This document shows positions 1 through 64,000 of a stretch of DNA of 64,000 nt, piece after piece. The position numbers and the translations under genes were made by a program. The notes under the pieces are model-generated. The model was not told where the DNA came from, did no database searches, and saw nothing but the letters and a program-made list of their open reading frames with translations. Origin of the DNA: Myroides fluvii (GTDB lineage Bacteria; Bacteroidota; Bacteroidia; Flavobacteriales; Flavobacteriaceae); assembly GCF_009792295.1 (NCBI RefSeq), contig NZ_CP039934.1, positions 2,748,501 through 2,812,500 on the forward strand, given 5' to 3'. Each line of letters starts with the position of its first letter. Positions within the stretch are counted from its first letter, which is position 1.

Positions 1-315
1 ATCTACAACTTAGTTACAGCAGATGGCGATGGGAAGAACGATTATTTTATCATTGACAACATCAAGAACTATCCCAACAAAGTAGAGATTTTCAACCGTT
101 GGGGAGCTCGTGTGTATGAGACGACGGATTACGATCCGAAAGGCGACGGAAGCACGAATGTTTTTAGAGGTTATTCTGAAGGAAAAGTCACAGTTGACAA
201 AGGGAGTAAATTGCCAAGCGGTACGTATTACTACGTAATTACCTACGAGTACAAAGATGCCAACGGCAGTCGCATGATAAAAAAGGCGGCCAACTTACAC
301 CTTGAAACCAATTAA
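1..315 (+). CDS. T9SS type B sorting-domain protein, C-terminal fragment
   Basis: This is the 3' end of a gene that begins before the window; the reading frame is open from base 1 to the TAA at 313-315. The 104 visible residues are a gliding-motility-associated C-terminal domain, the type B signal that sends proteins through the type IX secretion system. Recognisable pieces are NGDG-like DGDGKNDYF, VEIFNRWG, and LPSGTYYYVITYEY near the end. The stretch is nearly the same as the last 105 residues of the gene at 15767-17074, with one residue fewer (YPNK against YPNNK). The PorP/SprF gene starts 11 bases downstream, so the two are probably co-transcribed as cargo and outer-membrane partner. The N-terminal part of the cargo cannot be seen. 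Confidence 0.9.
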   Translation: MYNLVTADGDGKNDYFIIDNIKNYPNKVEIFNRWGARVYETTDYDPKGDGSTNVFRGYSEGKVTVDKGSKLPSGTYYYVITYEYKDANGSRMIKKAANLHLETN

Positions 316-326
316 AAACACAAGTA

Positions 327-1259
327 ATGAAAAGAAGAAACACAATAAAGCAGGTCTTGATGTGTGTGTTAGGTTTGTTGAGTTTACAACACGTTTCCGC
401 ACAGCAAGATCCTCAATATACGCAGTATATGTATAATCCTGCCTCGATCAACCCTGCTTATTCAGGGAGTGTGAATCACTTGCAACTCTTTGGGTTGTAT
501 CGCACCCAGTGGGTAGGATTGGAAGGAGCTCCAAAAACAGCTTATCTCTCAGCTACAACGCCGCTTACCGATAACGGATTAGGCTTGGGCGTTCACTTTA
601 AGAACGACCACTTAGGGGTGATGGATGACAACAGTTTATCCCTTGATTTGGCCTATTCAGTAGATCTAGACCACCAGTATAAATTGGCTTTTGGACTAAA
701 GGGAACAGGGTCTTTGTTGGATGTAAATTACGATAAGTTATATATCTATGATGGCACAGATCCCATCTCAGAAAACAATATAAAAAATAAGTTTTCAGCA
801 AACGTAGGGGCTGGGGTTTACCTTTATTCGGATAAAGCCTATGTTGGATTATCTGCACCTATGATTTTCTCTAGCACGATTTACAACGATAGCGATTATC
901 AAGTAATGAAAGAGAAAGTTCATTTTTACGCAATGGGAGGGTATGTCTTTGATATCAATCGCGATATCCAGTTCAAACCCGCTGCTTTGGTAAAAGTAAT
1001 GACCGGTGCTCCTTTGCAGGTAGATGTTACGGCTAACTTCTTGTTCTACAATAAATTTACTTTAGGAGCGGCGTATCGTTGGGATGCCGCTGTAAGTGGT
1101 TTGGCTGGATTCCAAATCACGGACGGATTATTTGTAGGGTATACGTACGATGCGGATACCAGCAAACTCTCGAAGTACAACTCGGGATCTCACGAGATCT
1201 TTATGAAGTTTGAACTATTTAATAACAACAGGAGAAAAGTCGCACCTCGATTTTTCTAA
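327..1259 (+). CDS. PorP/SprF family type IX secretion system membrane protein
   Basis: A 310-residue outer-membrane beta-barrel protein of the PorP/SprF family. Members assist secretion or surface attachment of type B T9SS cargo, as SprF does for SprB in Flavobacterium johnsoniae (family knowledge). The sequence has a signal peptide ending near VSAQ, then the family hallmark QQDPQYTQYMYNP and NPAYSGS, and alternating beta strands to a C-terminal RKVAPRFF. It lies between a type B cargo gene (11 bases upstream) and an OmpA-family gene (12 bases downstream), a typical cargo-PorP-OmpA arrangement. A close paralogue is at 17077-18018. Length is normal for the family. Confidence 0.93.
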   Translation: MKRRNTIKQVLMCVLGLLSLQHVSAQQDPQYTQYMYNPASINPAYSGSVNHLQLFGLYRTQWVGLEGAPKTAYLSATTPLTDNGLGLGVHFKNDHLGVMDDNSLSLDLAYSVDLDHQYKLAFGLKGTGSLLDVNYDKLYIYDGTDPISENNIKNKFSANVGAGVYLYSDKAYVGLSAPMIFSSTIYNDSDYQVMKEKVHFYAMGGYVFDINRDIQFKPAALVKVMTGAPLQVDVTANFLFYNKFTLGAAYRWDAAVSGLAGFQITDGLFVGYTYDADTSKLSKYNSGSHEIFMKFELFNNNRRKVAPRFF

Positions 1260-1271
1260 AGACCAGCCTAT

Positions 1272-3221
1272 ATGATTAGAAAAAATATATACCAAGGCCT
1301 TTTGTTTTGTTTCTTGTTTTCCAGCCTCGTTGGGTTTGGTCAAACCAGAAAAGAACGCAAAGCCGATCGCGAATACGATAATTTTGCCTATGTTGATGCC
1401 ATCAAGTTTTATGAAGGTATGGTAGAAAAAGGCGAGATCAATACCTCTATTTTGAGTAAGCTAGGGGATTCTTACTATTTCAATGGCAAATTTGTCGAAG
1501 CCCATAGATGGTACGATGAGTTGTTTCAAGGGAGTTATCCCGATAAGAATATAGGGGCTTTAGACAAAGAGTATTACTACCGCTATGGTCAAACGCTCAA
1601 AGCGGTGAATCAGTTGGAAAAAGCAGATGCTGTATTACAGGAGTTTGCTGCATTAAAAGCGAATGATTCTAGAGCACAACTGTTTATCACCAATAGTGAA
1701 TTGGTAGAGCAAACCATTGCCTCTTCTCGTTTTACGCTGATGAATCTCTCTACCAATAGTGAATCTTCAGATTATGGTGCTTCTTTGTTGGGCAATCGCT
1801 TGATTTTTACTTCTGCACGAGCGAGTGAAGAGATGAAAAACAAAGTACACAATTGGACCAATCAACGCTATACCAAGTTGTATGCAACGACTATTGGCGA
1901 GGACGGTAGTTTTGGAGATCCCGTGTTATTTGCCAAGGAAATTGCCTCGAAAGAGCTCAATATGGGAACTGCTATTTTTACCAAAGATGGCAATACGATG
2001 TATTTTACCAGTAACAACGGTAGTGTAGGAGGTAAAAAAGCCCAATACAACGAGGAGGAGTCTTCCTTGTTGAAGATTTATAAAACCCGCAAACAAAGCG
2101 ATGGCACTTGGGGAACCCTAGAAGCCTTGCCCTTTAACCTGGATGGATATAACACGGCGCACCCGGCGTTGACACCCGATGAGAAGTGGATGTATTTCGT
2201 TTCGGATCGCCAAGGAAGTTTAGGTCAGTCGGATTTGTTTCGCGTGAGTCTCTACGATACGGGACGCTTTGGAACCGTAGAACACTTGGGCGATAAAGTC
2301 AATACCGCAGGACGAGAAACCTTTCCTTTTATCTCGAGTGATTATATGTTGTACTTTTCCAGTGATGGTCATCCTGGATTTGGAGGGTTGGACTTGTACA
2401 AAGTAAAAATCAATCGCGACGGACAACTGGGTGTTCCGACCAACTTAGGATCGGATATCAACAGTGCGTTTGACGACTTTGGTATTTATATTGACGCAGC
2501 CACGAAAAAAGGATTTGTGAGCTCCAATAAAACGGGTGGCGTAGGCAGTGATGATGTTTATCTATTTGTGGAAAAGCCTTGTTTCCAAATGATTGACGGA
2601 GTGGTCACAGACCTTGAATCACACAAGGCAATTAGCCATGTAGAAATTGCTATTTACGACCACATGGAAAAACAAATCGATGTTGTACAGGCGGATGAAC
2701 TGGGGTATTACCATTCAGAAAAGTTAGCCTGCGGACAGCAATATCGCATTCACGTGAGTAAAGAAGGCTATTTTGCGAAAGATTTCACTGTAGCGGTGGA
2801 TCGAAAAATCCAACAACGCGTGAATATCGAATTGGAAATCATCGAAAAAGGAGATGACCTATTCAAGAAATTGAAACTCTCTCCGATTCACTTTGATTTC
2901 GACTCCTCGACGATTCGTCCAGATGCGGCCATTGAATTAATGAAGGTAGTCAATACCATGCTAGAGCATCCGAAATTGGAGCTTGATGTTCGATCGCATA
3001 CGGATAGCCGTGGAGATGATGGATACAACATGAAGTTATCTGAACGCCGTGCGCAAGCAACCATCCAATGGATGATTAGCAAAGGAGTGAAGGCCAGTCG
3101 ATTAACTGGACGTGGTTATGGAGAAAGCCAGCTAGTCAATCACTGTAGCAATAAAGTAGACTGTACAGATGAACAGCACGAAGAAAACCGTCGAAGTGAG
3201 TTTATTATTTTGAATTTATAA
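1272..3221 (+). CDS. OmpA family protein with TPR-like and PD40 repeats
   Basis: A 649-residue secreted envelope protein. After a signal peptide ending near VGFGQ there is a TPR-like helical part (about residues 25-150), then WD40-like PD40 strands (about 170-430, with motifs such as TPDEKWMYFVSDR and YFSSDGHPGFGG). A carboxypeptidase-regulatory-like beta domain follows (about 440-515), then a C-terminal OmpA peptidoglycan-binding domain (about 535-649) with IHFDFDSSTIRPDA and HTDSRG. This architecture resembles PorE-like and other OmpA proteins that accompany PorP/SprF genes and may tether a T9SS-linked barrel to the cell wall (inference). It is the last gene of its operon; a hairpin terminator follows. 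The second PorP copy at 17077 has no such partner in this window. Confidence 0.9.
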   Translation: MIRKNIYQGLLFCFLFSSLVGFGQTRKERKADREYDNFAYVDAIKFYEGMVEKGEINTSILSKLGDSYYFNGKFVEAHRWYDELFQGSYPDKNIGALDKEYYYRYGQTLKAVNQLEKADAVLQEFAALKANDSRAQLFITNSELVEQTIASSRFTLMNLSTNSESSDYGASLLGNRLIFTSARASEEMKNKVHNWTNQRYTKLYATTIGEDGSFGDPVLFAKEIASKELNMGTAIFTKDGNTMYFTSNNGSVGGKKAQYNEEESSLLKIYKTRKQSDGTWGTLEALPFNLDGYNTAHPALTPDEKWMYFVSDRQGSLGQSDLFRVSLYDTGRFGTVEHLGDKVNTAGRETFPFISSDYMLYFSSDGHPGFGGLDLYKVKINRDGQLGVPTNLGSDINSAFDDFGIYIDAATKKGFVSSNKTGGVGSDDVYLFVEKPCFQMIDGVVTDLESHKAISHVEIAIYDHMEKQIDVVQADELGYYHSEKLACGQQYRIHVSKEGYFAKDFTVAVDRKIQQRVNIELEIIEKGDDLFKKLKLSPIHFDFDSSTIRPDAAIELMKVVNTMLEHPKLELDVRSHTDSRGDDGYNMKLSERRAQATIQWMISKGVKASRLTGRGYGESQLVNHCSNKVDCTDEQHEENRRSEFIILNL

Positions 3222-3290
3222 TTCATTTTTAAGCATAATTGTGGCGTATTGATCCAATTGCATGAGCGTATTTTTATACATTCAAAACGA

Positions 3291-3330
3291 AATAGAGGGT
3301 GCTTCTTAGAAGTATCCTCTATTTTATTTT
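3291..3330 (+). terminator. Rho-independent terminator after the OmpA gene
   Basis: AATAGAGG pairs with CCTCTATT, and the stem continues inward through G-T wobbles and CTTC/GAAG around a TTA loop. A T-rich run follows. It lies 70 bases after the OmpA stop codon. Confidence 0.75.
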
Positions 3331-4309
3331 ACTCACTTTTTTGTGCTTGATACGTTTTGATTGGCTTATACACAAAAGAAAAAATTACGCTTAACTGATT
3401 TGGAATTTATTAGTGACAGCAAGAACGGTGGCGTTCATTTTATAAGAACCTGTTTGTTTAATCAGGTGTTTAAGTGTATAACCAAGGATTTTCGGTGGTA
3501 TACAACGCAGTAGGGAGTGATGTGTTTTATCTCCACATTTTGTTTAGTCCAATACTTGAGGATTGCTTTATTTTTTATTCGAACTTCTTGTTATTCGAAC
3601 TTCTTATAAAGAATAAAAAAAGATGAAAACTAAACTAAACTTATTTTTTTAGAGCAAATAGTTTGATCAAAAGTTCGCTTTTATTAAACTATTATTGAAA
3701 AAATAATGTTTTTTATAAAAATCTAACTAATTGATATGCATTGTGTTGGTTTCTTTTTTTGACAAAAAGTTTCAAATTGAGATTTTTATGGCACGATAGT
3801 TGATTTTTTGAGAGCATCAGAAAAACATATACTATTCAAATAATGTTGGTGACTGAAAAAGAATATAAAGGATGTTAGAAAAGAGGTAGTGTAATTAGTA
3901 AGTTGTTGTTTTTGTACGCCATAAAAATTAGAGATAGAGGCTTAGTTAACGTTTTTTTCATTTTTAATGTCTTTTTAAGTTGAAAAGGGAGTATAAATAA
4001 ATGATAAAAATCAAATTTTGGTTAGAACTCGCTAAGAACGCAGAATGTGATTATGTTGATTTCATTTTTACAAAATGAATTTTAGTATTCTGCTTTAATG
4101 AAGGTAGTGTGGATAAAAAGTGATTTTACGCGAATAATGATGTTTTTATTGAATTACTTTATATGTTGGTTATTTTTAATTTAAATAATTATTTGTCTTG
4201 TTTTTTGTTATTAAAATAAAGAATATTCAAAAATAAAATAGTATTGTTAAATTATGTTTAATCTGTATAAATTTGAAGTGTTTAAAAAATAATAAAAAAT
4301 AATAAAATT
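3331..4309. other. Long AT-rich intergenic region and leader
   Basis: No convincing gene lies here. The stretch holds the sigma-54-like block at 3777-3843 and then about 470 very AT-rich bases before the start codon of the giant repeat protein. If transcription starts about 12 bases after the TTGA box, the mRNA has an unusually long leader of about 495 bases. A short open frame of 11 codons (3844-3879) starts right after the ATTCAAATA motif; I do not call it a gene. Confidence 0.6.
3777..3843 (+). promoter_or_regulatory. Sigma-54-like promoter block 1
   Basis: The block reads TTGAGA (3777), TGGCACGATAGTTGA (3789-3803) and ATTCAAATAA (3834-3843). GG and GA are separated by ten bases, the spacing of sigma-54 -24/-12 elements, although the -12 dinucleotide is GA, not GC. 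The same block with identical internal spacing is found at 12341 and 15415. It precedes the giant repeat gene. Use by RpoN is inferred, not shown. Confidence 0.6.
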
Positions 4310-7300
4310 ATGATAAGAAAAATAGTTCCCTTAATCGTGTTGGTGATGAGTGGTTCTGCAATGGCTCAAGTAGGTATTGGAACACCAAAAGCAAATAGCT
4401 CAGCTCAATTAGATATTGTATCTACTGAGAAAGGAGTATTGTTACCGCGTGTTAAATTAGTAGCAATTGACGATCACTCTGTTATTAAAGGAGATATTGT
4501 GGAGAGTTTATTGGTTTACCATATTGGGAACTCTAATTTGAAAGCTGGATTTTATTATTGGAAATCAAATGTTTGGACACCTTTACTTTCGGGTGAGATG
4601 ATTATTGACAGAAAGAATAACACTTTTACTATTGGAGTGGATCCAAGTAATGGTAAGGAATCTTTAATTATTACTGATACTGAGAATCATAGCGTTTATT
4701 TAGCTGTTACAGAATTGGCCAACAACAAAACCTTTGTTGAAAACATCGCCAATAACAACGACTTCATTACTAAGTTAGGCGATAATCTGGATTTCATCAA
4801 CCACATCACCAACAACGAGCAGTTTATAGAAGATATTGTTAACATGCTAAAGGGAACCTACGGAAATGTAAGTTACGATGTTGCGAATAACTCATTCTAT
4901 TATTTTGATGAAAACGAGCAAAGACAAGAGATTGATTGGGAAGCATTAAATACGGTAAACGTAAGCTTTACGTTGAATAACGATCAATTGATTGTAACGG
5001 ATTCAGCAGGAAATAGCGTTTATTTAGCTGTTACAGAATTGGCCAACAACAAAACCTTTGTTGAAAACATCGCCAATAACAACGACTTCATTACTAAGTT
5101 AGGCGATAACATTGATTTCATCAACCACATCACCAACAACGAGCAGTTTATAGAAGATATTGTTAACATGCTAAAGGGAACCTACGGAAACGTAAGTTAC
5201 GATGTTGCGAATAACTCATTCTATTATTTTGATGAAAACGAGCAAAGACAAGAGATTGATTGGGAAGCGTTAAATACGGTCAACGTAAGCTTTACGTTGA
5301 ACAACGATCAGTTGATTGTAACGGATTCAGCAGGGAATAGCGTTTATTTAGCTGTTACAGAATTGGCCAACAACAAAACCTTTGTTGAAAACATCGCCAA
5401 TAACAACGACTTCATTACTAAGTTAGGCGATAACATTGATTTCATCAATCACATCACCAACAACGAGCAGTTTATAGAAGATATTGTTAACATGCTAAAG
5501 GGAACCTACGGAAATGTAAGTTACGATGTTGCGAATAACTCATTCTATTATTTTGATGAAAACGAGCAAAGACAAGAGATTGATTGGGAAGCGTTAAATA
5601 CGGTAAACGTTAGCTTTACGTTGAACAACGATCAGTTGATTGTAACGGATTCAGCAGGGAATAGCGTTTATTTAGCCGTTACAGAATTGGCCAACAACAA
5701 AACCTTTGTTGAAAACATCGCCAATAACAACGACTTCATTACTAAGTTAGGCGATAACATTGATTTCATCAATCACATCACCAACAACGAGCAGTTTATA
5801 GAAGATATTGTTAACATGCTAAAGGGAACCTACGGAAACGTAAGTTATGATGTTGCGAATAACTCATTCTATTATTTTGATGAAAACGAGCAAAGACAAG
5901 AGATTGATTGGGAAGCGTTAAATACGGTCAACGTAAGCTTTACGTTGAAAAACGATCAGTTGATTGTAACAGATTCAGCAGGAAATAGCGTTTATTTAGC
6001 TGTTACAGAATTGGCCAACAACAAAACCTTTGTTGAAAACATCGCCAATAACAACGACTTCATTACTAAGTTAGGCGATAACATTGATTTTATCAACCAC
6101 ATCACCAACAACGAGCAGTTTATAGAAGATATTGTTAACATGCTAAAGGGAACCTACGGAAACGTAAGTTATGATGTTGCGAATAACTCATTCTATTATT
6201 TTGATGAAAACGAGCAAAGACAAGAGATTGATTGGGAAGCGTTAAATACGGTCAACGTAAGCTTTACGTTGAACAACGATCAATTGATTGTAACGGATTC
6301 AGACGGGAATAGCGTTTATTTAGCTGTTACAGAATTGGCTAACAACAAAACCTTTGTTGAAAACATCGCCAATAACAACGACTTCATTACTAAGTTAGGC
6401 GATAACATTGATTTCATCAATCACATCACCAACAACGAGCAGTTTATAGAAGATATTGTTAACATGCTAAAGGGAACCTACGGAAACGTAAGTTACGATG
6501 TTGCGAATAACTCATTCTACTACTTTGATGAAAACGAGCAAAGACAAGAGATTGATTGGGAAGCGTTAAATACGGTCAACGTAAGCTTTACCTTGAACAA
6601 CGATCAGTTGATTGTAACGGATTCAGACGGGAATAGCGTTTATTTAGCCGTTACAGAATTGGCTAACAACAAAACCTTTGTTGAAAACATCGCCAATAAC
6701 AACGACTTCATTACTAAGTTAGGCGATAACATTGATTTCATCAATCACATCACCAACAACGAGCAGTTTATAGAAGACATTGTTAACATGCTAAAGGGAA
6801 CCTACGGAAATGTAAGTTACGATGTTGCGAATAACTCATTCTATTATTTTGATGAAAACGAGCAAAGACAAGAGATTGATTGGGAAGCGTTAAATACGGT
6901 CAACGTTAGCTTTACGTTGAACAACGATCAGTTGATTGTAACGGATTCAGCAGGGAATAGCGTTTATTTAGCTGTTACGGAATTGGCCAACAACAAAACC
7001 TTTGTTGAAAACATCGCCAATAACAACGACTTCATTACTAAGTTAGGCGATAATCTGGATTTCATCAATCACATCACCAACAACGAGCAGTTTATAGAAG
7101 ATATTGTTAACATGCTAAAGGGAACCTACGGAAACGTAAGTTACGATGTTGCGAATAACTCATTCTATTATTTTGATGAAAACGAGCAAAGACAAGAGAT
7201 TGATTGGGAAGCATTAAATACGGTAAACGTTAGCTTTACGTTGAACAACGATCAGTTGATTGTAACGGATTCAGACGGGAATAGCGTTTATTTAGCTGTT

Positions 7301-9352
7301 ACAGAATTGGCCAACAACAAAACCTTTGTTGAAAACATCGCCAATAACAACGACTTCATTACTAAGTTAGGCGATAACCTGGATTTCATCAACCACATCA
7401 CCAACAACGAGCAGTTTATAGAAGATATTGTTAACATGCTAAAGGGAACCTACGGAAATGTAAGTTATGATGTTGCGAATAACTCATTCTACTACTTTGA
7501 TGAAAACGAGCAAAGACAAGAGATTGATTGGGAAGCGTTAAATACGGTCAACGTAAGCTTTACGTTGAACAACGATCAATTGATTGTAACGGATTCAGAC
7601 GGGAATAGCGTTTATTTAGCTGTTACAGAATTGGCCAACAACAAAACCTTTGTTGAAAACATCGCCAATAACAACGACTTCATTACTAAGTTAGGCGATA
7701 ATCTGGATTTCATCAATCACATCACCAACAACGAGCAGTTTATAGAAGATATTGTTAACATGCTAAAGGGAACCTACGGAAACGTAAGTTACGATGTTGC
7801 GAATAACTCATTCTATTATTTTGATGAAAACGAGCAAAGACAAGAGATTGATTGGGAAGCATTAAATACGGTAAACGTTAGCTTTACGTTGAACAACGAT
7901 CAGTTGATTGTAACGGATTCAGACGGGAATAGCGTTTATTTAGCTGTTACGGAATTGGCCAATAACAAAACCTTTGTTGAAAACATCGCCAATAACAACG
8001 ACTTCATTACTAAGTTAGGCGATAATCTGGATTTTCAAACGATCATCAAGAATAATTCAGTCGAATCTACGCTTATTTTAACGGATACTACAACCAATGC
8101 CGATCAGGTGAAAAGTGGATTTGTATTTAATAATGGAAAAAACACAACCAATATAGCATTTGCCGAGACTTTAACTGCATTAGAAAAAGGAGTAGATGCC
8201 AATACAATGATTGAGTATTACTTTGTGGACGAAACAGGCAATCGCGATGATGTTGTGATTACAGTAACCCAAGATATCATCAACGATTTTGGAACTATCA
8301 TCAATGACAATAGAGTTAAAGACTTATTGGAACAATTTATTACTATAGCAACAGGCGATGTATCAGTGATTCGCGATAATGGTGATATCATCATCAAAAC
8401 CGCTACCAATAGCTTCAATATTACAGAGGAAATTAAAGCGAAAGAAACTAATACAGTTTTAATTCCTTCAGTAAGAGGTGTTTATGTGTATAAGAATGAA
8501 GAGGCTATCAAAACAGGTGGAGCTGGAGTTACAATCAATATAGTTTCGGATGTTCAAAACAACTTCGAAGAAATCATTAAAAACGAGGAAGTTAAAAATA
8601 TATTGAATAAATATATCACCGAAGAGGTAGAGGGCAATGTTACGTATAAAGATGACAAGTTCTATGTAACTATTAAGAATGGAGATGTATATGAAACAAA
8701 AGAAATTACATTAAAAGAATTAGTTCAAAATAACGGAGAAACGCTTGAAACTGACGGGGTTATAGGGGTAACAGTACATGGAGGAACTACTTCGAATAGC
8801 GTAGAAAAAGCAGTGTTAAAATCGCTGAAGTTATCGTTAAACCAGGATGTTATCACAACAGAACATATCAAAGATGGTACGATTCAACCAATTGACTTGG
8901 CAGAGGCTAATGCCAATCAAGTATTAGTTACGGGAGCAGACAAAAAACCAGTATGGAAAGATCAAGGAAAAATGGCTCCTCAATTCTTCTATATGCCAGC
9001 TGTTATTTTTGATACTGCTGCAACGGGAACTGCAACACGTGATTTATACGAAGAATATGTGAACCAGTTTACTGGTGGATCCGCCAATTCAAACAGTCCT
9101 GTACCGTATCCTATTTCACATGGACCAGCAGGTACAACACCAATACAATATGGTGGTGGAATTGTTGGAAGTGCTGGAGCACCAGCAGATATTGCAGTGT
9201 TTGAAAATCATGAATTGTACTATTATGTGACATATTTTGATGAGGATGTTTTTGAAAATCTTGTTATTAGTGCAGATGGAAAATTAACTTATACTGTAAA
9301 AGCAGGCGCTACGCCAAGCTCATATATGAATATTGTATTTGTAATCAAGTAA
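4310..9352 (+). CDS. Giant surface protein with ten 108-residue tandem repeats
   Basis: A 1680-residue exported protein of unknown function. It has a signal peptide (MIRKIVPLIVLVMSGSAMAQ), then the N-terminal signature VGIGTPKANSSAQLDI...GVLLPRV, seen at the start of many large Bacteroidota surface proteins. Residues 127-1206 are ten near-identical 108-residue repeats, followed by a partial eleventh that breaks off after GDNLDF. Two diverged copies follow (roughly residues 1320-1475). The last 120 residues form a separate domain with FYMPAVIFDT, ELYYYVTYFDEDVFENL and SYMNIVFVIK, a type of C-terminal domain I recognise from other flavobacterial repeat proteins. No classical type A or B T9SS domain is visible. 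It is preceded by a sigma-54-like block and a long leader. It is probably a surface filament, adhesin or matrix protein (inference). Confidence 0.9.
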   Translation: MIRKIVPLIVLVMSGSAMAQVGIGTPKANSSAQLDIVSTEKGVLLPRVKLVAIDDHSVIKGDIVESLLVYHIGNSNLKAGFYYWKSNVWTPLLSGEMIIDRKNNTFTIGVDPSNGKESLIITDTENHSVYLAVTELANNKTFVENIANNNDFITKLGDNLDFINHITNNEQFIEDIVNMLKGTYGNVSYDVANNSFYYFDENEQRQEIDWEALNTVNVSFTLNNDQLIVTDSAGNSVYLAVTELANNKTFVENIANNNDFITKLGDNIDFINHITNNEQFIEDIVNMLKGTYGNVSYDVANNSFYYFDENEQRQEIDWEALNTVNVSFTLNNDQLIVTDSAGNSVYLAVTELANNKTFVENIANNNDFITKLGDNIDFINHITNNEQFIEDIVNMLKGTYGNVSYDVANNSFYYFDENEQRQEIDWEALNTVNVSFTLNNDQLIVTDSAGNSVYLAVTELANNKTFVENIANNNDFITKLGDNIDFINHITNNEQFIEDIVNMLKGTYGNVSYDVANNSFYYFDENEQRQEIDWEALNTVNVSFTLKNDQLIVTDSAGNSVYLAVTELANNKTFVENIANNNDFITKLGDNIDFINHITNNEQFIEDIVNMLKGTYGNVSYDVANNSFYYFDENEQRQEIDWEALNTVNVSFTLNNDQLIVTDSDGNSVYLAVTELANNKTFVENIANNNDFITKLGDNIDFINHITNNEQFIEDIVNMLKGTYGNVSYDVANNSFYYFDENEQRQEIDWEALNTVNVSFTLNNDQLIVTDSDGNSVYLAVTELANNKTFVENIANNNDFITKLGDNIDFINHITNNEQFIEDIVNMLKGTYGNVSYDVANNSFYYFDENEQRQEIDWEALNTVNVSFTLNNDQLIVTDSAGNSVYLAVTELANNKTFVENIANNNDFITKLGDNLDFINHITNNEQFIEDIVNMLKGTYGNVSYDVANNSFYYFDENEQRQEIDWEALNTVNVSFTLNNDQLIVTDSDGNSVYLAVTELANNKTFVENIANNNDFITKLGDNLDFINHITNNEQFIEDIVNMLKGTYGNVSYDVANNSFYYFDENEQRQEIDWEALNTVNVSFTLNNDQLIVTDSDGNSVYLAVTELANNKTFVENIANNNDFITKLGDNLDFINHITNNEQFIEDIVNMLKGTYGNVSYDVANNSFYYFDENEQRQEIDWEALNTVNVSFTLNNDQLIVTDSDGNSVYLAVTELANNKTFVENIANNNDFITKLGDNLDFQTIIKNNSVESTLILTDTTTNADQVKSGFVFNNGKNTTNIAFAETLTALEKGVDANTMIEYYFVDETGNRDDVVITVTQDIINDFGTIINDNRVKDLLEQFITIATGDVSVIRDNGDIIIKTATNSFNITEEIKAKETNTVLIPSVRGVYVYKNEEAIKTGGAGVTINIVSDVQNNFEEIIKNEEVKNILNKYITEEVEGNVTYKDDKFYVTIKNGDVYETKEITLKELVQNNGETLETDGVIGVTVHGGTTSNSVEKAVLKSLKLSLNQDVITTEHIKDGTIQPIDLAEANANQVLVTGADKKPVWKDQGKMAPQFFYMPAVIFDTAATGTATRDLYEEYVNQFTGGSANSNSPVPYPISHGPAGTTPIQYGGGIVGSAGAPADIAVFENHELYYYVTYFDEDVFENLVISADGKLTYTVKAGATPSSYMNIVFVIK
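4688..8034 (+). repeat. Ten tandem 324-bp repeats plus a partial eleventh, inside the giant gene
   Basis: Units begin at 4688, 5012, 5336, 5660, 5984, 6308, 6632, 6956, 7280 and 7604, all exactly 324 bases. An eleventh begins at 7928 and diverges near 8034. The coded units differ only at L/I before DFINH, A/D before GNS, and one N/K; almost all other base changes are synonymous. Units 8 and 10 are nearly the same at the synonymous sites I compared, which suggests shuffling by recombination or gene conversion. Confidence 0.97.
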
Positions 9353-9365
9353 TCAAAACACAAAA

Positions 9366-9391
9366 AACCTTAGTTGTTTTTACAGCTAAGG
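9366..9391 (+). other. Hairpin between giant repeat gene and first DUF11 gene
   Basis: ACCTTAGTTG pairs with CAGCTAAGGT (one G-T pair) around a six-base loop. No T run follows, so it looks less like a terminator than a partial attenuator or an mRNA end-protecting stem. It lies in the 71-base gap before 9424, where no sigma-54-like block is seen. Confidence 0.5.
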
Positions 9392-9423
9392 TTAGTCTAA
9401 AAACAAAAGTGTATTGATCAAAA

Positions 9424-12006
9424 ATGAAAAGCATGAAAAATAAAAAATACAATATTGGAAGTAAATTACAAGTTTTGTTCTTGTTTGTATTTTGCCTGTT
9501 CTTACATATAGGCGAAATACGAGCAGAGGGATCTAAAGATTTATATACCGAAAATGCAAAGGGTGGTAGAGCCTATTTAAGAGCTACTAATCGAGTAGCC
9601 TCTCAGTTTCCTTTCTCTAATAACGGAGAACATTTTGTGTATGCTGTGGAAGGAGAAGTTATTGCTTTGGCATCCGATGCACAAATAGGAACGGTTAAAA
9701 AAATAAGTTTGTATGCACCCAATGGGAGCGAAGTTACGCCTGCACGAAATAATGTAAATACAGGGAATATTCCCAATCGAGCTGCGGAACTTGCAGGACC
9801 AGGGCTTCCAGGGCAAGCTAGGAATAACAATGAATATGAAGCGATTTATTATACCGTTCCGGTAGGAGGTAGTGGAATATATCGAGTAACTTTTTTAGGA
9901 AATGCTAGAACACCAGATACGGATTATTTAGGATATGGTTATTCCCCAGCAATAGCATGGCCTACCGCAATGACGAGTAATTATTTAATTGCATGGGATA
10001 TTTCTGTTGCGAGGCAAATTGGTGGAACTTGGAATTGGCTTAAAGGACGTGTTTTTACCACACAGATGACAATGTTTAATGCCTCCTATCCACATAATAC
10101 GAGTCCTACATTCTTACCTAATAGTGGATTCTATGGAAAATTCATTGTATTGACTAAAGATGGGTATGTGTATAAGGTGGATAACAATGGCAATCAAGGA
10201 ATGGCATTTACTTTTATGGTGAATAATCAAGGGTTTCATAAAGTAGGAGATCCTAAAACATCATCGTATCAAAGTATTCCTGCTAGTACGGCCGCTCAGG
10301 TGCAGAATAGATACCACGATCCTCGAAAGGCAGATACGGATTTCGTAACGACCCAAAAAATATTCTATAACCTACCAGATAGCACCATGCCTGAAGAGGC
10401 TGTTGGAGCATTAGCTGGAGGAAAAACCTGGTTAAGAGTACAAGAAAAAAAACTGAATGTAGATGATATTAGAGTAGAAGGAGCAGAAGGAAGTTTGAAC
10501 CAAGTTGGAAATAAAGGAGCTTACATCAAATTTACGAATGAAATTGATGGGAATTACTATATCACAATCAGTCCTAAACCAGGAAATTATTTTAAAGAAC
10601 GCCTCATACAAGGGCCAACTATCATCGGTGAGAATACAATCTTCTGGGATGGAAAAGATGGAGATGGTCTAGTAATATCCCCAGGGTTGGTAGATCTAAA
10701 CGTCGATCTAAAGCTTCGCGGGGCGGAAGTGCATTTCCCGTATTTAGATATCGAATTAAATGAATTCGGAATTATTATTGAGCTACTGTCAACGGATTTA
10801 CAATCGGTGCGATCGGATATTGTCTTCTGGGATGATACCCTAATAGGTAACGGAGGAGGAAGTATGGGATCGAAGTCAAATCCTAGAAATGCAAGTCATA
10901 CTGTTTTGCCAGAGGGTACTTCTAGTAACCTTAATGGACATATATGGGGGCTTGGATCCAATAATACGAATGGTACTTTTGGGGATAATCAAGGAATAGA
11001 TACTTGGACCTTTATCAAAGGAGATGCTATTTCCGTAGGCATTGATGTTGATATTAAAGTAGCTGATTTAGAAGTAGTATCGGTTGTACCTGATAAAACA
11101 ATTCTACACAAAAATGAAGAGATTATCTATACCGTTAAGGTTAAAAACAATGGACCCAGTGATGTAAAAGATGCTGTTTTTACCTTTGATATTCCAAGTG
11201 GTTTTGATCCAGTGCGAGCAACGTTCATTGCAACTACTTGTGGTACAGAAAGTCAAGTAATAGCATATGATAGTACCAATTATGCTTATACTTCAAAGCT
11301 TAATTTGTTAAATGGTTGTGAGATTACGTATGAAATCACGATGAAGGCCATTAGCCCTATACTTGGAACTATTGCAGTAGAAGCAGCCACCTTACGTCCA
11401 AAAGACGTGGTAGATCCTGATGCAACGAATACAGATCCTTTGGTACCACCTACTAATGCACAGTACGAATGTGATCATAATGGTTTGGGAGTTCCTTGTA
11501 ATAATATAAAAACAAATACCGAGGTTAAATACAGTGATGCAGCATTTATCCTGATTAAGGATGGACGTTTTAATGATGATGATAGCAACGGTTCAGCACA
11601 AGCAGGAGAAACACTAACCTATATTTTAAATGTAACGAATACGGGAAGAGCTAAAATTGAAGACATCGTAGTCAGTGACCCTCTTTTAGGAGGAGTTGTT
11701 ACGGTCAATCCTGTAAAGAGTAAAAATACAGATGCTGTTTTGGATGCAGATGAAACGTGGACGTATACTTTAACGTATACCTTAACGCCTGCAGATATTC
11801 AAAATGAAGGTGTTTATAACCAAGCAAAGGTTGAGGGGAAAGATAGTATTACGGGTGAAATCATTGAAATATCATCAATACCAACGGTGCCACTGACGCC
11901 AGGAGATCTTGGATATGACCCAACTAGACCAAATCATACTTTTGTTCCTTTGATTGTTGGTAAAATATTGATATCTAATCCGATGATTCGTCAAAGGATG
12001 AAGTAG
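9424..12006 (+). CDS. DUF11-domain surface protein A
   Basis: An 860-residue exported protein. The signal peptide ends before AEGSKDLY; the start could also be the ATG at 9436. Residues from about 36 to 540 form a large domain I cannot name, with conserved blocks such as GGRAYLRA, FLPNSGFYGKF and SKSNPRNASHTV. A DUF11 beta-sandwich follows (about 545-650, with YTVKVKNNGPSDV), then a second DUF11/DUF7507-like repeat (about 700-820, with LTYILNVTNTG and WTYTLTYTLTPADI). The C-terminus is NHTFVPL...NPMIRQRMK and lacks a recognisable T9SS sorting domain. It is probably read together with the giant repeat gene 71 bases upstream. A paralogue of the same architecture is at 12524-15088. The proposed surface location is inferred from the DUF11 family and the locus. 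Confidence 0.85.
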   Translation: MKSMKNKKYNIGSKLQVLFLFVFCLFLHIGEIRAEGSKDLYTENAKGGRAYLRATNRVASQFPFSNNGEHFVYAVEGEVIALASDAQIGTVKKISLYAPNGSEVTPARNNVNTGNIPNRAAELAGPGLPGQARNNNEYEAIYYTVPVGGSGIYRVTFLGNARTPDTDYLGYGYSPAIAWPTAMTSNYLIAWDISVARQIGGTWNWLKGRVFTTQMTMFNASYPHNTSPTFLPNSGFYGKFIVLTKDGYVYKVDNNGNQGMAFTFMVNNQGFHKVGDPKTSSYQSIPASTAAQVQNRYHDPRKADTDFVTTQKIFYNLPDSTMPEEAVGALAGGKTWLRVQEKKLNVDDIRVEGAEGSLNQVGNKGAYIKFTNEIDGNYYITISPKPGNYFKERLIQGPTIIGENTIFWDGKDGDGLVISPGLVDLNVDLKLRGAEVHFPYLDIELNEFGIIIELLSTDLQSVRSDIVFWDDTLIGNGGGSMGSKSNPRNASHTVLPEGTSSNLNGHIWGLGSNNTNGTFGDNQGIDTWTFIKGDAISVGIDVDIKVADLEVVSVVPDKTILHKNEEIIYTVKVKNNGPSDVKDAVFTFDIPSGFDPVRATFIATTCGTESQVIAYDSTNYAYTSKLNLLNGCEITYEITMKAISPILGTIAVEAATLRPKDVVDPDATNTDPLVPPTNAQYECDHNGLGVPCNNIKTNTEVKYSDAAFILIKDGRFNDDDSNGSAQAGETLTYILNVTNTGRAKIEDIVVSDPLLGGVVTVNPVKSKNTDAVLDADETWTYTLTYTLTPADIQNEGVYNQAKVEGKDSITGEIIEISSIPTVPLTPGDLGYDPTRPNHTFVPLIVGKILISNPMIRQRMK

Positions 12007-12114
12007 TAGGGGGCTCAGGCTCTAATGCCGAAGACCCTCTCAACAGAGGAAAGATGTGTATTGTTTTGAATCGATTCGATTTTTAAACACAGCATAAGGT
12101 GATTTTTTCATTTG

Positions 12115-12150
12115 GAAAAAGGTTAGCTCTTAGAGCTAGCCTTTTTTGTT
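12115..12150 (+). terminator. Terminator after DUF11 protein A
   Basis: AAAAGGTTAGCT pairs with AGCTAGCCTTTT (one G-T pair) around a short loop and is followed by six Ts. It separates the giant-repeat/DUF11-A unit from DUF11-B. Confidence 0.85.
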
Positions 12151-12340
12151 GATTTTACACCTAAAAAAAAGAGGATAACAAACATATAATACTCAATTGT
12201 ATTAGAAGTAAAACTCCGTTTTTTTAGAAAGAGGAGGGATGATGGAGTGCTCTTTTTTAGTTGACTTAGAAGTGTTCATTAGTTTGATTTCTAGTGTTTT
12301 GTGATTTAAAAAAAATCTTTTTAGGGATAGATGGTAAATA

Positions 12341-12407
12341 TTGAGATTTTTTTGGCACAATACTTGATATTTTGAGAACACTAAAATTTGTTTAAGAATT
12401 CAAATAA
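12341..12407 (+). promoter_or_regulatory. Sigma-54-like promoter block 2
   Basis: TTGAGA at 12341, TGGCACAATACTTGA at 12353-12367, and ATTCAAATAA at 12398-12407. All offsets match block 1 and block 3. The putative start site would give a leader of about 145 bases before the start codon at 12524. Confidence 0.6.
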
Positions 12408-12523
12408 CCGTGTAGCCTAAAGTAGTACGATAAGCGAACATATAGCCAGAAAGAGTTTAGTAAAAACATAGATTAGTGGTTGGTTTAAAAATAAAAAAGT
12501 ATAACGAGAAAAATTGAAAAGGA

Positions 12524-15088
12524 ATGATCAGTAAAAAGCATAGGATTGGTAGAAAAATTCAAGTACAATGTATTGTTGTACTTTGTCTCTTGCTAAATAT
12601 AGGAAATGCTTGGGCAGAAGGCTCGAAAGATTTATATCCCGTTGATGCTAAAGGAGGAAGAGCCTATCTAAGAGCTTCAACTACAGAATCTGCCGTTTAT
12701 CCTTATCCAACTTTGGGAACCCATTATGTCTATGCAGAAGAAGGAGAGCAAATTACATTAGCCTCAAGTGCTCAAAGTGCATTAAATAAGAGGATTTTAT
12801 TATATGCACCTGATGGTAATGAAGTGACACTTGTTTTCGAAAAGAATAATGGATTTATTTATAAAAGAGAGGTGGAAGTAGCAGGCCCAAGACTACCTGG
12901 TCAACGAGCAGGAGAGAGTAGGTATATCCCCATTTATTATACAGTACCTGCAGGAGGTGCTGGAGTGTATCGAGTTGAATTTATTAGTTCAAGTGACAAG
13001 ACCACAGGAAATGTATTGGGCATGGAGTATACCGCAGCCGCAGCCGCGTTTAATGTAGGTGGAGGGAATTATTTAAGTGCTTGGGATATTTCAGTAGCGA
13101 AAAAAATAGATAATAGTTGGAATTGGGTAACCGGACGTGTGTTTACTACCGCTATGGCTTTGCATAATCCTTCCTATAATAAACAAAATCAATTTCTTCC
13201 CAATAGTGGATTTTATGGGGTATTTAAAGTTTTGACCAAAGATGGGTATGTCTATAGTGTAGATAATAACGGAAGCCAGGGAATTGCTTTTACCTTTATG
13301 GTAAATAACCAAGGATTTCATAAAATAGGAGATCCTAATACTCCTGCTTATGAAAGTGTTCCATCAACTAAAGCGCTCGATATTCAAAGTCGATATCATG
13401 ATCCGCGTAAAGCCGATACAGATGTTGTGGTAACTCAAAAAATATTTTACAATGTTCCAGATGACAAGATGCCCGAACAAGCCGTAGCAGCTATGGATGG
13501 AGGAAAAACTTGGTTAAAAGTACAAGAAAAACAACTGCATGTAACAGATCTTAGGGTAGAAGGAGCTGAAGGAGGTGCAGAAAATCAAGGAGGAAAAGGA
13601 GCTTATATCCGGTTTACAAATGAAAATGGAGGAGAATATTCCATTCGCATTAAACCTAAAAATGGGAATACGTTTGCAGAACGCGTATTACAGGGAGTAA
13701 CAATCATAGGGAACAATAAAATTTATTGGGATGGAAAAGATGGAACAGGTCGCAATGTTTCCGCAGGAAGGGTTGAGATGCAGGTCAATTTACAATTGCA
13801 TGGAGGAGAAGTGCATTTTCCTTATATCGATATGGAGCTCAATGAAAACGGAATTATTATTGAATTACTTTCGAAGGACACACAATCCGTGCGTTCAGAT
13901 AAAGTATATTGGAATGACAGTACAATAGGTGAGGGAGGAGGAAATTTTGGATCGAAATCTAATCCGCGTAATGCCAGTCATACCGTCATACCAGAAGGTA
14001 TTTCAAGTAGAGTGAATGGTCATATTTGGGGAGTGGCAACAGATAAGACGTCAAGTACTTTTGGTGATGAGCATGGAATTGATACTTGGACTTTTATTAA
14101 AGGAGATGTGGTTTCCACTAGCTTTGATGTACAGATTAAAGAGGCAGATTTAGAAGTGGTTGCCGTCCAATCTGATAAAGAAAAAGTAAAGCAAGGGGAA
14201 GAAGTTACGTATACAATTAGAGTGAAAAATAACGGGCCTGATGCGGTCGAGAATGCTACATTTTCATTTCAAATTCCTCTGGGTTTTGAACCAGTACAAA
14301 CAACAGGGAATACAGGAACGTGTGGAAGTGAAAGTCAAGCACTCGCCTTTGACCAAGAAAAAAACAAGTATACCAGCCAAGTAAACCTGGCAAATCAATG
14401 TGAGATTACTTATACTATTACGATAAAAGTAAACAATCCCACTGTTGGACCTATTGCTGTGGAAGCAGCTATTTTGCGTCCAACAGATGTAATGGATCCC
14501 GATGCAACCAATCAAGAGGAAAATAGGCCCCCTACCGACCCTCATTATGAATGTGAACATAATGGTTTGGGAATACCTTGTAACAATATAAAAACAAATA
14601 CAGCCGTTCGCTATAGCGAAGCCTCATTTATCTTGATTAAAGAGGGGTATTTTAAAGACATAAATAACGATGGCTTTGCTCAAGTAGGAGAAATGATAAC
14701 CTATGTTGTAAAAGTAACAAATACAGGAAAAACAAACATTTCGGATATCAAGGTAATTGACCCGCTTTTAGGTGGGGTCATAACGGAAATCCCTGAAAAA
14801 AGTATCAATGCTGACGACGTTTTGCAGGTGGGAGAAACGTGGGTATATACGCTTACTTATATCCTAACTCCTGCCGATATAGCCCAAAAAGGAGTGTATA
14901 ACCTTGCAACAGTAAAAGGCGTAGACACAGTATTGGATGAAGAAATTGAAACAACTTCTGTACCTACTCAGCCATTAACCCCAACAGACCCAGGATATGA
15001 TCCCAATCGACCAAATCACACTTTTGTTCCCTTAAAAGTTAATCAATGGATGATTGCCAATCCTATGGTTCGTCAAAGAATAAGATAA
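12524..15088 (+). CDS. DUF11-domain surface protein B
   Basis: An 854-residue paralogue of the protein at 9424-12006, alike along its whole length. It has a signal peptide ending before AEGSKDLY, the same unnamed N-terminal domain (GGRAYLRAS, FLPNSGFYGVF, SKSNPRNASHTV), a DUF11 domain (about 545-650, YTIRVKNNGPDAV) and a second DUF11/DUF7507-like repeat (about 695-815). The C-terminus NHTFVPL...NPMVRQRIR matches the tail of protein A, and no T9SS sorting domain is visible. It has its own sigma-54-like block and its own terminator, so it can be expressed alone. The pair most likely arose by duplication; they may be alternative or co-assembling subunits (inference). Confidence 0.85.
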   Translation: MISKKHRIGRKIQVQCIVVLCLLLNIGNAWAEGSKDLYPVDAKGGRAYLRASTTESAVYPYPTLGTHYVYAEEGEQITLASSAQSALNKRILLYAPDGNEVTLVFEKNNGFIYKREVEVAGPRLPGQRAGESRYIPIYYTVPAGGAGVYRVEFISSSDKTTGNVLGMEYTAAAAAFNVGGGNYLSAWDISVAKKIDNSWNWVTGRVFTTAMALHNPSYNKQNQFLPNSGFYGVFKVLTKDGYVYSVDNNGSQGIAFTFMVNNQGFHKIGDPNTPAYESVPSTKALDIQSRYHDPRKADTDVVVTQKIFYNVPDDKMPEQAVAAMDGGKTWLKVQEKQLHVTDLRVEGAEGGAENQGGKGAYIRFTNENGGEYSIRIKPKNGNTFAERVLQGVTIIGNNKIYWDGKDGTGRNVSAGRVEMQVNLQLHGGEVHFPYIDMELNENGIIIELLSKDTQSVRSDKVYWNDSTIGEGGGNFGSKSNPRNASHTVIPEGISSRVNGHIWGVATDKTSSTFGDEHGIDTWTFIKGDVVSTSFDVQIKEADLEVVAVQSDKEKVKQGEEVTYTIRVKNNGPDAVENATFSFQIPLGFEPVQTTGNTGTCGSESQALAFDQEKNKYTSQVNLANQCEITYTITIKVNNPTVGPIAVEAAILRPTDVMDPDATNQEENRPPTDPHYECEHNGLGIPCNNIKTNTAVRYSEASFILIKEGYFKDINNDGFAQVGEMITYVVKVTNTGKTNISDIKVIDPLLGGVITEIPEKSINADDVLQVGETWVYTLTYILTPADIAQKGVYNLATVKGVDTVLDEEIETTSVPTQPLTPTDPGYDPNRPNHTFVPLKVNQWMIANPMVRQRIR

Positions 15089-15166
15089 TAATCAGGTGCA
15101 CGACCTGATAGGTGATACAATTGAAACTGGATTACCTAAAATTAAAGTGATTTATTGTAGTGTAAG

Positions 15167-15202
15167 AGAGGATTAGTTTTTAAAACTACTCCTCTTTTTT
15201 TT
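15167..15202 (+). terminator. Terminator after DUF11 protein B
   Basis: AGAGGATTAGTTTT pairs with AAAACTACTCCTCT (one mismatch), followed by a run of eight Ts. Confidence 0.85.
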
Positions 15203-15414
15203 ACTCCATGAAAAGGTGAAAATCGCTGTGAAACACCAAGATTAAACGTATTGTTTTCAAATGAATTAAACCGCGGAATGAGTGCTTGAAGATCTTTTGT
15301 ATAGCTAAAAATCTTTTTTTTATAAAAATACTTAAAATTTTAATATAACTTAAAATACTGATTGTTAGTTTTTTGTGTTTTGTTTTTGGCTTAATTCTAA
15401 TAAAAAAGCCAATA

Positions 15415-15481
15415 TTGAGATTTTTTTGGCACAATGCTTGATATTTTGTGAATAGTGGTTTTTGTTTAAATATTCAAATAA
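15415..15481 (+). promoter_or_regulatory. Sigma-54-like promoter block 3
   Basis: TTGAGA at 15415, TGGCACAATGCTTGA at 15427-15441, and ATTCAAATAA at 15472-15481, with the same offsets as blocks 1 and 2. It precedes the type B cargo and PorP/SprF pair by about 315 bases; a 40-codon frame lies between. Confidence 0.6.
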
Positions 15482-15509
15482 ATCATAGGGTTCCTGTTTT
15501 CAAGTAATA

Positions 15510-15632
15510 ATGCCGCTCCTAAAAGGAAATTCACGCAAGCGATGGCTTGAGACGCATTACTTAGAAAAGGTCCTAGAGCGAGCTAAGTCCAAAGCCAATG
15601 AGTTGGATTGGTTAAGCAAAAATCAAGATTAA
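15510..15632 (+). CDS. Possible 40-residue leader ORF
   Basis: An ATG-started frame begins 28 bases after block 3 and ends in TAA at 15630-15632. It encodes a charged, helix-favouring 40-residue peptide (contains RKRWLETHYLEKVLERAKSK). It lies in the leader of the type B cargo gene, 134 bases before its start. I do not recognise it. It could be a small gene, a regulatory upstream ORF, a remnant of a longer gene, or chance. Confidence 0.3.
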   Translation: MPLLKGNSRKRWLETHYLEKVLERAKSKANELDWLSKNQD

Positions 15633-15766
15633 GTATAACAGTATAGAAAACTGCACTGCGAATTCAAATGTAATCGCTAAATGAGAGACGAAGAGCACGA
15701 AAGAAATGGAGTGTCTTGCGATTGATTGAGAAACAGCAGTATTGTTTTCGCTATAAATAACAAAGT

Positions 15767-17074
15767 ATGAGAAAAAGAAAAATTTCCACCGCATTAGTAG
15801 CAAGTTGTACGAGTATACTATTATATGGGCAAGCTCCTTCCGTAATTACTAATGAGGGATTATTTATTGTATCTCCTGGAGATTTAGTATCCTTTGAGGG
15901 AACGTTCGAAAATGTAGAATCGGGCCATGTTACTAATGATGGAACCGTGGTTTACTTTCGCGACTTTATCAACAATGGATCGTATGGAATGACAGCCAAT
16001 AAAACGACTTCTACAACGATATTTACGGTTGTTGGGAACCCACAAGAGGCAAAGAAAATTTCAGGAAATCAACTGGCTTCCTTTTATAATATAGCATTTG
16101 ATAGCCCTGTAGATCAGGTTGCTTTTGATTTGAAAAATAATATTGAAGCTTCGGGAATCGTTGATTTTCAACAGGGAATCATCCTCGTGGATTCAACGTA
16201 TAATCCCAAAACTAAAGTATCTCATGGAATGCTGACGTTCAAGAAAGGAGCCAATGCGGTGAATGTAAGTGATGCTTCTCATGTTCGGGGGGCAATTGAA
16301 AAAATTGGGAATGATATCTTTACTTATCCTAGTGGAGATGAAGGAAAATATCGTCCTGCGCGTATTTCTGCTCCTAAAGAAGAAAATGCCGTTTTTGTTG
16401 GGCAATATGTATATCAGGATCCTGCTTTTTTTAAAGCGCGCCCTCATGCAGTGGGCGTTGTGAAAAAACTCAATGATCAAGAGTATTGGATTATCGAAAA
16501 GGGCAACGACAAACAAAGTGATGTCTTGTTGACCTTGAGTTGGGATGAATCCACAACCGCCCCTGACATCCTAACTAATCCCGAAGAAGAATTGCACATT
16601 GTTCGTTGGGATCCCAAACAGCAGTTATGGGTAGATGAAGGAGGGGTAGTGGATATGTCTACGAAAGAAGTAACAACCGTGGCTACAGTAAGAGGATATG
16701 GTTTTTTCACCTTAGCGGCTGTTAAGAAAGACTGGATGATAGAGGGTGATGTGGTGATTTACAACTTGGTAACGGCTAATGGCGATGGTAAAAATGACTA
16801 TTTTATCATTGAAAATATTCGAAATTATCCTAATAATAAAGTAGAAATTTTTAACCGTTGGGGGGCTCGTGTGTATGAAACTACGGGATATGATCCAAAA
16901 GGAGATGGCAGTAGCAATGTATTTAAAGGATATTCAGAAGGTAAGGTGACGATAGACAAAGGAACGAAACTCCCAAGCGGAACGTATTACTATGTTATTA
17001 CTTACGAATACAAAGATGCCAATGGAAGTCGAATGATTAAAAAGGCCGCGAATTTACACCTTGAAACCAATTAA
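15767..17074 (+). CDS. T9SS type B sorting-domain surface protein
   Basis: A 435-residue secreted protein. A signal peptide (MRKRKISTALVASCTSILLYGQ) is followed by about 300 residues of beta-rich sequence with no named domain (NEGLFIVSPGDLVSFEG, FTYPSGDEGKYRPA). The last 105 residues are a gliding-motility-associated type B T9SS domain with NGDGKNDYF, VEIFNRWG and SGTYYYVITYEY. That domain is nearly the same as the fragment at 1-315, so the two cargo genes are paralogues or share a recently copied tail. The stop codon is two bases before the PorP/SprF start, a strong sign of a coupled cargo-partner pair. Export by T9SS and surface attachment follow from the domain; the specific role is unknown. 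Confidence 0.9.
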   Translation: MRKRKISTALVASCTSILLYGQAPSVITNEGLFIVSPGDLVSFEGTFENVESGHVTNDGTVVYFRDFINNGSYGMTANKTTSTTIFTVVGNPQEAKKISGNQLASFYNIAFDSPVDQVAFDLKNNIEASGIVDFQQGIILVDSTYNPKTKVSHGMLTFKKGANAVNVSDASHVRGAIEKIGNDIFTYPSGDEGKYRPARISAPKEENAVFVGQYVYQDPAFFKARPHAVGVVKKLNDQEYWIIEKGNDKQSDVLLTLSWDESTTAPDILTNPEEELHIVRWDPKQQLWVDEGGVVDMSTKEVTTVATVRGYGFFTLAAVKKDWMIEGDVVIYNLVTANGDGKNDYFIIENIRNYPNNKVEIFNRWGARVYETTGYDPKGDGSSNVFKGYSEGKVTIDKGTKLPSGTYYYVITYEYKDANGSRMIKKAANLHLETN

Positions 17075-17076
17075 CA

Positions 17077-18018
17077 ATGAAAACCATGCAAAGAAAAAAA
17101 ATCATAAAAACAGCGATACTATTTAGTTTAAGTGTATTGAGTTTTCAACAAATAAACGCACAACAAGATCCACAATATACCCAGTACATGTATAATCCCG
17201 CAACCATCAACCCCGCTTATGCTGGAAGTGTAGATCGAGTGCAGATTTTTGGACAGTATCGCACTCAATGGGTAGGGCTAGAAGGAGCGCCTAAAACGAC
17301 TCATCTATCCGTAACGACTCCGCTGACAGATACGGGTTTGGGGATGGGTTTTCACTTTAAGAATGACCACTTAGGGGTAACAGATCAAAATAGCTTGGCT
17401 ATTGACTTAGCCTATACAGTGAATTTAAACTATGACTATAAATTAGCCTTCGGACTGAAAGGAGCAGGATCTCTCTTGGATGTGAATTACGATAAATTGC
17501 ATATTTACGATGGTACGGATCCTATTACCGAGAAAAATATCAGCAATAAATTCTCCGCAAATGTCGGAGCTGGGGTGTATTTATATTCAGATAAAGCCTA
17601 TGTAGGATTATCTGTTCCGATGATTTTGTCGAGTAATAGATACAATGATAAGGAGTATAAAATAATGAACGAAAAAGCGCACTTTTACTTGATGGGAGGT
17701 TATGTATTTGACTTGAATCACGAGATTCAGTTCAAACCCGCTGCTTTGGTTAAAGTCGTGCCGGGAGCACCATTGCAAGTAGATCTTACGGCGAATGTTC
17801 TGTTTTACGAGAAGTTTACCCTAGGTGCAGCCTATCGCTGGGATGCTGCTGTAAGTGGATTAGCAGGTTTTCAAGTGACAGATGGATTATTTGTCGGCTA
17901 TACATATGATGCAGATACAAGTAAATTAAAAAATTATCATTCGGGCTCTCATGAGATATTCATGAAGTTTGAACTCTCAAACAAAAAGAAGAGAAAAGTC
18001 GCCCCTCGATTTTTCTAA
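17077..18018 (+). CDS. PorP/SprF family type IX secretion system membrane protein, second copy
   Basis: A 313-residue beta-barrel protein closely similar to the one at 327-1259 along its full length. A signal peptide ends near INAQ; the hallmark QQDPQYTQYMYNP and NPAYAGS follow, and the end is RKVAPRFF. It starts two bases after the type B cargo stop codon and so is translationally coupled or nearly so. Unlike the first copy, no OmpA gene follows; a terminator and convergent genes do. It presumably serves the 15767 cargo (inference from SprF-SprB). Confidence 0.93.
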   Translation: MKTMQRKKIIKTAILFSLSVLSFQQINAQQDPQYTQYMYNPATINPAYAGSVDRVQIFGQYRTQWVGLEGAPKTTHLSVTTPLTDTGLGMGFHFKNDHLGVTDQNSLAIDLAYTVNLNYDYKLAFGLKGAGSLLDVNYDKLHIYDGTDPITEKNISNKFSANVGAGVYLYSDKAYVGLSVPMILSSNRYNDKEYKIMNEKAHFYLMGGYVFDLNHEIQFKPAALVKVVPGAPLQVDLTANVLFYEKFTLGAAYRWDAAVSGLAGFQVTDGLFVGYTYDADTSKLKNYHSGSHEIFMKFELSNKKKRKVAPRFF

Positions 18019-18078
18019 AGATATAAAGGTGTCATAATTTTTTTATTGTTCTGACTGCTTGGCAACAAGCAGTATTTG

Positions 18079-18116
18079 AAAAAGGAGTAGTTCTATTGAG
18101 CGCTCCTTTTTTTTTG
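18079..18116. terminator. Terminator between PorP/SprF and the convergent methyltransferase
   Basis: AAAGGAG pairs with CTCCTTT and is followed by a long T run on the + strand. The A run before the stem gives the minus strand a T tail too, so it may serve both convergent units. Confidence 0.75.
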
Positions 18117-18138
18117 CTTTTTACTACACACAGCTATT

Positions 18139-18765
18139 TTATGTAGTTGTAGATTCTAAAACAATCAAGCGTTCTGTGCTGTTTAGTATATTGAAATGAT
18201 AGCGTTGAGCGATATATTCAAAAGTTTTTGGGGTATAAATAAAAACGTGTGTTTCATCTTTGCGGTAATACCACGATTCAAATGGAACTTGATCGACATA
18301 GAGATGAGTCATAATAAGTAATATGCCCTTTGGTTTTAGTAATTTTTTTAAATGCATGATTTCCTGATGTGGATGGTAAAAATGCTCAAAAACTTCACAG
18401 CTAAAAATATAGTCATAACGTTGATTGACATAGGATTTATCAGGATGAAAATAAGGGTCATATAAGCGGACCGCATAACCGCGATCCACTAATTGCTTGG
18501 TAATAACAGGCCCTTTGCCACAGCCAAAATCCAATCCCAACGTATTAGGCTCAAAACGCGCCAGAATTTCGTTGGTAATGGGAGAGGTGAATTTTTGATA
18601 GCCGATGTCATTTACATCGTTATTGTGAAACTCATAGTGTTGTTTCTCTTGTTCTGCTGAAAAGTAATAGCGAACATCTTTGACATAAGCAAAGCAAGTA
18701 TCACAGTGATAGTAGTGAGAATCAATTTTGTGTGTTAAGAGATTTTGACATAAGATACACTCCAT
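18139..18765 (-). CDS. Class I SAM-dependent methyltransferase with N-terminal zinc ribbon
   Basis: A 208-residue protein. The N-terminus has a likely zinc ribbon with C3-x2-C6 and C21-x2-C24. The rest is a class I methyltransferase fold with motif I LGLDFGCGKGP, a post-I acidic region (RLYDPYF) and IFSCEVFEHF. Proteins of this build often methylate small molecules or sugars, but the substrate cannot be told from sequence. It stands alone, convergent with the PorP/SprF gene, with a likely TATCTTTG promoter box just upstream. Confidence 0.85.
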   Translation of the reverse strand: MECILCQNLLTHKIDSHYYHCDTCFAYVKDVRYYFSAEQEKQHYEFHNNDVNDIGYQKFTSPITNEILARFEPNTLGLDFGCGKGPVITKQLVDRGYAVRLYDPYFHPDKSYVNQRYDYIFSCEVFEHFYHPHQEIMHLKKLLKPKGILLIMTHLYVDQVPFESWYYRKDETHVFIYTPKTFEYIAQRYHFNILNSTERLIVLESTTT

Positions 18766-18798
18766 AAAACAAAAGCACTTTAAAAAGCATTAGATTCA

Positions 18799-18806
18799 CA
18801 AAGATA
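18799..18806 (-). promoter_or_regulatory. Candidate -7 box (TATCTTTG) for the methyltransferase gene
   Basis: The minus strand reads TATCTTTG, matching the Bacteroidota consensus TAnnTTTG, 33 bases before the start codon. No clear -33 TTG is seen. Confidence 0.35.
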
Positions 18807-18888
18807 GTTGGTTTTACATGAAAACATTATAAACCAGACATAAAGAGTACGCAGTGAAAAACAAGCGATGTATCAGGATTAGAATACT

Positions 18889-19380
18889 TTATATGATTAA
18901 TTGGAACAAATGCAACAATTCCTCTTCGGGATGTATAACCTCTTTAAACGTTAAACCCAAACGAGTTAATAATTTGATAGAACTCTTATTTTCTGGTAGA
19001 ACAGTTGCATATAAAACCGAGTGCAATTGTTGCGCTTTCACTTGCTCTACAACACAATGAGCCGCTTCATAGGCATACCCCATATTCATATAGCTTGGTA
19101 AAAAAGCAAAACCAATATCGTGAGAGTCTAAATAACTTCTTTTGATGAGGGTAACAGCTCCTATTGGGGTTTGATCGCTTTTTAAACGCACAATCCAATA
19201 GGTGAATTGTGAATTGTCTAGTATAGTTTGGATATATTGCTGTGCATCCAAAGCGCTGTATATATTGCGGTTACCTATAAATTTTAACCAGCCAGGTGTA
19301 TTGACAAGTTCAATGAAAAAAGCATTGTCCTGATGATCAAGTCTAGTAAGCAACAAGCGTTGAGTTTGCATAGTCTCCAT
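18889..19380 (-). CDS. GNAT family N-acetyltransferase (RimJ/RimL type)
   Basis: A 163-residue acetyltransferase of the Acetyltransf_3 (RimJ/RimL-like) kind. It opens with the usual TQRLLLTRL and has GAVTLI, DIGFAFLPSYMNMGYAYEA (acetyl-CoA binding region) and NKSSIKLLTRLGLTF. These are seen in the sequence; the acetylated substrate is unknown. The first ATG is used, though a start at the second Met is possible. It is a lone gene on the minus strand. Confidence 0.85.
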   Translation of the reverse strand: METMQTQRLLLTRLDHQDNAFFIELVNTPGWLKFIGNRNIYSALDAQQYIQTILDNSQFTYWIVRLKSDQTPIGAVTLIKRSYLDSHDIGFAFLPSYMNMGYAYEAAHCVVEQVKAQQLHSVLYATVLPENKSSIKLLTRLGLTFKEVIHPEEELLHLFQLII

Positions 19381-19628
19381 TATTAATAATACAATTTAGT
19401 TTAGAAACCCTAAATGTACTCCTTTTATATAAAGTAATTCTCAATTTCTTGTTTTTTAAACAAGAAAGAGTGGAAGTGTTTAGTAAAAGTAAAAGATTAT
19501 GCTGTTAAAATATAGTTTAAACGAAAAATGCGTTATATCGTGTTGAAATTTAACAAATAAGACGAAGTACGATGTGGTTAGAGTTTAAAATATGTTGTAA
19601 TTTGCAAGTAGCAAAACAACGAAAAACA

Positions 19629-20057
19629 ATGAGAAAGAAAATTAATGTACTAGTGGCTTTATATTGTCTTGTTTCCTTTAATTTAAAAGCCCAAACGTTA
19701 GAAATTTACAGCAATAATAAAGCGCAAGAATATTTAGGTTGCTTGAATTGCCCATCGGAAAATAAAAATTCAGTATGGAATTCTAACGGAATTTACGGCA
19801 ATGAATACAATAAAAAGTCGATTTGGAACAAGTATGGAGTCTATGGAGATGATAAGAGTAATTTTTCACCCTGGAATTCACGCGCAGAAAAACCGCCCCT
19901 AATTAAAAAAGGCAACGAATTTTACGGTTATTTTACTTTGAATGAAATGATAGGACAGCGTGTAGAAATTAAGTTAACACGTATGTTACATGATTATTAT
20001 ATAGACATCAAACAAGATCCAACCAAATGGACGGAAATAGAAGCAAAATTGAAATAA
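19629..20057 (+). CDS. Secreted protein with SxWNxxGxYG repeats
   Basis: A 142-residue protein. An in-frame ATG lies further upstream at 19572, but the one at 19629 is preferred because it gives a proper signal peptide (MRKKINVLVALYCLVSFNLKAQ). The mature part has YLGCLNC and then two 16-residue units, SVWNSNGIYGNEYNKK and SIWNKYGVYGDDKSNF, plus a shortened third (SPWN). FYGYFTLNE follows. I have seen this SIWN/YG repeat style in small secreted proteins of unknown function; no role can be assigned. It stands alone with a weak terminator behind it. Confidence 0.75.
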   Translation: MRKKINVLVALYCLVSFNLKAQTLEIYSNNKAQEYLGCLNCPSENKNSVWNSNGIYGNEYNKKSIWNKYGVYGDDKSNFSPWNSRAEKPPLIKKGNEFYGYFTLNEMIGQRVEIKLTRMLHDYYIDIKQDPTKWTEIEAKLK

Positions 20058-20065
20058 AAAATAAA

Positions 20066-20098
20066 AAGTGATTCCAGTTCAAGGGGTCATTTTTTTTT
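20066..20098 (+). terminator. Weak terminator after the WN/YG-repeat gene
   Basis: TGATTCC pairs with GGGGTCA including two G-T pairs, followed by eight Ts. Confidence 0.5.
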
Positions 20099-20331
20099 GC
20101 AATTCACATTGTGATTTTGACAATAGATTGAGTGTATTGATGAAAAAATAGAACAAAATAAATAGATTGAGTTAAGAGTTTTATTTGTTTGAATGATATT
20201 TGTTTGAAATTTTAAAGTATAACCCTTCGGTTTCTATTGTCAAAATGAATCCAAAATAGGGTAGATGAATGTATTTTTCGAATTATGTGCATAAAAAGCA
20301 GTAAATTGCAGATGAATTAAAAGATACTACT

Positions 20332-21573
20332 ATGTCAGGAAAAATAACTTCAGAACAAGCGATTGCTTTAGAAAATCAATACGGAGCACATAACTATCAC
20401 CCATTACCCGTTGTATTATCAAAAGGAGAAGGAGTGTACGTTTGGGATGTTGAAGGGAAGAAATATTACGACTTTTTATCTGCTTATTCAGCAGTAAATC
20501 AAGGACATTGTCATCCTAGGATTATTGAGGCAATGATGAAGCAAGCCAATACGTTAATGTTGACTTCTCGTGCCTTCTACAATGATCAGTTGGGATTATA
20601 CGAAAAGAAGATTACAACGTTGATGGGATATGATAAAGTATTACCGATGAACTCTGGTGCAGAAGCAGTAGAAACAGCGTTAAAAGTTTGTCGTAAATGG
20701 GCATATGAGAAGAAGGGAATTGCTGAAAATCAAGCCAAAATAATTGTTTGTGAAAATAACTTCCACGGAAGAACAACCACAATCATCTCTTTTTCAAATG
20801 ATGAAGAAGCTAGAAAAAACTATGGTCCTTATACTGAAGGTTTTATTCGTGTAGCCTATGATAACATTGATGCTTTACGAGCAGCATTGGAAAAAGACAG
20901 CAGTACGATTGCGGGATTCTTAGTAGAGCCAATTCAAGGGGAAGCAGGTGTTTACGTTCCTCAAGCAGGATATTTAGCAGAGGCAAAATTACTGTGTGAG
21001 CAACACAATGTGTTATTCATTGCAGATGAGGTGCAAACGGGAATTGCAAGAACAGGAAAAATGTTGGCGATTCAACACGAGAATGTAAAAGCAGATATCC
21101 TAGTTTTAGGTAAAGCTTTATCTGGAGGAGCATACCCTATTTCAGCGGTATTAGCAGATGATGAAATTATGAATGTAATCAAACCAGGACAACACGGATC
21201 TACATTTGGAGGAAACCCTATGGCAGCAGCCATTGCTATTGCAGCCTTAGACGTTGTATTAGACGAGAAATTAGCAGATAATGCAGAGCGCTTAGGGCAA
21301 TTGTTCAGAAGCGAATTGACAAAGTACATTCAAACAAGTAACATCTGTACATTGGTACGCGGAAAAGGATTGTTGAATGCCATCTTAATTAACGATACAG
21401 AAGATAGTGATACGGCTTGGAATATCTGCTTGAAATTAAGAGATAACGGCTTATTAGCTAAACCAACACATGGAAATATTATTCGCTTTGCACCACCTTT
21501 AGTAATGGATGAGGAACAATTGTTGGATTGTGTTTCTATTATCGTAAAAACATTAAAAGAATTTGAGAAATAA
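20332..21573 (+). CDS. rocD: Ornithine aminotransferase
   Basis: A 413-residue PLP-dependent class III aminotransferase that converts ornithine and 2-oxoglutarate to glutamate semialdehyde and glutamate, in arginine and proline catabolism. Family features visible are YDFLSAYSAVNQGHCHP near residue 45, PMNSGAEAVETALK, the PLP-binding lysine K261 in LVLGKALSGGAYP, and HGSTFGGNPMA. The length and the N-terminal NYHPLPVVLSKGEG are typical of RocD rather than of acetylornithine aminotransferase. It is cytosolic. The gene has its own 274-base upstream gap; pncA follows 60 bases downstream. Confidence 0.95.
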   Translation: MSGKITSEQAIALENQYGAHNYHPLPVVLSKGEGVYVWDVEGKKYYDFLSAYSAVNQGHCHPRIIEAMMKQANTLMLTSRAFYNDQLGLYEKKITTLMGYDKVLPMNSGAEAVETALKVCRKWAYEKKGIAENQAKIIVCENNFHGRTTTIISFSNDEEARKNYGPYTEGFIRVAYDNIDALRAALEKDSSTIAGFLVEPIQGEAGVYVPQAGYLAEAKLLCEQHNVLFIADEVQTGIARTGKMLAIQHENVKADILVLGKALSGGAYPISAVLADDEIMNVIKPGQHGSTFGGNPMAAAIAIAALDVVLDEKLADNAERLGQLFRSELTKYIQTSNICTLVRGKGLLNAILINDTEDSDTAWNICLKLRDNGLLAKPTHGNIIRFAPPLVMDEEQLLDCVSIIVKTLKEFEK

Positions 21574-21633
21574 CAGAAAACATTGTGTTTTTGTTTCTTC
21601 TCTTGTTATATTTCAAAATAAAAGTAGTAACTT

Positions 21634-22248
21634 ATGAAAGCTTTACTGGTAGTCGATTTACAGCTTGATTTTTTACCTGACGGAGCTTTAGCAGTGAAAG
21701 AAGGAGATTTAATTATCCCGAGTATCAATGCAATACAAAATCGTTTTGATTTGGTTGTGGCAACCCAAGATTGGCATCCTTTGGACCATCAAAGTTTTGC
21801 CTCTCAGCATCCCAATCAACAACAGTTTGACGTGGTAACGTTGCATGGAATACCACAGGTCTTATGGCCTGATCACTGTGTGCAAGGAACGGTAGGAGCT
21901 ACATTTAGCGAAGCATGGGATAGTACAGTGGTTTCTGCTGTATTTCGAAAAGGAATGAATAAGCAGATCGACTCCTATAGTGGATTTTATGATAACAATA
22001 AAATGGATTCAACAGGGCTTCTAGGTTTTTTAAAAGATAAAAAGGTAACCGAAGTATATGTCTGTGGATTAGCTGCTGAATATTGCGTTTTTTATACGGC
22101 AATGGATGCTAAAAAGGCCGGATTTGATACTTTTTTCTTGGATTTTGCTACTAAGCCAATTTCAAAAGAAAACCTTCAACAAGCAAAGAAAACGCTGATA
22201 GAAAACGAGATTGTCATCGTCAATACGAGTGAAGAATTAAAAGTGTAA
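21634..22248 (+). CDS. pncA: Nicotinamidase
   Basis: A 204-residue isochorismatase-fold amidase that converts nicotinamide to nicotinate for NAD salvage. The catalytic triad is visible: D8 (VVDLQLDF), K106 (FRKGMN) and C151 (GLAAEYCV). The metal-site residues sit in TQDWHPLDHQSFASQH. WPDHCVQGT is also typical of PncA. The next gene begins at the base directly after the TAA, so the two are co-transcribed. Confidence 0.95.
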   Translation: MKALLVVDLQLDFLPDGALAVKEGDLIIPSINAIQNRFDLVVATQDWHPLDHQSFASQHPNQQQFDVVTLHGIPQVLWPDHCVQGTVGATFSEAWDSTVVSAVFRKGMNKQIDSYSGFYDNNKMDSTGLLGFLKDKKVTEVYVCGLAAEYCVFYTAMDAKKAGFDTFFLDFATKPISKENLQQAKKTLIENEIVIVNTSEELKV

Positions 22249-22791
22249 ATGAAAAAGTACAACGCAACCAATTTTTTTAAACATACGTATTGTGAATGGA
22301 TAGAAGTTCCATTAGAAGTAATAACAGATAAAAAACCTAATTTTAAAAGTGAGAAAGGAAGTTGCTATTTCTTTGATCAAGAAGGTATTTTTAGATATGC
22401 TAATCATTGGGGGAGAGTGGCAAATTGTAGATGGAAGTTGATCTCTGAGACACATGTAAACCAAGGCTATACCGTTGGATATGCAACTTGGTCTAGTTTT
22501 TATCCCAATGATGAAAAAGAAAATAATTACGTTATAAATGTTAATTTTTTGCAAAAAGAAGTGACGTTTAATCATTATGCAAGTCTAAACGAGAGAAATT
22601 CGTTTCGCAGAAATGCCAAAGACACGGCAAAGCGTATTAGCGAAGTTAAAAAAGTACTTCTTTCGGATGAGTGGGCGAAATACATCCCGGATTCCAATAT
22701 AGAAGAACTCAGACAATATTTAATTAACGGTCTCATCAGGACGAATAAGAGCTTGTTCGTCTTAAAACGGGAGTTTTTATCCCAATCTTGA
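22249..22791 (+). CDS. Conserved-looking protein of unknown function
   Basis: A 180-residue soluble protein with no signal peptide or membrane segment. It is rich in aromatic residues in its first half (FFKHTYCEWIEVP, YFFDQEGIFRYANHWGRVANCRW) and basic and helical in its second half. I do not recognise the family. Its ATG abuts the pncA stop with no gap, so it is translated from the same mRNA; a link to NAD salvage is only a guess from position. Confidence 0.75.
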   Translation: MKKYNATNFFKHTYCEWIEVPLEVITDKKPNFKSEKGSCYFFDQEGIFRYANHWGRVANCRWKLISETHVNQGYTVGYATWSSFYPNDEKENNYVINVNFLQKEVTFNHYASLNERNSFRRNAKDTAKRISEVKKVLLSDEWAKYIPDSNIEELRQYLINGLIRTNKSLFVLKREFLSQS

Positions 22792-22837
22792 TGAAGATAG
22801 CTAAGAAAAATAGGTAGAATTAAAAAAAGCAAAAAAG

Positions 22838-23422
22838 ATGAAAAAGATTACATTGATTGCAGCAGTATTGTTAGGAAGTATGACAATTGCACACGCACAA
22901 AAAGGAAAATTAGTAGAAACGCCAAAACTATCTGAGAAAGTTGGAGAAACACCAATCAAAAAAGGAAATTGGATTGTAGGGGGAGCTTTAGGATCTACTG
23001 GATACAGTTTTGAAGATGAGAGTTTTAATATTAATATTTCGCCAAGAGCTGGATACTTCATCTCAGACGGAATTGCGGTTGGACTTGAATTAGGTACGGG
23101 GTTTACTACGCATAAAAAGCCAATGAAAAACGAATGGAGTTACAAAGTAATGCCTTTCGTTCGTTACTATTTCCCAGAAGGAGCGAGTGAAACAGGTCGT
23201 TTCTTTGGACAAGGTGGAGTTGGTATTTCTGGAACTGATGGAGCTACAAGTGATACGTCATTTGCCTTTGCAATCAATGCTGGGTATTCTCACTTTGTAA
23301 GTCGCAATGTTGCTTTAGAAGCAATTGCAGGGTACAACTACAGTAAATCAAACCAAGCAAACGCTACCGCTCAAAATGGATTAGGTATTGCCTTTGGTTT
23401 CCAAATTTTCTTAGGAAAATAA
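22838..23422 (+). CDS. Outer-membrane beta-barrel protein
   Basis: A 194-residue porin-like barrel protein. The signal peptide ends at AHAQ. Eight or so amphipathic strands follow (GNWIVGGALGSTGYSF, ISPRAGYFISDGIAVGLELG, YKVMPFVRYYF, GLGIAFGFQIFLGK), matching the small OmpX/OmpW-like outer-membrane beta-barrel fold common in Bacteroidota. Specific function unknown. It ends upstream of the repeat cluster at 23481-24064. Confidence 0.88.
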   Translation: MKKITLIAAVLLGSMTIAHAQKGKLVETPKLSEKVGETPIKKGNWIVGGALGSTGYSFEDESFNINISPRAGYFISDGIAVGLELGTGFTTHKKPMKNEWSYKVMPFVRYYFPEGASETGRFFGQGGVGISGTDGATSDTSFAFAINAGYSHFVSRNVALEAIAGYNYSKSNQANATAQNGLGIAFGFQIFLGK

Positions 23423-23450
23423 GAAGTAGAAATTAGATTTTAATAGCATA

Positions 23451-23477
23451 AAGGGTATTTCAGCAATGGAATACCCT
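23451..23477 (+). other. Hairpin after the beta-barrel gene
   Basis: AAGGGTATT pairs with AATACCCTT around a ten-base loop. There is no long T run, so termination is possible but not certain. The repeat cluster starts straight after it. Confidence 0.5.
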
Positions 23478-23480
23478 TAT

Positions 23481-23600
23481 CTGTTATGGGTTATCAGTTA
23501 TGGGGTATCAGTTATGGGGTATCAGTTATGGTTATCGGTTATGGGTTATGGGTTATCAGTTATCAGTTATGGGTTATCAGTTATGGGTTATCAGTTATGG
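23481..23600. repeat. GTTAT(C/G) simple-sequence repeat tract
   Basis: Irregular head-to-tail copies of GGGTTATCAGTTAT and GGTTATGGGTTAT fill this stretch. Further copies lie between and after the 131-bp duplication (23691-23731 and 23820-23843). No coding sense. Confidence 0.85.
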
Positions 23601-23826
23601 ATTAATCTGATTTAAGGATACATATATTCTTTAATCGATAATCTGGCAAAAAAACAACTTGCGAAAAAACAAAAAAGCAAATCTAAAGGGTTATCGGTTA
23701 TGGGTTATGGGTTATCAGTTATGGGTTATGGATTAATCTGATTTAAGGATACATATATTCTTTAATCGATAATCTGGCAAAAAAACAACTTGCGAAAAAA
23801 CAAAAAAGCAAATCTAAAGGGTTATC
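23601..23826. repeat. 95-bp element present twice, 131 bp apart
   Basis: Copies at 23601-23695 and 23732-23826 appear identical. Each contains TTCTTTAATCGATAATCTGG followed by an A-rich run with CAAAAAAACAAC and AAAAAAGCAAA. The element is flanked by GTTATC-type repeats, so the whole was probably duplicated with them. It resembles the cores of the arrays at 48287 and 56801. Confidence 0.85.
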
Positions 23827-23878
23827 AGTTATGGGTTATCAGTAGAAAGATTATTTGTTCTTTTTTAAACGGAGATCT

Positions 23879-24064
23879 CACCCTCTCACCCTCTCATCAT
23901 CTCATCCTCATATCCTCTCATCCTCTCATCCTCTCATCCTCTCATCATCTCATCCTCTCATCATCTCATCATCTCATCATCTCATCCTCTCATCATCTCA
24001 CCCTCTCATCATCTCATCAACTCATCGCCTCACCAACTCACCGCCTCATCAACTCACCAAACAA
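23879..24064. repeat. Octanucleotide CTCATCNN array
   Basis: More than twenty head-to-tail 8-base units of the form CTCA(T/C)CNN, where NN is mostly AT, CT, AA or GC. It stops four bases before the thiN stop codon (minus strand). The spurious open frames across it (serine, histidine and leucine repeats) are not genes. A second array of the same unit is at 60052-60128. Confidence 0.9.
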
Positions 24065-24067
24065 CCA

Positions 24068-24730
24068 CTAATCCGTACATTCCATTAACAACAAATCTCC
24101 ACTTTCGTAGGTGATATTTACAATTCCATCTTCGCTCACACTATTACTAGAGCCGGTTCGTCGACCTAGTTCTAACTCTTCATTTTGCAGCGGATAATTC
24201 AAATTAGAAGTCGTAATTCCACCCGCTTTTCCAACGGGAATTAACGACAAAATAGTATCCTTAGTATACCACTTCTTGTAGGTATGTGGCAAGCGGAAAA
24301 TTTTGGAGTAATCATCGAGGATCACTATTTTCATGCTATCTCGATACTTAACTAAGGTCGTAATATTTGTAAAAGTATGATCGGCTCTTTTACCCGTAGC
24401 CCAAACTACATTGGCTGCTTTTATTCCTTTGGTTAATAAGAAATTTAACGCTTTTTCTAAATCGGTTGTTTCTTGATCAGGACTGTGCACAATTTCCAGC
24501 GGAAATTGTTTGGTTAAATATACGTTTGGATCGAATTCTCGGTCAAAATCTCCAATCAATACATCTACTTTGATATTCAGTTCGATAACGCGTTCAATCG
24601 CTTGGTCTAATACAACAATATAAGGCGACCATTCTAACAATTGATCTAATAAGTCTTGACTACAGGCTGCCCCATTGGCAATAATTAACGCAGGTTCTTG
24701 ATCATCTCGAACGATGTGATGTGAGGACAT
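24068..24730 (-). CDS. thiN: Thiamine pyrophosphokinase
   Basis: A 220-residue enzyme that transfers pyrophosphate from ATP to thiamine to give thiamine diphosphate. Family motifs in order: IANGAACSQDLLD, VVLDQAIERVIELNIKVDVLIGD with the acidic metal-binding GDFD, SPDQETTDLEKAL, and TGKRADHTFTNI, which is the TPK TGGRxDHxLxN motif. A C-terminal beta domain follows (GITTSNLNYPL, GSSNSVSE). It is cytosolic and stands alone; its 3' end abuts the octanucleotide array. Confidence 0.92.
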   Translation of the reverse strand: MSSHHIVRDDQEPALIIANGAACSQDLLDQLLEWSPYIVVLDQAIERVIELNIKVDVLIGDFDREFDPNVYLTKQFPLEIVHSPDQETTDLEKALNFLLTKGIKAANVVWATGKRADHTFTNITTLVKYRDSMKIVILDDYSKIFRLPHTYKKWYTKDTILSLIPVGKAGGITTSNLNYPLQNEELELGRRTGSSNSVSEDGIVNITYESGDLLLMECTD

Positions 24731-24828
24731 AAATTATTTCTTGTAATTTGAACGAACAAAGTAAAACAATAAATCCTACTAACGGTCTTTTTTTAGGACG
24801 AAATAATAGATAAAACACAAAATAACTT

Positions 24829-24836
24829 TATCTTTG
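24829..24836 (+). promoter_or_regulatory. Candidate -7 box (TATCTTTG) for the rhodanese gene
   Basis: Matches TAnnTTTG and lies 25 bases before the start codon. No clear TTG at the -33 position. Confidence 0.4.
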
Positions 24837-24861
24837 AAGCTATTATAACAAGTAGTAAGAA

Positions 24862-25167
24862 ATGGATTTAACACAAGAAAAATGGTGGGAACAATATCAA
24901 AAGGATAGCAATGCTGTTATTTTAGATGTTCGCACAGATGAAGAGGTAGAAGAAGTAGCAATTCCCAATGCCATGAATATTGATATCTATAAAGGACAAG
25001 GATTTTTAGATGCAGTAGAGCAATTGGATAAAACGAAGAATTATTACGTATACTGTAAAGCAGGAGGTAGAAGTAACCAAGCGTGTATGTTGATGAACCA
25101 ATTAGGGTTTGAAAATACCTTTAATTTACTTGGAGGAATTACGGAATGGGAAGGTCCAACCGTATAG
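24862..25167 (+). CDS. Single-domain rhodanese-like protein
   Basis: A 101-residue rhodanese domain with no signal peptide. The active-site loop is C65-KAGGRS, the six-residue loop of sulfur-carrying rhodaneses, preceded by VILDVRTDEEVEE (the CH2A-type motif) and followed by LLGGITEWEGP. It probably carries persulfide sulfur in the cytosol. Monocistronic, with a near-perfect terminator straight after the stop. Confidence 0.92.
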   Translation: MDLTQEKWWEQYQKDSNAVILDVRTDEEVEEVAIPNAMNIDIYKGQGFLDAVEQLDKTKNYYVYCKAGGRSNQACMLMNQLGFENTFNLLGGITEWEGPTV

Positions 25168-25192
25168 AAAGTCAACTTATGTTGACTTTTTT
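25168..25192 (+). terminator. Terminator after the rhodanese gene
   Basis: AAAGTCAAC pairs perfectly with GTTGACTTT around a TTAT loop; Ts follow. Confidence 0.88.
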
Positions 25193-25257
25193 GTTACAAT
25201 AAAAATAAAATACAAATCATTCGTGTATTTGTATCAATCCCTTACTGTCTTTATTCT

Positions 25258-26136
25258 ATGACTCATATTCATTTTATTGTTAATCCCATCTCAGGAAAAG
25301 GGAAGCACAATATTACAGAAGAACACATAAAAAAATTTTTCCCCAGCGAAAAATACCATGTTGTAGTGCATTTAACAACGCATAAAAAACACGCCATTCA
25401 ATTGACGCAATTAGCGCTCAATCAAGGTGCAACAATCATTGTTGCTTGTGGTGGAGATGGTACGATTCACGAAGTAGCAACTGAATTGGTGCACAAAGAA
25501 GTGCTTTTTGGTGTGGTACCCGTTGGCTCAGGAAATGGATTAGCCTCTAATCTAGCGATTCCCAAAGATATTGATAAGGCATTTGAGGTGATTCGAAGAG
25601 AATCTGTGATTGCGATGGATGTTGGTGTCTTAAATGGAGCGTATTTTTTTAGTAATATGGGATTTGGGATTGATGCTAGTATTATTGAGCAGTATGAAAA
25701 ATCAGGCAAGCGAAAATTGGGATCCTATATTCGAGCAGCCTTGAATTCGGCTCAACACTATCAAGCCAAGCAAATGCGCGTTACGTATAATGGTATCACA
25801 AAAGAAGTAAATCCTTTGTTGCTGTTTATCTCGAATTCGAATGAAATGGGGTACAACATGAGTTTAACGCCTAAAGCCAGTTTGACGGATGGATTGTTAG
25901 ATTATTTAATGGTACCTAAAATAGGTATCTTAAAACAATTGACCTTCGGGTTATATGTTTTACTGAAAAAAACAGAAAAATTTAGGCGAACTGATTATGT
26001 GCAAACGACAAAAATTGAGGTTGAAATTAGCAACAGCCCAAAAAATGGAGCACAAATTGATGGCGAATATTACGAATTTAATACCAATCATTTCGTAATT
26101 GAGGTTGCACAAAAAAGCTTAAAAGTTATTTGTTAG
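25258..26136 (+). CDS. Diacylglycerol kinase-family lipid kinase
   Basis: A 292-residue member of the YegS/DagK lipid kinase family. It opens with IHFIVNPISGKG; the ATP-binding GGDGTIHEV is at residues 65-73, followed by GVVPVGSGNGLASNL and later LLFISNSNEMGYN and QIDGEYYE near the end. These are the full set of family motifs. The lipid substrate (diacylglycerol, sphingoid base or other) cannot be told from sequence. Cytosolic or peripherally membrane-bound. Confidence 0.92.
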   Translation: MTHIHFIVNPISGKGKHNITEEHIKKFFPSEKYHVVVHLTTHKKHAIQLTQLALNQGATIIVACGGDGTIHEVATELVHKEVLFGVVPVGSGNGLASNLAIPKDIDKAFEVIRRESVIAMDVGVLNGAYFFSNMGFGIDASIIEQYEKSGKRKLGSYIRAALNSAQHYQAKQMRVTYNGITKEVNPLLLFISNSNEMGYNMSLTPKASLTDGLLDYLMVPKIGILKQLTFGLYVLLKKTEKFRRTDYVQTTKIEVEISNSPKNGAQIDGEYYEFNTNHFVIEVAQKSLKVIC

Positions 26137-26201
26137 GACAAAAATGGTTTTTTTATAATAAAAACAACACTTGATCGTGTAAAGAGTTATTTTAGAAAGT
26201 G

Positions 26202-26209
26202 TACATTTG
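26202..26209 (+). promoter_or_regulatory. Candidate -7 box (TACATTTG) for lpdA
   Basis: Matches TAnnTTTG, 36 bases before the preferred lpdA start. The box would put the transcript start near 26216, supporting the start at 26246 rather than the upstream in-frame ATG at 26207. Confidence 0.45.
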
Positions 26210-26245
26210 TACATCGTATATAAACATCAAAAAGTTAAAAAAAAT

Positions 26246-27649
26246 ATGAATTCATTTGACGTAGTTGTAATTGGTTCAGGGCCTGGGGGATATGTAGCAG
26301 CAATCCGTTGTGCCCAATTAGGTTTTAAAACTGCAATCGTAGAAAAATATGCAACATTAGGTGGAACTTGCTTAAACGTTGGTTGTATCCCATCTAAAGC
26401 TTTATTAGCTTCTTCTCATATGGTGGAAGAAATGAAACACTTTGCAGAACACGGTATCGAAATCGCTGGAGATGTAAAAGTGGATTTAGCTAAAATGATT
26501 GAGCGCAAACAAGCAGTTGTAGACCAAACTTGTTCAGGAGTTAAATTCTTAATGGACAAGAATAGTATTACAGTATTCGAAGGAGTTGGATCATTTGAAA
26601 ATGCAACTACAATTAATGTGACTAAAAACGATGGGTCGGTAGAACAATTTGAAGCAAAACACACCATTATTGCTACAGGTTCTAAACCGTCAACTTTGCC
26701 ATTTATCCAATTAGATAAAGAGCGTATTATTACTTCAACAGAAGGGTTAAAACTTCCAGAAGTACCAAAACACTTAATCATCATTGGTGGAGGGGTAATC
26801 GGATTAGAATTAGGTCAAGTTTATTTGAGATTAGGAGCACAAGTTTCGGTTGTAGAATTTGCTGATCGTATCCTTCCTACTATGGATGGTGCAGTGTCTA
26901 AAGAATTGACAAAAGTATTAAAGAAACAAGGGATGAAGTTTTATACGTCTCACAAAGTACAAGGTGTTGTACGTGAGGGAGATGTAGTGAAAGTTTCTGC
27001 AGAAAATAAAAAAGGAGAAATCATCACATTAGAAGGTGATTATACGCTAGTAGCCGTAGGTCGTCGTCCTTATACAGACGGATTAAATGCTGAAAAAGCA
27101 GGAGTAAAAGTGACTGAAAGAGGTCAAATCGAAGTAAATGATCACTTGCAAACGACAGCTTCTAATATTTATGCTATTGGTGACGTTGTTCGTGGAGCAA
27201 TGTTGGCACATAAAGCGGAAGAAGAAGGTGTTTTAGTTGCTGAATATTTAGCAGGTCAAAGACCACACATCAACTACAACTTGATTCCAGGTGTAGTTTA
27301 TACTTGGCCAGAAGTTGCGGCTGTTGGTAAAACAGAAGAGCAATTAAAAGCAGAAGGTGTTGCTTATAAAGTTGGAAGTTTCCCTTTCAGAGCCTTAGGA
27401 CGTTCTCGTGCTAGTGGTGATTTGGATGGATTAGTGAAAATTCTCGCGGATCAAACTACGGATGAGGTTTTAGGTATCCATATGGTAGGTGCTCGCGCTG
27501 CTGATTTAATCGCAGAAGCAGTAACTGCTATGGAATTCAGAGCTTCAGCTGAAGATATTGCAAGAATGTCTCACGCGCACCCAACATTTGCAGAAGCAAT
27601 CAAAGAAGCAGCGTTAGCAGCTACAGAGAATCGCGCATTACACGTATAG
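26246..27649 (+). CDS. lpdA: Dihydrolipoyl dehydrogenase
   Basis: A 467-residue flavoprotein, the E3 component of 2-oxoacid dehydrogenase complexes and possibly of glycine cleavage. It reoxidises dihydrolipoamide with NAD. The FAD motif VVVIGSGPGGYVAAI is at the N-terminus and the redox disulfide is C42 and C47 in GGTCLNVGCIPSK. The NAD motif IIGGGVIGLELG and the dimer-interface HAHPTFAEAIKEA, with the catalytic His, follow. The start at 26246 is chosen because MNSFDVVVIG matches family length; the longer frame from 26207 adds 13 unlikely residues. It stands alone, away from E1 and E2 genes. Confidence 0.95.
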   Translation: MNSFDVVVIGSGPGGYVAAIRCAQLGFKTAIVEKYATLGGTCLNVGCIPSKALLASSHMVEEMKHFAEHGIEIAGDVKVDLAKMIERKQAVVDQTCSGVKFLMDKNSITVFEGVGSFENATTINVTKNDGSVEQFEAKHTIIATGSKPSTLPFIQLDKERIITSTEGLKLPEVPKHLIIIGGGVIGLELGQVYLRLGAQVSVVEFADRILPTMDGAVSKELTKVLKKQGMKFYTSHKVQGVVREGDVVKVSAENKKGEIITLEGDYTLVAVGRRPYTDGLNAEKAGVKVTERGQIEVNDHLQTTASNIYAIGDVVRGAMLAHKAEEEGVLVAEYLAGQRPHINYNLIPGVVYTWPEVAAVGKTEEQLKAEGVAYKVGSFPFRALGRSRASGDLDGLVKILADQTTDEVLGIHMVGARAADLIAEAVTAMEFRASAEDIARMSHAHPTFAEAIKEAALAATENRALHV

Positions 27650-27667
27650 TTTAAATTAAAATATGTT

Positions 27668-27706
27668 AAAAAAAGAGTCTAAATGTCTATTTAGACTCTT
27701 TTTTTG
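27668..27706 (+). terminator. Terminator after lpdA
   Basis: AAAAAGAGTCTAAAT pairs with ATTTAGACTCTTTTT around a four-base loop, with further Ts. Confidence 0.92.
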
Positions 27707-27735
27707 TTGCCGTCAAACAAAAAAGAATATATTTG
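27707..27735 (+). promoter_or_regulatory. Promoter TTG-N18-TATATTTG for a lipoprotein gene
   Basis: TTG at 27707-27709 and TATATTTG at 27728-27735 fit the Bacteroidota promoter (TTG, about 19 bases, TAnnTTTG). The start codon follows 28 bases later. Confidence 0.55.
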
Positions 27736-27763
27736 TTTTCTTAATTAATAAAACCAAAGCGAA

Positions 27764-28414
27764 ATGAAAAAGATATTAGCTGTACTATTTGTAGGTATTG
27801 CATTTGCTTCTTGTTCAAGTGATGACAATAAATCGAATAGCAATGATCCCGTTTTTTCTCAACCTTATACGGAGTTAAAGAGTTTAGATGAATTAGCTGT
27901 TGGGAAGTATACTTATGTAGGAAATAAAATTGGAGATCGAAATGTTGGTTTAGTAAATGAGTCTACGCAATGTAAAAATAATGACTATTTATATGTACAT
28001 AGAAATGGTGCAGTGCTCGATTCTATAACATACAATAACTATCGTAGGGATATTATTGACAATGAAGAACAGTGTATTAGTATATTCAAATTTCCTCGTT
28101 TAATGGATAATAATGTATTAAAAAAGGTGGGAATACTTGAAACAAGAATTCAAGATGGTTATTTACAAGAAATTCCTAGAACTACCTCAGAGGATGAAGA
28201 CGGGAAGGGAGAGGTACTTGGAGAAGGTGAAGTTCCTGGAGAAGGTGAAGCACCAGAAGAAGAAGAAGTGAACAAAGAATATAAACGCAAAATGCACTAT
28301 AGTGGAAATTTAGAAATAGGTTTTCAAGCGGGATATCTCAGAATTGAAGATCGTTTATCTGATTATACTCGTACGAAAGGTGAAAAAGTTTATTTGTACT
28401 TTAAAAAGAATTAA
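27764..28414 (+). CDS. Lipoprotein of unknown function
   Basis: A 216-residue lipoprotein. The lipobox gives C17 followed by SSDDNKS, the acidic +2 region of surface-exported Bacteroidota lipoproteins (lipoprotein export signal-like; inference). An acidic low-complexity linker with repeated GEGE and PEEEE lies near residues 145-170, dividing an N-terminal domain (YTELKSLDELAVGKYTYVG) from a short C-terminal beta part. No known domain. Monocistronic, with its own promoter and terminator. Confidence 0.8.
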   Translation: MKKILAVLFVGIAFASCSSDDNKSNSNDPVFSQPYTELKSLDELAVGKYTYVGNKIGDRNVGLVNESTQCKNNDYLYVHRNGAVLDSITYNNYRRDIIDNEEQCISIFKFPRLMDNNVLKKVGILETRIQDGYLQEIPRTTSEDEDGKGEVLGEGEVPGEGEAPEEEEVNKEYKRKMHYSGNLEIGFQAGYLRIEDRLSDYTRTKGEKVYLYFKKN

Positions 28415-28421
28415 AAGATAT

Positions 28422-28453
28422 AAAGCTTCTATTTTGATAGAAGCTTTTTTTTA
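28422..28453 (+). terminator. Terminator after the 27764 lipoprotein gene
   Basis: AAAGCTTCTAT pairs with ATAGAAGCTTT around TTTG, then Ts. Confidence 0.9.
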
Positions 28454-28490
28454 TTGACTAAATTTTCCAGATTGTTTTTATAACTTTGTG

Positions 28491-28498
28491 TTTTAATA
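28491..28498 (+). promoter_or_regulatory. Candidate -7 box (TAACTTTG)
   Basis: Matches TAnnTTTG, 13 bases before the start codon at 28512, so the leader would be very short. Confidence 0.4.
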
Positions 28499-28511
28499 TA
28501 GAACGTAGCTT

Positions 28512-28841
28512 ATGGATATAAAGACACTGATTCATCACAACCTAGATGAATTGTTGTATTTAGCGGATAAAAAAGGAGTCTTAAATACAGATTTGGTGGT
28601 GAAAGTTGGAGCCTATGTTGGTGCAGCGGTACTAAGAGGGCGTTATGCAGACAAAAAGGAAGTTACCCAAGAGGAAATCAATGGTGTTTTTGGAATTGTG
28701 GGTGATTTTTGTAAAACAAGCTTTGGGCGAAGTTATACAAAGGTTCACTTCAAAAAAATGACAGCACTCGCTTTGGAACTGCTACAAGAAACTACATTCG
28801 ATGCAGATGTAGAAGCTTTTATAAAAGATTTACAAGGTTAA
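28512..28841 (+). CDS. Small soluble protein of unknown function
   Basis: A 109-residue, mainly helical cytosolic protein with no signal peptide. It includes IHHNLDELLYLADKKGVL and VGAYVGAAVLRGRYADKK. I do not recognise the family. It has its own promoter box and terminator and reads like a real gene by codon use and spacing. Confidence 0.72.
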   Translation: MDIKTLIHHNLDELLYLADKKGVLNTDLVVKVGAYVGAAVLRGRYADKKEVTQEEINGVFGIVGDFCKTSFGRSYTKVHFKKMTALALELLQETTFDADVEAFIKDLQG

Positions 28842-28862
28842 ATGTAAAAAAATAGAATAAAG

Positions 28863-28897
28863 AAGGAATGAGAGCGCAGCTTTTATTCCTTTTTTTT
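28863..28897 (+). terminator. Terminator after the 28512 gene
   Basis: AAGGAAT pairs with ATTCCTT around a 15-base loop, followed by eight Ts. Confidence 0.7.
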
Positions 28898-29071
28898 GTA
28901 CAATACTCTTATTTTAGACAGAAGGTATACCAAAAAAAGTTAAATCCTTGATTGTCGAGTAAATAAAAAAGAGGAAAGAGTAGTTGAGGTGTTAAACACT
29001 TGCTATATTTTCCACAATGCAATATCTTGTGCCTTTCGATGGATACTTAATACTAAACCCTCATTTTCAAG

Positions 29072-31957
29072 ATGAATCGAATGATTAAATTACAACAACT
29101 TAGCCTCGGTGTTTTTATGCTGACTGCTACTTTGGGTTATGGACAAAAAAAACCATTAGATCACAGTGTGTATGATCGTTGGGAAAACATTGCAATGAAA
29201 CAGCTTTCCAATGACGGACAAGCAATTATCTATCAAGTGGTTCCTCAAGAAGGAGATAAGGATTTGGTAATTAATAGGTTGAGTGATAATAAAAGCCAAA
29301 CTTTTAATCGTGGTGAAAAAGCTGTTTTTACTTCTGATTCGAGATATGCTATTTTTTCAATTCGCCCCTTTTACAGTGATGTAAAGGCTGTGAAAAATAA
29401 AAAGAAGAAAGAAGATGAAATTGCAAAAGACTCTTTGGGTATTTTCAACCTTTTTACACAAGAAATAGTAAAAATTCCGAGTGTCAAGTCTTTTAAAATA
29501 CCATTAAAAGGAAGTAATACACTTGCTTATTTACTTGAGAAAGAAAAGGATACAACCAAAGCAAAAGGCACTAAAATAGCTAAAAAAGCAGATAAGAACG
29601 AGCCTTTGGATTTAGTTGTGTTCAATTTGCAGACGAAAACAGAACGTCGTATTTCCAATGTAACGGATTACTTCTTTGATGAAAAGGGGAATTACTTAGT
29701 GTATGTAACAACCGATCCGAACAAAAAGAAGAAAAAGGAAACAGAAGATAAAGGAGAGGCCGTTCAAGATTCGGTTCCTTCAATACAAGAAACGAAAATT
29801 GCGGAACAAGCGTATGGTGTTTATGCCCTGAACCTGGAAACAAACAAAGAATCGGTTGTGTTTAAGGGAGAAGGTACATTTTCTCAATTTAACTTCGATA
29901 AAGAGGGGAAACAGATGGTTTTTACTTATACAAAGGACGAAGAAAAGGTATTGGTAAAAACGTATGCTATTTATCAGGCTCAATTGCCTAAAGAAGCAAA
30001 ACTACTTCTTGCGGATAAAATAAAAGGAATGCCTAAAAATTGGGTGGTTTCAGAAAATTATACGCCTCAATTTAGTAAAAATGGAAAAAGATTATACTTC
30101 GGAATAGCACCGCAGTCTATTGCGAAGGATACCACCTTAATCGCTGATGATCACGCCATAGTTGATGTTTGGCATTATAAAGAAGATTATTTACAGCCTC
30201 AGCAACTCGTTAATCTTGATAAAGACCTGAAGAAATCGTATTTAGCTACTGTAGATTTAGCTAAGCGAAACGCAATTGTTGCATTAGCTGATGAAACATC
30301 AAATTACACTTCTCTGGTAGATGAGGGAGATGCAACTATTGTATTTCAAGCTTCTGATTATGGAAGACGAGTAGAGAAACAATGGGATATCTCGGGGGTA
30401 ACTTCGTATTATATTGTCGATGTTCGCACAGGTGCACGCAAAGAGATTATCAAAGATTTACCCGGAAGAGCGTCTATATCTCCTAAAGGAACTGCTGTAG
30501 TATATTACAACAGTCAAGAGGCAAATTGGTATGTGTATGAAGTAAAAACTGGAGTTAGAAAACAATTGAATAAAGGCGTATCTGTATCTTTTGCTGAAGA
30601 AGAATTTGATATGCCCGATCTTCCTTCTGCATATGGAATAAAAGGTTGGACAGATAACGATGAATCTGTGTTGATTGGCGATCGATATGATGTATGGGAG
30701 TTTTACCTGAAAGGAAATAAAGCCGCTCGCATGATTACCAATGGATATGGGCGTCAACATAATCTTACGTTTGATTTACTGCAGCTAGATGAAGAAAAAA
30801 AATCATTCGATAGAAATGAAAAAGTGATTGCAGCTGTATTTGATAATCAAACCAAAGACGCAGGGTATTTTTACGTAAATTTAAAAACAGGAGAGAATCC
30901 AACGAAAATTATAGTTGAAAATTACGGTGGATTTACCTCCTTGTCTAAAGCAAAAAATGCTTCAATATACGCCGTTACGAAAGGGAATTTTTTACATTCA
31001 AATGATTTATATGTAGGAGCGCAATTGAATCAAATGACGCAGCTTAGTCAATTGAATCCACAACAGGAAGAATACAACTGGGGAACTAATGAATTAGTGC
31101 ATTGGACTACCCCTAATGGATATGAAGCGACGGGAGTTTTATTTAAACCAGAAGATTTTGATGCAACTAAAAAATACCCAATGATTGTGTATTTTTATGA
31201 GAAATTATCGGATAACCTAAATCGATACGAAGCACCAGCACCCACTCCTTCTCGTTTAAATATTCCTTATTTTGTGAGTAATGGGTATTTGGTTTTTACA
31301 CCAGATATTAGCTATACAGACGGTTACCCAGGAAAAGCTGCTGAAGAATTTATTAATTCTGGCGTGGAGTTTCTGAAGCAAAACACTTGGGTCAATGGAA
31401 GTAAAATTGGAATTCAAGGACAAAGTTGGGGAGGTTATCAAGTGACGCATTTAGTCACAGTAACTGATCAGTATGCTGCTGCTTGGGCTGGAGCTCCAGT
31501 GGCGAACATGACTTCTGCTTATGGTGGAATTCGCTGGGGAACGGGAATGAGTCGTCAGTTTCAGTATGAGAAAACCCAAAGTAGAATTGGAAAAACACTT
31601 TGGGAAGGATATGATTTGTACATTGAAAATTCGCCATTATTTAAAGTGCCTGCTATTACAACGCCTTTGGTTATTATGCACAATGACAATGATGGAGCTG
31701 TGCCTTGGTACCAGGGGATTGAGATGTTTATGGCAATGCGTCGTTTAGAGAAACCAGTGTGGATGTTAAACTACAATGGAGATGAGCATAACCTAATGAA
31801 ACGTCAAAACAGAAAAGATATCCAAATTCGTCAACAACAGTTTTTCGACTATTATCTGAAAGATGCACAAGCGCCTGTTTGGATGGTGAAAGGAGTTCCT
31901 GCTGTTTTAAAAGGAAAAAATTGGGGATTTGAGCTGACGGAAGAAAAAGTCAACTAA
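29072..31957 (+). CDS. S9 family prolyl oligopeptidase, exported
   Basis: A 961-residue serine peptidase. The signal peptide ends near LGYGQ. The N-terminal two thirds is a beta-propeller-like domain that gates the active site. The C-terminal alpha/beta hydrolase domain has the nucleophile S785 in GQSWGGYQ, the acid in HNDNDGAVP (D872 or D874) and H906 in GDEHNLMK. It is expected to cleave peptides in the periplasm. The length is long for the family but similar to Bacteroidota S9 enzymes with the lysine-rich insertions seen at residues 107-115 and 215-225. Monocistronic with a strong terminator. Confidence 0.92.
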   Translation: MNRMIKLQQLSLGVFMLTATLGYGQKKPLDHSVYDRWENIAMKQLSNDGQAIIYQVVPQEGDKDLVINRLSDNKSQTFNRGEKAVFTSDSRYAIFSIRPFYSDVKAVKNKKKKEDEIAKDSLGIFNLFTQEIVKIPSVKSFKIPLKGSNTLAYLLEKEKDTTKAKGTKIAKKADKNEPLDLVVFNLQTKTERRISNVTDYFFDEKGNYLVYVTTDPNKKKKKETEDKGEAVQDSVPSIQETKIAEQAYGVYALNLETNKESVVFKGEGTFSQFNFDKEGKQMVFTYTKDEEKVLVKTYAIYQAQLPKEAKLLLADKIKGMPKNWVVSENYTPQFSKNGKRLYFGIAPQSIAKDTTLIADDHAIVDVWHYKEDYLQPQQLVNLDKDLKKSYLATVDLAKRNAIVALADETSNYTSLVDEGDATIVFQASDYGRRVEKQWDISGVTSYYIVDVRTGARKEIIKDLPGRASISPKGTAVVYYNSQEANWYVYEVKTGVRKQLNKGVSVSFAEEEFDMPDLPSAYGIKGWTDNDESVLIGDRYDVWEFYLKGNKAARMITNGYGRQHNLTFDLLQLDEEKKSFDRNEKVIAAVFDNQTKDAGYFYVNLKTGENPTKIIVENYGGFTSLSKAKNASIYAVTKGNFLHSNDLYVGAQLNQMTQLSQLNPQQEEYNWGTNELVHWTTPNGYEATGVLFKPEDFDATKKYPMIVYFYEKLSDNLNRYEAPAPTPSRLNIPYFVSNGYLVFTPDISYTDGYPGKAAEEFINSGVEFLKQNTWVNGSKIGIQGQSWGGYQVTHLVTVTDQYAAAWAGAPVANMTSAYGGIRWGTGMSRQFQYEKTQSRIGKTLWEGYDLYIENSPLFKVPAITTPLVIMHNDNDGAVPWYQGIEMFMAMRRLEKPVWMLNYNGDEHNLMKRQNRKDIQIRQQQFFDYYLKDAQAPVWMVKGVPAVLKGKNWGFELTEEKVN

Positions 31958-31977
31958 GCAATTCAAATCAACAAAAC

Positions 31978-32013
31978 AAAAGGTCTAAAAGGATTCATCT
32001 TTTTAGACCTTTT
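31978..32013 (+). terminator. Terminator after the S9 peptidase gene
   Basis: AAAAGGTCTAAAA pairs with TTTTAGACCTTTT around a ten-base loop. Confidence 0.9.
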
Positions 32014-32058
32014 GTTGTATAAAATATTGCGGTTAGCCAAAAAATAGTCGAGGTGTAC

Positions 32059-32090
32059 TTGGTGTACATACATACTTATCTGTACATTTG
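32059..32090 (+). promoter_or_regulatory. Promoter TTG-N21-TACATTTG for the lipoprotein/TPR pair
   Basis: TTG at 32059-32061 and TACATTTG at 32083-32090 fit the Bacteroidota consensus, with a slightly long spacer. It lies 49 bases before the start codon. Confidence 0.5.
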
Positions 32091-32139
32091 TTACAAGAAG
32101 ATGATCTTATTTTTTAGGTTGGAGGACCTCGTGTAAGCT

Positions 32140-33144
32140 ATGAAAAAAATGATTTTAGGGATACTGCTCCTGTTTTGTATCTCCTGTGTAAATACCTCCT
32201 CTAACACTCAGTCTAAGCTTTCCTTTTACTATTGGAAAACAACATTTGCTTTGGACCAGGTGGAAAGAGAAACACTAGATAATCTTGCTGTGAGCAAGTT
32301 GTATATTCGCTATTTCGATATCGGGTTAAAAAATGGAACAGCCGTTCCTATTACACCTATTGTTTTTAAGGATGCCGTTCCGCTACTTGAGGTTGTTCCT
32401 GTTATTTATATCAAAAACGAAGTGGTGCTCAGCGAGCAATTAGACGTAAAAAAGCTAGCTGATCAATTGGTCGATTTTGTGTTGCAAATTAATGAGCATA
32501 ACAATATTGATAGTCAGGAAATTCAAATTGATTGTGATTGGACTGTAAACAGTAAAGAGCGTTTCTTTGCTTTAATTGATCAATTACACAAGGAAACAGA
32601 GATGAAAATATCGGCTACTATTCGGCTGCATCAAGTTAAATTTGCATCGAAAACAGGAATTCCCAATGTAGATCGAGGCGTGTTGATGTATTATAATATG
32701 GGACGTATAGCCGCTGATTCTCTAAACTCTATTTACGATCGTCAAATTGCACAAAAATACTTGGGCGGATTGCGTGATTATCCCCTTCATTTGGACTATG
32801 CATTACCCATTTACTCTTGGGTCGTACACAGCAGAGAAAATCAAGTAATTCGACTAATTAGTCGCTTAAGAGAAGGTGATTTAAAACAACAAGAAAATAT
32901 AAAACAGCTGGGAAAACACCAATTTGTCGTTACACAAGAAATGGAAGCTTTTGGTTTTGTTTTTCAACCCGGTGATTTACTTAAAGTAGAACGTGTTTCT
33001 GCTGAACAAATACAAGAAATGACAGACGATTTGTATCGAGCTAGTGGTACATGTCCCAACGAAATAATTTTATACGACTTAAATTCAAAAAACATCAATT
33101 CCTATGATCAAGAAATCTTTAAAGAAATGGTACGTTGTAAGTAG
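32140..33144 (+). CDS. Lipoprotein of unknown function, possible TIM-barrel fold
   Basis: A 334-residue lipoprotein (MKKMILGILLLFCISCVN, lipidated probably at C16). The body looks like an alpha/beta barrel: SFYYWKTTF, SKLYIRYFDI, LEVVPVIYI, EIQIDCDWTVNSKERFFALI, and RGVLMYYNMG. The order of strands, with an acidic IDCDWT strand in the middle, recalls DUF3142-type glycoside-hydrolase-like proteins, but I cannot confirm this. Its last 41 bases overlap the start of the next gene, so the two are translationally coupled and likely work together. Confidence 0.75.
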   Translation: MKKMILGILLLFCISCVNTSSNTQSKLSFYYWKTTFALDQVERETLDNLAVSKLYIRYFDIGLKNGTAVPITPIVFKDAVPLLEVVPVIYIKNEVVLSEQLDVKKLADQLVDFVLQINEHNNIDSQEIQIDCDWTVNSKERFFALIDQLHKETEMKISATIRLHQVKFASKTGIPNVDRGVLMYYNMGRIAADSLNSIYDRQIAQKYLGGLRDYPLHLDYALPIYSWVVHSRENQVIRLISRLREGDLKQQENIKQLGKHQFVVTQEMEAFGFVFQPGDLLKVERVSAEQIQEMTDDLYRASGTCPNEIILYDLNSKNINSYDQEIFKEMVRCK

Positions 33145-35410
33145 CCTTGCCGCATTGTTAGGCTCGGGTATCTATACGTATGGTTGTGCCGATGGCTGGT
33201 GGAGTTATTCTAGTATTTCCAATTTTACGCCAGAAGCCTTTGCGGATGAATCTTATAAACCCCTATTTTTTGCGCCATACGATCGTTTTTACAATGGAGG
33301 TTATATGGATAATAGTTCAATGTTTAACGAGGACATCGTCAATGAATGGACCGCTTATCTGCAAGGAAAATTAGAAGCTGCAGAAGTGAAGAAATACTTG
33401 CTATCCAGCCGAGAAAATGGAGGGGAAATAGATCAGTTATATGCCAATTTAAAAGGGAAAAAGAAAACAACCTGGAACTTAAAAGACGAGCGAATTCAAA
33501 ACTTTGTTTCGTTCTTGTATTATGCAAAAGCCATAGAAAATTATTCAAACGATAGTTATAGTTATTGGGATTATGAGTCGTATGTGGCTAATTTAATGGA
33601 AGAAAGCCAAGCAGATAAAATAGAAAAAGTGTTCAAAAACCTGAAAAGTAAGGATACTTTTTACACCAATAGAATGTGGTTTCAAGTATTAAAAGCAAAA
33701 TTCTATTCAACAAATCGAGAGAGTGTTATTGCTTTTTTTAATGAAAGTGCAAATAAACAACCCAAGAACACCTTGTACTATAGAGGATTGGGATATGTAG
33801 CGGGTGCTTACTATCAAGCGGGAGATTTTAAACAATCCAATGCCCTGTATGCCGAAGTGTTTAATGGCAATGCATCTTTGCGTCAAATAGCGCTGTATAA
33901 TTACAAGCCGATGGAGACTTCAAACGCAAAGCAAGTGGCAGCGAACCTTTCGTCTAAAGAAATTCAAGCAGCACTTTGGGCCATGCAAGGATATTATACC
34001 AACTCCATTGATGCATTAAAGGAAATTATGGCTGTGGACAGCAAAAGTCCACATGCGAATTTCTTATTGACCCGTTGGGTAAATCAACAAGAAGCCGCTG
34101 TGCTCAAATTTAGAGAAGAATCCTTTCAAAGCAGTAAAGAATACTTCGCAAGCTTAAAGAAAACGATTGATCAACCGGGGTTAGCCTGGATTACACAAAT
34201 AGCCAAGCAACCTGAAAAAGTAGATAATCCCGCATTGTGGCTTTTGGCAAGTGGATATTTAGCTATTTTTCAAGGGGATTATACAGAAGCGGAAACAGCC
34301 TTGGCAAAAGCGAAAAAAGAAGCCAATGGAAATGTTTTAATCGAAAATCAGATTCGCTTGTTTGGATTGATTAATCGCGTTTCTCAAATCAAGAAAATGG
34401 ATGCCAAGGCAGAAGAGGCTATTGTAAGTGATATGCAATGGATATACCATGATATTATGCCACAGGCCACTTGGGAAGATCCTTTTCGTTATGATTATGC
34501 ATTGCATTGGGTACGCCAATATCTAGCCGCTATTTATGCAGAACAAGGAAATAAGGTGATGAGCGAAATTGTGTTTACCAACTTAGATTTTTACGGGAGT
34601 GTTGACAATACCATAAAAATGGAGAAATTTTTGTTAACCACCAAAAAAACTAAATTCGAACAGTTAATGGTGGATAAATATGAATTTAACTTAAGTGATA
34701 TTTACGAAAGAAGAGCCATTAACTTATTCTATCAAGATAAAATAGAACAAGCAATTGTTGAAATGAAAAAAGCTGAACCTATAACAGCTGAATACGCCTA
34801 TAATGGAGAATCTTATGTAAAAACCTATAAGAATACTGAGTTGTTGGGAAATCCATTTAATGGAAAAATTCAAGATTGTAATGACTGTGATCATATGGCA
34901 AAACAATCGGTCAAATACACCAAGTTGAGTTTCTTGGAAAAAATGAAAGAAATGCAGGATAAAATTACCAAAGGTGAAGAGGTATACAATAATGCATTAT
35001 TAATAGGAAATGCTTTTTACAATGCAACGTACTATGGAAATGCACGTGTATTCTACTACAATGCCTTAGTGAATGAGTATGGCAATTTTATTTCTCCTTC
35101 AGAGCGCAAGTATTTACTCAATATGGAGCTGGCGAAGAAGTATTACAGCATCGCTAAAAAGGCCGCTACAACAAATGAACAGAGAGCAAAAATGGCCTAC
35201 TTAGAAGCAAAAGTGGAACGCAATGAATTTTATGCAAAACAATACCAAAACAAAGATTACTACTGGGGAGCAGGATGGGATGATCCAATGTTTAAAAAAT
35301 GGAAGGGATTCCACGAATTAGCAACCTTATATAGCGATACAAAATATTACCAAGAGGTAATGAACGAATGTGGTTATTTTAGAACCTACTTAGAGAAAAA
35401 TGAGAAGTAA
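33104..35410 (+). CDS. Large secreted protein with TPR-like helical repeats
   Basis: A 768-residue exported protein. The N-terminus MIKKSLKKWYVVSSLAALLGSGIYTYGC allows lipidation at C28. GWWSYSSISNFTPEAFADESYKPLFFAPYDRFY follows in sequence as residues 31 onwards. Most of the rest is helical with TPR-like pairs (for example GDFKQSNALYAEVFNGN and GDYTEAETALAKAKKEAN). No enzymatic motif is seen. It overlaps the preceding lipoprotein gene by 41 bases in another frame. The pair is an unexplained two-gene unit; a complex at the cell envelope is a reasonable guess. Confidence 0.78.
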   Translation: MIKKSLKKWYVVSSLAALLGSGIYTYGCADGWWSYSSISNFTPEAFADESYKPLFFAPYDRFYNGGYMDNSSMFNEDIVNEWTAYLQGKLEAAEVKKYLLSSRENGGEIDQLYANLKGKKKTTWNLKDERIQNFVSFLYYAKAIENYSNDSYSYWDYESYVANLMEESQADKIEKVFKNLKSKDTFYTNRMWFQVLKAKFYSTNRESVIAFFNESANKQPKNTLYYRGLGYVAGAYYQAGDFKQSNALYAEVFNGNASLRQIALYNYKPMETSNAKQVAANLSSKEIQAALWAMQGYYTNSIDALKEIMAVDSKSPHANFLLTRWVNQQEAAVLKFREESFQSSKEYFASLKKTIDQPGLAWITQIAKQPEKVDNPALWLLASGYLAIFQGDYTEAETALAKAKKEANGNVLIENQIRLFGLINRVSQIKKMDAKAEEAIVSDMQWIYHDIMPQATWEDPFRYDYALHWVRQYLAAIYAEQGNKVMSEIVFTNLDFYGSVDNTIKMEKFLLTTKKTKFEQLMVDKYEFNLSDIYERRAINLFYQDKIEQAIVEMKKAEPITAEYAYNGESYVKTYKNTELLGNPFNGKIQDCNDCDHMAKQSVKYTKLSFLEKMKEMQDKITKGEEVYNNALLIGNAFYNATYYGNARVFYYNALVNEYGNFISPSERKYLLNMELAKKYYSIAKKAATTNEQRAKMAYLEAKVERNEFYAKQYQNKDYYWGAGWDDPMFKKWKGFHELATLYSDTKYYQEVMNECGYFRTYLEKNEK

Positions 35411-35443
35411 AAAAAAATCCAGAAAGTAATTTCTGGATTTTTT
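35410..35443 (+). terminator. Terminator after the TPR gene
   Basis: AAAAAATCCAGAAA pairs with TTTCTGGATTTTTT around GTAA. Confidence 0.92.
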
Positions 35444-35478
35444 TATTTGTAAATTTTACTTAAACCTAGGTCAATCGA

Positions 35479-35709
35479 TTAATTGCAAACAATATTCATC
35501 GATGTAAGGCTAAAATTTCTTAAAAATGCTTCTGGTGCATTTTCTAGTTTTTCTAATTGATGCTTAGATAAAACAAAGTTAGAAATAACCCAACTTTTCG
35601 TATCATACAGCATAATTAAAAGCTCCTCTTGTAATTGTTGAGAAGAAAGTTGAGCCATGTTTTGTTGTTTCTGCTCAATTCCTTGTTGATTGAAAAATAA
35701 TTTTTTCAT
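35479..35709 (-). CDS. Possible small protein of unknown function
   Basis: A 76-residue frame on the minus strand, starting at MKKLFFNQQGIEQKQQ. The first half is rich in Gln and Leu and helical, the end is FSLTSMNIVCN. It lies alone in a gap between convergent and divergent genes and is not a shadow of another gene. The lysine-rich start and the single Cys near the end could fit a peptide precursor, but no processing enzyme is nearby. I do not recognise it. Confidence 0.5.
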   Translation of the reverse strand: MKKLFFNQQGIEQKQQNMAQLSSQQLQEELLIMLYDTKSWVISNFVLSKHQLEKLENAPEAFLRNFSLTSMNIVCN

Positions 35710-36129
35710 TTTCGACTACTTTTTAAGAACGACAATCAAATTTTGTAAGGGGCTTTGATAGAATTAAATTGTAAGTGTTGTTTTGTTGTTGTAAAATTAC
35801 TAAAAATAATTTTATTTTTAACTTAAAAGCGTTAAAAAATGTATTTTTTTTCTTTTTGTTTGAAGAAAATCATTTCATCCTTGATGATGACTGCGTTGTC
35901 TAGTCGTTTAATTTTTGAAATAAAAACAGCCTTTCTTTGTCTTTTTTAATTTTGTGTTTCAATGGTATGATTGTTTTTTGAGCAATAAAAAAGAAAAAAC
36001 AACCAGTGAGAGGAATTGTTGTTTTTTTTCTGATGTAAGATTTAGAATTCACACTAGCGGTGAAAAATTCGTGATTTGTATCCTGAAATGCAGGATGTTT
36101 TTGTTATTTTTGAGTAAAAATATAAGACT
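35710..36129. other. Intergenic region before tamB
   Basis: No gene seen. It contains an AT-rich stretch, a hairpin at about 35994-36030 (AAAAACAAC pairing with GTTGTTTTT, followed by Ts), a short hairpin ATCCTG/CAGGAT at about 36079-36096, and the TATTTTTG box at 36105. Confidence 0.6.
36105..36112 (+). promoter_or_regulatory. Candidate -7 box (TATTTTTG) for tamB-tamL
   Basis: Matches TAnnTTTG. It is only 17 bases before the TTG start codon at 36130, so the leader is very short. Confidence 0.45.
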
Positions 36130-39100
36130 TTGAAGAAACTACTTGTTAAAATAAGTAAAATAGTGGGTTGGATTGTGTTTTCAATCCTCGTTTTACTGAT
36201 ACTTTTAATCGTATTAGTGCAAATACCGTCTATTCAAAACGCAATAAAAGACAAAGCAATATCTTTTGTTGAAAGTAAAATTGGAACGCCTGTTCAATTG
36301 GATCGAATAACTATTTCCTTTCCTAAAGAAATAGTAATCAAAGGCTTATATCTAGAATCTCAAGAACAAGATACTTTAGTTTATGTCAATCACCTCGGGG
36401 TTGACATTGGTTTATGGGGACTGTTAAACAGCCAGGTCAACGTGAATGCGATTGACTTAAATGGATTAACGGCAAATGTTCAACGGGATACTTTGCAGCG
36501 CTTTAATTTCGATTATATTATAGATGCCTTTGCATCAGAAGACGAAAAAGAAGATACCCCATCTGCGATGACGATTTCCGTAGGTCAAATTAATCTGAGT
36601 AATGTGGCAGTCAAGTATGACGATCAATATGATGGACACCATGTTGATTTTAAACTCAATCAGTTTGTTACGCGATTTAGAGATTTTAATCTTGATGAAA
36701 TGAGATTTGCACTGCCTGTTGTTTCTTCTGATGGACTAAATTTAGTGTACCACAAGGAAAAACCATGGGGAATTCGAGAAGATCTGCCTCAAGAAGAAGC
36801 TACAAAGGTTGAGGAAATACCCGCAAAACCAATTGATTTAAGTGTGGGAGTCGTTGAACTAACACAGACAAAAATTGACTACCAAAGTATTGAGGATTAT
36901 ATACAAGCCTTTTTGTCTATAGCGGATTTTAAAATAGCCCTGAATAAGCTAAATATCGAAAAACAACAAATTGATATTGAAGATATCTTATTGAACAAAA
37001 CAAGCGCTGAAGTTCGATTTTTACCTCGAAAAGTAATTACTGAAACTTCAGTAGCCAAAAGTGATAGCTTACCTGCAGAAACACAAGGAAATATAGGTTG
37101 GAATCTCGCGATTCAAAACTTGGGGATTAAGGACTTTAATGCGAAATACGACGATGAAAACCACAAGCGATTAACAGAAGGCTTGGATGCTAATCACATC
37201 GGTATAAAAGCGTTAAATTTTAGCCTTAAAGACTTTCAATATACTGATGCGGGACTCAATGGAAATTTACAACAGTTTTCTTTTAAAGAACAAAGTGGTT
37301 TTACCTTAGATAACGTAAAAGCGTATTTTCAATATGGCCAACAAGCATCTTTTGTCAAGAATTTAAGCATAGAAACACCTAATACGCAGTTTAATACGAC
37401 GGCCGTTTTCAATTACAGAAGTTTAGATAAATTAAAAGACGAATTAGGACAACTTTCAACGGATATTGTCATTTCAAATTCTCATCTCGGTTTAAAAGAT
37501 GCCTATTTGTTGATGCCTGATGTTTTTAAAGCCAATGGCCTGACTAAATTAAGCCAGGAAAAAATAGACGTAGCGCTTATAGCCAAAGGAGTAGTCAGTG
37601 ATTTGAATATCGAAAAGTTATATGTGAATATGCTGGGATCTACCTTCCTAAATGCAGAGGGAAAAGTTAAAAATCTCCCCGAGGTAGCCAAAGCATCGAT
37701 AGATATTACAATCAAAGATTTTCAAACAACAGCTAAAGATCTGCGTTTAATCGCTCCTCCTAAGGCGTTACCTGAAAATATCGAAATTCCCGCTTTAATT
37801 CGTTTTACGGGAAAAGTCAAAGGGACGCAACAAGATTTAGTGAGTACATTTAAACTAAAAACAAGCTTAGGAACTATCGACTTTGATGGAGCGTTTAATC
37901 AACGAGTAAAGAACAAAGAGAAGTATCGTGCGAATTTTACGATTGATAAATTAAATGTAGGTCGTCTAATTAAAAATGATTCGATTGGTATATTGAGTTT
38001 ACAAGCAAAAATTGAAGGTGTTGGTTTTGAGCCAGCAAAGGCACAAGCAAATGCTTTTATTAAATTAGATAAGGCAGAGTATAATGGCTATACCTATAAA
38101 GATATTCAGTTGGATGGACATCTAGCGAATGGTCATTATGCAGTGACTACCCACAATGCGGATCCCAATTTGGATTTCGATTTAGAAGCCGCCGGAACAT
38201 GGACAGATACAGCATTAAGTCTGCAGCTACTTGCTGATTTAAAGAAGATCGATTTGTATGAGTTGCGTTTAAATGAAGAACCTTCTACTGTTTCAGGACG
38301 CGTGGAGGTAGCAATGGCTAATATCTTGCCAGATAGTTTGGTGGGAACAGCAAAAATTAGCGATTTGAGTTTTAATGCCCTAAGTCGTTCGTTTAAATTG
38401 CAACCCATTCAGTTCGTAGCAGAAGCAGAAGCTTCGCATCGCAAGATGAATCTAAGTTCTCAAGTCTTAGATTTTGAGATGGAAGGTGATTATCTCTTGA
38501 CTCAATTAGGAGATGCTATTACACAGACAATCAATACCTACTATAAAATTAGTACAGAAGATAAAAAAGAAAAGGAAAAGGAAAAAAAGAGTCAAAAGCA
38601 ACAAGCTTTCACGTATCAATTGCTTATTAAAAACGATCCTATCTTCCAAAAAATAGCACCAGAATTAAAGGAAATACAACCGATTGTGCTAGGGGGTGTC
38701 TATAGACAACTAGACGATTACCTCACGTTAAATGGTGAAATTCCAGCTTTAGAATATGGAGATCTAACGATTGAAGCCATTACATTAAACGTACAGCCAA
38801 AACAATCCACTTTGGATTACAAATTGGCAATTAAGAGTATTTCAAATGCCTCTTTTGGTATTAGGCGAATGGTGTTGGATGGATTTGCCAAGGATAATAA
38901 ATTGGATTTCAATTTTAAATTGTTGGATAAACAAGATAAAATTTGCTACTTAATCGGTGCGGAACTTCTTGCAATAAACGAACAACAACAGTTTAGAATT
39001 AAAGAAGGTGGTTTTGTTTTAGATTATGCCCCATGGACGGTAAATCCAACGAACAGTATTGTTTTTGGTGCAAAAGGACTTTATGCAAAAGACTTTGAAC

Positions 39101-41181
39101 TGGGGTATCAAAAAAGCCTCATTCGATTAGCTTCAGCAGAAGAAAAGATGAATAGCCCATTGGTAGTAAACTTCGATAATTTTAGTATTGAATCTATTAC
39201 GAAGATGATCCAGAAGGATAAATTGCTAGCAGCAGGTACAATTAACGGAGAAATTAGCTTGAAGGATTTATCTTCTGATTTTCGATTTGTTTCGGATATT
39301 GATATTTCCAACTTGGCAGTTTATGAAATTGGATTAGGTAATTTGCATATTGGTGTTTCCAACCAATCTTTAAGTCAATATGCCGCTAATATTGTTTTAG
39401 AAGGGAAGGAAAATAAAATCAGATTATTTGGTTTAACTGATGTGGATCAACAAACTTTAGATTTGAAGTTAGCGATAGATAAATTCCAATTAGCTGCATT
39501 GGAACACTTTAGTATGGGGAATTTGAGTCATACACAAGGAGATTTATCAGGGCAATTAACTTTAGGTGGAAAATATGATAAGCCTACTATTTTGGGTGGT
39601 ATTGATTTTAATGCAATCGGATTTCACGTTAACCCTATTAATGCAGATTTTAAAGATATCAATGAAAAAATAGCTTTTACAGCTCGTGGTATCGAATTAG
39701 ATAAATTTAGTGTAACGGATGCAGATGGTAATTTGTTGGTTATTGACGGACAAATCCTTACCCAAACATACGCCGATTTTAAATTCAACTTGGATGTTAA
39801 AGCAGTTGATTTTAAAGCAGTAAATTCAACGGTCAAAGACAATGATATGTATTATGGAACACTGCTTTTTGACTCAAACCTCAAAATAAGAGGAGATCTG
39901 AATACACCGAAAGTAAACGGGCAAATCAGCATCGGAAAAAAGACTGATTTTACAATGGTTATGCCACAAGAAGATCCTTCTATTGCAGATCGAGAAGGCA
40001 TAGTTGAGTTTATTGATGAAGAGAGTTTAAGGCAAACAGAGCTGTTAAAATACCAAGACGATTTCAACCAATCTACGTTGAAAGGGATGGATGTTTCTGT
40101 ATCGATTATCGTAGATAAAGAAGCGACTTTTACTATGATTATGGATAAGAGTAGTGGGGATAAGGTCGTGCTAAAAGGAGAAGGCGATATCGTTGGAGGA
40201 ATTGACCCTTCAGGAAAAGTTTCTCTAACAGGACGCTATGAATTTTCAGAGGGATCTTATGATTTGTCTTTTAACTTCATAAAAAGAAAGTTCCTAGTCG
40301 AAAAAGGAAGTTCTATTACATTTGCTGGTGATCCAACGGATGCAATCCTCAATTTAACCGCTATTTATGAAACAAAAACGGCGCCAATTGATTTGTTGCA
40401 AAATCAATTGGCAGCACTTTCTCCAACGCAACAGAATATGTATAAGCAACAATTGCCTTTCCAAGCCTTGTTAATGATGAAAGGGGAATTGTTGAAACCA
40501 GAAATTACTTTTGATATCCGATTGAAAGAAGGGGTTACTAGTGCGTCAGGAGATGTGATTTCCAATACTAAGTCCAGATTAGAACAGATTAGAGCAAATG
40601 AATCAGAACTAAATAAACAAGTATTTGCCCTGTTGTTGTTGAACCATTTTATTGGTGATAACCCTTTTGAAAGTAGTATGGGAGGATTAAGTGCCGGAAC
40701 GATGGCGCGCCAAAGTGTAAACCGATTATTATCCGATCAATTGAATAACCTCGCAAGCAACTTGATTCAGGGAGTAGAGTTAAATTTCAACTTAGAATCA
40801 ACGGAAGATTTTTCTTCAGGGACTAAAGAAAATAGAACTGATTTGAATATCGCTGTATCTAAACGCTTGTTTTCTGATCGTTTGAAAGTAACGGTGGGAA
40901 GTAGCTTTGAGGTTGAAGGAAATCAACGACAAAATGAACAAGCAACGAATATTGCAGGTGATATTGAATTAGAATATGCGTTATCTAAAGACGGGCGTTA
41001 TCTAATGCGTGTGTATCGTAAAAATCAATATGAAGTGGCACTTCAAGGACAAGTAGTAGAAACAGGATTAGGTTTTATTATCACAATGAGTTATGAGCAT
41101 TTTAGAGAATTGTTTGAACGCTCTAAAGACAAAAGACAATTGAAAAAACAGATAAGAGATGAAGCTAAAAAAGAACAATAG
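36130..41181 (+). CDS. tamB: TamB-like translocation and assembly module protein
   Basis: A 1683-residue inner-membrane-anchored protein spanning the periplasm. Its start codon is TTG; no ATG lies near the anchor, and the reading begins KKLLVKISK. Residues 11-31 form an uncleaved membrane anchor. A very long run of beta-helix (AsmA/TamB-like) repeats follows, and the C-terminal TamB domain (DUF490) is recognisable around residues 1340-1650, with GRYEFSEGSYDLSFNFIKRKF and FALLLLNHF. Family members are thought to move phospholipids or help fold outer-membrane proteins. It overlaps tamL by 23 bases, giving the tamB-tamL operon known in Bacteroidota. Confidence 0.9.
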   Translation: MKKLLVKISKIVGWIVFSILVLLILLIVLVQIPSIQNAIKDKAISFVESKIGTPVQLDRITISFPKEIVIKGLYLESQEQDTLVYVNHLGVDIGLWGLLNSQVNVNAIDLNGLTANVQRDTLQRFNFDYIIDAFASEDEKEDTPSAMTISVGQINLSNVAVKYDDQYDGHHVDFKLNQFVTRFRDFNLDEMRFALPVVSSDGLNLVYHKEKPWGIREDLPQEEATKVEEIPAKPIDLSVGVVELTQTKIDYQSIEDYIQAFLSIADFKIALNKLNIEKQQIDIEDILLNKTSAEVRFLPRKVITETSVAKSDSLPAETQGNIGWNLAIQNLGIKDFNAKYDDENHKRLTEGLDANHIGIKALNFSLKDFQYTDAGLNGNLQQFSFKEQSGFTLDNVKAYFQYGQQASFVKNLSIETPNTQFNTTAVFNYRSLDKLKDELGQLSTDIVISNSHLGLKDAYLLMPDVFKANGLTKLSQEKIDVALIAKGVVSDLNIEKLYVNMLGSTFLNAEGKVKNLPEVAKASIDITIKDFQTTAKDLRLIAPPKALPENIEIPALIRFTGKVKGTQQDLVSTFKLKTSLGTIDFDGAFNQRVKNKEKYRANFTIDKLNVGRLIKNDSIGILSLQAKIEGVGFEPAKAQANAFIKLDKAEYNGYTYKDIQLDGHLANGHYAVTTHNADPNLDFDLEAAGTWTDTALSLQLLADLKKIDLYELRLNEEPSTVSGRVEVAMANILPDSLVGTAKISDLSFNALSRSFKLQPIQFVAEAEASHRKMNLSSQVLDFEMEGDYLLTQLGDAITQTINTYYKISTEDKKEKEKEKKSQKQQAFTYQLLIKNDPIFQKIAPELKEIQPIVLGGVYRQLDDYLTLNGEIPALEYGDLTIEAITLNVQPKQSTLDYKLAIKSISNASFGIRRMVLDGFAKDNKLDFNFKLLDKQDKICYLIGAELLAINEQQQFRIKEGGFVLDYAPWTVNPTNSIVFGAKGLYAKDFELGYQKSLIRLASAEEKMNSPLVVNFDNFSIESITKMIQKDKLLAAGTINGEISLKDLSSDFRFVSDIDISNLAVYEIGLGNLHIGVSNQSLSQYAANIVLEGKENKIRLFGLTDVDQQTLDLKLAIDKFQLAALEHFSMGNLSHTQGDLSGQLTLGGKYDKPTILGGIDFNAIGFHVNPINADFKDINEKIAFTARGIELDKFSVTDADGNLLVIDGQILTQTYADFKFNLDVKAVDFKAVNSTVKDNDMYYGTLLFDSNLKIRGDLNTPKVNGQISIGKKTDFTMVMPQEDPSIADREGIVEFIDEESLRQTELLKYQDDFNQSTLKGMDVSVSIIVDKEATFTMIMDKSSGDKVVLKGEGDIVGGIDPSGKVSLTGRYEFSEGSYDLSFNFIKRKFLVEKGSSITFAGDPTDAILNLTAIYETKTAPIDLLQNQLAALSPTQQNMYKQQLPFQALLMMKGELLKPEITFDIRLKEGVTSASGDVISNTKSRLEQIRANESELNKQVFALLLLNHFIGDNPFESSMGGLSAGTMARQSVNRLLSDQLNNLASNLIQGVELNFNLESTEDFSSGTKENRTDLNIAVSKRLFSDRLKVTVGSSFEVEGNQRQNEQATNIAGDIELEYALSKDGRYLMRVYRKNQYEVALQGQVVETGLGFIITMSYEHFRELFERSKDKRQLKKQIRDEAKKEQ

Positions 41182-43474
41182 TATTCTATTATGGACTATA
41201 ACTGGAATTGCAGGCTTCTTTCTAAGTTCATGTAGTTCTACCAAATACATTCCGGAAGGCGAAGCCCTTTATACCAAAGGTATCGTGGAAATAGAAGGAA
41301 CGGAATTGGGCAAATCCAAGAAGAAAGAGATAGAAGAGGCGCTGGAAGTACTTTTACGCCCAGAACCCAACAGTTCTTTTTTAGGGTTTCGCCCCAAATT
41401 GTTTTTCCATAATTTAGGAGGAGACCCCGCTAAAACAAGCAAGGTAAGACGATGGATGCGAAATTCTTTGGGTGAACCTCCTGTGCTTTTCAGTCAAGTG
41501 GATTTGGAACACAATCAAGCTATTTTGGTCAATAGAATGGAAAATGATGGATACTTCAATGTTCGCGTACAACCTGATACATTGACAATAAATGAAAAGA
41601 AAAAAGCCGCACAATATACCATTAATCCAGGTGCCCAATTTACCATTAATGAAGTAACCTTCTTGAACGATTCTACACCGCTGCAACAAACTATTTATGA
41701 GGCAGGAAATAGATGGACGCGACTGAAAAAGGACAAACCATACAATTTAGAACAGATCAAAGAGGAACGCGTTCGCTTTGATAATTACGTAAAAAATAAA
41801 GGTTATTTTTATTTTAGCCCTAATAATCTATTGGTACAAGTAGATAGTGCAGTGGGCAATCACAAGGTCAATTTGTTTGTCAAAGTAAAAGAAGATACAC
41901 CCGAAATGGCAAAGAAAGCGTATACCATTAATAAAGTGTATATTTTCTCCGATTATTCTTTGGCTGATACAGATATTAAACGCGATATACAGACAGCACA
42001 ATCATATAAGGGATTTGAAATTGTAGACCCCAAAAATAAGTTCAAATCGCGCATTTATGATCGTACCGTTTATTTGGAAGAAGGAGAACTCTACAATAGA
42101 AATGACCATAACTTATCACTAAATCGATTGGTGAATTTAGGTGTTTTTAAATATGTGAAAAATCAGTTTGAATTAGCTGACTCCATAACAAATAAATTAG
42201 ATGTTTATTATTTCCTTACCCCTGATAGTCCCAAATCAATTCGTTTGGAATTGTTAGGGAAAACGAATTCCGCCAGTTATAATGGAGCAGAATTGAATGT
42301 AAACTGGAGCCATAAGAACTTTTTGAAAGGAGCAGAGCTATTCTCAGTATCTGCTTATGGTGGAGCAGATTTTCAGATGTCGTCAAAAAACAAAGGGTAC
42401 AATGTATATAAAGGAGGTTTGGAAGCTAGTTTAACCTGGCCACGCTTAATTGCACCAGGAAACTTTCATTCTTCTAGTGGTTATATTCCGCGAACACGAG
42501 CCATGATAGGAGGAGAATACTTAGAAAGAAGCCAGTTGTATTCACTCATTTCTTTTAAAGGATCATGGGGATATTTGTGGAAAGAGAATGTCAGAAAAGA
42601 ACATCAATTTAATGCCTTAGAAGTAAATTACGTTACTCCTCAGAATATCACAGATTTATATCGTGAAACAGCAACAGGTAACCCTTCGTTGGAACGCGTA
42701 CTAGACAAACAGTTGATTTTTGGCCCTACGTATACCTATACGTATACCAATACAATGAATAAGTATAAGAAAAACACCATCTATTACCGAGGAGGTTTGG
42801 ATTTTTCTGGAAATATTACGGGATTATTCATGGGAGCTGATGTTGAAAAAGATAAAGAAAAAGCAATTTTAGGTGTGCCGTTTAGTCAATATGTGAAAAC
42901 AGAACACGATTTTAGGCATTATTTAAAGTTGGGTAAAACCGCACAATTAGTAAGTCGTATTCACGCTGGAATCGGATATGCTTATGGAAATTCAACAAAC
43001 TTACCTTATACCAAACAGTTTTATGTGGGAGGCTCTAATAGTATCCGAGCCTTTAGAGCGCGAACTTTAGGACCAGGTAATTTTGACCCAAATTCATTTG
43101 AAGCTAAGTTTATTCCGGATCAATCAGGAGATATGTTATTGGAATTCAATTTTGAATATCGAAAAAAATTAGTGAGTATTATTCATGGAGCACTCTTTGT
43201 AGATGGTGGAAATATCTGGAATTTGAATGAAGTATCCGATCGACCAGGAGGAAAGATATCAGGTGATTTTTACAAAGAAATTGCACTAGGTGCAGGTGCG
43301 GGACTCCGATTTGATATTACGTTTTTGGTTGTTCGTTTTGATTTTGCCTTTCCTCTTCGAGTACCTTATAATGAACCAGGTGAACGTTGGGTCGTAAAAG
43401 ATATTAATTTTGGAAACGGAAAATGGAGAAAAGACAACCTGATGTTTAATCTTGCAATTGGGTATCCATTCTAA
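41159..43474 (+). CDS. tamL: TamL: BamA/TamA-family outer-membrane lipoprotein
   Basis: A 771-residue Omp85-family protein that partners TamB. The first residues MKLKKNNSILLWTITGIAGF end in a lipobox with C25 (SSCSSTKYIPEGEALY). That makes it a lipoprotein, which sets Bacteroidota TamL apart from proteobacterial TamA. POTRA-like domains follow (about 40-390), then a 16-strand barrel with the Omp85 signatures GGSNSIRAFRARTLGPG and the last strand LMFNLAIGYPF. The start overlaps the tamB end by 23 bases. No terminator was found in the gap that follows. Confidence 0.92.
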   Translation: MKLKKNNSILLWTITGIAGFFLSSCSSTKYIPEGEALYTKGIVEIEGTELGKSKKKEIEEALEVLLRPEPNSSFLGFRPKLFFHNLGGDPAKTSKVRRWMRNSLGEPPVLFSQVDLEHNQAILVNRMENDGYFNVRVQPDTLTINEKKKAAQYTINPGAQFTINEVTFLNDSTPLQQTIYEAGNRWTRLKKDKPYNLEQIKEERVRFDNYVKNKGYFYFSPNNLLVQVDSAVGNHKVNLFVKVKEDTPEMAKKAYTINKVYIFSDYSLADTDIKRDIQTAQSYKGFEIVDPKNKFKSRIYDRTVYLEEGELYNRNDHNLSLNRLVNLGVFKYVKNQFELADSITNKLDVYYFLTPDSPKSIRLELLGKTNSASYNGAELNVNWSHKNFLKGAELFSVSAYGGADFQMSSKNKGYNVYKGGLEASLTWPRLIAPGNFHSSSGYIPRTRAMIGGEYLERSQLYSLISFKGSWGYLWKENVRKEHQFNALEVNYVTPQNITDLYRETATGNPSLERVLDKQLIFGPTYTYTYTNTMNKYKKNTIYYRGGLDFSGNITGLFMGADVEKDKEKAILGVPFSQYVKTEHDFRHYLKLGKTAQLVSRIHAGIGYAYGNSTNLPYTKQFYVGGSNSIRAFRARTLGPGNFDPNSFEAKFIPDQSGDMLLEFNFEYRKKLVSIIHGALFVDGGNIWNLNEVSDRPGGKISGDFYKEIALGAGAGLRFDITFLVVRFDFAFPLRVPYNEPGERWVVKDINFGNGKWRKDNLMFNLAIGYPF

Positions 43475-43900
43475 TGTTTGGGGAATATCTACACACTTTG
43501 TGACAGCAATCTTAAAAAAAAGGGAGTTAACTGACAAATGCAAATAATCTTAAGTGATTGATAAATAATAAATTATTTAATTTGAGCAGAAAATTGTATT
43601 TTTGGCACGCTTTTTTCTATATACTATAACGTAAGGTGTTATACAAAAAAACAAATGAGTTGAGTTATCAACTTTAATTGCTAGAAAAAGAAAATTAAGT
43701 GTTTGTTTTAAAGAAATTTTATTACCAAACGAGGTAATAGGTTAGATCGTTAGTAAGGTGAAGAAGAGAAATCTTCAGGTAAATAGGGGGCTTAGGCTCC
43801 CTTTTACTGTTATAGGAGGTTAAAGTTTTAATACTTGTTAGTTTCTCCAAAATAATTATATTAAATTTGTCTTTAGCCCAAAAATAAGACGGATAAAAAT
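43475..43900. other. Leader region of the sigma-54 regulator gene
   Basis: A 426-base gap without a gene. It holds the TATTTTTGGCACG motif at 43597 and a hairpin GGGGGC/GCTCCC around TTAG at about 43787-43802. A similar GGGGGCTCAGGCTC string follows the stop of DUF11 protein A at 12008. If transcription starts near 43615, the leader is about 285 bases. Confidence 0.5.
43597..43617 (+). promoter_or_regulatory. Overlapping TAnnTTTG box and TGGCACG motif
   Basis: TATTTTTG (43597-43604) fits the housekeeping -7 box. TGGCACG (43603-43609) fits the sigma-54 -24 element, but the expected -12 GC is TC at 43616-43617. Either reading is possible; autoregulation is speculative. Confidence 0.35.
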
Positions 43901-45289
43901 ATGAGTCATAAAGTTCTTGTTATAGACGATGATGTACCATTTTGCGAAATGTTGAAAGCCTTTTTGACAAAAAAAGGTTTTGCTGTTGTGAATGCCTTTA
44001 ATTCTTTAGATGCAAAAAAAGCAATAGACGATACTTGTTATGATATTGTATTGACAGATGTCAGACTTCCGGATAGTGATGGAATCGAGTTATTAAAATA
44101 TATTAAAGAGAAATGTATTTCTTCTCAAGTCATTCTAATGACAGGGTATACTGAAATCAAAACTGCTGTGAATGCTATGAAATTGGGAGCTTTTGATTAT
44201 GTGGCTAAACCCATTAACCCAGACGAAATTGTTTTGACCATAAAACAAGCCCTTGATAAAAAAAACAAAGGAGATGAAAAGGTTAAACGCGAAACATCGA
44301 AATCAACGTCAAGCGATGTAAATATTGGAGAAGTAGCCTTAGAAGAATATGTAAAAGGGGAAAGTAAAGTATCTTCACAATTACAAGAATATATCGAATT
44401 AGTCGCACCAACGAATATGTCAGTACTGATTATTGGTGATAGTGGGACAGGTAAAGAAAATATAGCCCATTCTATACACTTATTGAGTAAGAGAAGTAAA
44501 AAGCCTTATGTCGCTGTAGATTGTGGCGCAATTCCAAAAGATTTAGCTTCTAGTGAGTTCTTCGGACATATTAAAGGATCTTTTACAGGAGCTGTTACGG
44601 ATAAAATTGGGCATTTCGAAGCAGCTAACGGGGGAACCATTTTCTTAGATGAGGTTGGTAACTTGTCATATGAAGTCCAAATTCAATTGCTACGCGCTTT
44701 ACAAGAAAGAAAGGTAAAACCAGTAGGAAGTAGTACGGAGATAGATGTGGATATTCGCGTAATTGCAGCAACAAATGAAGATTTGCCTAAAGCGGTAAGA
44801 GATGGAGAATTTAGAGAGGATCTGTATCACCGTCTAAATGAATTTGGGATTGTAGCTCCTCGATTAACGGATAGGGGAAGTGATGTACTTTCGTTTGCAA
44901 GACATTTTTTAAAACATTCTAACCAAGAATTAGAAAAAAATGTCAAAGGTTATTCCAGTGAAGTAGAACGTATTTTCTTGACGTATGATTGGCCAGGAAA
45001 CTTGCGCGAAATGAAAAATATCATCAAGCGTTCGGTGTTGTTGACAAAAGGAGATTATATCGAAAAAGAAGTTTTACCAGATGAAATGTTCGCCCCTAAA
45101 CCTCTTGTTTCAGATAGTCAAAATGAAGAAGAAAGAGATTTAAAATTGTTCTCTTCTCGAAATGAAGAACAAGCCATACGCACCGCTCTAGAGAAGGTGA
45201 AATTCAATAAAACCAAAGCAGCTCAGCTATTGGGTATTGATCGGAAAACACTCTATAATAAAATGAAACTTTATAACATAGAATTGTAA
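43901..45289 (+). CDS. Sigma-54-dependent response regulator (NtrC family)
   Basis: A 462-residue transcription activator. The receiver domain (1-120) has DDD at 9-11, the phospho-acceptor D53 (VLTDVRLPDSDG), and LMTGYTE and AKP. The AAA+ domain (about 150-385) has Walker A GDSGTGKE at 179-186, Walker B-like IFLDEV, and the sigma-54 contact loop GSFTGA at 226-231 in place of the usual GAFTGA. A Fis-type helix-turn-helix ends the protein (KTKAAQLLGIDRKTLYNKM). It activates RpoN-dependent promoters. No histidine kinase gene is adjacent, so it is an orphan here. The sigma-54-like blocks at 3777, 12341 and 15415 are possible targets (inference). Confidence 0.94.
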   Translation: MSHKVLVIDDDVPFCEMLKAFLTKKGFAVVNAFNSLDAKKAIDDTCYDIVLTDVRLPDSDGIELLKYIKEKCISSQVILMTGYTEIKTAVNAMKLGAFDYVAKPINPDEIVLTIKQALDKKNKGDEKVKRETSKSTSSDVNIGEVALEEYVKGESKVSSQLQEYIELVAPTNMSVLIIGDSGTGKENIAHSIHLLSKRSKKPYVAVDCGAIPKDLASSEFFGHIKGSFTGAVTDKIGHFEAANGGTIFLDEVGNLSYEVQIQLLRALQERKVKPVGSSTEIDVDIRVIAATNEDLPKAVRDGEFREDLYHRLNEFGIVAPRLTDRGSDVLSFARHFLKHSNQELEKNVKGYSSEVERIFLTYDWPGNLREMKNIIKRSVLLTKGDYIEKEVLPDEMFAPKPLVSDSQNEEERDLKLFSSRNEEQAIRTALEKVKFNKTKAAQLLGIDRKTLYNKMKLYNIEL

Positions 45290-45302
45290 TGTAACTATAA
45301 GT

Positions 45303-45338
45303 AAAAAGGCATCTAAAATTAAATTAGATGCCTTTTTT
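45303..45338 (+). terminator. Terminator after the sigma-54 regulator
   Basis: AAAAAGGCATCTAA pairs with TTAGATGCCTTTTT, with further Ts. The A run also gives a T tail for the convergent oxidoreductase gene. Confidence 0.92.
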
Positions 45339-45374
45339 GTAAAACAATTTTATGTAGTAAAGTAAAATTCAATC

Positions 45375-48200
45375 TTATCTTGTTACTTCTTCAATCAAAT
45401 AGAAAATCGATTGAAAACGCTGATTGCTATGTGCGGTTAAACCAATTTCGCAAGTTCTACTTGTTGAATACCCCCCTGAACAGGTCGTCGGTATTTGCTG
45501 TGTGATGTTTTTTGTACCATGTTGATTTAATTCTGGAAAAGTAAATCCACGGTCTCCAGCAAAACCACAACAATTGCTATCAATATAGTTTACTTTTTTA
45601 GCACATTGTTTAGCAATATCTACTAATTTTTTTTCTAAACCTAATTTTTTCACAGAACAAACGGGGAAAATTGTTATTTCATCTCGCATTTTTGTAATTG
45701 ATAAGGATGGAAGAACAAAATCTAATACAAATTCAATAGGATCGTAAAATGGAACAATACTTTGATCATGCTGATCGTGAAAGGTATAGTAACAAGGGCT
45801 CATATCAAATAAAACAGGGTATTTTCCTTGCTCTGAGGCTATTACTAATGCTTCCTCTAAGGCCGTAGATTTTTGAAGACCTTCATCATGAAATCCCTTA
45901 CTGCTAAATGGCATTCCACAGCATAAGTTGGTTACATTTTCGGGGTAGATGACTTCGTATCGAGCCCGATGTAAAAGGAGTACAATTAAATCTTTGAGGT
46001 CTAAATCCTGTTTTGTATAATCTTTTGATTTTCCCATTGTGCGATTGATACAAGAAGGAAAATAAACAACTTTATGGTCGTTGTGTTCAGTTAAGGGCAA
46101 GGGCTTTATCGCTGTTTTAGTTCCAGTTGGCATGGCTGTATTCCACTGGGGGAGTTTATTGTTACTCCAAGCTCTCATTTTCGTAGACAAACGAAGCATG
46201 ATGCGATCACCTAAGGTATTTTGAAAAAATCGAACAAATTTTAAACTATAACGGCCTAATTGGGTAATGCGATTGAGATGTGCTGCAAAATAGAGCGCGT
46301 CTTGATGATTTTTAACGGTTAAGTGATTCGATCGCCAACTTTTGACATATTTGCCCGTGTCAATTTTAACCGGACAAGCCACTGCACACAACCCATCGGT
46401 AGCACAAGTATCATCTACGTAGTACTTTGCTTGTTTGCGAAGGTGTTCTAATAACTTTGGGTTTTCGTGTGTTTGTGCTAAGTGAGCAATCTCCCTTCCA
46501 ACTACTATACGTTGACGCGGTGATAATGTCAATCCCTCCGATACGCAATGAGATTCACAAAATCCACATTCAATGCATGTATCTATAATAGGATGGGTTG
46601 CAGGTGTCGATTTTAGGTTTTCTAAGTGAATAGTGGGATTGGCGTTGATCATTACCCCCGGATTGATGACGTGATGCGGGTCAAATATATGCTTAATTCG
46701 AAGCATGAAAGAATAAGCCTGTTCTCCCCATTCTCTTTCAACAAAAGGAGCCATATTGCGTCCTGTACCATGCTCCGCTTTCAAAGAACCATCAAATTGC
46801 ACCACCACCAAATGAACAAGATCATCCATTAAATTAGCATAGCGCTGAATAGAAGATTTCGAGCTAAAGTCTTGAGAAAAAACCAAGTGTAAATTACCCT
46901 CTAAAGCATGTCCAAATAAGACCGCATCGTCATAATGATACTGAGCAAATAGTTGTTGTAGGGCCAAACTTGCCTCTGCTAATCGATCTAAAGGAAAGGC
47001 AACATCCTCAATAATACACGTTGTTCCTGTGGCTCTTAATGCTCCAGTAGTTGGTAATAAACCATTGCGCGCTTTCCAATTAAAGGCATATTCTTTTGGA
47101 TCTGAAGTAAAGATAAAAGGAGCTAGAGTGGAAATGGAAGCCATGGCCTGACGAATTTCCTCCTCTTTTTGCATGAGTTCGTGCGTATCATTAGCTTGTA
47201 TTTCTACAAGTAATAAACAAGCCGATTCTGGCAAGGTTTTAAAATAATCCGGAGCCTGAGGTTCGTCTTCAATCGAGCGAATGCTATTGCGGTCTAATAG
47301 CTCGACAGCGGCAACAGGGCTCTTTTTTAAATAGGGAACTGCTTGGCAAGCTGCTGTAATAGAGTCGAAAACAAGCAAGCTACATGCCTTTTTTTGATAG
47401 TTCACAACAGTGTGATAGGTAATGGTCGATATAAAGGCAAGTGTTCCTTCCGAACCAATCATCAAGTGTTTGAGGATGTCAAATGGATCTTGATAATCGA
47501 TAAATGCATTTAGACTGTATCCTGTTGTATTTTTAATTTTATACTTGCGTTTGATTCGCTCGTATAATACGGTATCTTGTTGTATTTCTTGGTGAATTGC
47601 TAGAATTTCAGCTAGAATTTCTGGGTGTTTAATTTCAAATGCATGGCGACTGACAGCATCTGCAGTGTCCAAGACTGTACCATCGTAAAAAACAAGGCGT
47701 ATATCAGCAACAGTGTTATAGGAGTTTTGCGCTGTTCCACAACACATTCCACTCGCATTGTTAGCGGCAATTCCACCAATCATAGCTGCGTTAATTGAAC
47801 CTGGATCGGGGCCGATTTTACGACCATAAGGAGCAAGTAGAATATTTGCTCTTCCTCCAATGATACCCGGTTGAAAAGTAGCGCGTAACCCTTTGTTGTC
47901 AATACTGTATTCTTTCCAATGATGCGTAGCAATTAACAGGATAGAATCTGTTATCGCTTGTCCAGATAAACTCGTCCCTGCCGCTCGATAGGTAATGGGT
48001 AACTTTTTTTGATGAGCCAATGCAATTACACCGATGGCTTCTGCTTCATTTCTTACTTCAACAACGACTTGAGGAGTTAATCGATAAAAACTCGCATCCG
48101 TCCCATAAGCAAGAGTCTGTAAGGGATCTGTAATAATTTGTTGTGGAGGAAGGTGTTTTTCCAATTCACGAGTAAAAGAAGCGTAACTCTCCGATAGCAT
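45375..48200 (-). CDS. Fused FAD-linked oxidase and Fe-S oxidoreductase (D-lactate/glycolate type)
   Basis: A 941-residue fusion of a GlcD/Dld-like FAD-binding half and a GlcF-like iron-sulfur half. The start at 48200 (MLSESYASF) is preferred; the longer frame to 48296 runs into repeat DNA. The FAD domain has TYRAAGTSLSGQ and GGIAANNASGMCCG; the oxidase C-terminal domain has LFGHALEGNLHLVF and EHGTGRNMAPFVE. Two 4Fe-4S ligand sets follow (CIECGFCESHC and CATDGLCAVACP), then CCG domains (CCGMPFSSKG and CCGFAGDRGF). It probably oxidises a 2-hydroxy acid such as D-lactate and passes electrons to the respiratory chain; the exact substrate is not certain. Confidence 0.9.
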   Translation of the reverse strand: MLSESYASFTRELEKHLPPQQIITDPLQTLAYGTDASFYRLTPQVVVEVRNEAEAIGVIALAHQKKLPITYRAAGTSLSGQAITDSILLIATHHWKEYSIDNKGLRATFQPGIIGGRANILLAPYGRKIGPDPGSINAAMIGGIAANNASGMCCGTAQNSYNTVADIRLVFYDGTVLDTADAVSRHAFEIKHPEILAEILAIHQEIQQDTVLYERIKRKYKIKNTTGYSLNAFIDYQDPFDILKHLMIGSEGTLAFISTITYHTVVNYQKKACSLLVFDSITAACQAVPYLKKSPVAAVELLDRNSIRSIEDEPQAPDYFKTLPESACLLLVEIQANDTHELMQKEEEIRQAMASISTLAPFIFTSDPKEYAFNWKARNGLLPTTGALRATGTTCIIEDVAFPLDRLAEASLALQQLFAQYHYDDAVLFGHALEGNLHLVFSQDFSSKSSIQRYANLMDDLVHLVVVQFDGSLKAEHGTGRNMAPFVEREWGEQAYSFMLRIKHIFDPHHVINPGVMINANPTIHLENLKSTPATHPIIDTCIECGFCESHCVSEGLTLSPRQRIVVGREIAHLAQTHENPKLLEHLRKQAKYYVDDTCATDGLCAVACPVKIDTGKYVKSWRSNHLTVKNHQDALYFAAHLNRITQLGRYSLKFVRFFQNTLGDRIMLRLSTKMRAWSNNKLPQWNTAMPTGTKTAIKPLPLTEHNDHKVVYFPSCINRTMGKSKDYTKQDLDLKDLIVLLLHRARYEVIYPENVTNLCCGMPFSSKGFHDEGLQKSTALEEALVIASEQGKYPVLFDMSPCYYTFHDQHDQSIVPFYDPIEFVLDFVLPSLSITKMRDEITIFPVCSVKKLGLEKKLVDIAKQCAKKVNYIDSNCCGFAGDRGFTFPELNQHGTKNITQQIPTTCSGGYSTSRTCEIGLTAHSNQRFQSIFYLIEEVTR

Positions 48201-48286
48201 AACAGTGATTTTTTGTTTTGGTAGCAGAAAGTTACAACAAAAAAGGGAAAGGGGAAATCGTAACGAAGTGAAAATCGAAACGAAGT

Positions 48287-48785
48287 GGAGATTCATCGAA
48301 TACCAAAATAAAATATAAACCGAATGAGATAAAGAGGAAATCGGTAGTTTTTTCTAAAATAAGATGGTTTGTTCTTTCATCGAATAAATTTTCAAAAAGC
48401 AAAAAAGCAAAAAAGCAAAAAAGCGAAAATACAAATTGGAGATTCATCGAATACCAAAATAAAATATAAACTGAATGAGATAAAGAGGAAATCGGAAATC
48501 GGTGTTTTTTTCTAAAATAAGATGGTTTGTTCTTTCATCGAATAAATTCTCAAAAAGCAAAAAAGCAAAAAAGCAAAAATACAAATTGGAGATTCATCGA
48601 ATACCAAAATAAAATATAAATCGAATGAGATAAAGAGGAAATCGGTGTTTTTTTCTAAAATAAGATGGTTTGTTCTTTGATCGAATAAATTTTCAAAAAG
48701 CAAAAAAGCGAAAAAGCGAAAATACAAATTGGAGATTCATCGAATACCAAAATAAAATATAAACCGAATGAGATAAAGAGGAGGG
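48287..48785. repeat. Tandem array of about 150-bp non-coding repeats
   Basis: Units start with GGAGATTCATCGAATACC at 48287, 48438, 48588 and 48731 (the last is truncated at about 48785), spacing 151, 150 and 143 bases. Each contains AAATAAAATATAAA, AAGATGGTTTGTTC, TTC(T)TT(C/G)ATCGAATAAA and an A-rich run of AAAAAGC units of varying number. Length differences come from these AAAAAGC units. The open frames across the array on the minus strand are not convincing genes. It lies between the oxidoreductase 5' end and the acyl-CoA synthetase 3' end. Confidence 0.92.
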
Positions 48786-48883
48786 GATTTTTACAAAAAA
48801 GTGAAGAAATATAAAATTAATGAAAACATTTTCTTCTTATTGAAAATCTACCCTTTTCCTCTTTCTTCTCTCTTCTCTCCATT

Positions 48884-50575
48884 CTATTGTTTATAAACAA
48901 ACTCCATAGGTACCTCTATCTTTTTCGCTAGGCGTTCGGCTTGTAAGGCACGAAGTTCTACGCGTTTGATTTTACCGCTGATTGTTTTTGGTAATTCCGT
49001 GACAAATTCAATTCGACGAGGCATTTTATAGGGGGCAAGATGTCGGCGTGAAAATTGAAAAAGTTCATCCGCTAATGCTGCATGGGCGTGCTGAATGTCT
49101 TTGATGATAACAAAAGCTTTCACTTCAAAACCTTTGACTTCATGTGGACTTGCAACAACTGCGGATTCGATTACTGCAGGGTGTTCTAGTAGAATACTCT
49201 CCACTTCAAAAGGACCGATACGGTAATCTGAAGCCTTGATTACATCGTCATCACGCCCGATGAACCAAATATAACCATCATCGTCTTTATAGGCTTTGTC
49301 CCCCGTAAAATAAACACCATTTTTAAACACTTGTTGTTGACGTTCTTTGTCATACATATACTCTTTAAAAATGCCGTTAATTTTGCCTGTATTTGTTTTG
49401 ACGCAGATATTGCCTTCCTCGTTATTGGCTAGTTCTTGTCCTTCGTCATCTGCAATGACTATATCATACAAAAAAGTGGGTTTCCCCATAGATCCGTATT
49501 TCAGTGTAGCAGTAGGATAATTGGCTACCATACACGTACTTTCAGTTTGGCCAAATCCGTCGCGAATGTATAGGCCCGTTGCTTCATGCCATTCTTCAAT
49601 AATCTCGGGATTAAGAGGCTCTCCAGCCGCTACGCATTGACGTAGACTAAATGTATAAGCGGATAAGTTTTCTTGGATAAAGAAGCGCAAGACTGTCGGT
49701 GGAGCACAAAGTGTTGTGATTTTGTGCTGTTCAATTAATGCAAGTGTTTTTGCGGCATTAAAACGCTCCTTGGTGTGAAAAGCAAAGATAGTAGCCCCTA
49801 CATTCCAAGGTGCAAATAGACTACTCCAAGCAAATTTAGCCCAACCAGGTTGAGAAATATTGTAGTGAATATCGTCCTTTTTTAAGCCAATCCAAGCTGT
49901 TGTGGTTAAATTGCCGATAGGATAACTTAGTTGAGTATGACAAACAATCTTGGGCATTCCAGTTGTGCCAGAGGTAAAAAATAAGAATAGATTGTCATCG
50001 GGTTTCGTTTCTGCAGCTTCGGCCTCTGTACTTTGTTCATCTAATACGGACAAGGGGTACCAACCTTCGCGTTGCCCATCAATGATAATTTTAATCGGAA
50101 TATTGAGGTTGGCAGCTTTTTCCGCTTCATCTATTTTTGTTACATTATCCGCATCGGCTATAATGACTTGAGGATTAATTTTTTCAAAGCGATATTTTAA
50201 GTCATTTACTCCTAATATACTCGCGGCAGGAGATAAGCGAAAACCTCCTTTAATAGCGGCTAAATGCGTGACCCAGTTGATGCGCTGTAACATCATTTGC
50301 GTCAGAATTACATCTTGCTGTTGAATTCCCTTTTCTCGAAGGAAATTTAAAAGTTGATTGTACCGGTTATATAACGTTTGAAATGTATAGTGTTCCGTTT
50401 TCAGTCCATCGGTCCATAGTAGCGCTGTTTTATCAGGAGTTTCGCTTACGTGGATCCCTTCAAATATTTCCGTTACCCAGTTGAAACATTTTGGTTTCTC
50501 TACTTGTAGACGGTGTAAAGCATCAAAGTCCTCTTCGGAAATAAAATTTCCAATGCTTTTAAATAAATCTTTCAT
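48884..50575 (-). CDS. Acyl-CoA synthetase (AMP-forming, medium-chain/ACS-like)
   Basis: A 563-residue adenylate-forming ligase. The AMP-binding P-loop is FFTSGTTGMPKIV; later motifs are DGFGQTES, YFTGDKAYKDDDGYIWFIGRDDDVIK and the C-terminal TISGKIKR with the catalytic lysine. The length and the sequence around HYNISQPGWAKFAWSS match the medium-chain acyl-CoA synthetase group rather than acetyl-CoA synthetase proper. It activates a carboxylic acid to its CoA ester with ATP. Substrate unknown. It is read alone on the minus strand; repeat DNA lies behind its 3' end. Confidence 0.9.
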   Translation of the reverse strand: MKDLFKSIGNFISEEDFDALHRLQVEKPKCFNWVTEIFEGIHVSETPDKTALLWTDGLKTEHYTFQTLYNRYNQLLNFLREKGIQQQDVILTQMMLQRINWVTHLAAIKGGFRLSPAASILGVNDLKYRFEKINPQVIIADADNVTKIDEAEKAANLNIPIKIIIDGQREGWYPLSVLDEQSTEAEAAETKPDDNLFLFFTSGTTGMPKIVCHTQLSYPIGNLTTTAWIGLKKDDIHYNISQPGWAKFAWSSLFAPWNVGATIFAFHTKERFNAAKTLALIEQHKITTLCAPPTVLRFFIQENLSAYTFSLRQCVAAGEPLNPEIIEEWHEATGLYIRDGFGQTESTCMVANYPTATLKYGSMGKPTFLYDIVIADDEGQELANNEEGNICVKTNTGKINGIFKEYMYDKERQQQVFKNGVYFTGDKAYKDDDGYIWFIGRDDDVIKASDYRIGPFEVESILLEHPAVIESAVVASPHEVKGFEVKAFVIIKDIQHAHAALADELFQFSRRHLAPYKMPRRIEFVTELPKTISGKIKRVELRALQAERLAKKIEVPMEFVYKQ

Positions 50576-50964
50576 GTTTTGTGGTTTTTTGTGGTAGTAT
50601 AAGATACATAAAAGGATTTAAAATACACAAGACAAAGTAGTCATAGCCTTTTTTTCGTCATTTTATGGGTGAAAAAGACGCATGTTCGAATTTATGGTAA
50701 GATAAAAGTTCGTTTTGTGTATTAATTTAAAAATAAGAGTAATTAGTGATTTTACGTCTTTTTTTTTGTTAAAAAACAGAGTATATGGTCATTGTTTTTA
50801 ATAAAACAAAATATTTATTGTTTTTTGGTAATGGTGGTTTTTGTTCATTTATCAATGAAAAAATCATTATTGCTTATTATTTTTAAATAAAATAACATTT
50901 CGTTGCAATATGGTTAATAAAATTTCGTTTTCTTTGGTACAAACAAAGAAACTAAAAAAAGATT
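50576..50964. other. Divergent intergenic region, acyl-CoA synthetase/lpxD
   Basis: A 389-base AT-rich gap without a gene; it must hold both divergent promoters. An inverted repeat TTTCTTTG-N7-CAAAGAAA at 50929-50951 lies just before lpxD and overlaps a weak -7-like TTTCTTTG. It could be an operator or chance. Nothing else stands out. Confidence 0.5.
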
Positions 50965-51969
50965 ATGAAAACGTACTCCTTAAATGAAATAAATGATATT
51001 TTAAACGGAAGCATAATAGGAACAACAGTGAAAAAAATTCACGCAGCAGAGCAATTAGACAAAGCACAAGACGGTCAAATCTCCTTCATAGGAAATAAAA
51101 AATACGAGCGTTTATGGGCAAATTCTAAAGCTAGTATTGCAATTGTTAATCGCGATATTTCGATCGCACCTGGAGAGGATCGCGCCTTTATCAAAGTGGA
51201 TAATGTGGATTTAGCGATGTCTCAGTTACTTGCTTTTTTTGCACCCGAATTACCACGAGTAAAAGAGGGAATACATCCTAGCGCAACAATTGATGCTACA
51301 GCAAAAATAGGAAAAGGAACACAGATTGGGGCTGGATGTTATATTGGAGAGCATGTTGTTTTGGGAGAAAATGTTGTGGTATATCCTAATGTTACCATTT
51401 TAGATCATTCTGTTGTTGGTAGTGATACGGTTTTATGGTCTGGTGTTGTGGTGCGCGAACGCACACAAATCGGAAATCATTGTATTATTCATCCTAATGC
51501 TGTACTTGGTGCAGATGGATTCGGTTTTTGTCCTTCAGAAAAAGGATTGGTAAAGATTCCTCAAATTGGACATGTTATCCTAGGGAATTACGTTGAAATC
51601 GGTGCAAATTCTTGTGTGGATCGCGGGAAATTCAGCGCGACTATTATTGGTGATGGTTGTAAAATAGATAATTTAGTTCAGATCGGTCATAATTCTGTGT
51701 TGGGTAAATGTTGTATTATGGCAGGAAACAGTGGATTAGCTGGATCTGTAACTTTAGGTAATTTTGTGGTTATTGGAGGTAGTGCGTCAATTAAAGATCA
51801 CGTTACTTTAGGAGATGGAGTAGTAGTAGGTGCAGGTTCTGGGGTAACAGGAGACGTTGAGGCAGGAAAAACAGTTTTGGGCTATCCTGCTTTGGAAGCA
51901 AAAACAACCTTGAAACAATGGGCTTTTTTAAAGCAGTTAGTGAAAAGTTATAACACAAAAGGATCTTAA
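50965..51969 (+). CDS. lpxD: UDP-3-O-acylglucosamine N-acyltransferase
   Basis: A 334-residue enzyme of lipid A synthesis that N-acylates UDP-3-O-acylglucosamine. The N-terminal uridine-binding domain (about 1-100) is followed by a left-handed beta-helix built from hexapeptide repeats (IGKGTQIGAGCYIG, IGNHCIIHPNAVLGADGFGF, and so on). The catalytic His is in QIGHNSVLGK, and the end is a short helix (LKQWAFLKQLVKS). Cytosolic. It is monocistronic here, not beside lpxC or lpxA. Confidence 0.95.
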   Translation: MKTYSLNEINDILNGSIIGTTVKKIHAAEQLDKAQDGQISFIGNKKYERLWANSKASIAIVNRDISIAPGEDRAFIKVDNVDLAMSQLLAFFAPELPRVKEGIHPSATIDATAKIGKGTQIGAGCYIGEHVVLGENVVVYPNVTILDHSVVGSDTVLWSGVVVRERTQIGNHCIIHPNAVLGADGFGFCPSEKGLVKIPQIGHVILGNYVEIGANSCVDRGKFSATIIGDGCKIDNLVQIGHNSVLGKCCIMAGNSGLAGSVTLGNFVVIGGSASIKDHVTLGDGVVVGAGSGVTGDVEAGKTVLGYPALEAKTTLKQWAFLKQLVKSYNTKGS

Positions 51970-52119
51970 TATTTTTAAAAGGGGCATGTAACTTTTCTCT
52001 TTTGTTTGAGATCCTATGAACCCTGTTTTTCATTTACCTGTACTTCGCGTTTACCATCGGAAATCATACTATTCTTTATTCAGGTAAATCAGTATAAAAA
52101 AGACAAGAAGAACGATACA

Positions 52120-52157
52120 AAAAGCCCCTATAGATGCAATCTATAGGGGCTTTTACT
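52120..52157. terminator. Bidirectional terminator between lpxD and DUF6048
   Basis: A perfect 16-base-pair stem (AAAAGCCCCTATAGAT with ATCTATAGGGGCTTTT) around GCA, A-rich on one side and T-rich on the other. Confidence 0.92.
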
Positions 52158-52170
52158 TATTTTTTTTTAG

Positions 52171-53025
52171 CTATTCTCCAGCTTTTTGTTTGTTCTCTTG
52201 AATCGTTTTTAAGTCTTCTGACTCCATTTTATTCCCTTCTAGATCATATTTGGTGTCTTTTTCAGGAATCGTAAATGCTTTTTTGTTGGACTTATACAAT
52301 GGGATGAAATAACTCACGGTATAATTAAAGCCAACTCCAATTGCTCCACTGTATTTTCGATTATACCCTGGGATAAATAAGTTCTCGAAATCATCTGGTT
52401 GCTTTTGGGTGATTAAACCTGTTAATCGAAGGCTGAATCCCATGAAAACATTGTTAAAAACTCTTGTTTTTATTCCTGCAACAAATTCTACCCAATGCGC
52501 AGATAAACCGCTGTATTTTTTATTTACAGGAATAGCGGTATTTTCAAAATACGGATTAGTGGTGTAGGGCTTATACCAATCTAAGGTTTGAGAAAATGTA
52601 GCAAAACCATAGCGCCCTCCCACATAAATCATATCCTCTCGATCCAACCAGTTTTCATGCAGGTTGTAATCAACTCCAAGGCGTAGATAAGTCCCATTCG
52701 TTGTATAGCCGTAAGTACTTTCTGTTTTATTGAGTTTGTCGTGTCCAAATTCTGCCACGGCAAAAAGTTTTTTTGTCAATCGATAATCTCCAACAACTTC
52801 AAATCCATTGTAAGTTTTGTCATACATCGAACGGGTAATTCGAAACAAATCAGCACCAACTCTTAATCCGTATCGCTGTGGGTATTTAGGAGGAGTTGGG
52901 GTTGCCATGTGCGTATTATCTGTCTCTTTTTGTGTTTCGCCTGTTTTCTTTTGAGCTAAACTCACAATAGAAAACAACAAAATCACACTACTAGTAATAT
53001 ACTTTAAAATGAGCTTCCTTTTCAT
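52171..53025 (-). CDS. DUF6048 family outer-membrane protein
   Basis: A 284-residue exported protein. The signal peptide ends near VSLAQ; then come a Thr-rich linker and a beta-barrel-like body (RYGLRVGADLFR, FEVVGDYRLTKKLFAVAEFGHD, MIYVGGRYGFATFSQ, YSGAIGVGFNYTVSYFIPLY). I recognise it as DUF6048, a flavobacterial family of unknown function. Its start overlaps the end of the upstream DUF6452 gene by 35 bases, so the pair is co-translated. A pairing of these two families is familiar from other flavobacteria. Confidence 0.82.
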   Translation of the reverse strand: MKRKLILKYITSSVILLFSIVSLAQKKTGETQKETDNTHMATPTPPKYPQRYGLRVGADLFRITRSMYDKTYNGFEVVGDYRLTKKLFAVAEFGHDKLNKTESTYGYTTNGTYLRLGVDYNLHENWLDREDMIYVGGRYGFATFSQTLDWYKPYTTNPYFENTAIPVNKKYSGLSAHWVEFVAGIKTRVFNNVFMGFSLRLTGLITQKQPDDFENLFIPGYNRKYSGAIGVGFNYTVSYFIPLYKSNKKAFTIPEKDTKYDLEGNKMESEDLKTIQENKQKAGE

Positions 53026-53527
53026 TTTCTGGGTTTTCTAAATTGTTGTCTATTTCGTTTGTTTCCGTAGTATAGAGCTTAATCCAATTGCCTTTCGTTG
53101 TGCTGGCTTTTCCATTTAAAAGGGGAGAACTACCGTCTTGCAATAAGGAAAAGGTGGAAACATAACCACAAGCTTTGTTTAAATAAGTAGTATTTACTCT
53201 GTATTTTAGTGTTAGTGTATCACGAATAATTAAGGTTTCTTTTCCCTTTGTTTCTTTGATTTGCAATACCCAATCCGTTTCTTGTTTATCCAAGCGAAGA
53301 GGAAGTAATAGCGTGTTACCATTACTTCGAATAGTGTCTTGTATTCCTATTGCATAGGCCTCAACGAGACCATTTTTTGTAACTTCCTGATCTTCGTAAT
53401 TGAAGAATTGAATTTTGTAATTCGGAGTTGTAGGTTCTTCTTTGCCACATATATCATCTTTTTCACACGCTACAAAAACAAAGGCAGCGAGACATAGAAA
53501 AGAGGTGATAACCAGTATTTTTTTCAT
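52991..53527 (-). CDS. DUF6452 family lipoprotein
   Basis: A 178-residue lipoprotein. The start at 53527 (MKKILVITSFLCLAAFVFVAC) is chosen because it gives a proper lipobox with C21 followed by EKDDIC; the in-frame ATG at 53578 adds 17 residues before the signal peptide. A beta-rich body follows (YKIQFFNYEDQEVTKN, LLPLRLDKQETDWVLQI). It matches my memory of DUF6452, usually encoded next to DUF6048 as here. The two genes overlap by 35 bases. Function unknown; an envelope role is likely. Confidence 0.8.
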   Translation of the reverse strand: MKKILVITSFLCLAAFVFVACEKDDICGKEEPTTPNYKIQFFNYEDQEVTKNGLVEAYAIGIQDTIRSNGNTLLLPLRLDKQETDWVLQIKETKGKETLIIRDTLTLKYRVNTTYLNKACGYVSTFSLLQDGSSPLLNGKASTTKGNWIKLYTTETNEIDNNLENPENEKEAHFKVYY

Positions 53528-53641
53528 AAAAGAGTAAGTCTTACAGATTGTAAACAGCACCAAAAATACTAAAAACAAACCAAACGATTTATATACTTGG
53601 GATTGGTTTTGTAAATAAGTGAAAATAAAATGAAGGGAAAG

Positions 53642-53672
53642 TAAAAAGTCGGAAGAAACCTTCCGACTTTTT
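53642..53672 (-). terminator. Terminator after the ZIP transporter gene
   Basis: AAAAAGTCGGAAG pairs with CTTCCGACTTTTT around a short loop. It begins right at the stop codon of the minus-strand ZIP gene. Confidence 0.88.
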
Positions 53673-54399
53673 ATATGAAGTAAGCCGCAATTACACCCAG
53701 TAATATTGCTATTAGCTTATTGATATTGAATTTGTGATCTTCGTTACTTTCAAAGATAATAGTTGAAGAAATATGAAATAAGATTCCAACTACAATTGCT
53801 GATATTTCGGCATAGTACGTACTCAGAACAGGGACGTTACTCGAAATTAAAGTACCTAGAGGTGTCATAATGGAAAATAGCATCATAAAGGCAAAAACCA
53901 TTTTTTTATTCATTTGGGCATTGATAAAAAAGGCCGTTAGAATAATGGCAATTGGCAAATGATGAATTCCGATTCCCAAGGCCAACTCACTGTGTTGACT
54001 GATCGGCATTCCCTCAAACAAAGCGTGTATACACAAACTGATGAACAACAACCAAGGAATACGCTCTAATTTTTCATGTCCATGAACGTGTCCGTGTTCA
54101 GCTCCCTTAGAGAAATATTCTAAGATAATTTGAAATACAATACCTGCCATGATGAAAAAACCGATTCTTCCTGCACCACTGTGATCGTGATTGTGATCGT
54201 GTAGGTGTTCCCCACCTGTAATTAGGTCGCCAACAGCTGCCTGATATACATCCGGTAACAAATGGGTTACCGTTAGAGTAAGTAGAAAAGAACCGCTAAA
54301 CGCCATCAGTAATTTGAGGTGTTTTTTGTTTTTCGGTTGAATAAGTAGTGCAATTAAATATCCAATAATTACAGCTAATAAAGGTACGAGATACGCCAT
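53671..54399 (-). CDS. ZIP family metal transporter
   Basis: A 242-residue inner-membrane protein with about eight membrane segments, of the ZIP family that imports zinc or other divalent metals. Two histidine-rich cytosolic stretches (HLHDHNHDHSG and EHGHVHGHEK) and the intramembrane motif HALFEGMPIS, plus GIHHLPIAI, mark the metal path. It lies four bases downstream of the methyltransferase gene and is in one operon with it. Confidence 0.92.
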   Translation of the reverse strand: MAYLVPLLAVIIGYLIALLIQPKNKKHLKLLMAFSGSFLLTLTVTHLLPDVYQAAVGDLITGGEHLHDHNHDHSGAGRIGFFIMAGIVFQIILEYFSKGAEHGHVHGHEKLERIPWLLFISLCIHALFEGMPISQHSELALGIGIHHLPIAIILTAFFINAQMNKKMVFAFMMLFSIMTPLGTLISSNVPVLSTYYAEISAIVVGILFHISSTIIFESNEDHKFNINKLIAILLGVIAAYFI

Positions 54400-54403
54400 T
54401 GGC

Positions 54404-55135
54404 TTATTTAAAGATCATGATTAATCGATCAGATTCGTTTGGATAGAATTTTCTTAATTTATAATCGCCAAAAATATCAAGTAAGTAAATATCATTTTCA
54501 CTCATCATCCTTTCAAAGTCTTCTAAGGTAAATGCTTTTACGCGCTCTGAATAAGCGTGATCTTCTCCATCTGCTTGAAAGCGAATGTCTTTGATGATAT
54601 AACCCTCTTCTACTTTGCGCTCGATATGAAATTCAATGCCATCGACAACTTTAATTTCTGAGGGAACTAAATTAGCAATAACCTTATTGACATTCATAAA
54701 GTCAAGTACTGCTAATCCGTAATCAGATAAGCTATTGTGCATGGCTTTTAATACTTGAATGTTATCTTCTGGATTACTAAAATAACCAAAACTCGTGAAT
54801 AAGTTAAAAATAGCCTCGTATTTTTTTTCTAAAGGCTCACGCATATCGTGTACCTCGAAGTGTAGGGTCTCATTTTCTGCTATTTTAGCAGCTTCAATAC
54901 TGTTGGCAGATAAATCTGCTCCCACCACATCATACCCCAAACTGTTGAGGTAAATAGCATGACGACCCTTGCCACAAGCTAAATCTAATACCTTAGAGTT
55001 TTCGGCTAAGTTTAAATAATGGGTAAGATTATCGATAAAAAGTTGTGCTTCATCATAATCTCTATCCTTATATAAAATGTGATAATAAGGGGTATCAAAC
55101 CACGATGCGTACCAAGCTTTCTTCTGTTCAGACAT
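54404..55135 (-). CDS. Class I SAM-dependent methyltransferase
   Basis: A 243-residue cytosolic methyltransferase with motif I VLDLACGKGRHAIYL, post-I VVGADLS and motif IV IFNLFTSFGYF. The N-terminus AWYASWFDTPYYHILYKDRD is typical of a widespread bacterial methyltransferase type of unknown substrate. First gene of a two-gene operon with the ZIP transporter. Its promoter overlaps that of the divergent RNA methyltransferase gene. Confidence 0.88.
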   Translation of the reverse strand: MSEQKKAWYASWFDTPYYHILYKDRDYDEAQLFIDNLTHYLNLAENSKVLDLACGKGRHAIYLNSLGYDVVGADLSANSIEAAKIAENETLHFEVHDMREPLEKKYEAIFNLFTSFGYFSNPEDNIQVLKAMHNSLSDYGLAVLDFMNVNKVIANLVPSEIKVVDGIEFHIERKVEEGYIIKDIRFQADGEDHAYSERVKAFTLEDFERMMSENDIYLLDIFGDYKLRKFYPNESDRLIMIFK

Positions 55136-55164
55136 AGTTTTAATTTAAATCTTTTATTAGCTTA

Positions 55165-55172
55165 CAAATTTA
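55165..55172 (-). promoter_or_regulatory. Candidate -7 box (TAAATTTG), minus strand
   Basis: The minus strand reads TAAATTTG 30 bases before the methyltransferase start codon. It is three bases from the + strand box at 55176, so the two divergent promoters overlap. Confidence 0.4.
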
Positions 55173-55175
55173 CTT

Positions 55176-55183
55176 TATTTTTG
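55176..55183 (+). promoter_or_regulatory. Candidate -7 box (TATTTTTG), plus strand
   Basis: Matches TAnnTTTG, 47 bases before the start codon at 55231. Confidence 0.4.
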
Positions 55184-55230
55184 CACATCTAGATAACGAA
55201 TGCAATTATTCCTTATAGCGATATAGAAAA

Positions 55231-56391
55231 ATGGAAAATTTTAAAATGGTAGCCAAGACTTTCTTCGGTTTAGAAGAGATTTTAGCGAAAGAACTACAGC
55301 TTTTAGGAGCAACAAAAGTGAAAGAAGGAACTCGTATGGTGAGTTTTGAAGGTGATAAAGGCTTTTTATACAAAGCAAATTTAGCTTTGCGTACAGCTTT
55401 GAAAATCTTAGTTCCAATTAAACAATTTGCTGTCTATAACGAAAGCAATCTTTATAAAGGAATTCAAAGTATTGATTGGAGTGAATATTTGGGTGCACAT
55501 CAATCCTTTGTGATTGATTCGACCGTATTCTCAGATCAATTCAACAACAGTTTATTCGTGTCTTTAAAAGCGAAAGATGCGATTGTCGATCAGTTTAGAG
55601 ATAAATTTGACAAGCGTCCGAATGTGGATAAGGACTATCCAGATTTGCGTATTAATGTGCATATTCAACGTGATTTATGTACGGTGTCATTAGATTCATC
55701 AGGTGCTTCTTTGCACCAAAGAGGATATAAAACAGCAACGAATATTGCGCCTATTAACGAAGTATTAGCAGCGGGAATGTTGTTGTTGTCTGGATGGGAT
55801 GGTAGAAGTCATTTCATGGATCCGATGTGTGGATCTGGAACATTATTGATTGAAGCAGCCATGATTGCATGTAATATTCCAGCAAATATCAACCGAAAAG
55901 AATTTGCTTTTGAACGTTGGAATGATTGGGATGCTGATTTATTTGAAGTGATTCAAAGTTCCTTACTTAAACGCGTACGTGAATTTCACTACACAATTCA
56001 AGGTTATGACAAAGCACCATCTGCAGTGATGAAAGCCCAAGATAACGTGCGTAATGCAAACCTAGAAGAATATATCAAAATTGAAAATTTAAACTTTTTT
56101 GATACTTCAAAAGAGGTGGAAGGACCTTTACATATGGTATTTAACCCTCCTTATGGTGAGCGTTTAGATATCAACTTAGAGCGTTTTTATCGCGAGATAG
56201 GTGATACCCTAAAACAAGGGTATCCAGGAACAGATGCTTGGTTTATTACCGCTAATATTGAAGCATTGAAATATGTAGGTTTACGCCCTTCGAGAAAAAT
56301 TAAATTATTTAATGGTAAATTAGAAGCGCGTTTTGCCAAATACGAGCTCTATGAAGGGAGTAAAAAAGGAAAATATATGGATCAAAATTAA
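55231..56391 (+). CDS. THUMP-domain RNA methyltransferase (RlmL/YpsC-like)
   Basis: A 386-residue RNA methyltransferase. The N-terminal ferredoxin-like and THUMP domains (about 1-155) bind RNA. The catalytic domain has motif I DPMCGSGTLLIEAAMIA and the N6/N2-purine methylase motif FNPPYGERL. It corresponds to the RlmL N-terminal-half type (UPF0020) that makes N2-methylguanosine in 23S rRNA; the exact target base is inferred. A small membrane protein gene follows six bases later. Confidence 0.9.
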   Translation: MENFKMVAKTFFGLEEILAKELQLLGATKVKEGTRMVSFEGDKGFLYKANLALRTALKILVPIKQFAVYNESNLYKGIQSIDWSEYLGAHQSFVIDSTVFSDQFNNSLFVSLKAKDAIVDQFRDKFDKRPNVDKDYPDLRINVHIQRDLCTVSLDSSGASLHQRGYKTATNIAPINEVLAAGMLLLSGWDGRSHFMDPMCGSGTLLIEAAMIACNIPANINRKEFAFERWNDWDADLFEVIQSSLLKRVREFHYTIQGYDKAPSAVMKAQDNVRNANLEEYIKIENLNFFDTSKEVEGPLHMVFNPPYGERLDINLERFYREIGDTLKQGYPGTDAWFITANIEALKYVGLRPSRKIKLFNGKLEARFAKYELYEGSKKGKYMDQN

Positions 56392-56397
56392 AAAAAA

Positions 56398-56631
56398 ATG
56401 AGTGTAGCAACTAAAACAATACTATTTCAATTTTTGAGCTTTGCCGTGCTATTTCTTTTAGCGCGAACCGGGTTGATGTATTTTACCGATTTATCGGGTA
56501 TATGGTTACCTGTTGTTAGTGCTGTTGTAGCAACTGTTTTCGCTCCACAATTTAAAGTTTTTAAAACGGATGAAGGAGATAAAATCTGTGTGAAATGGAT
56601 TTTTCTAAAAGGCGTAAAAGTCTTAAACTAA
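56398..56631 (+). CDS. Small membrane protein
   Basis: A 77-residue protein with two hydrophobic segments (about residues 5-25 and 33-52) and a short charged tail (FKTDEGDKICVKWIFLKG). It starts six bases after the RNA methyltransferase and ends at a terminator, so it belongs to that operon. Family unknown. Confidence 0.75.
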   Translation: MSVATKTILFQFLSFAVLFLLARTGLMYFTDLSGIWLPVVSAVVATVFAPQFKVFKTDEGDKICVKWIFLKGVKVLN

Positions 56632-56637
56632 TATAAT

Positions 56638-56664
56638 AAAGGAAGCAAAAAGCTTCCTTTTTTT
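56638..56664 (+). terminator. Terminator after the small membrane protein gene
   Basis: AAAGGAAGC pairs with GCTTCCTTT around a short A-rich loop, with a T tail. Confidence 0.88.
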
Positions 56665-56753
56665 ATTAGACAGAGGATAGAAGAGAAGGGGAGGTTTTGT
56701 TGCAACAAGAATATGTTTTCTTTCAACAAGAATTTCATCCTTTCACCAACGTT

Positions 56754-56800
56754 ATATAGTTATCAGTTATCGGTTATCAGATAACGGTTATCAGATAACG
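56754..56800. repeat. GTTATC palindromic repeats
   Basis: GTTATCAGTTATCGG is followed by two copies of the odd palindrome GTTATCAGATAAC (56773-56785 and 56787-56799). The words are shared with the 23481-23843 tract. It leads directly into the 105-bp array. Confidence 0.85.
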
Positions 56801-57407
56801 GTTGAGATCTTCTGAGTAGTCAAATTGTTCATTCATCGAAAGCGTTGACAGAAAAACAAACAACAAAAAAGCAAAAAAACAATCTCACCAACGTCACAGA
56901 TAACGGTTGAGATCTTCTGAGTAGTCAAATTGTTCATTCATCGAAAGCGTTGGCAAAAAAACAAACAACAAAAAAGCAATCTCACCAACGTCACAGATCG
57001 GTTGAGATCTTCTGAGTAGTCAAATTGTTCATTCATCGAAAGCGTTGGCAAAAAAACAAACAACAAAAAAGCAAAAAAACAATCTCACCAACGTCACAGA
57101 TAACGGTTGAGATTTTCTGAGTAGTCAAATTGTTCATTCATCGAAAGCGTTGGCAAAAAAACAAACAACAAAAAAGCCAAAAAACAATCTCACCAACGTC
57201 ACAGATCGGTTGAGATCTTCTGAGTAGTCAAATTGTTCATTCATCGAAAGCGTTGACAGAAAAACAAACAACAAAAAAGCCAAAAAACAATCTCACCAAC
57301 GTCACAGATAACGGTTGAGATCTTCTGAGTAGTCAAATTGTTCATTCATCGAAAGCGTTGGCAAAAAAACAAACAACAAAAAAGCAAAAAAACAATTTCA
57401 CCAACTG
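56801..57407. repeat. Six tandem repeats of about 105 bp
   Basis: Units begin with GTTGAGAT(C/T)TTCTGAG at 56801, 56906, 57001, 57106, 57209 and 57314, spaced 105, 95, 105, 103 and 105 bases. Each has TCAAATTGTTCATTCATCG, an A-rich run with CAAAAAAACAAACAAC and AAAAAAGC, and AATCTCACCAACGTCAC. Length changes lie in the A-rich run and in the presence of ATAAC before GGTT. Non-coding. The repeat is contiguous, without spacers. Confidence 0.93.
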
Positions 57408-57455
57408 TTAAATCCCTTCTTAACTTAAGTAAAGTATAATCCAACTAGTCTTCTT

Positions 57456-57463
57456 TACTTTTG
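57456..57463 (+). promoter_or_regulatory. Candidate -7 box (TACTTTTG) for the GNAT-Crp operon
   Basis: Matches TAnnTTTG, 17 bases before the start codon at 57481, just outside the 105-bp array. Confidence 0.45.
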
Positions 57464-57480
57464 TCGTATAAAAAAATAAC

Positions 57481-57903
57481 ATGATACGATTATTTAAAAC
57501 AGAAGACAGCAGGGCTGTGGTTGACCTTTGGTATGAAGCATCGATCCTTGCACATGATTTTATTGACGCCAGTTATTGGCAGGAGAAAAAAGCGGATATG
57601 GAACAAATTTACATACCGAGCAGTGAAACTTATGTCTATGAACAAGAGCATTGTATAGTAGGTTTTGTATCTTTGGTAGAGAATTATATCGCAGCGATAT
57701 TCGTTGCTCCAAATGAACAAGGAAAGGGAATAGGCAAGGAGTTAATGCAGTTCATCAAGCAAAAACGATCAACGTTGGAGTTGGGCGTTTATGCAAAAAA
57801 CACCAATTCAATTGCCTTTTACGAGAAACAAGGTTTTGTTGTTGTTGAAGAAAAGCTAGATGAGTCAACTGGAGAACGAGAAGTTGTGATGGAATATAAA
57901 TAA
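57481..57903 (+). CDS. GNAT family N-acetyltransferase
   Basis: A 140-residue acetyltransferase. The acetyl-CoA loop is APNEQGKGIGKELM, followed by NTNSIAFYEKQGF, both standard GNAT signatures. The N-terminus (MIRLFKTEDSRAVVDLWYEASILAHDFI) resembles YjaB-type enzymes. Substrate unknown. The Crp/Fnr gene begins one base after its stop codon, so the two are co-transcribed. Confidence 0.9.
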   Translation: MIRLFKTEDSRAVVDLWYEASILAHDFIDASYWQEKKADMEQIYIPSSETYVYEQEHCIVGFVSLVENYIAAIFVAPNEQGKGIGKELMQFIKQKRSTLELGVYAKNTNSIAFYEKQGFVVVEEKLDESTGEREVVMEYK

Positions 57904-57904
57904 G

Positions 57905-58474
57905 ATGTCATTCTTTAGTCGAGTCGATTTACCTTTAGAAGAACTGTTAAGTGATACTAGCGTTGCGCTGATTGAGCAAACGCTTACTCCTATTGTGTTG
58001 CCTAAAGGTTATCGCTTGTTAGAGGATAAAGAAGGGAGCAAGCATGCCTATCTTATTAAAAAGGGAATCGTTCGTATTTTTGTTACGACAGAATGCAAAG
58101 AAATAACCTTTGAATTTGCTAGAGAAAAAGACATTTTAAGTACCTCATTGGGGTATTTTTATCAATCTCTTAGCTATGAGTGTTTCGAATTGTTGGAGGA
58201 TACCACGCTCTATCAAATTGATTTAGAGGCGATGAAGCAACTGTTTTATGAATCTCTTGAAATATGCAATTGGGCTAGACAATTTACCGAACTCAATGCT
58301 ATTAAAACTCAAAAGCAATTGATCGATATTCTGGTCTTAACCCCAGAAGATCGATACCTTCATTTAATGAAACACGATAAGACGCTATTTCAGCGGGTTT
58401 CGTTGAAACAGATTGCTTCTTATATTGGGATATCTCCGATTTCGTTGAGTAGAATTCGAGCGAGAATAAAGTAA
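57905..58474 (+). CDS. Crp/Fnr family transcriptional regulator
   Basis: A 189-residue protein with an N-terminal cyclic-nucleotide-binding-like beta barrel (about 20-110) and a C-terminal winged helix whose recognition part is LKQIASYIGISPISLSRIRARIK. No Fnr-type cysteine cluster is seen. It is in an operon with the GNAT gene; its ligand and targets are unknown. Similar short Crp-like proteins in Bacteroidota often sit next to a detoxification or acetyltransferase gene. Confidence 0.9.
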   Translation: MSFFSRVDLPLEELLSDTSVALIEQTLTPIVLPKGYRLLEDKEGSKHAYLIKKGIVRIFVTTECKEITFEFAREKDILSTSLGYFYQSLSYECFELLEDTTLYQIDLEAMKQLFYESLEICNWARQFTELNAIKTQKQLIDILVLTPEDRYLHLMKHDKTLFQRVSLKQIASYIGISPISLSRIRARIK

Positions 58475-58501
58475 AAAGCGGTTTGTACAACCGCTTTTTT
58501 T
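58473..58501. terminator. Terminator between the Crp/Fnr gene and cobB
   Basis: AAAAAGCGGTT pairs with AACCGCTTTTT around a short loop. It lies at the convergent ends of both genes and overlaps both stop codons. Confidence 0.88.
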
Positions 58502-59201
58502 ATATCATTTGACTGAATTCGATTAATGTTTCTTGGATCTGTATCATGCCAACAGAAGCTTTTTCGGCGAGCACTTCAATCTTGCGATTGAAGTGTTTGG
58601 TAGATGCAGGGTGCAAATCTATATAGTAAACCAAAGCATCTGGTTGTGCAAAATCGAGTAAGGAAGCCGCTGGATATACTTGCAATGAAGTTCCGATAAT
58701 CAAAATAACATCCGCTGCTTCTACATAAGGGATGGCGCGTTCTAATTCGGGAACCATTTCGCCAAACCAAACGATATGCGGACGTAAACTATGCCCGTGT
58801 TCATTGCGATCTAAAGCTGTTAAATCAGTTGTCCAAGGGTAGACGAGTTGCTCGTTACTTTCACTGCGTACTTTGAGTAATTCACCATGTAAGTGAATGA
58901 CATCTTTACTTCCTGCGCGTTCGTGTAAATCATCGACATTTTGTGTGATTACGGTGGTCTTAAAATGTTGTTGTAGTTCCGCAATAGCCTTATGCGCCCT
59001 ATTGGGCTCACAAGTCAACAACTGACGACGACGATCGTTGTAAAATTTTAAAACCATGTCTTTGTTTTTGGCCCAACCAAGGGGAGAAGCCACTTCCATA
59101 ATATCATGGCCTTCCCATAGCCCATCAGCATCGCGAAAGGTTTTTATTCCACTTTCTGCACTCATTCCCGCTCCTGAAAGCACCACTAAACGTTTTTCCA
59201 T
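58500..59201 (-). CDS. cobB: Sirtuin NAD-dependent protein deacylase without zinc cysteines
   Basis: A 233-residue Sir2 enzyme; the start at 59201 (MEKRLVVLSGAGMSAESG) is used because the longer frame to 59255 enters the divergent gene. NAD-binding motifs GAGMSAESGI, TQNVDDLHERAG and GTSLQVYPAA are present, as is the catalytic H105 in HLHGEL. Y54-x2-R57 (FYNDRRR) is the pair that selects succinyl- and malonyl-lysine in SIRT5 and E. coli CobB. The region that normally carries four zinc-binding cysteines (about residues 111-140) contains none. It removes acyl groups from lysines using NAD. Convergent with the Crp/Fnr gene. Confidence 0.92.
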   Translation of the reverse strand: MEKRLVVLSGAGMSAESGIKTFRDADGLWEGHDIMEVASPLGWAKNKDMVLKFYNDRRRQLLTCEPNRAHKAIAELQQHFKTTVITQNVDDLHERAGSKDVIHLHGELLKVRSESNEQLVYPWTTDLTALDRNEHGHSLRPHIVWFGEMVPELERAIPYVEAADVILIIGTSLQVYPAASLLDFAQPDALVYYIDLHPASTKHFNRKIEVLAEKASVGMIQIQETLIEFSQMI

Positions 59202-59209
59202 AATATTCT

Positions 59210-59217
59210 TACCTTTG
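59210..59217 (+). promoter_or_regulatory. Candidate -7 box (TACCTTTG) for trmH
   Basis: Matches TAnnTTTG. It is 25 bases before the ATG at 59243 and supports that start; the upstream TTG at 59222 would coincide with the transcript start. Confidence 0.45.
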
Positions 59218-59242
59218 CATTTTGAATAAAACGAAAGATATA

Positions 59243-59920
59243 ATGAATATTTCAAACAAGCTATTTCAAGACAAGGAATACTTAGCTTATTTAGAAACTT
59301 TTTTAACAGAGAACCGAGTAGAGCGATTTAAAGAAGTTTTAGCGAATCGAACCAATCATATTACGGTTGTAGCGGAAGATGTGTATCAATTGCATAATAC
59401 TAGCGCTGTCATGCGCAGCTGTGAAGTCTTTGGTGTACAAGGACTCCATGTGGTAGAACAAAAATTTGGCAAGCGGATCGATAAGCAAATTGCCCTTGGT
59501 GCAGAGAAATGGGTGGATATTCACCGTTATAATTCCGTACAAGGAAGCATTGACGCAATCAAAGCCAAAGGATATAAAATTGTTGCGACTACTCCCCATG
59601 GTACAGCACAAAGTTTAGATAAATTTGATTTATCAGCGCCTGTAGCTATTTTTTTTGGTACAGAAAAATCAGGATTATCTCCTGAGGTAATTGAACAAGC
59701 GGATGATTTTATTACGATTCCTATGGTAGGCTTTACCGAAAGCCTAAATATCTCTGTTTCTGCAGCGATTATTATTCAAAGCTTAACCACGCGATTGAGA
59801 GAATCAGATGTTCAATGGCAATTGACGGAAGAGGAATTATTGGTCAAGCGAATTGATTGGGCAAGAAAGTCAATTAAGGATATTGATTTCGTAACTGAGC
59901 GTTTTTTGAATGGTTTATAG
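59243..59920 (+). CDS. trmH: tRNA 2'-O-methyltransferase of the SpoU/TrmH family
   Basis: A 225-residue SPOUT-fold methyltransferase. The ATG at 59243 is preferred over the TTG at 59222. Motif 1 is VAEDVYQLHNTSAVMRSCEVFG, motif 2 is VAIFFGTEKSGLS and motif 3 is IPMVGFTESLNISVSAA, which form the SAM-binding knot. Length and the C-terminal tail (RIDWARKSIKDIDF) match TrmH, which methylates the 2'-OH of G18 in tRNA. Its stop codon is part of the first 14-base repeat of the following array. Confidence 0.88.
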   Translation: MNISNKLFQDKEYLAYLETFLTENRVERFKEVLANRTNHITVVAEDVYQLHNTSAVMRSCEVFGVQGLHVVEQKFGKRIDKQIALGAEKWVDIHRYNSVQGSIDAIKAKGYKIVATTPHGTAQSLDKFDLSAPVAIFFGTEKSGLSPEVIEQADDFITIPMVGFTESLNISVSAAIIIQSLTTRLRESDVQWQLTEEELLVKRIDWARKSIKDIDFVTERFLNGL

Positions 59921-59967
59921 TTAACGGTTTACAGTTAACGGTTTACAGTTAACGGTTTACAGTTAAC
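59912..59967. repeat. Four 14-base GGTTTACAGTTAAC repeats overlapping the trmH end
   Basis: Four exact-length tandem units (the first has T for C), the first of which contains the trmH TAG stop codon. The unit contains the palindrome GTTAAC. It resembles the GTTATC tracts elsewhere in the window in style, though not in exact sequence. Confidence 0.88.
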
Positions 59968-60003
59968 GGTTTGCGCCGAAAAATGCATATCAAACATACA
60001 TAC

Positions 60004-60043
60004 AAAAAGGGTTCAGTTTTTTTAAAAACTGAACCCTTTTTGT
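60004..60043. terminator. Bidirectional terminator between trmH and terC
   Basis: AAAAAGGGTTCAGTTTTT pairs with AAAAACTGAACCCTTTTT around a very short loop. It serves the convergent genes. Confidence 0.92.
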
Positions 60044-60051
60044 ATTATTTC

Positions 60052-60128
60052 ATCTCATCATCTCATCATCTCACCATCTCATCATCTCACCATCTCATCG
60101 ACTCACCATCTCATCGACTCACCATCTC
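60052..60128. repeat. Octanucleotide ATCTCA(T/C)C array
   Basis: About nine head-to-tail 8-base units, some reading GACTCACC. It is the same unit as the array at 23879-24064 and likewise ends one or two bases before the stop codon of a minus-strand gene. Confidence 0.88.
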
Positions 60129-60129
60129 C

Positions 60130-60918
60130 TTATTTCGCTCTTTTTCGAATTCGCATATTGATAAACTCAACAACGAGTGAAAAGGCAATGGCACAGTATA
60201 AATACCCTTTAGGTACAGCACCTACATCTTGTCCTGCTAATTTTGCATCCGATAAGTGCATACTTTCAGTCGTCAGCATAAAACCAATTAAAATAAGGAA
60301 AGAAAGCGCCAAGATTTGAATAGAAGGGTTGTTGTTGACAAAGGTTCCTACAGGAACAGCAAAAATCATCATTACCGCTACCGAAACAATAACTGCCGCA
60401 ATCATAATGTACAACGCACCTTCGATACCGTTGGTCATTCCCACTGCGGTAAGGATACTGTCTACAGAGAAAATCAAGTCGATCAATAAAATTTGAACCA
60501 GGATGTTTCCGAATGACTTCGTTGCAATTTGTTTGGCATTAGGGGTAGAACTAATGTCTTCAGCGACTTGGACATGGGCTACCTTCTCGTGTATTTCCTT
60601 GGTGGATTTGTAAATCAGAAAAATTCCTCCCGCCAATAAAATAAGTGCTTGACCATTAAAATGAGCACTGAACCAGCCCCAATCAACGCTAAAGAGTGTT
60701 GCTTTCATTTTGATTAGCCAAGTGATGGCAAATAGTAAGCCTATTCGCATAAACATCGCTAAAAACAAACCAATTTTAGTTGCTTTTTTTCTTTTCTCTT
60801 CCGGGAGTTTACCCGTTACAATTGAAATGAAAATGATGTTGTCAATTCCCAAGACAATTTCCAAAAAGGTTAGTGTAATAAACGCTACAATAGCGTCAGC
60901 AGTTAAAAAAATTTCCAT
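60130..60918 (-). CDS. TerC family integral membrane protein
   Basis: A 262-residue inner-membrane protein with seven or so transmembrane segments. The acidic segment LEIVLGIDNIIFISI near the N-terminus and LLIDLIFSVDSILTAVGM in the middle are the TerC hallmarks. TerC proteins are linked to metal (often manganese) efflux and tellurite resistance, and can aid metalation of exported enzymes. The specific ion here is unknown. It is 12 bases downstream of the small lipoprotein gene and may end the murQ operon. The octanucleotide array follows its stop codon. Confidence 0.9.
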   Translation of the reverse strand: MEIFLTADAIVAFITLTFLEIVLGIDNIIFISIVTGKLPEEKRKKATKIGLFLAMFMRIGLLFAITWLIKMKATLFSVDWGWFSAHFNGQALILLAGGIFLIYKSTKEIHEKVAHVQVAEDISSTPNAKQIATKSFGNILVQILLIDLIFSVDSILTAVGMTNGIEGALYIMIAAVIVSVAVMMIFAVPVGTFVNNNPSIQILALSFLILIGFMLTTESMHLSDAKLAGQDVGAVPKGYLYCAIAFSLVVEFINMRIRKRAK

Positions 60919-60930
60919 ATAGAGATAGGA

Positions 60931-61314
60931 TTATAGTTCTCCGATTTTTTTAAGGTTTCCGCGCTCTTTTCTTGCGTCACCCACTAAACCATATTCAAAA
61001 ACGCAACTATCGCCATCGGTTGTAATGATTTTGATACCCACTGCTTTCTTCTCGGCCATATTTTTGGGATTCTTTTTTTGTAAAATAAATTCACAATCGT
61101 TAATCCATCGAATGCTAGAGGTGTCGATCTTTCCTTCAAATTCCTCAATTTCATATTCAGCTGTGCGAATAAAAGTTGATCTTTTTTCAACACCGTCAAT
61201 TTCGGTAACAAACTCAAATTTTCCTGTTCGGAAGTTTGCACAATCGCGTTCCTGTTGGTAGCAAGAAGCAAACAAGGCGAAGCAAGGTAAAAGGTAGAAT
61301 AGTTTAGTTTTCAT
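60931..61314 (-). CDS. Small lipoprotein of unknown function
   Basis: A 127-residue lipoprotein. The start at 61314 (MKTKLFYLLPCFALFASC) gives a lipobox with C18; the frame extends to 61332 but would overlap the upstream gene further. The body contains RDCANFRTGKFEF and DTSSIRWINDCEFILQKKNPKNMAEKKA, a pattern I have seen as a conserved flavobacterial family without known function. It sits between terC and the DUF6095 gene in a minus-strand operon with murQ. Confidence 0.78.
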   Translation of the reverse strand: MKTKLFYLLPCFALFASCYQQERDCANFRTGKFEFVTEIDGVEKRSTFIRTAEYEIEEFEGKIDTSSIRWINDCEFILQKKNPKNMAEKKAVGIKIITTDGDSCVFEYGLVGDARKERGNLKKIGEL

Positions 61315-61321
61315 AGAATAA

Positions 61322-61552
61322 TTATTTCCCAAATAATGATTTCATAATGGTGTTAATACCTTTAAAAAGTAAAAACATAGAGGATAAACAAATGATGCAT
61401 CCTAATCCAAAGACTGGAATAAAAAACGGATTTCCTTGGTTTTTTAACGCGCTGTGAATTACAATGGGGCCAAGAAACAATAAAGGCAAGGTAATAGCAA
61501 GATATTTAACTCCTTTTTGTAATACTTTTCGATTTGTACCTTGAGGTTCCAT
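61322..61552 (-). CDS. DUF6095 family small membrane protein
   Basis: A 76-residue protein with two transmembrane helices (about 17-36 and 44-64) and the end KGINTIMKSLFGK, which I recognise as DUF6095. Function unknown. It starts five bases after the murQ stop codon and precedes the small lipoprotein gene, an order I associate with murQ in flavobacteria. Confidence 0.82.
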   Translation of the reverse strand: MEPQGTNRKVLQKGVKYLAITLPLLFLGPIVIHSALKNQGNPFFIPVFGLGCIICLSSMFLLFKGINTIMKSLFGK

Positions 61553-61557
61553 AGTGT

Positions 61558-62397
61558 TTATAATTTATAGTGATCGAGTGCTGCACGCACACTTTTATAC
61601 TGATTTAATAGTTGAGTCGCTTCTTCTTTACTCACTTGCAGTTCTTCTTGTAACATAGCAATACCACGTTGAATTAACTTAGCATTGGTCATCTTCATAT
61701 CCACCATGCGATTGCCCTTCACTCGTCCCAATTGAATCATGGTTGAGGTAGAAATCATATTGAGCACGAGTTTTTGTGCTGTTCCTGCCTTCATACGCGA
61801 GCTTCCCGTTACGAATTCAGGACCCACAACAACTTCAATAGGAAATGGTGTTACTTGGCTTAACGGACTATTGGGATTACAGCTAATACAAGCGGTTGGA
61901 ATATGATGCGCTTGACAAGCTTCTAAGGCTTTAATTACATAAGGGGTTGTACCAGAAGCTGCAATGCCTACAACGAAATCATTTTCGTTAATCTGATGCG
62001 CTTGTAAGTCTGTCCATCCTTGGTTGGGATTGTCTTCTGCGTTTTCTACGGCATGGCGTATGGCGTGGTCTCCACCAGCAATTAATCCAATTACTAAATC
62101 TGGAGAAACTCCATACGTAGGAGGACATTCAGAAGCGTCTAAAATACCCAATCGACCCGAAGTCCCTGCCCCTATATAAAACAAGCGCCCTCCTTTGTTG
62201 AGCTGCTCCACGATTTTTTGAACGGCGGCTTCAATTTGAGGAATGGACTTTTCAACAGCCAACGGAACCGATTGATCCTCGCTGTTGATATTTGTCAATA
62301 CCTCTTGAATAGACATTTGTTCTAAATGATCATAAGCAGAGGGCTGTTCTGTAATTTTGATAAAGTCCACCTGTATCGCTTTTTTGGGTTGATACAA
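61558..62397 (-). CDS. murQ: N-acetylmuramic acid 6-phosphate etherase
   Basis: A 279-residue SIS-domain enzyme that cleaves the lactyl ether of MurNAc-6-phosphate to give GlcNAc-6-phosphate, in cell-wall recycling. Typical sequence: TEQPSAYDHLEQMS at the start, YIGAGTSGRLGILDASECPPTYG, GIAASGTTPYVIKAL and GSSRMKAGTAQKLVLNMIST. Length is a little short for the family because the N-terminal leader and C-terminal tail are brief. It heads an operon with DUF6095, a small lipoprotein and perhaps terC. No MurP transporter or sugar kinase gene is in the window. Confidence 0.94.
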   Translation of the reverse strand: MYQPKKAIQVDFIKITEQPSAYDHLEQMSIQEVLTNINSEDQSVPLAVEKSIPQIEAAVQKIVEQLNKGGRLFYIGAGTSGRLGILDASECPPTYGVSPDLVIGLIAGGDHAIRHAVENAEDNPNQGWTDLQAHQINENDFVVGIAASGTTPYVIKALEACQAHHIPTACISCNPNSPLSQVTPFPIEVVVGPEFVTGSSRMKAGTAQKLVLNMISTSTMIQLGRVKGNRMVDMKMTNAKLIQRGIAMLQEELQVSKEEATQLLNQYKSVRAALDHYKL

Positions 62398-62486
62398 AAA
62401 TACTCAAATTTGTTTAGATTTAATACGGCAGAACGGGAATTCCATTTCTCATTTTGTAGTAGTAATTTCCTTTGAATCAAATAAAA

Positions 62487-62525
62487 AAAACGCCAGTAAA
62501 AAATGAAGTATTTCACTGGCGTTTT
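62487..62525 (-). terminator. Terminator after the YfaP-like lipoprotein gene
   Basis: AAAACGCCAGT pairs with ACTGGCGTTTT around a 17-base loop; on the minus strand a T run follows. It lies about 100 bases after the stop codon. Confidence 0.82.
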
Positions 62526-62625
62526 GACGTAAATCATTGAAAATTAAAGACAAATATTTTAAATTTCAATTCAATAGTACGACTCTACTAAGAAGAAATT
62601 ATCCTAGTGTAAGGGAAGGGACGTA

Positions 62626-63621
62626 CTATTTTTTGTAAACTAACTTTTCATTTAAACGGAAAGTATGAATGGATGGAGCTGTTTCTGGACTTACAACAGA
62701 AGAGAATTGTCCATTAACAATGGAGAATGTACCAATCAATACATGTTTACTCGGCGTATTTCCACTGCCGCGATAATCATCAGCAAATTTGCCCATCATA
62801 TGGTCTGATAATCGTATACTTGTGCCTCCGTAAATTACATTGACAATGTACTTACTACCTGCAGTGGTGTTTGGACATTTACGGTATAAATCAACGTAAA
62901 TGGCGTATTCTCCATCTTCTAAGTGTTTGAAGTAGATGTTTTCGTTTTTAATTCCATCAATACTACAACCAGGATTAGAATCAATATCTAGTTCGGCAAT
63001 TTCTGTGCCTTCTGAATTGAATAAGTGTTTACTGCCGTAGTAGACACGGCCACTATTGTTTTTTACTAGATGTAAATCCACATCATCTTCTTGATCCCAA
63101 GACAGGGAAACTTGCATTTCACCCGTTCCTGCCGGAATCAGATGGAATTCTCTGTAGTAAATTACGGTTCGTGTACCATCTGTAATATATCCTACAATTT
63201 CTAGTTCAAAAATTTCTAAATCTAACTTTTGAGATAAATCTAAAATTACTTCGTAGCGGTATAGTAAATCCCTGGTTTGGATTTCGTTTGATGTTAGTAC
63301 TTCATAAAAACCTTCATGTCCTTTTAACCCAACTAAAATAGATTTTAACTCCGCCGTACTTGTAACCGACATAATCGCTTTTCCACCGTTGATTACAAAA
63401 CTATTGACATTAATTTCTGAAATCACATCTTTTTCCCCTGCTAGGAGGGTTCCTTCCTTGAAAGTAGCTCCTTCAATGTCAAAAAAATTGTCTTTTAAGG
63501 TGTTTGGAACTTCTTTTTCTTTCTCAATTACAGTAGAATTACTACTGTCATCACTACTGCATGATGCTGTGCTAAACAGGAAAAACCCTGCTAGGGTGCA
63601 CAATAAAATTTTCTTTTTCAT
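62626..63621 (-). CDS. Lipoprotein with a YfaP/DUF2135-like domain
   Basis: A 331-residue lipoprotein (lipobox with C21 followed by SSDDSSN, an acidic surface-export-type tail). The N-terminal half (about 45-165) is beta-rich with no name. The C-terminal half (about 168-290) has LSWDQEDDVDLHLVKNNSG, LDIDSNPGCSIDGIKNENIYF and DGEYAIYVDLYRKC, the pattern of YfaP/DUF2135-type beta-sandwich domains. Role unknown; probably surface-exposed. Monocistronic. Confidence 0.82.
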   Translation of the reverse strand: MKKKILLCTLAGFFLFSTASCSSDDSSNSTVIEKEKEVPNTLKDNFFDIEGATFKEGTLLAGEKDVISEINVNSFVINGGKAIMSVTSTAELKSILVGLKGHEGFYEVLTSNEIQTRDLLYRYEVILDLSQKLDLEIFELEIVGYITDGTRTVIYYREFHLIPAGTGEMQVSLSWDQEDDVDLHLVKNNSGRVYYGSKHLFNSEGTEIAELDIDSNPGCSIDGIKNENIYFKHLEDGEYAIYVDLYRKCPNTTAGSKYIVNVIYGGTSIRLSDHMMGKFADDYRGSGNTPSKHVLIGTFSIVNGQFSSVVSPETAPSIHTFRLNEKLVYKK

Positions 63622-64000
63622 AGCTTTTTATTTGTTTTTAAATGACTAACTATTTTCTCTTTCTTCTCATTTGCAGGACAAACATAAACAGAATTTTATA
63701 TAAAAAATAAAATAAATTATTACTTTTTAGTATAGTATGTTTTTCTATTTCGTGTTTTTATTGATAAAAATTCAATTAAAAACAAAAAAAATAAAAAGGA
63801 TATAAACGCAATAGATAGTTTTGCTAATAAAATGTTTTAGAAACAGTTAAAAGTTTTTTTTATCTATCACATTGAAAATGAGTGTTATTTTAATTAAATG
63901 AGTAAATAGTGCAATTTTAATGTGCCCTTATTCTAGAAGAAATATATTTTAATGAAAAAGAATGATCGATTATATGGGACACATTACGGGAATAAAAATA
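63622..64000. other. AT-rich region at the window end
   Basis: No gene, hairpin or clear repeat is seen in these 379 bases, beyond the promoter region that must serve the minus-strand lipoprotein gene. A gene may begin beyond the window. Confidence 0.6.

Follow-up and report, generated by a model that had tools for sequence, protein, structure and literature searches.

A putative sigma-54-type promoter with an upstream ATTGAGA box precedes type IX secretion surface cassettes and CI-like regulator genes in Myroides-like bacteria

Introduction

In a 64,000-nucleotide stretch of the Myroides fluvii chromosome (NZ_CP039934.1, positions 2,748,501 to 2,812,500; hereafter the window), three units of genes for surface proteins are each preceded by the same sequence block. 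This raises the questions of whether the block is a promoter, which polymerase would read it, and whether it ties the units into one regulon. According to the original prediction, the block is a sigma-54-type (-24/-12) promoter of rigid internal spacing in a lineage that may tolerate GA at -12, and a conserved ATTCAAATAA near +20 may be an mRNA or regulator site.

The sigma-54 consensus is TGGCACN5-7TTGCT; regulons have been described class by class, and the DnaK orthologous group belongs to a cluster enriched among the sigma-54 predictions for Flavobacteriia (PMC12316311). In Flavobacterium psychrophilum, DnaK has a sigma-54-type (SM4) promoter with a mapped start, and the remFG-sprCDBF operon, which encodes the giant adhesin SprB and SprF and whose start has been mapped, has sigma-54-type and SM5 promoters upstream, both confirmed by reporter mutagenesis (PMC9723704). 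Operons of F. johnsoniae combine a type B substrate, a SprF-like shuttle and a PorE-like protein (PMC12618676).

Results

A search of both strands of the window for the full pattern TTGAGA-N6-TGGCAC-N5-TTGA-N30-ATTCAAATAA gave exactly three matches, all on the plus strand (starts at 3777, 12341 and 15415) and none on the minus strand; the chance expectation for its 26 specified bases, given the base composition, is about 2e-10 over both strands. TGGCAC is found at 3789, 12353 and 15427, TTGA at 3800, 12364 and 15438, and ATTCAAATAA at 3834, 12398 and 15472; the distances of 12 and 11 bases originally ascribed to the block are start-to-start. The predicted triple occurrence with equal internal distances is thus borne out within the window. 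Allowing up to three mismatches in the 16 core bases gave three matches in the window, all exact, against 0.68 expected, and the rest of the 3.77 Mb genome contains no further core site at zero or one mismatch.

The first block, P1 (3776..3847, +), precedes a gene for a giant protein of 1680 aa built of near-identical repeats of ~100 aa (4310..9352, +), a putative adhesin, with the first DUF11/DUF7507 surface protein gene downstream of it (9424..12006, +; 860 aa). In P1, the ATTGAGA box occupies 3776-3782, the -24 element TGGCAC 3789-3794, the -12 element TTGA 3800-3803 and ATTCAAATAA 3834-3843, with +1 predicted at 3815. P2 (12340..12411, +), with TGGCAC at 12353-12358, TTGA at 12364-12367 and a predicted +1 at 12379, precedes the second DUF11/DUF7507 gene (12524..15088, +; 854 aa, 61% identity to the first copy). 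P3 (15414..15485, +), with TGGCAC at 15427-15432, TTGA at 15438-15441 and a predicted +1 at 15453, precedes a type B cargo/PorP-SprF pair: the gene for a cargo protein of 435 aa with a T9SS type B sorting domain (CHU_C; 15767..17074, +; TIGR04131, 38.6 bits, cut-off 35) is followed by that for a T9SS membrane protein of 313 aa of the PorP/SprF family (17077..18018, +; 277.4 bits, cut-off 90.55). As to DUF11 relatives elsewhere, that of Myroides sp. WP-1, the closest named relative identified, is 64% identical, and one at G098:C1:60519-63094, reported twice, near both ends of its contig, is broken by one TAA.

A terminator-like hairpin with a stem of 17 pairs (3289..3325, +) lies upstream of P1, after the OmpA/PD40 gene, and another with a stem of 15 pairs (12115..12147, +) separates the two DUF11 genes, so that a new transcript may start at P2; caution is due with both, as the region holds 10 such sites against 8.6 in shuffled sequence. 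From the second DUF11 gene to P3, a scan of the plus strand found no terminator-like hairpin. In related genomes, long inverted repeats stand before both the type B and the giant-gene block of G281 and before the type B block of G382. The hairpins before P1 and P2, together with these inverted repeats, make it plausible that the blocks begin transcripts.

A paralogous cassette lies just upstream of the window, consisting of a CI-like regulator gene, a giant gene and genes for two large proteins and a type B protein, and ends at the window start with a PorP/SprF-family gene (327..1259, +) and a gene for a PD40-OmpA protein (1272..3221, +), which, judged by its place, would be PorE-like. In this cassette, the giant gene (L127:4301) lacks its own block. 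Roughly 105-120 kb before the window start there is another paralogous cassette, the third, with DUF11, type B, PorP and OmpA genes (L134, L200; G000:C1:2612000-2645000), and the DNA examined there contains no block. The block-less giant gene and third cassette both count against a simple co-wiring of all cassettes and weigh against the promoter reading developed below.

For the relatives, a sequence-only profile of five blocks (P1 to P3, a fourth block of the same genome, P4, and one of WP-1) was used to scan 398 genus-level genomes with stricter filters, by which weak matches may be lost. After sorting by reading, 17 blocks in six genomes were accepted: 16 in five genomes (four in G000, three in G098, four in G281, three in G290 and two in G382) and a weaker match before a giant gene in G180 (L248). 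A match in G281 stands at the identical place to the WP-1 block, and the two were counted once. CI-like genes are the targets of eight blocks, type B cargo/PorP genes of five, giant adhesin-like genes of three and the second DUF11 gene of one; in G290, the target of the type B class is a PorP gene that follows the block with no type B gene between (L243:3016-3205). All 12 blocks outside the training set precede a CI-like or cassette gene, and four of these 12 are orthologues of P4. The expectation that surface-gene units share a promoter is supported by the nine blocks before surface genes; the other eight stand before the CI-like gene, seven of them beside a cassette.

The stated E-values are too optimistic for DNA this rich in AT, since 82 of the 398 genomes matched at E <=0.01 against about four expected. 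Nine weak matches were read: one is the G180 block, four (L246, L247, L249 and L253) have TGG-N8-TTG at a distance of 52-69 nt from the start of some other gene, and four (L245, L250, L251 and L252) lack TGG-N8-TTG. L245 (E 1.1e-5) outscored an accepted block (G290:C12, 2.3e-5), which means that the cut between blocks and other matches was made by reading. Three of the four other sites (L246, L247 and L249) are TTGA-type -24/-12 sites that, in other members of the genus, stand before genes of a single protein family whose starts resemble signal peptides.

The internal distances claimed to be rigid proved so only in the -24/-12 part. The TGG-to-TTG distance is 11 in 17/17 blocks, a count in which TGG-N8-TTG holds by construction because the script sought TGG-N-A-N6-TTG; in a model-based alignment of 16 blocks, these letters are identical and gap-free, and the 17th was confirmed by reading. 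Letters outside the script's pattern are invariant in all 17 as well (T at -30 to -28 and T at -18). The TTGAGA-to-TGG distance, by contrast with the claim, varies (12 in 15 blocks, 11 in one and 13 in one), as does that from TTG to the downstream CAAATAA word. Because the blocks share descent, they are not 17 independent events.

Our best reading, in which we have good though not full confidence, is that the block is a sigma-54-dependent (-24/-12) promoter preceded by an extra ATTGAGA (more generally, ATTGMGA) box at -38. This conclusion, drawn from sequence comparison, agrees with the promoter type originally predicted and is supported by GG at -24/-25 and TTG at -15 to -13 in the fixed TGG-N8-TTG arrangement in the 16 aligned blocks and the 17th, and by the protein complement of the genome. 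RpoN has one match in the genome (173.4 bits), with an intact RpoN box (ARRTVAKYRE) and a helix-turn-helix in which the STISRV stretch is preserved and which aligns without gaps to sigma-54 chains of known structure, and five of 13 PF00158 matches are strong sigma-54 activators. One of these five (receiver, AAA+ and Fis domains; 43901..45289, +) is encoded 28 kb past P3 and is a possible activator of the blocks.

Some observations weigh against the sigma-54 reading. The consensus GC at -13/-12 occurs in none of the 17 blocks, in which the -12 letter is A in 14, T in two, G in one and C in none. The predicted leaders of P1 and P3 are long, the blocks are related by descent, and no common upstream activator site was found in ten upstream regions of 304 nt, whose shared 7- and 8-base words did not exceed the largest of 50 shuffles.

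The -12 letter can be compared with that at dnaK. In M. fluvii and its genus, the site TTGGCACAAAGATTGA, which precedes dnaK at G000:C1:278734-278749 (-) (L128), is listed across many genomes, with C at -12 in some. Among 12 dnaK loci looked at, the -12 element reads TTGA in eight, all reached by TTGA searches (TTGGCACAGTGATTGA among them), and TTGC in four, one reached by a TTGC search and three picked for their listed C form; loci chosen in this way, rather than drawn at random, establish the presence of both letters but not their frequencies. With both A and C present before dnaK in the genus, the lineage seems to tolerate GA at -12, as had been suggested, and we file the block as a sigma-54 variant rather than as a canonical member. 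Consistent with this view, TTGGCAC-N5-TTGA is followed by an ATG ORF within 200 nt at 15/30 examined genus loci (one per genome, eight of the 30 being dnaK) against a background of 5.6%. The corresponding value for TTGGCAC-N5-TTGC, also with one locus per genome, is 12/30 against 4.2%, and the TTGC sites also look real.

Counts of patterns against their reversed forms are less firm than the before-ORF test and the A/C exchange at dnaK. In 101 genus genomes, TTGGCAC-N5-TTGA occurs 312 times v 82 reversed and the TTGC form 98 v 87, a control that does not keep codon habits; our conclusions do not rest on these or the following counts. In a phylum sample of 198 genomes, TTGA v reversed gave 30 v 5 in the genus including M. 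fluvii itself (10 genomes), 29 v 5 in the family (9), 0 v 1 in the order (2) and 88 v 28 in the class (28), and 60 of the 149 remaining phylum-level rows gave 47 v 12, 75 v 29 and 21 v 5; for TTGC, the values were 13 v 11, 9 v 4, 0 v 2 and 46 v 44 from genus to class. As the TTGA excess also appears in the family, class and phylum rows, it is not special to the genus.

The fourth block of the genome, P4 (C1:2735409; two core mismatches), lies 13 kb upstream of the window, where the CI-like gene of the paralogous cassette (L127:2986-3624) follows it at 64 bases, counted from TGG to ATG. With the other blocks it shares the box upstream of -24, the spacing of -24 and -12 and some of the sequence that follows TTGA. 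The encoded protein has a Phage_CI_repr helix-turn-helix (45.2 bits, cut-off 22) and an S24 match below the cut-off (21.2 v 23.3), and at what we take to be the place of the S24 Ser-Met motif, all eight CI-like proteins, compared by eye, read Asn-Met. Its fold model is weak (pLDDT 66.8), the best match being LexA at E 3.8e-3 and none reaching 0.001. In the five genomes, the protein is 93-99% identical to the first, and the ~930 nt upstream of its gene (L127:2050-2985 and orthologues) are intergenic and of constant length. The block and the leader have 38/40 and 32/40 invariant columns, respectively, against 11-30/40 elsewhere in this region, which also contains a conserved island, AAATTTGCTTNATTGCACTTGAAG, ~370 nt before the block.

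The association between block and CI-like genes has limits. Eight of the 14 CI-like copies with more than 55% identity in the five genomes carry the block, seven beside a cassette and one, in G290, with no neighbouring cassette (L244). Six have no block, one of which adjoins PorP and adhesin-like genes (L287). In 14 more distant copies, no TGG-N8-TTG was found in the preceding 160 nt.

These data bear on an alternative, which we consider unlikely, in which the CI-like regulator, or some other factor, uses the block as its operator, the -24/-12 likeness is incidental and transcription starts from another promoter. It would account for a box nearly as regular as the -24 element, for the block before the CI-like gene itself, and for the second TTGAGA copy of P1 and P2, 31 bases downstream of the first (3808 and 12372), with near copies in P3 and before the CI-like genes. 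However, that copy is missing from the type B cargo/PorP blocks of G281, G098, G382 and G290, and TGG-N8-TTG is among the least variable parts of the block and fits the known sigma-54 arrangement. Moreover, five CI-like paralogues elsewhere have the same KPNTLSSWK stretch, presumably the recognition helix, and no block, which also means that another family member could be the box binder.

A composite promoter-operator is conceivable, and we put it forward tentatively: a CI-like protein no longer capable of self-cleavage would bind ATTGAGA boxes flanking the RpoN site, one at -38 and, in several blocks, a second one 31 bases downstream, and, its own gene having the same promoter, would form a self-limiting switch of the type IX adhesin cassettes in Myroides-like bacteria.

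The role proposed for ATTCAAATAA as a rigid +20 element was dropped, as the sequence is absent from 9/17 blocks (all eight before CI-like regulator genes and one before a giant gene) and the TTG-to-CAAATAA spacing varies from 31 to 38 in the eight blocks having that word. The presence of CAAATAA in 8/9 surface-gene blocks and the nearly invariant CI leader in five genomes would suit a separate RNA-level control element in the downstream half of the block, a reading that we regard as very improbable given this varying spacing, the lack of the word before CI-like genes and the absence of Rfam matches at gathering scores in the window and L127, including the region with AAATTTGCTTNATTGCACTTGAAG.

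Even less credible, and rejected, are promoters of the Bacteroidota housekeeping type (TAnnTTTG) and of its SM5 relative (TAnnTTGY): the surroundings are AT-rich and P3 contains one TAnnTTGY, but TAnnTTTG is found within 60 bases from TGG in 0/17 blocks, and TAnnTTGY in 1/17.

The faintest case is that for likeness of the three blocks merely through recent DNA copying, which the tandem DUF11 paralogues and the WP-1 arrangement (a contig starting inside the giant gene, a single DUF11 gene between giant and type B genes, and a block at the P3 place, L058:4421-4495) might favour, but which is refuted as a complete account by the 97% identity of the P2 and P3 cores against 33% and 30% immediately outside the block, in line with the differing flanks originally described, and by retention of blocks in six genomes; a common origin followed by selection is likely.

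Discussion

The sigma-54 reading leads to the following model, in which RpoN dependence and start sites are inferred. A sigma-54-dependent promoter (-24 TGGYAM, -12 TTGA) with a conserved ATTGMGA box at -38 to -33 would mark type IX secretion surface cassettes and CI-like regulator genes in Myroides-like bacteria. An activator, perhaps one of the five, would open the RpoN polymerase at the blocks, and transcription would start 15 bases past the first T of TTG, giving leaders of 495 nt (P1), 145 nt (P2) and 314 nt (P3). The box would touch the upstream edge of the polymerase site, so that a protein bound there could compete with it for the site. With its gene preceded by the box and adjacent to cassettes, the CI-like protein is a natural candidate; we infer that it is the most likely occupant and that the common box ties the targets into one regulon. 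This points to a single small circuit controlling surface adhesins and not to a promoter class as yet undescribed.

The arrangement resembles that of remFG-sprCDBF in F. psychrophilum, where a -24/-12 promoter likewise stands before T9SS giant-adhesin genes with an SprF (PorP-family) gene, and the sigma-54-type promoters before DnaK and this operon support our reading; the starts of that operon were mapped and its promoter mutated (PMC9723704). Given that mutagenesis, a T9SS adhesin/SprF operon under sigma-54-type control has a precedent. What the present analysis adds is the extended ATTGAGA box and a connection with a CI-like regulator; neither the box nor a CI-like gene appears for remFG-sprCDBF in the available part of that paper. 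Among the matches listed for literature on rpoN and type IX secretion and on flavobacterial sigma54 promoters, no title or start of an abstract concerned the block or a CI-like link. The -24 element and the spacing follow the sigma-54 consensus, and chaperone genes are enriched among the predictions for Flavobacteriia, but the blocks have A (or T, G) at -12 where the consensus has C (PMC12316311).

If the model is correct, giant adhesins, DUF11 proteins and type B cargo/shuttle pairs would be tied to RpoN in a second flavobacterial lineage, and a candidate regulator would be named for these surface adhesin and cargo units. It also suggests that scans with a strict TTGC matrix would give some flavobacterial RpoN promoters too low a score.

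As to gene order, a cargo gene followed by a porP/sprF-like gene is also found in the F. johnsoniae operons, five of which contain a PorE homologue too (PMC12618676). Elsewhere in the window, a TamB-like gene adjoins an Omp85-family gene (36130-43474).
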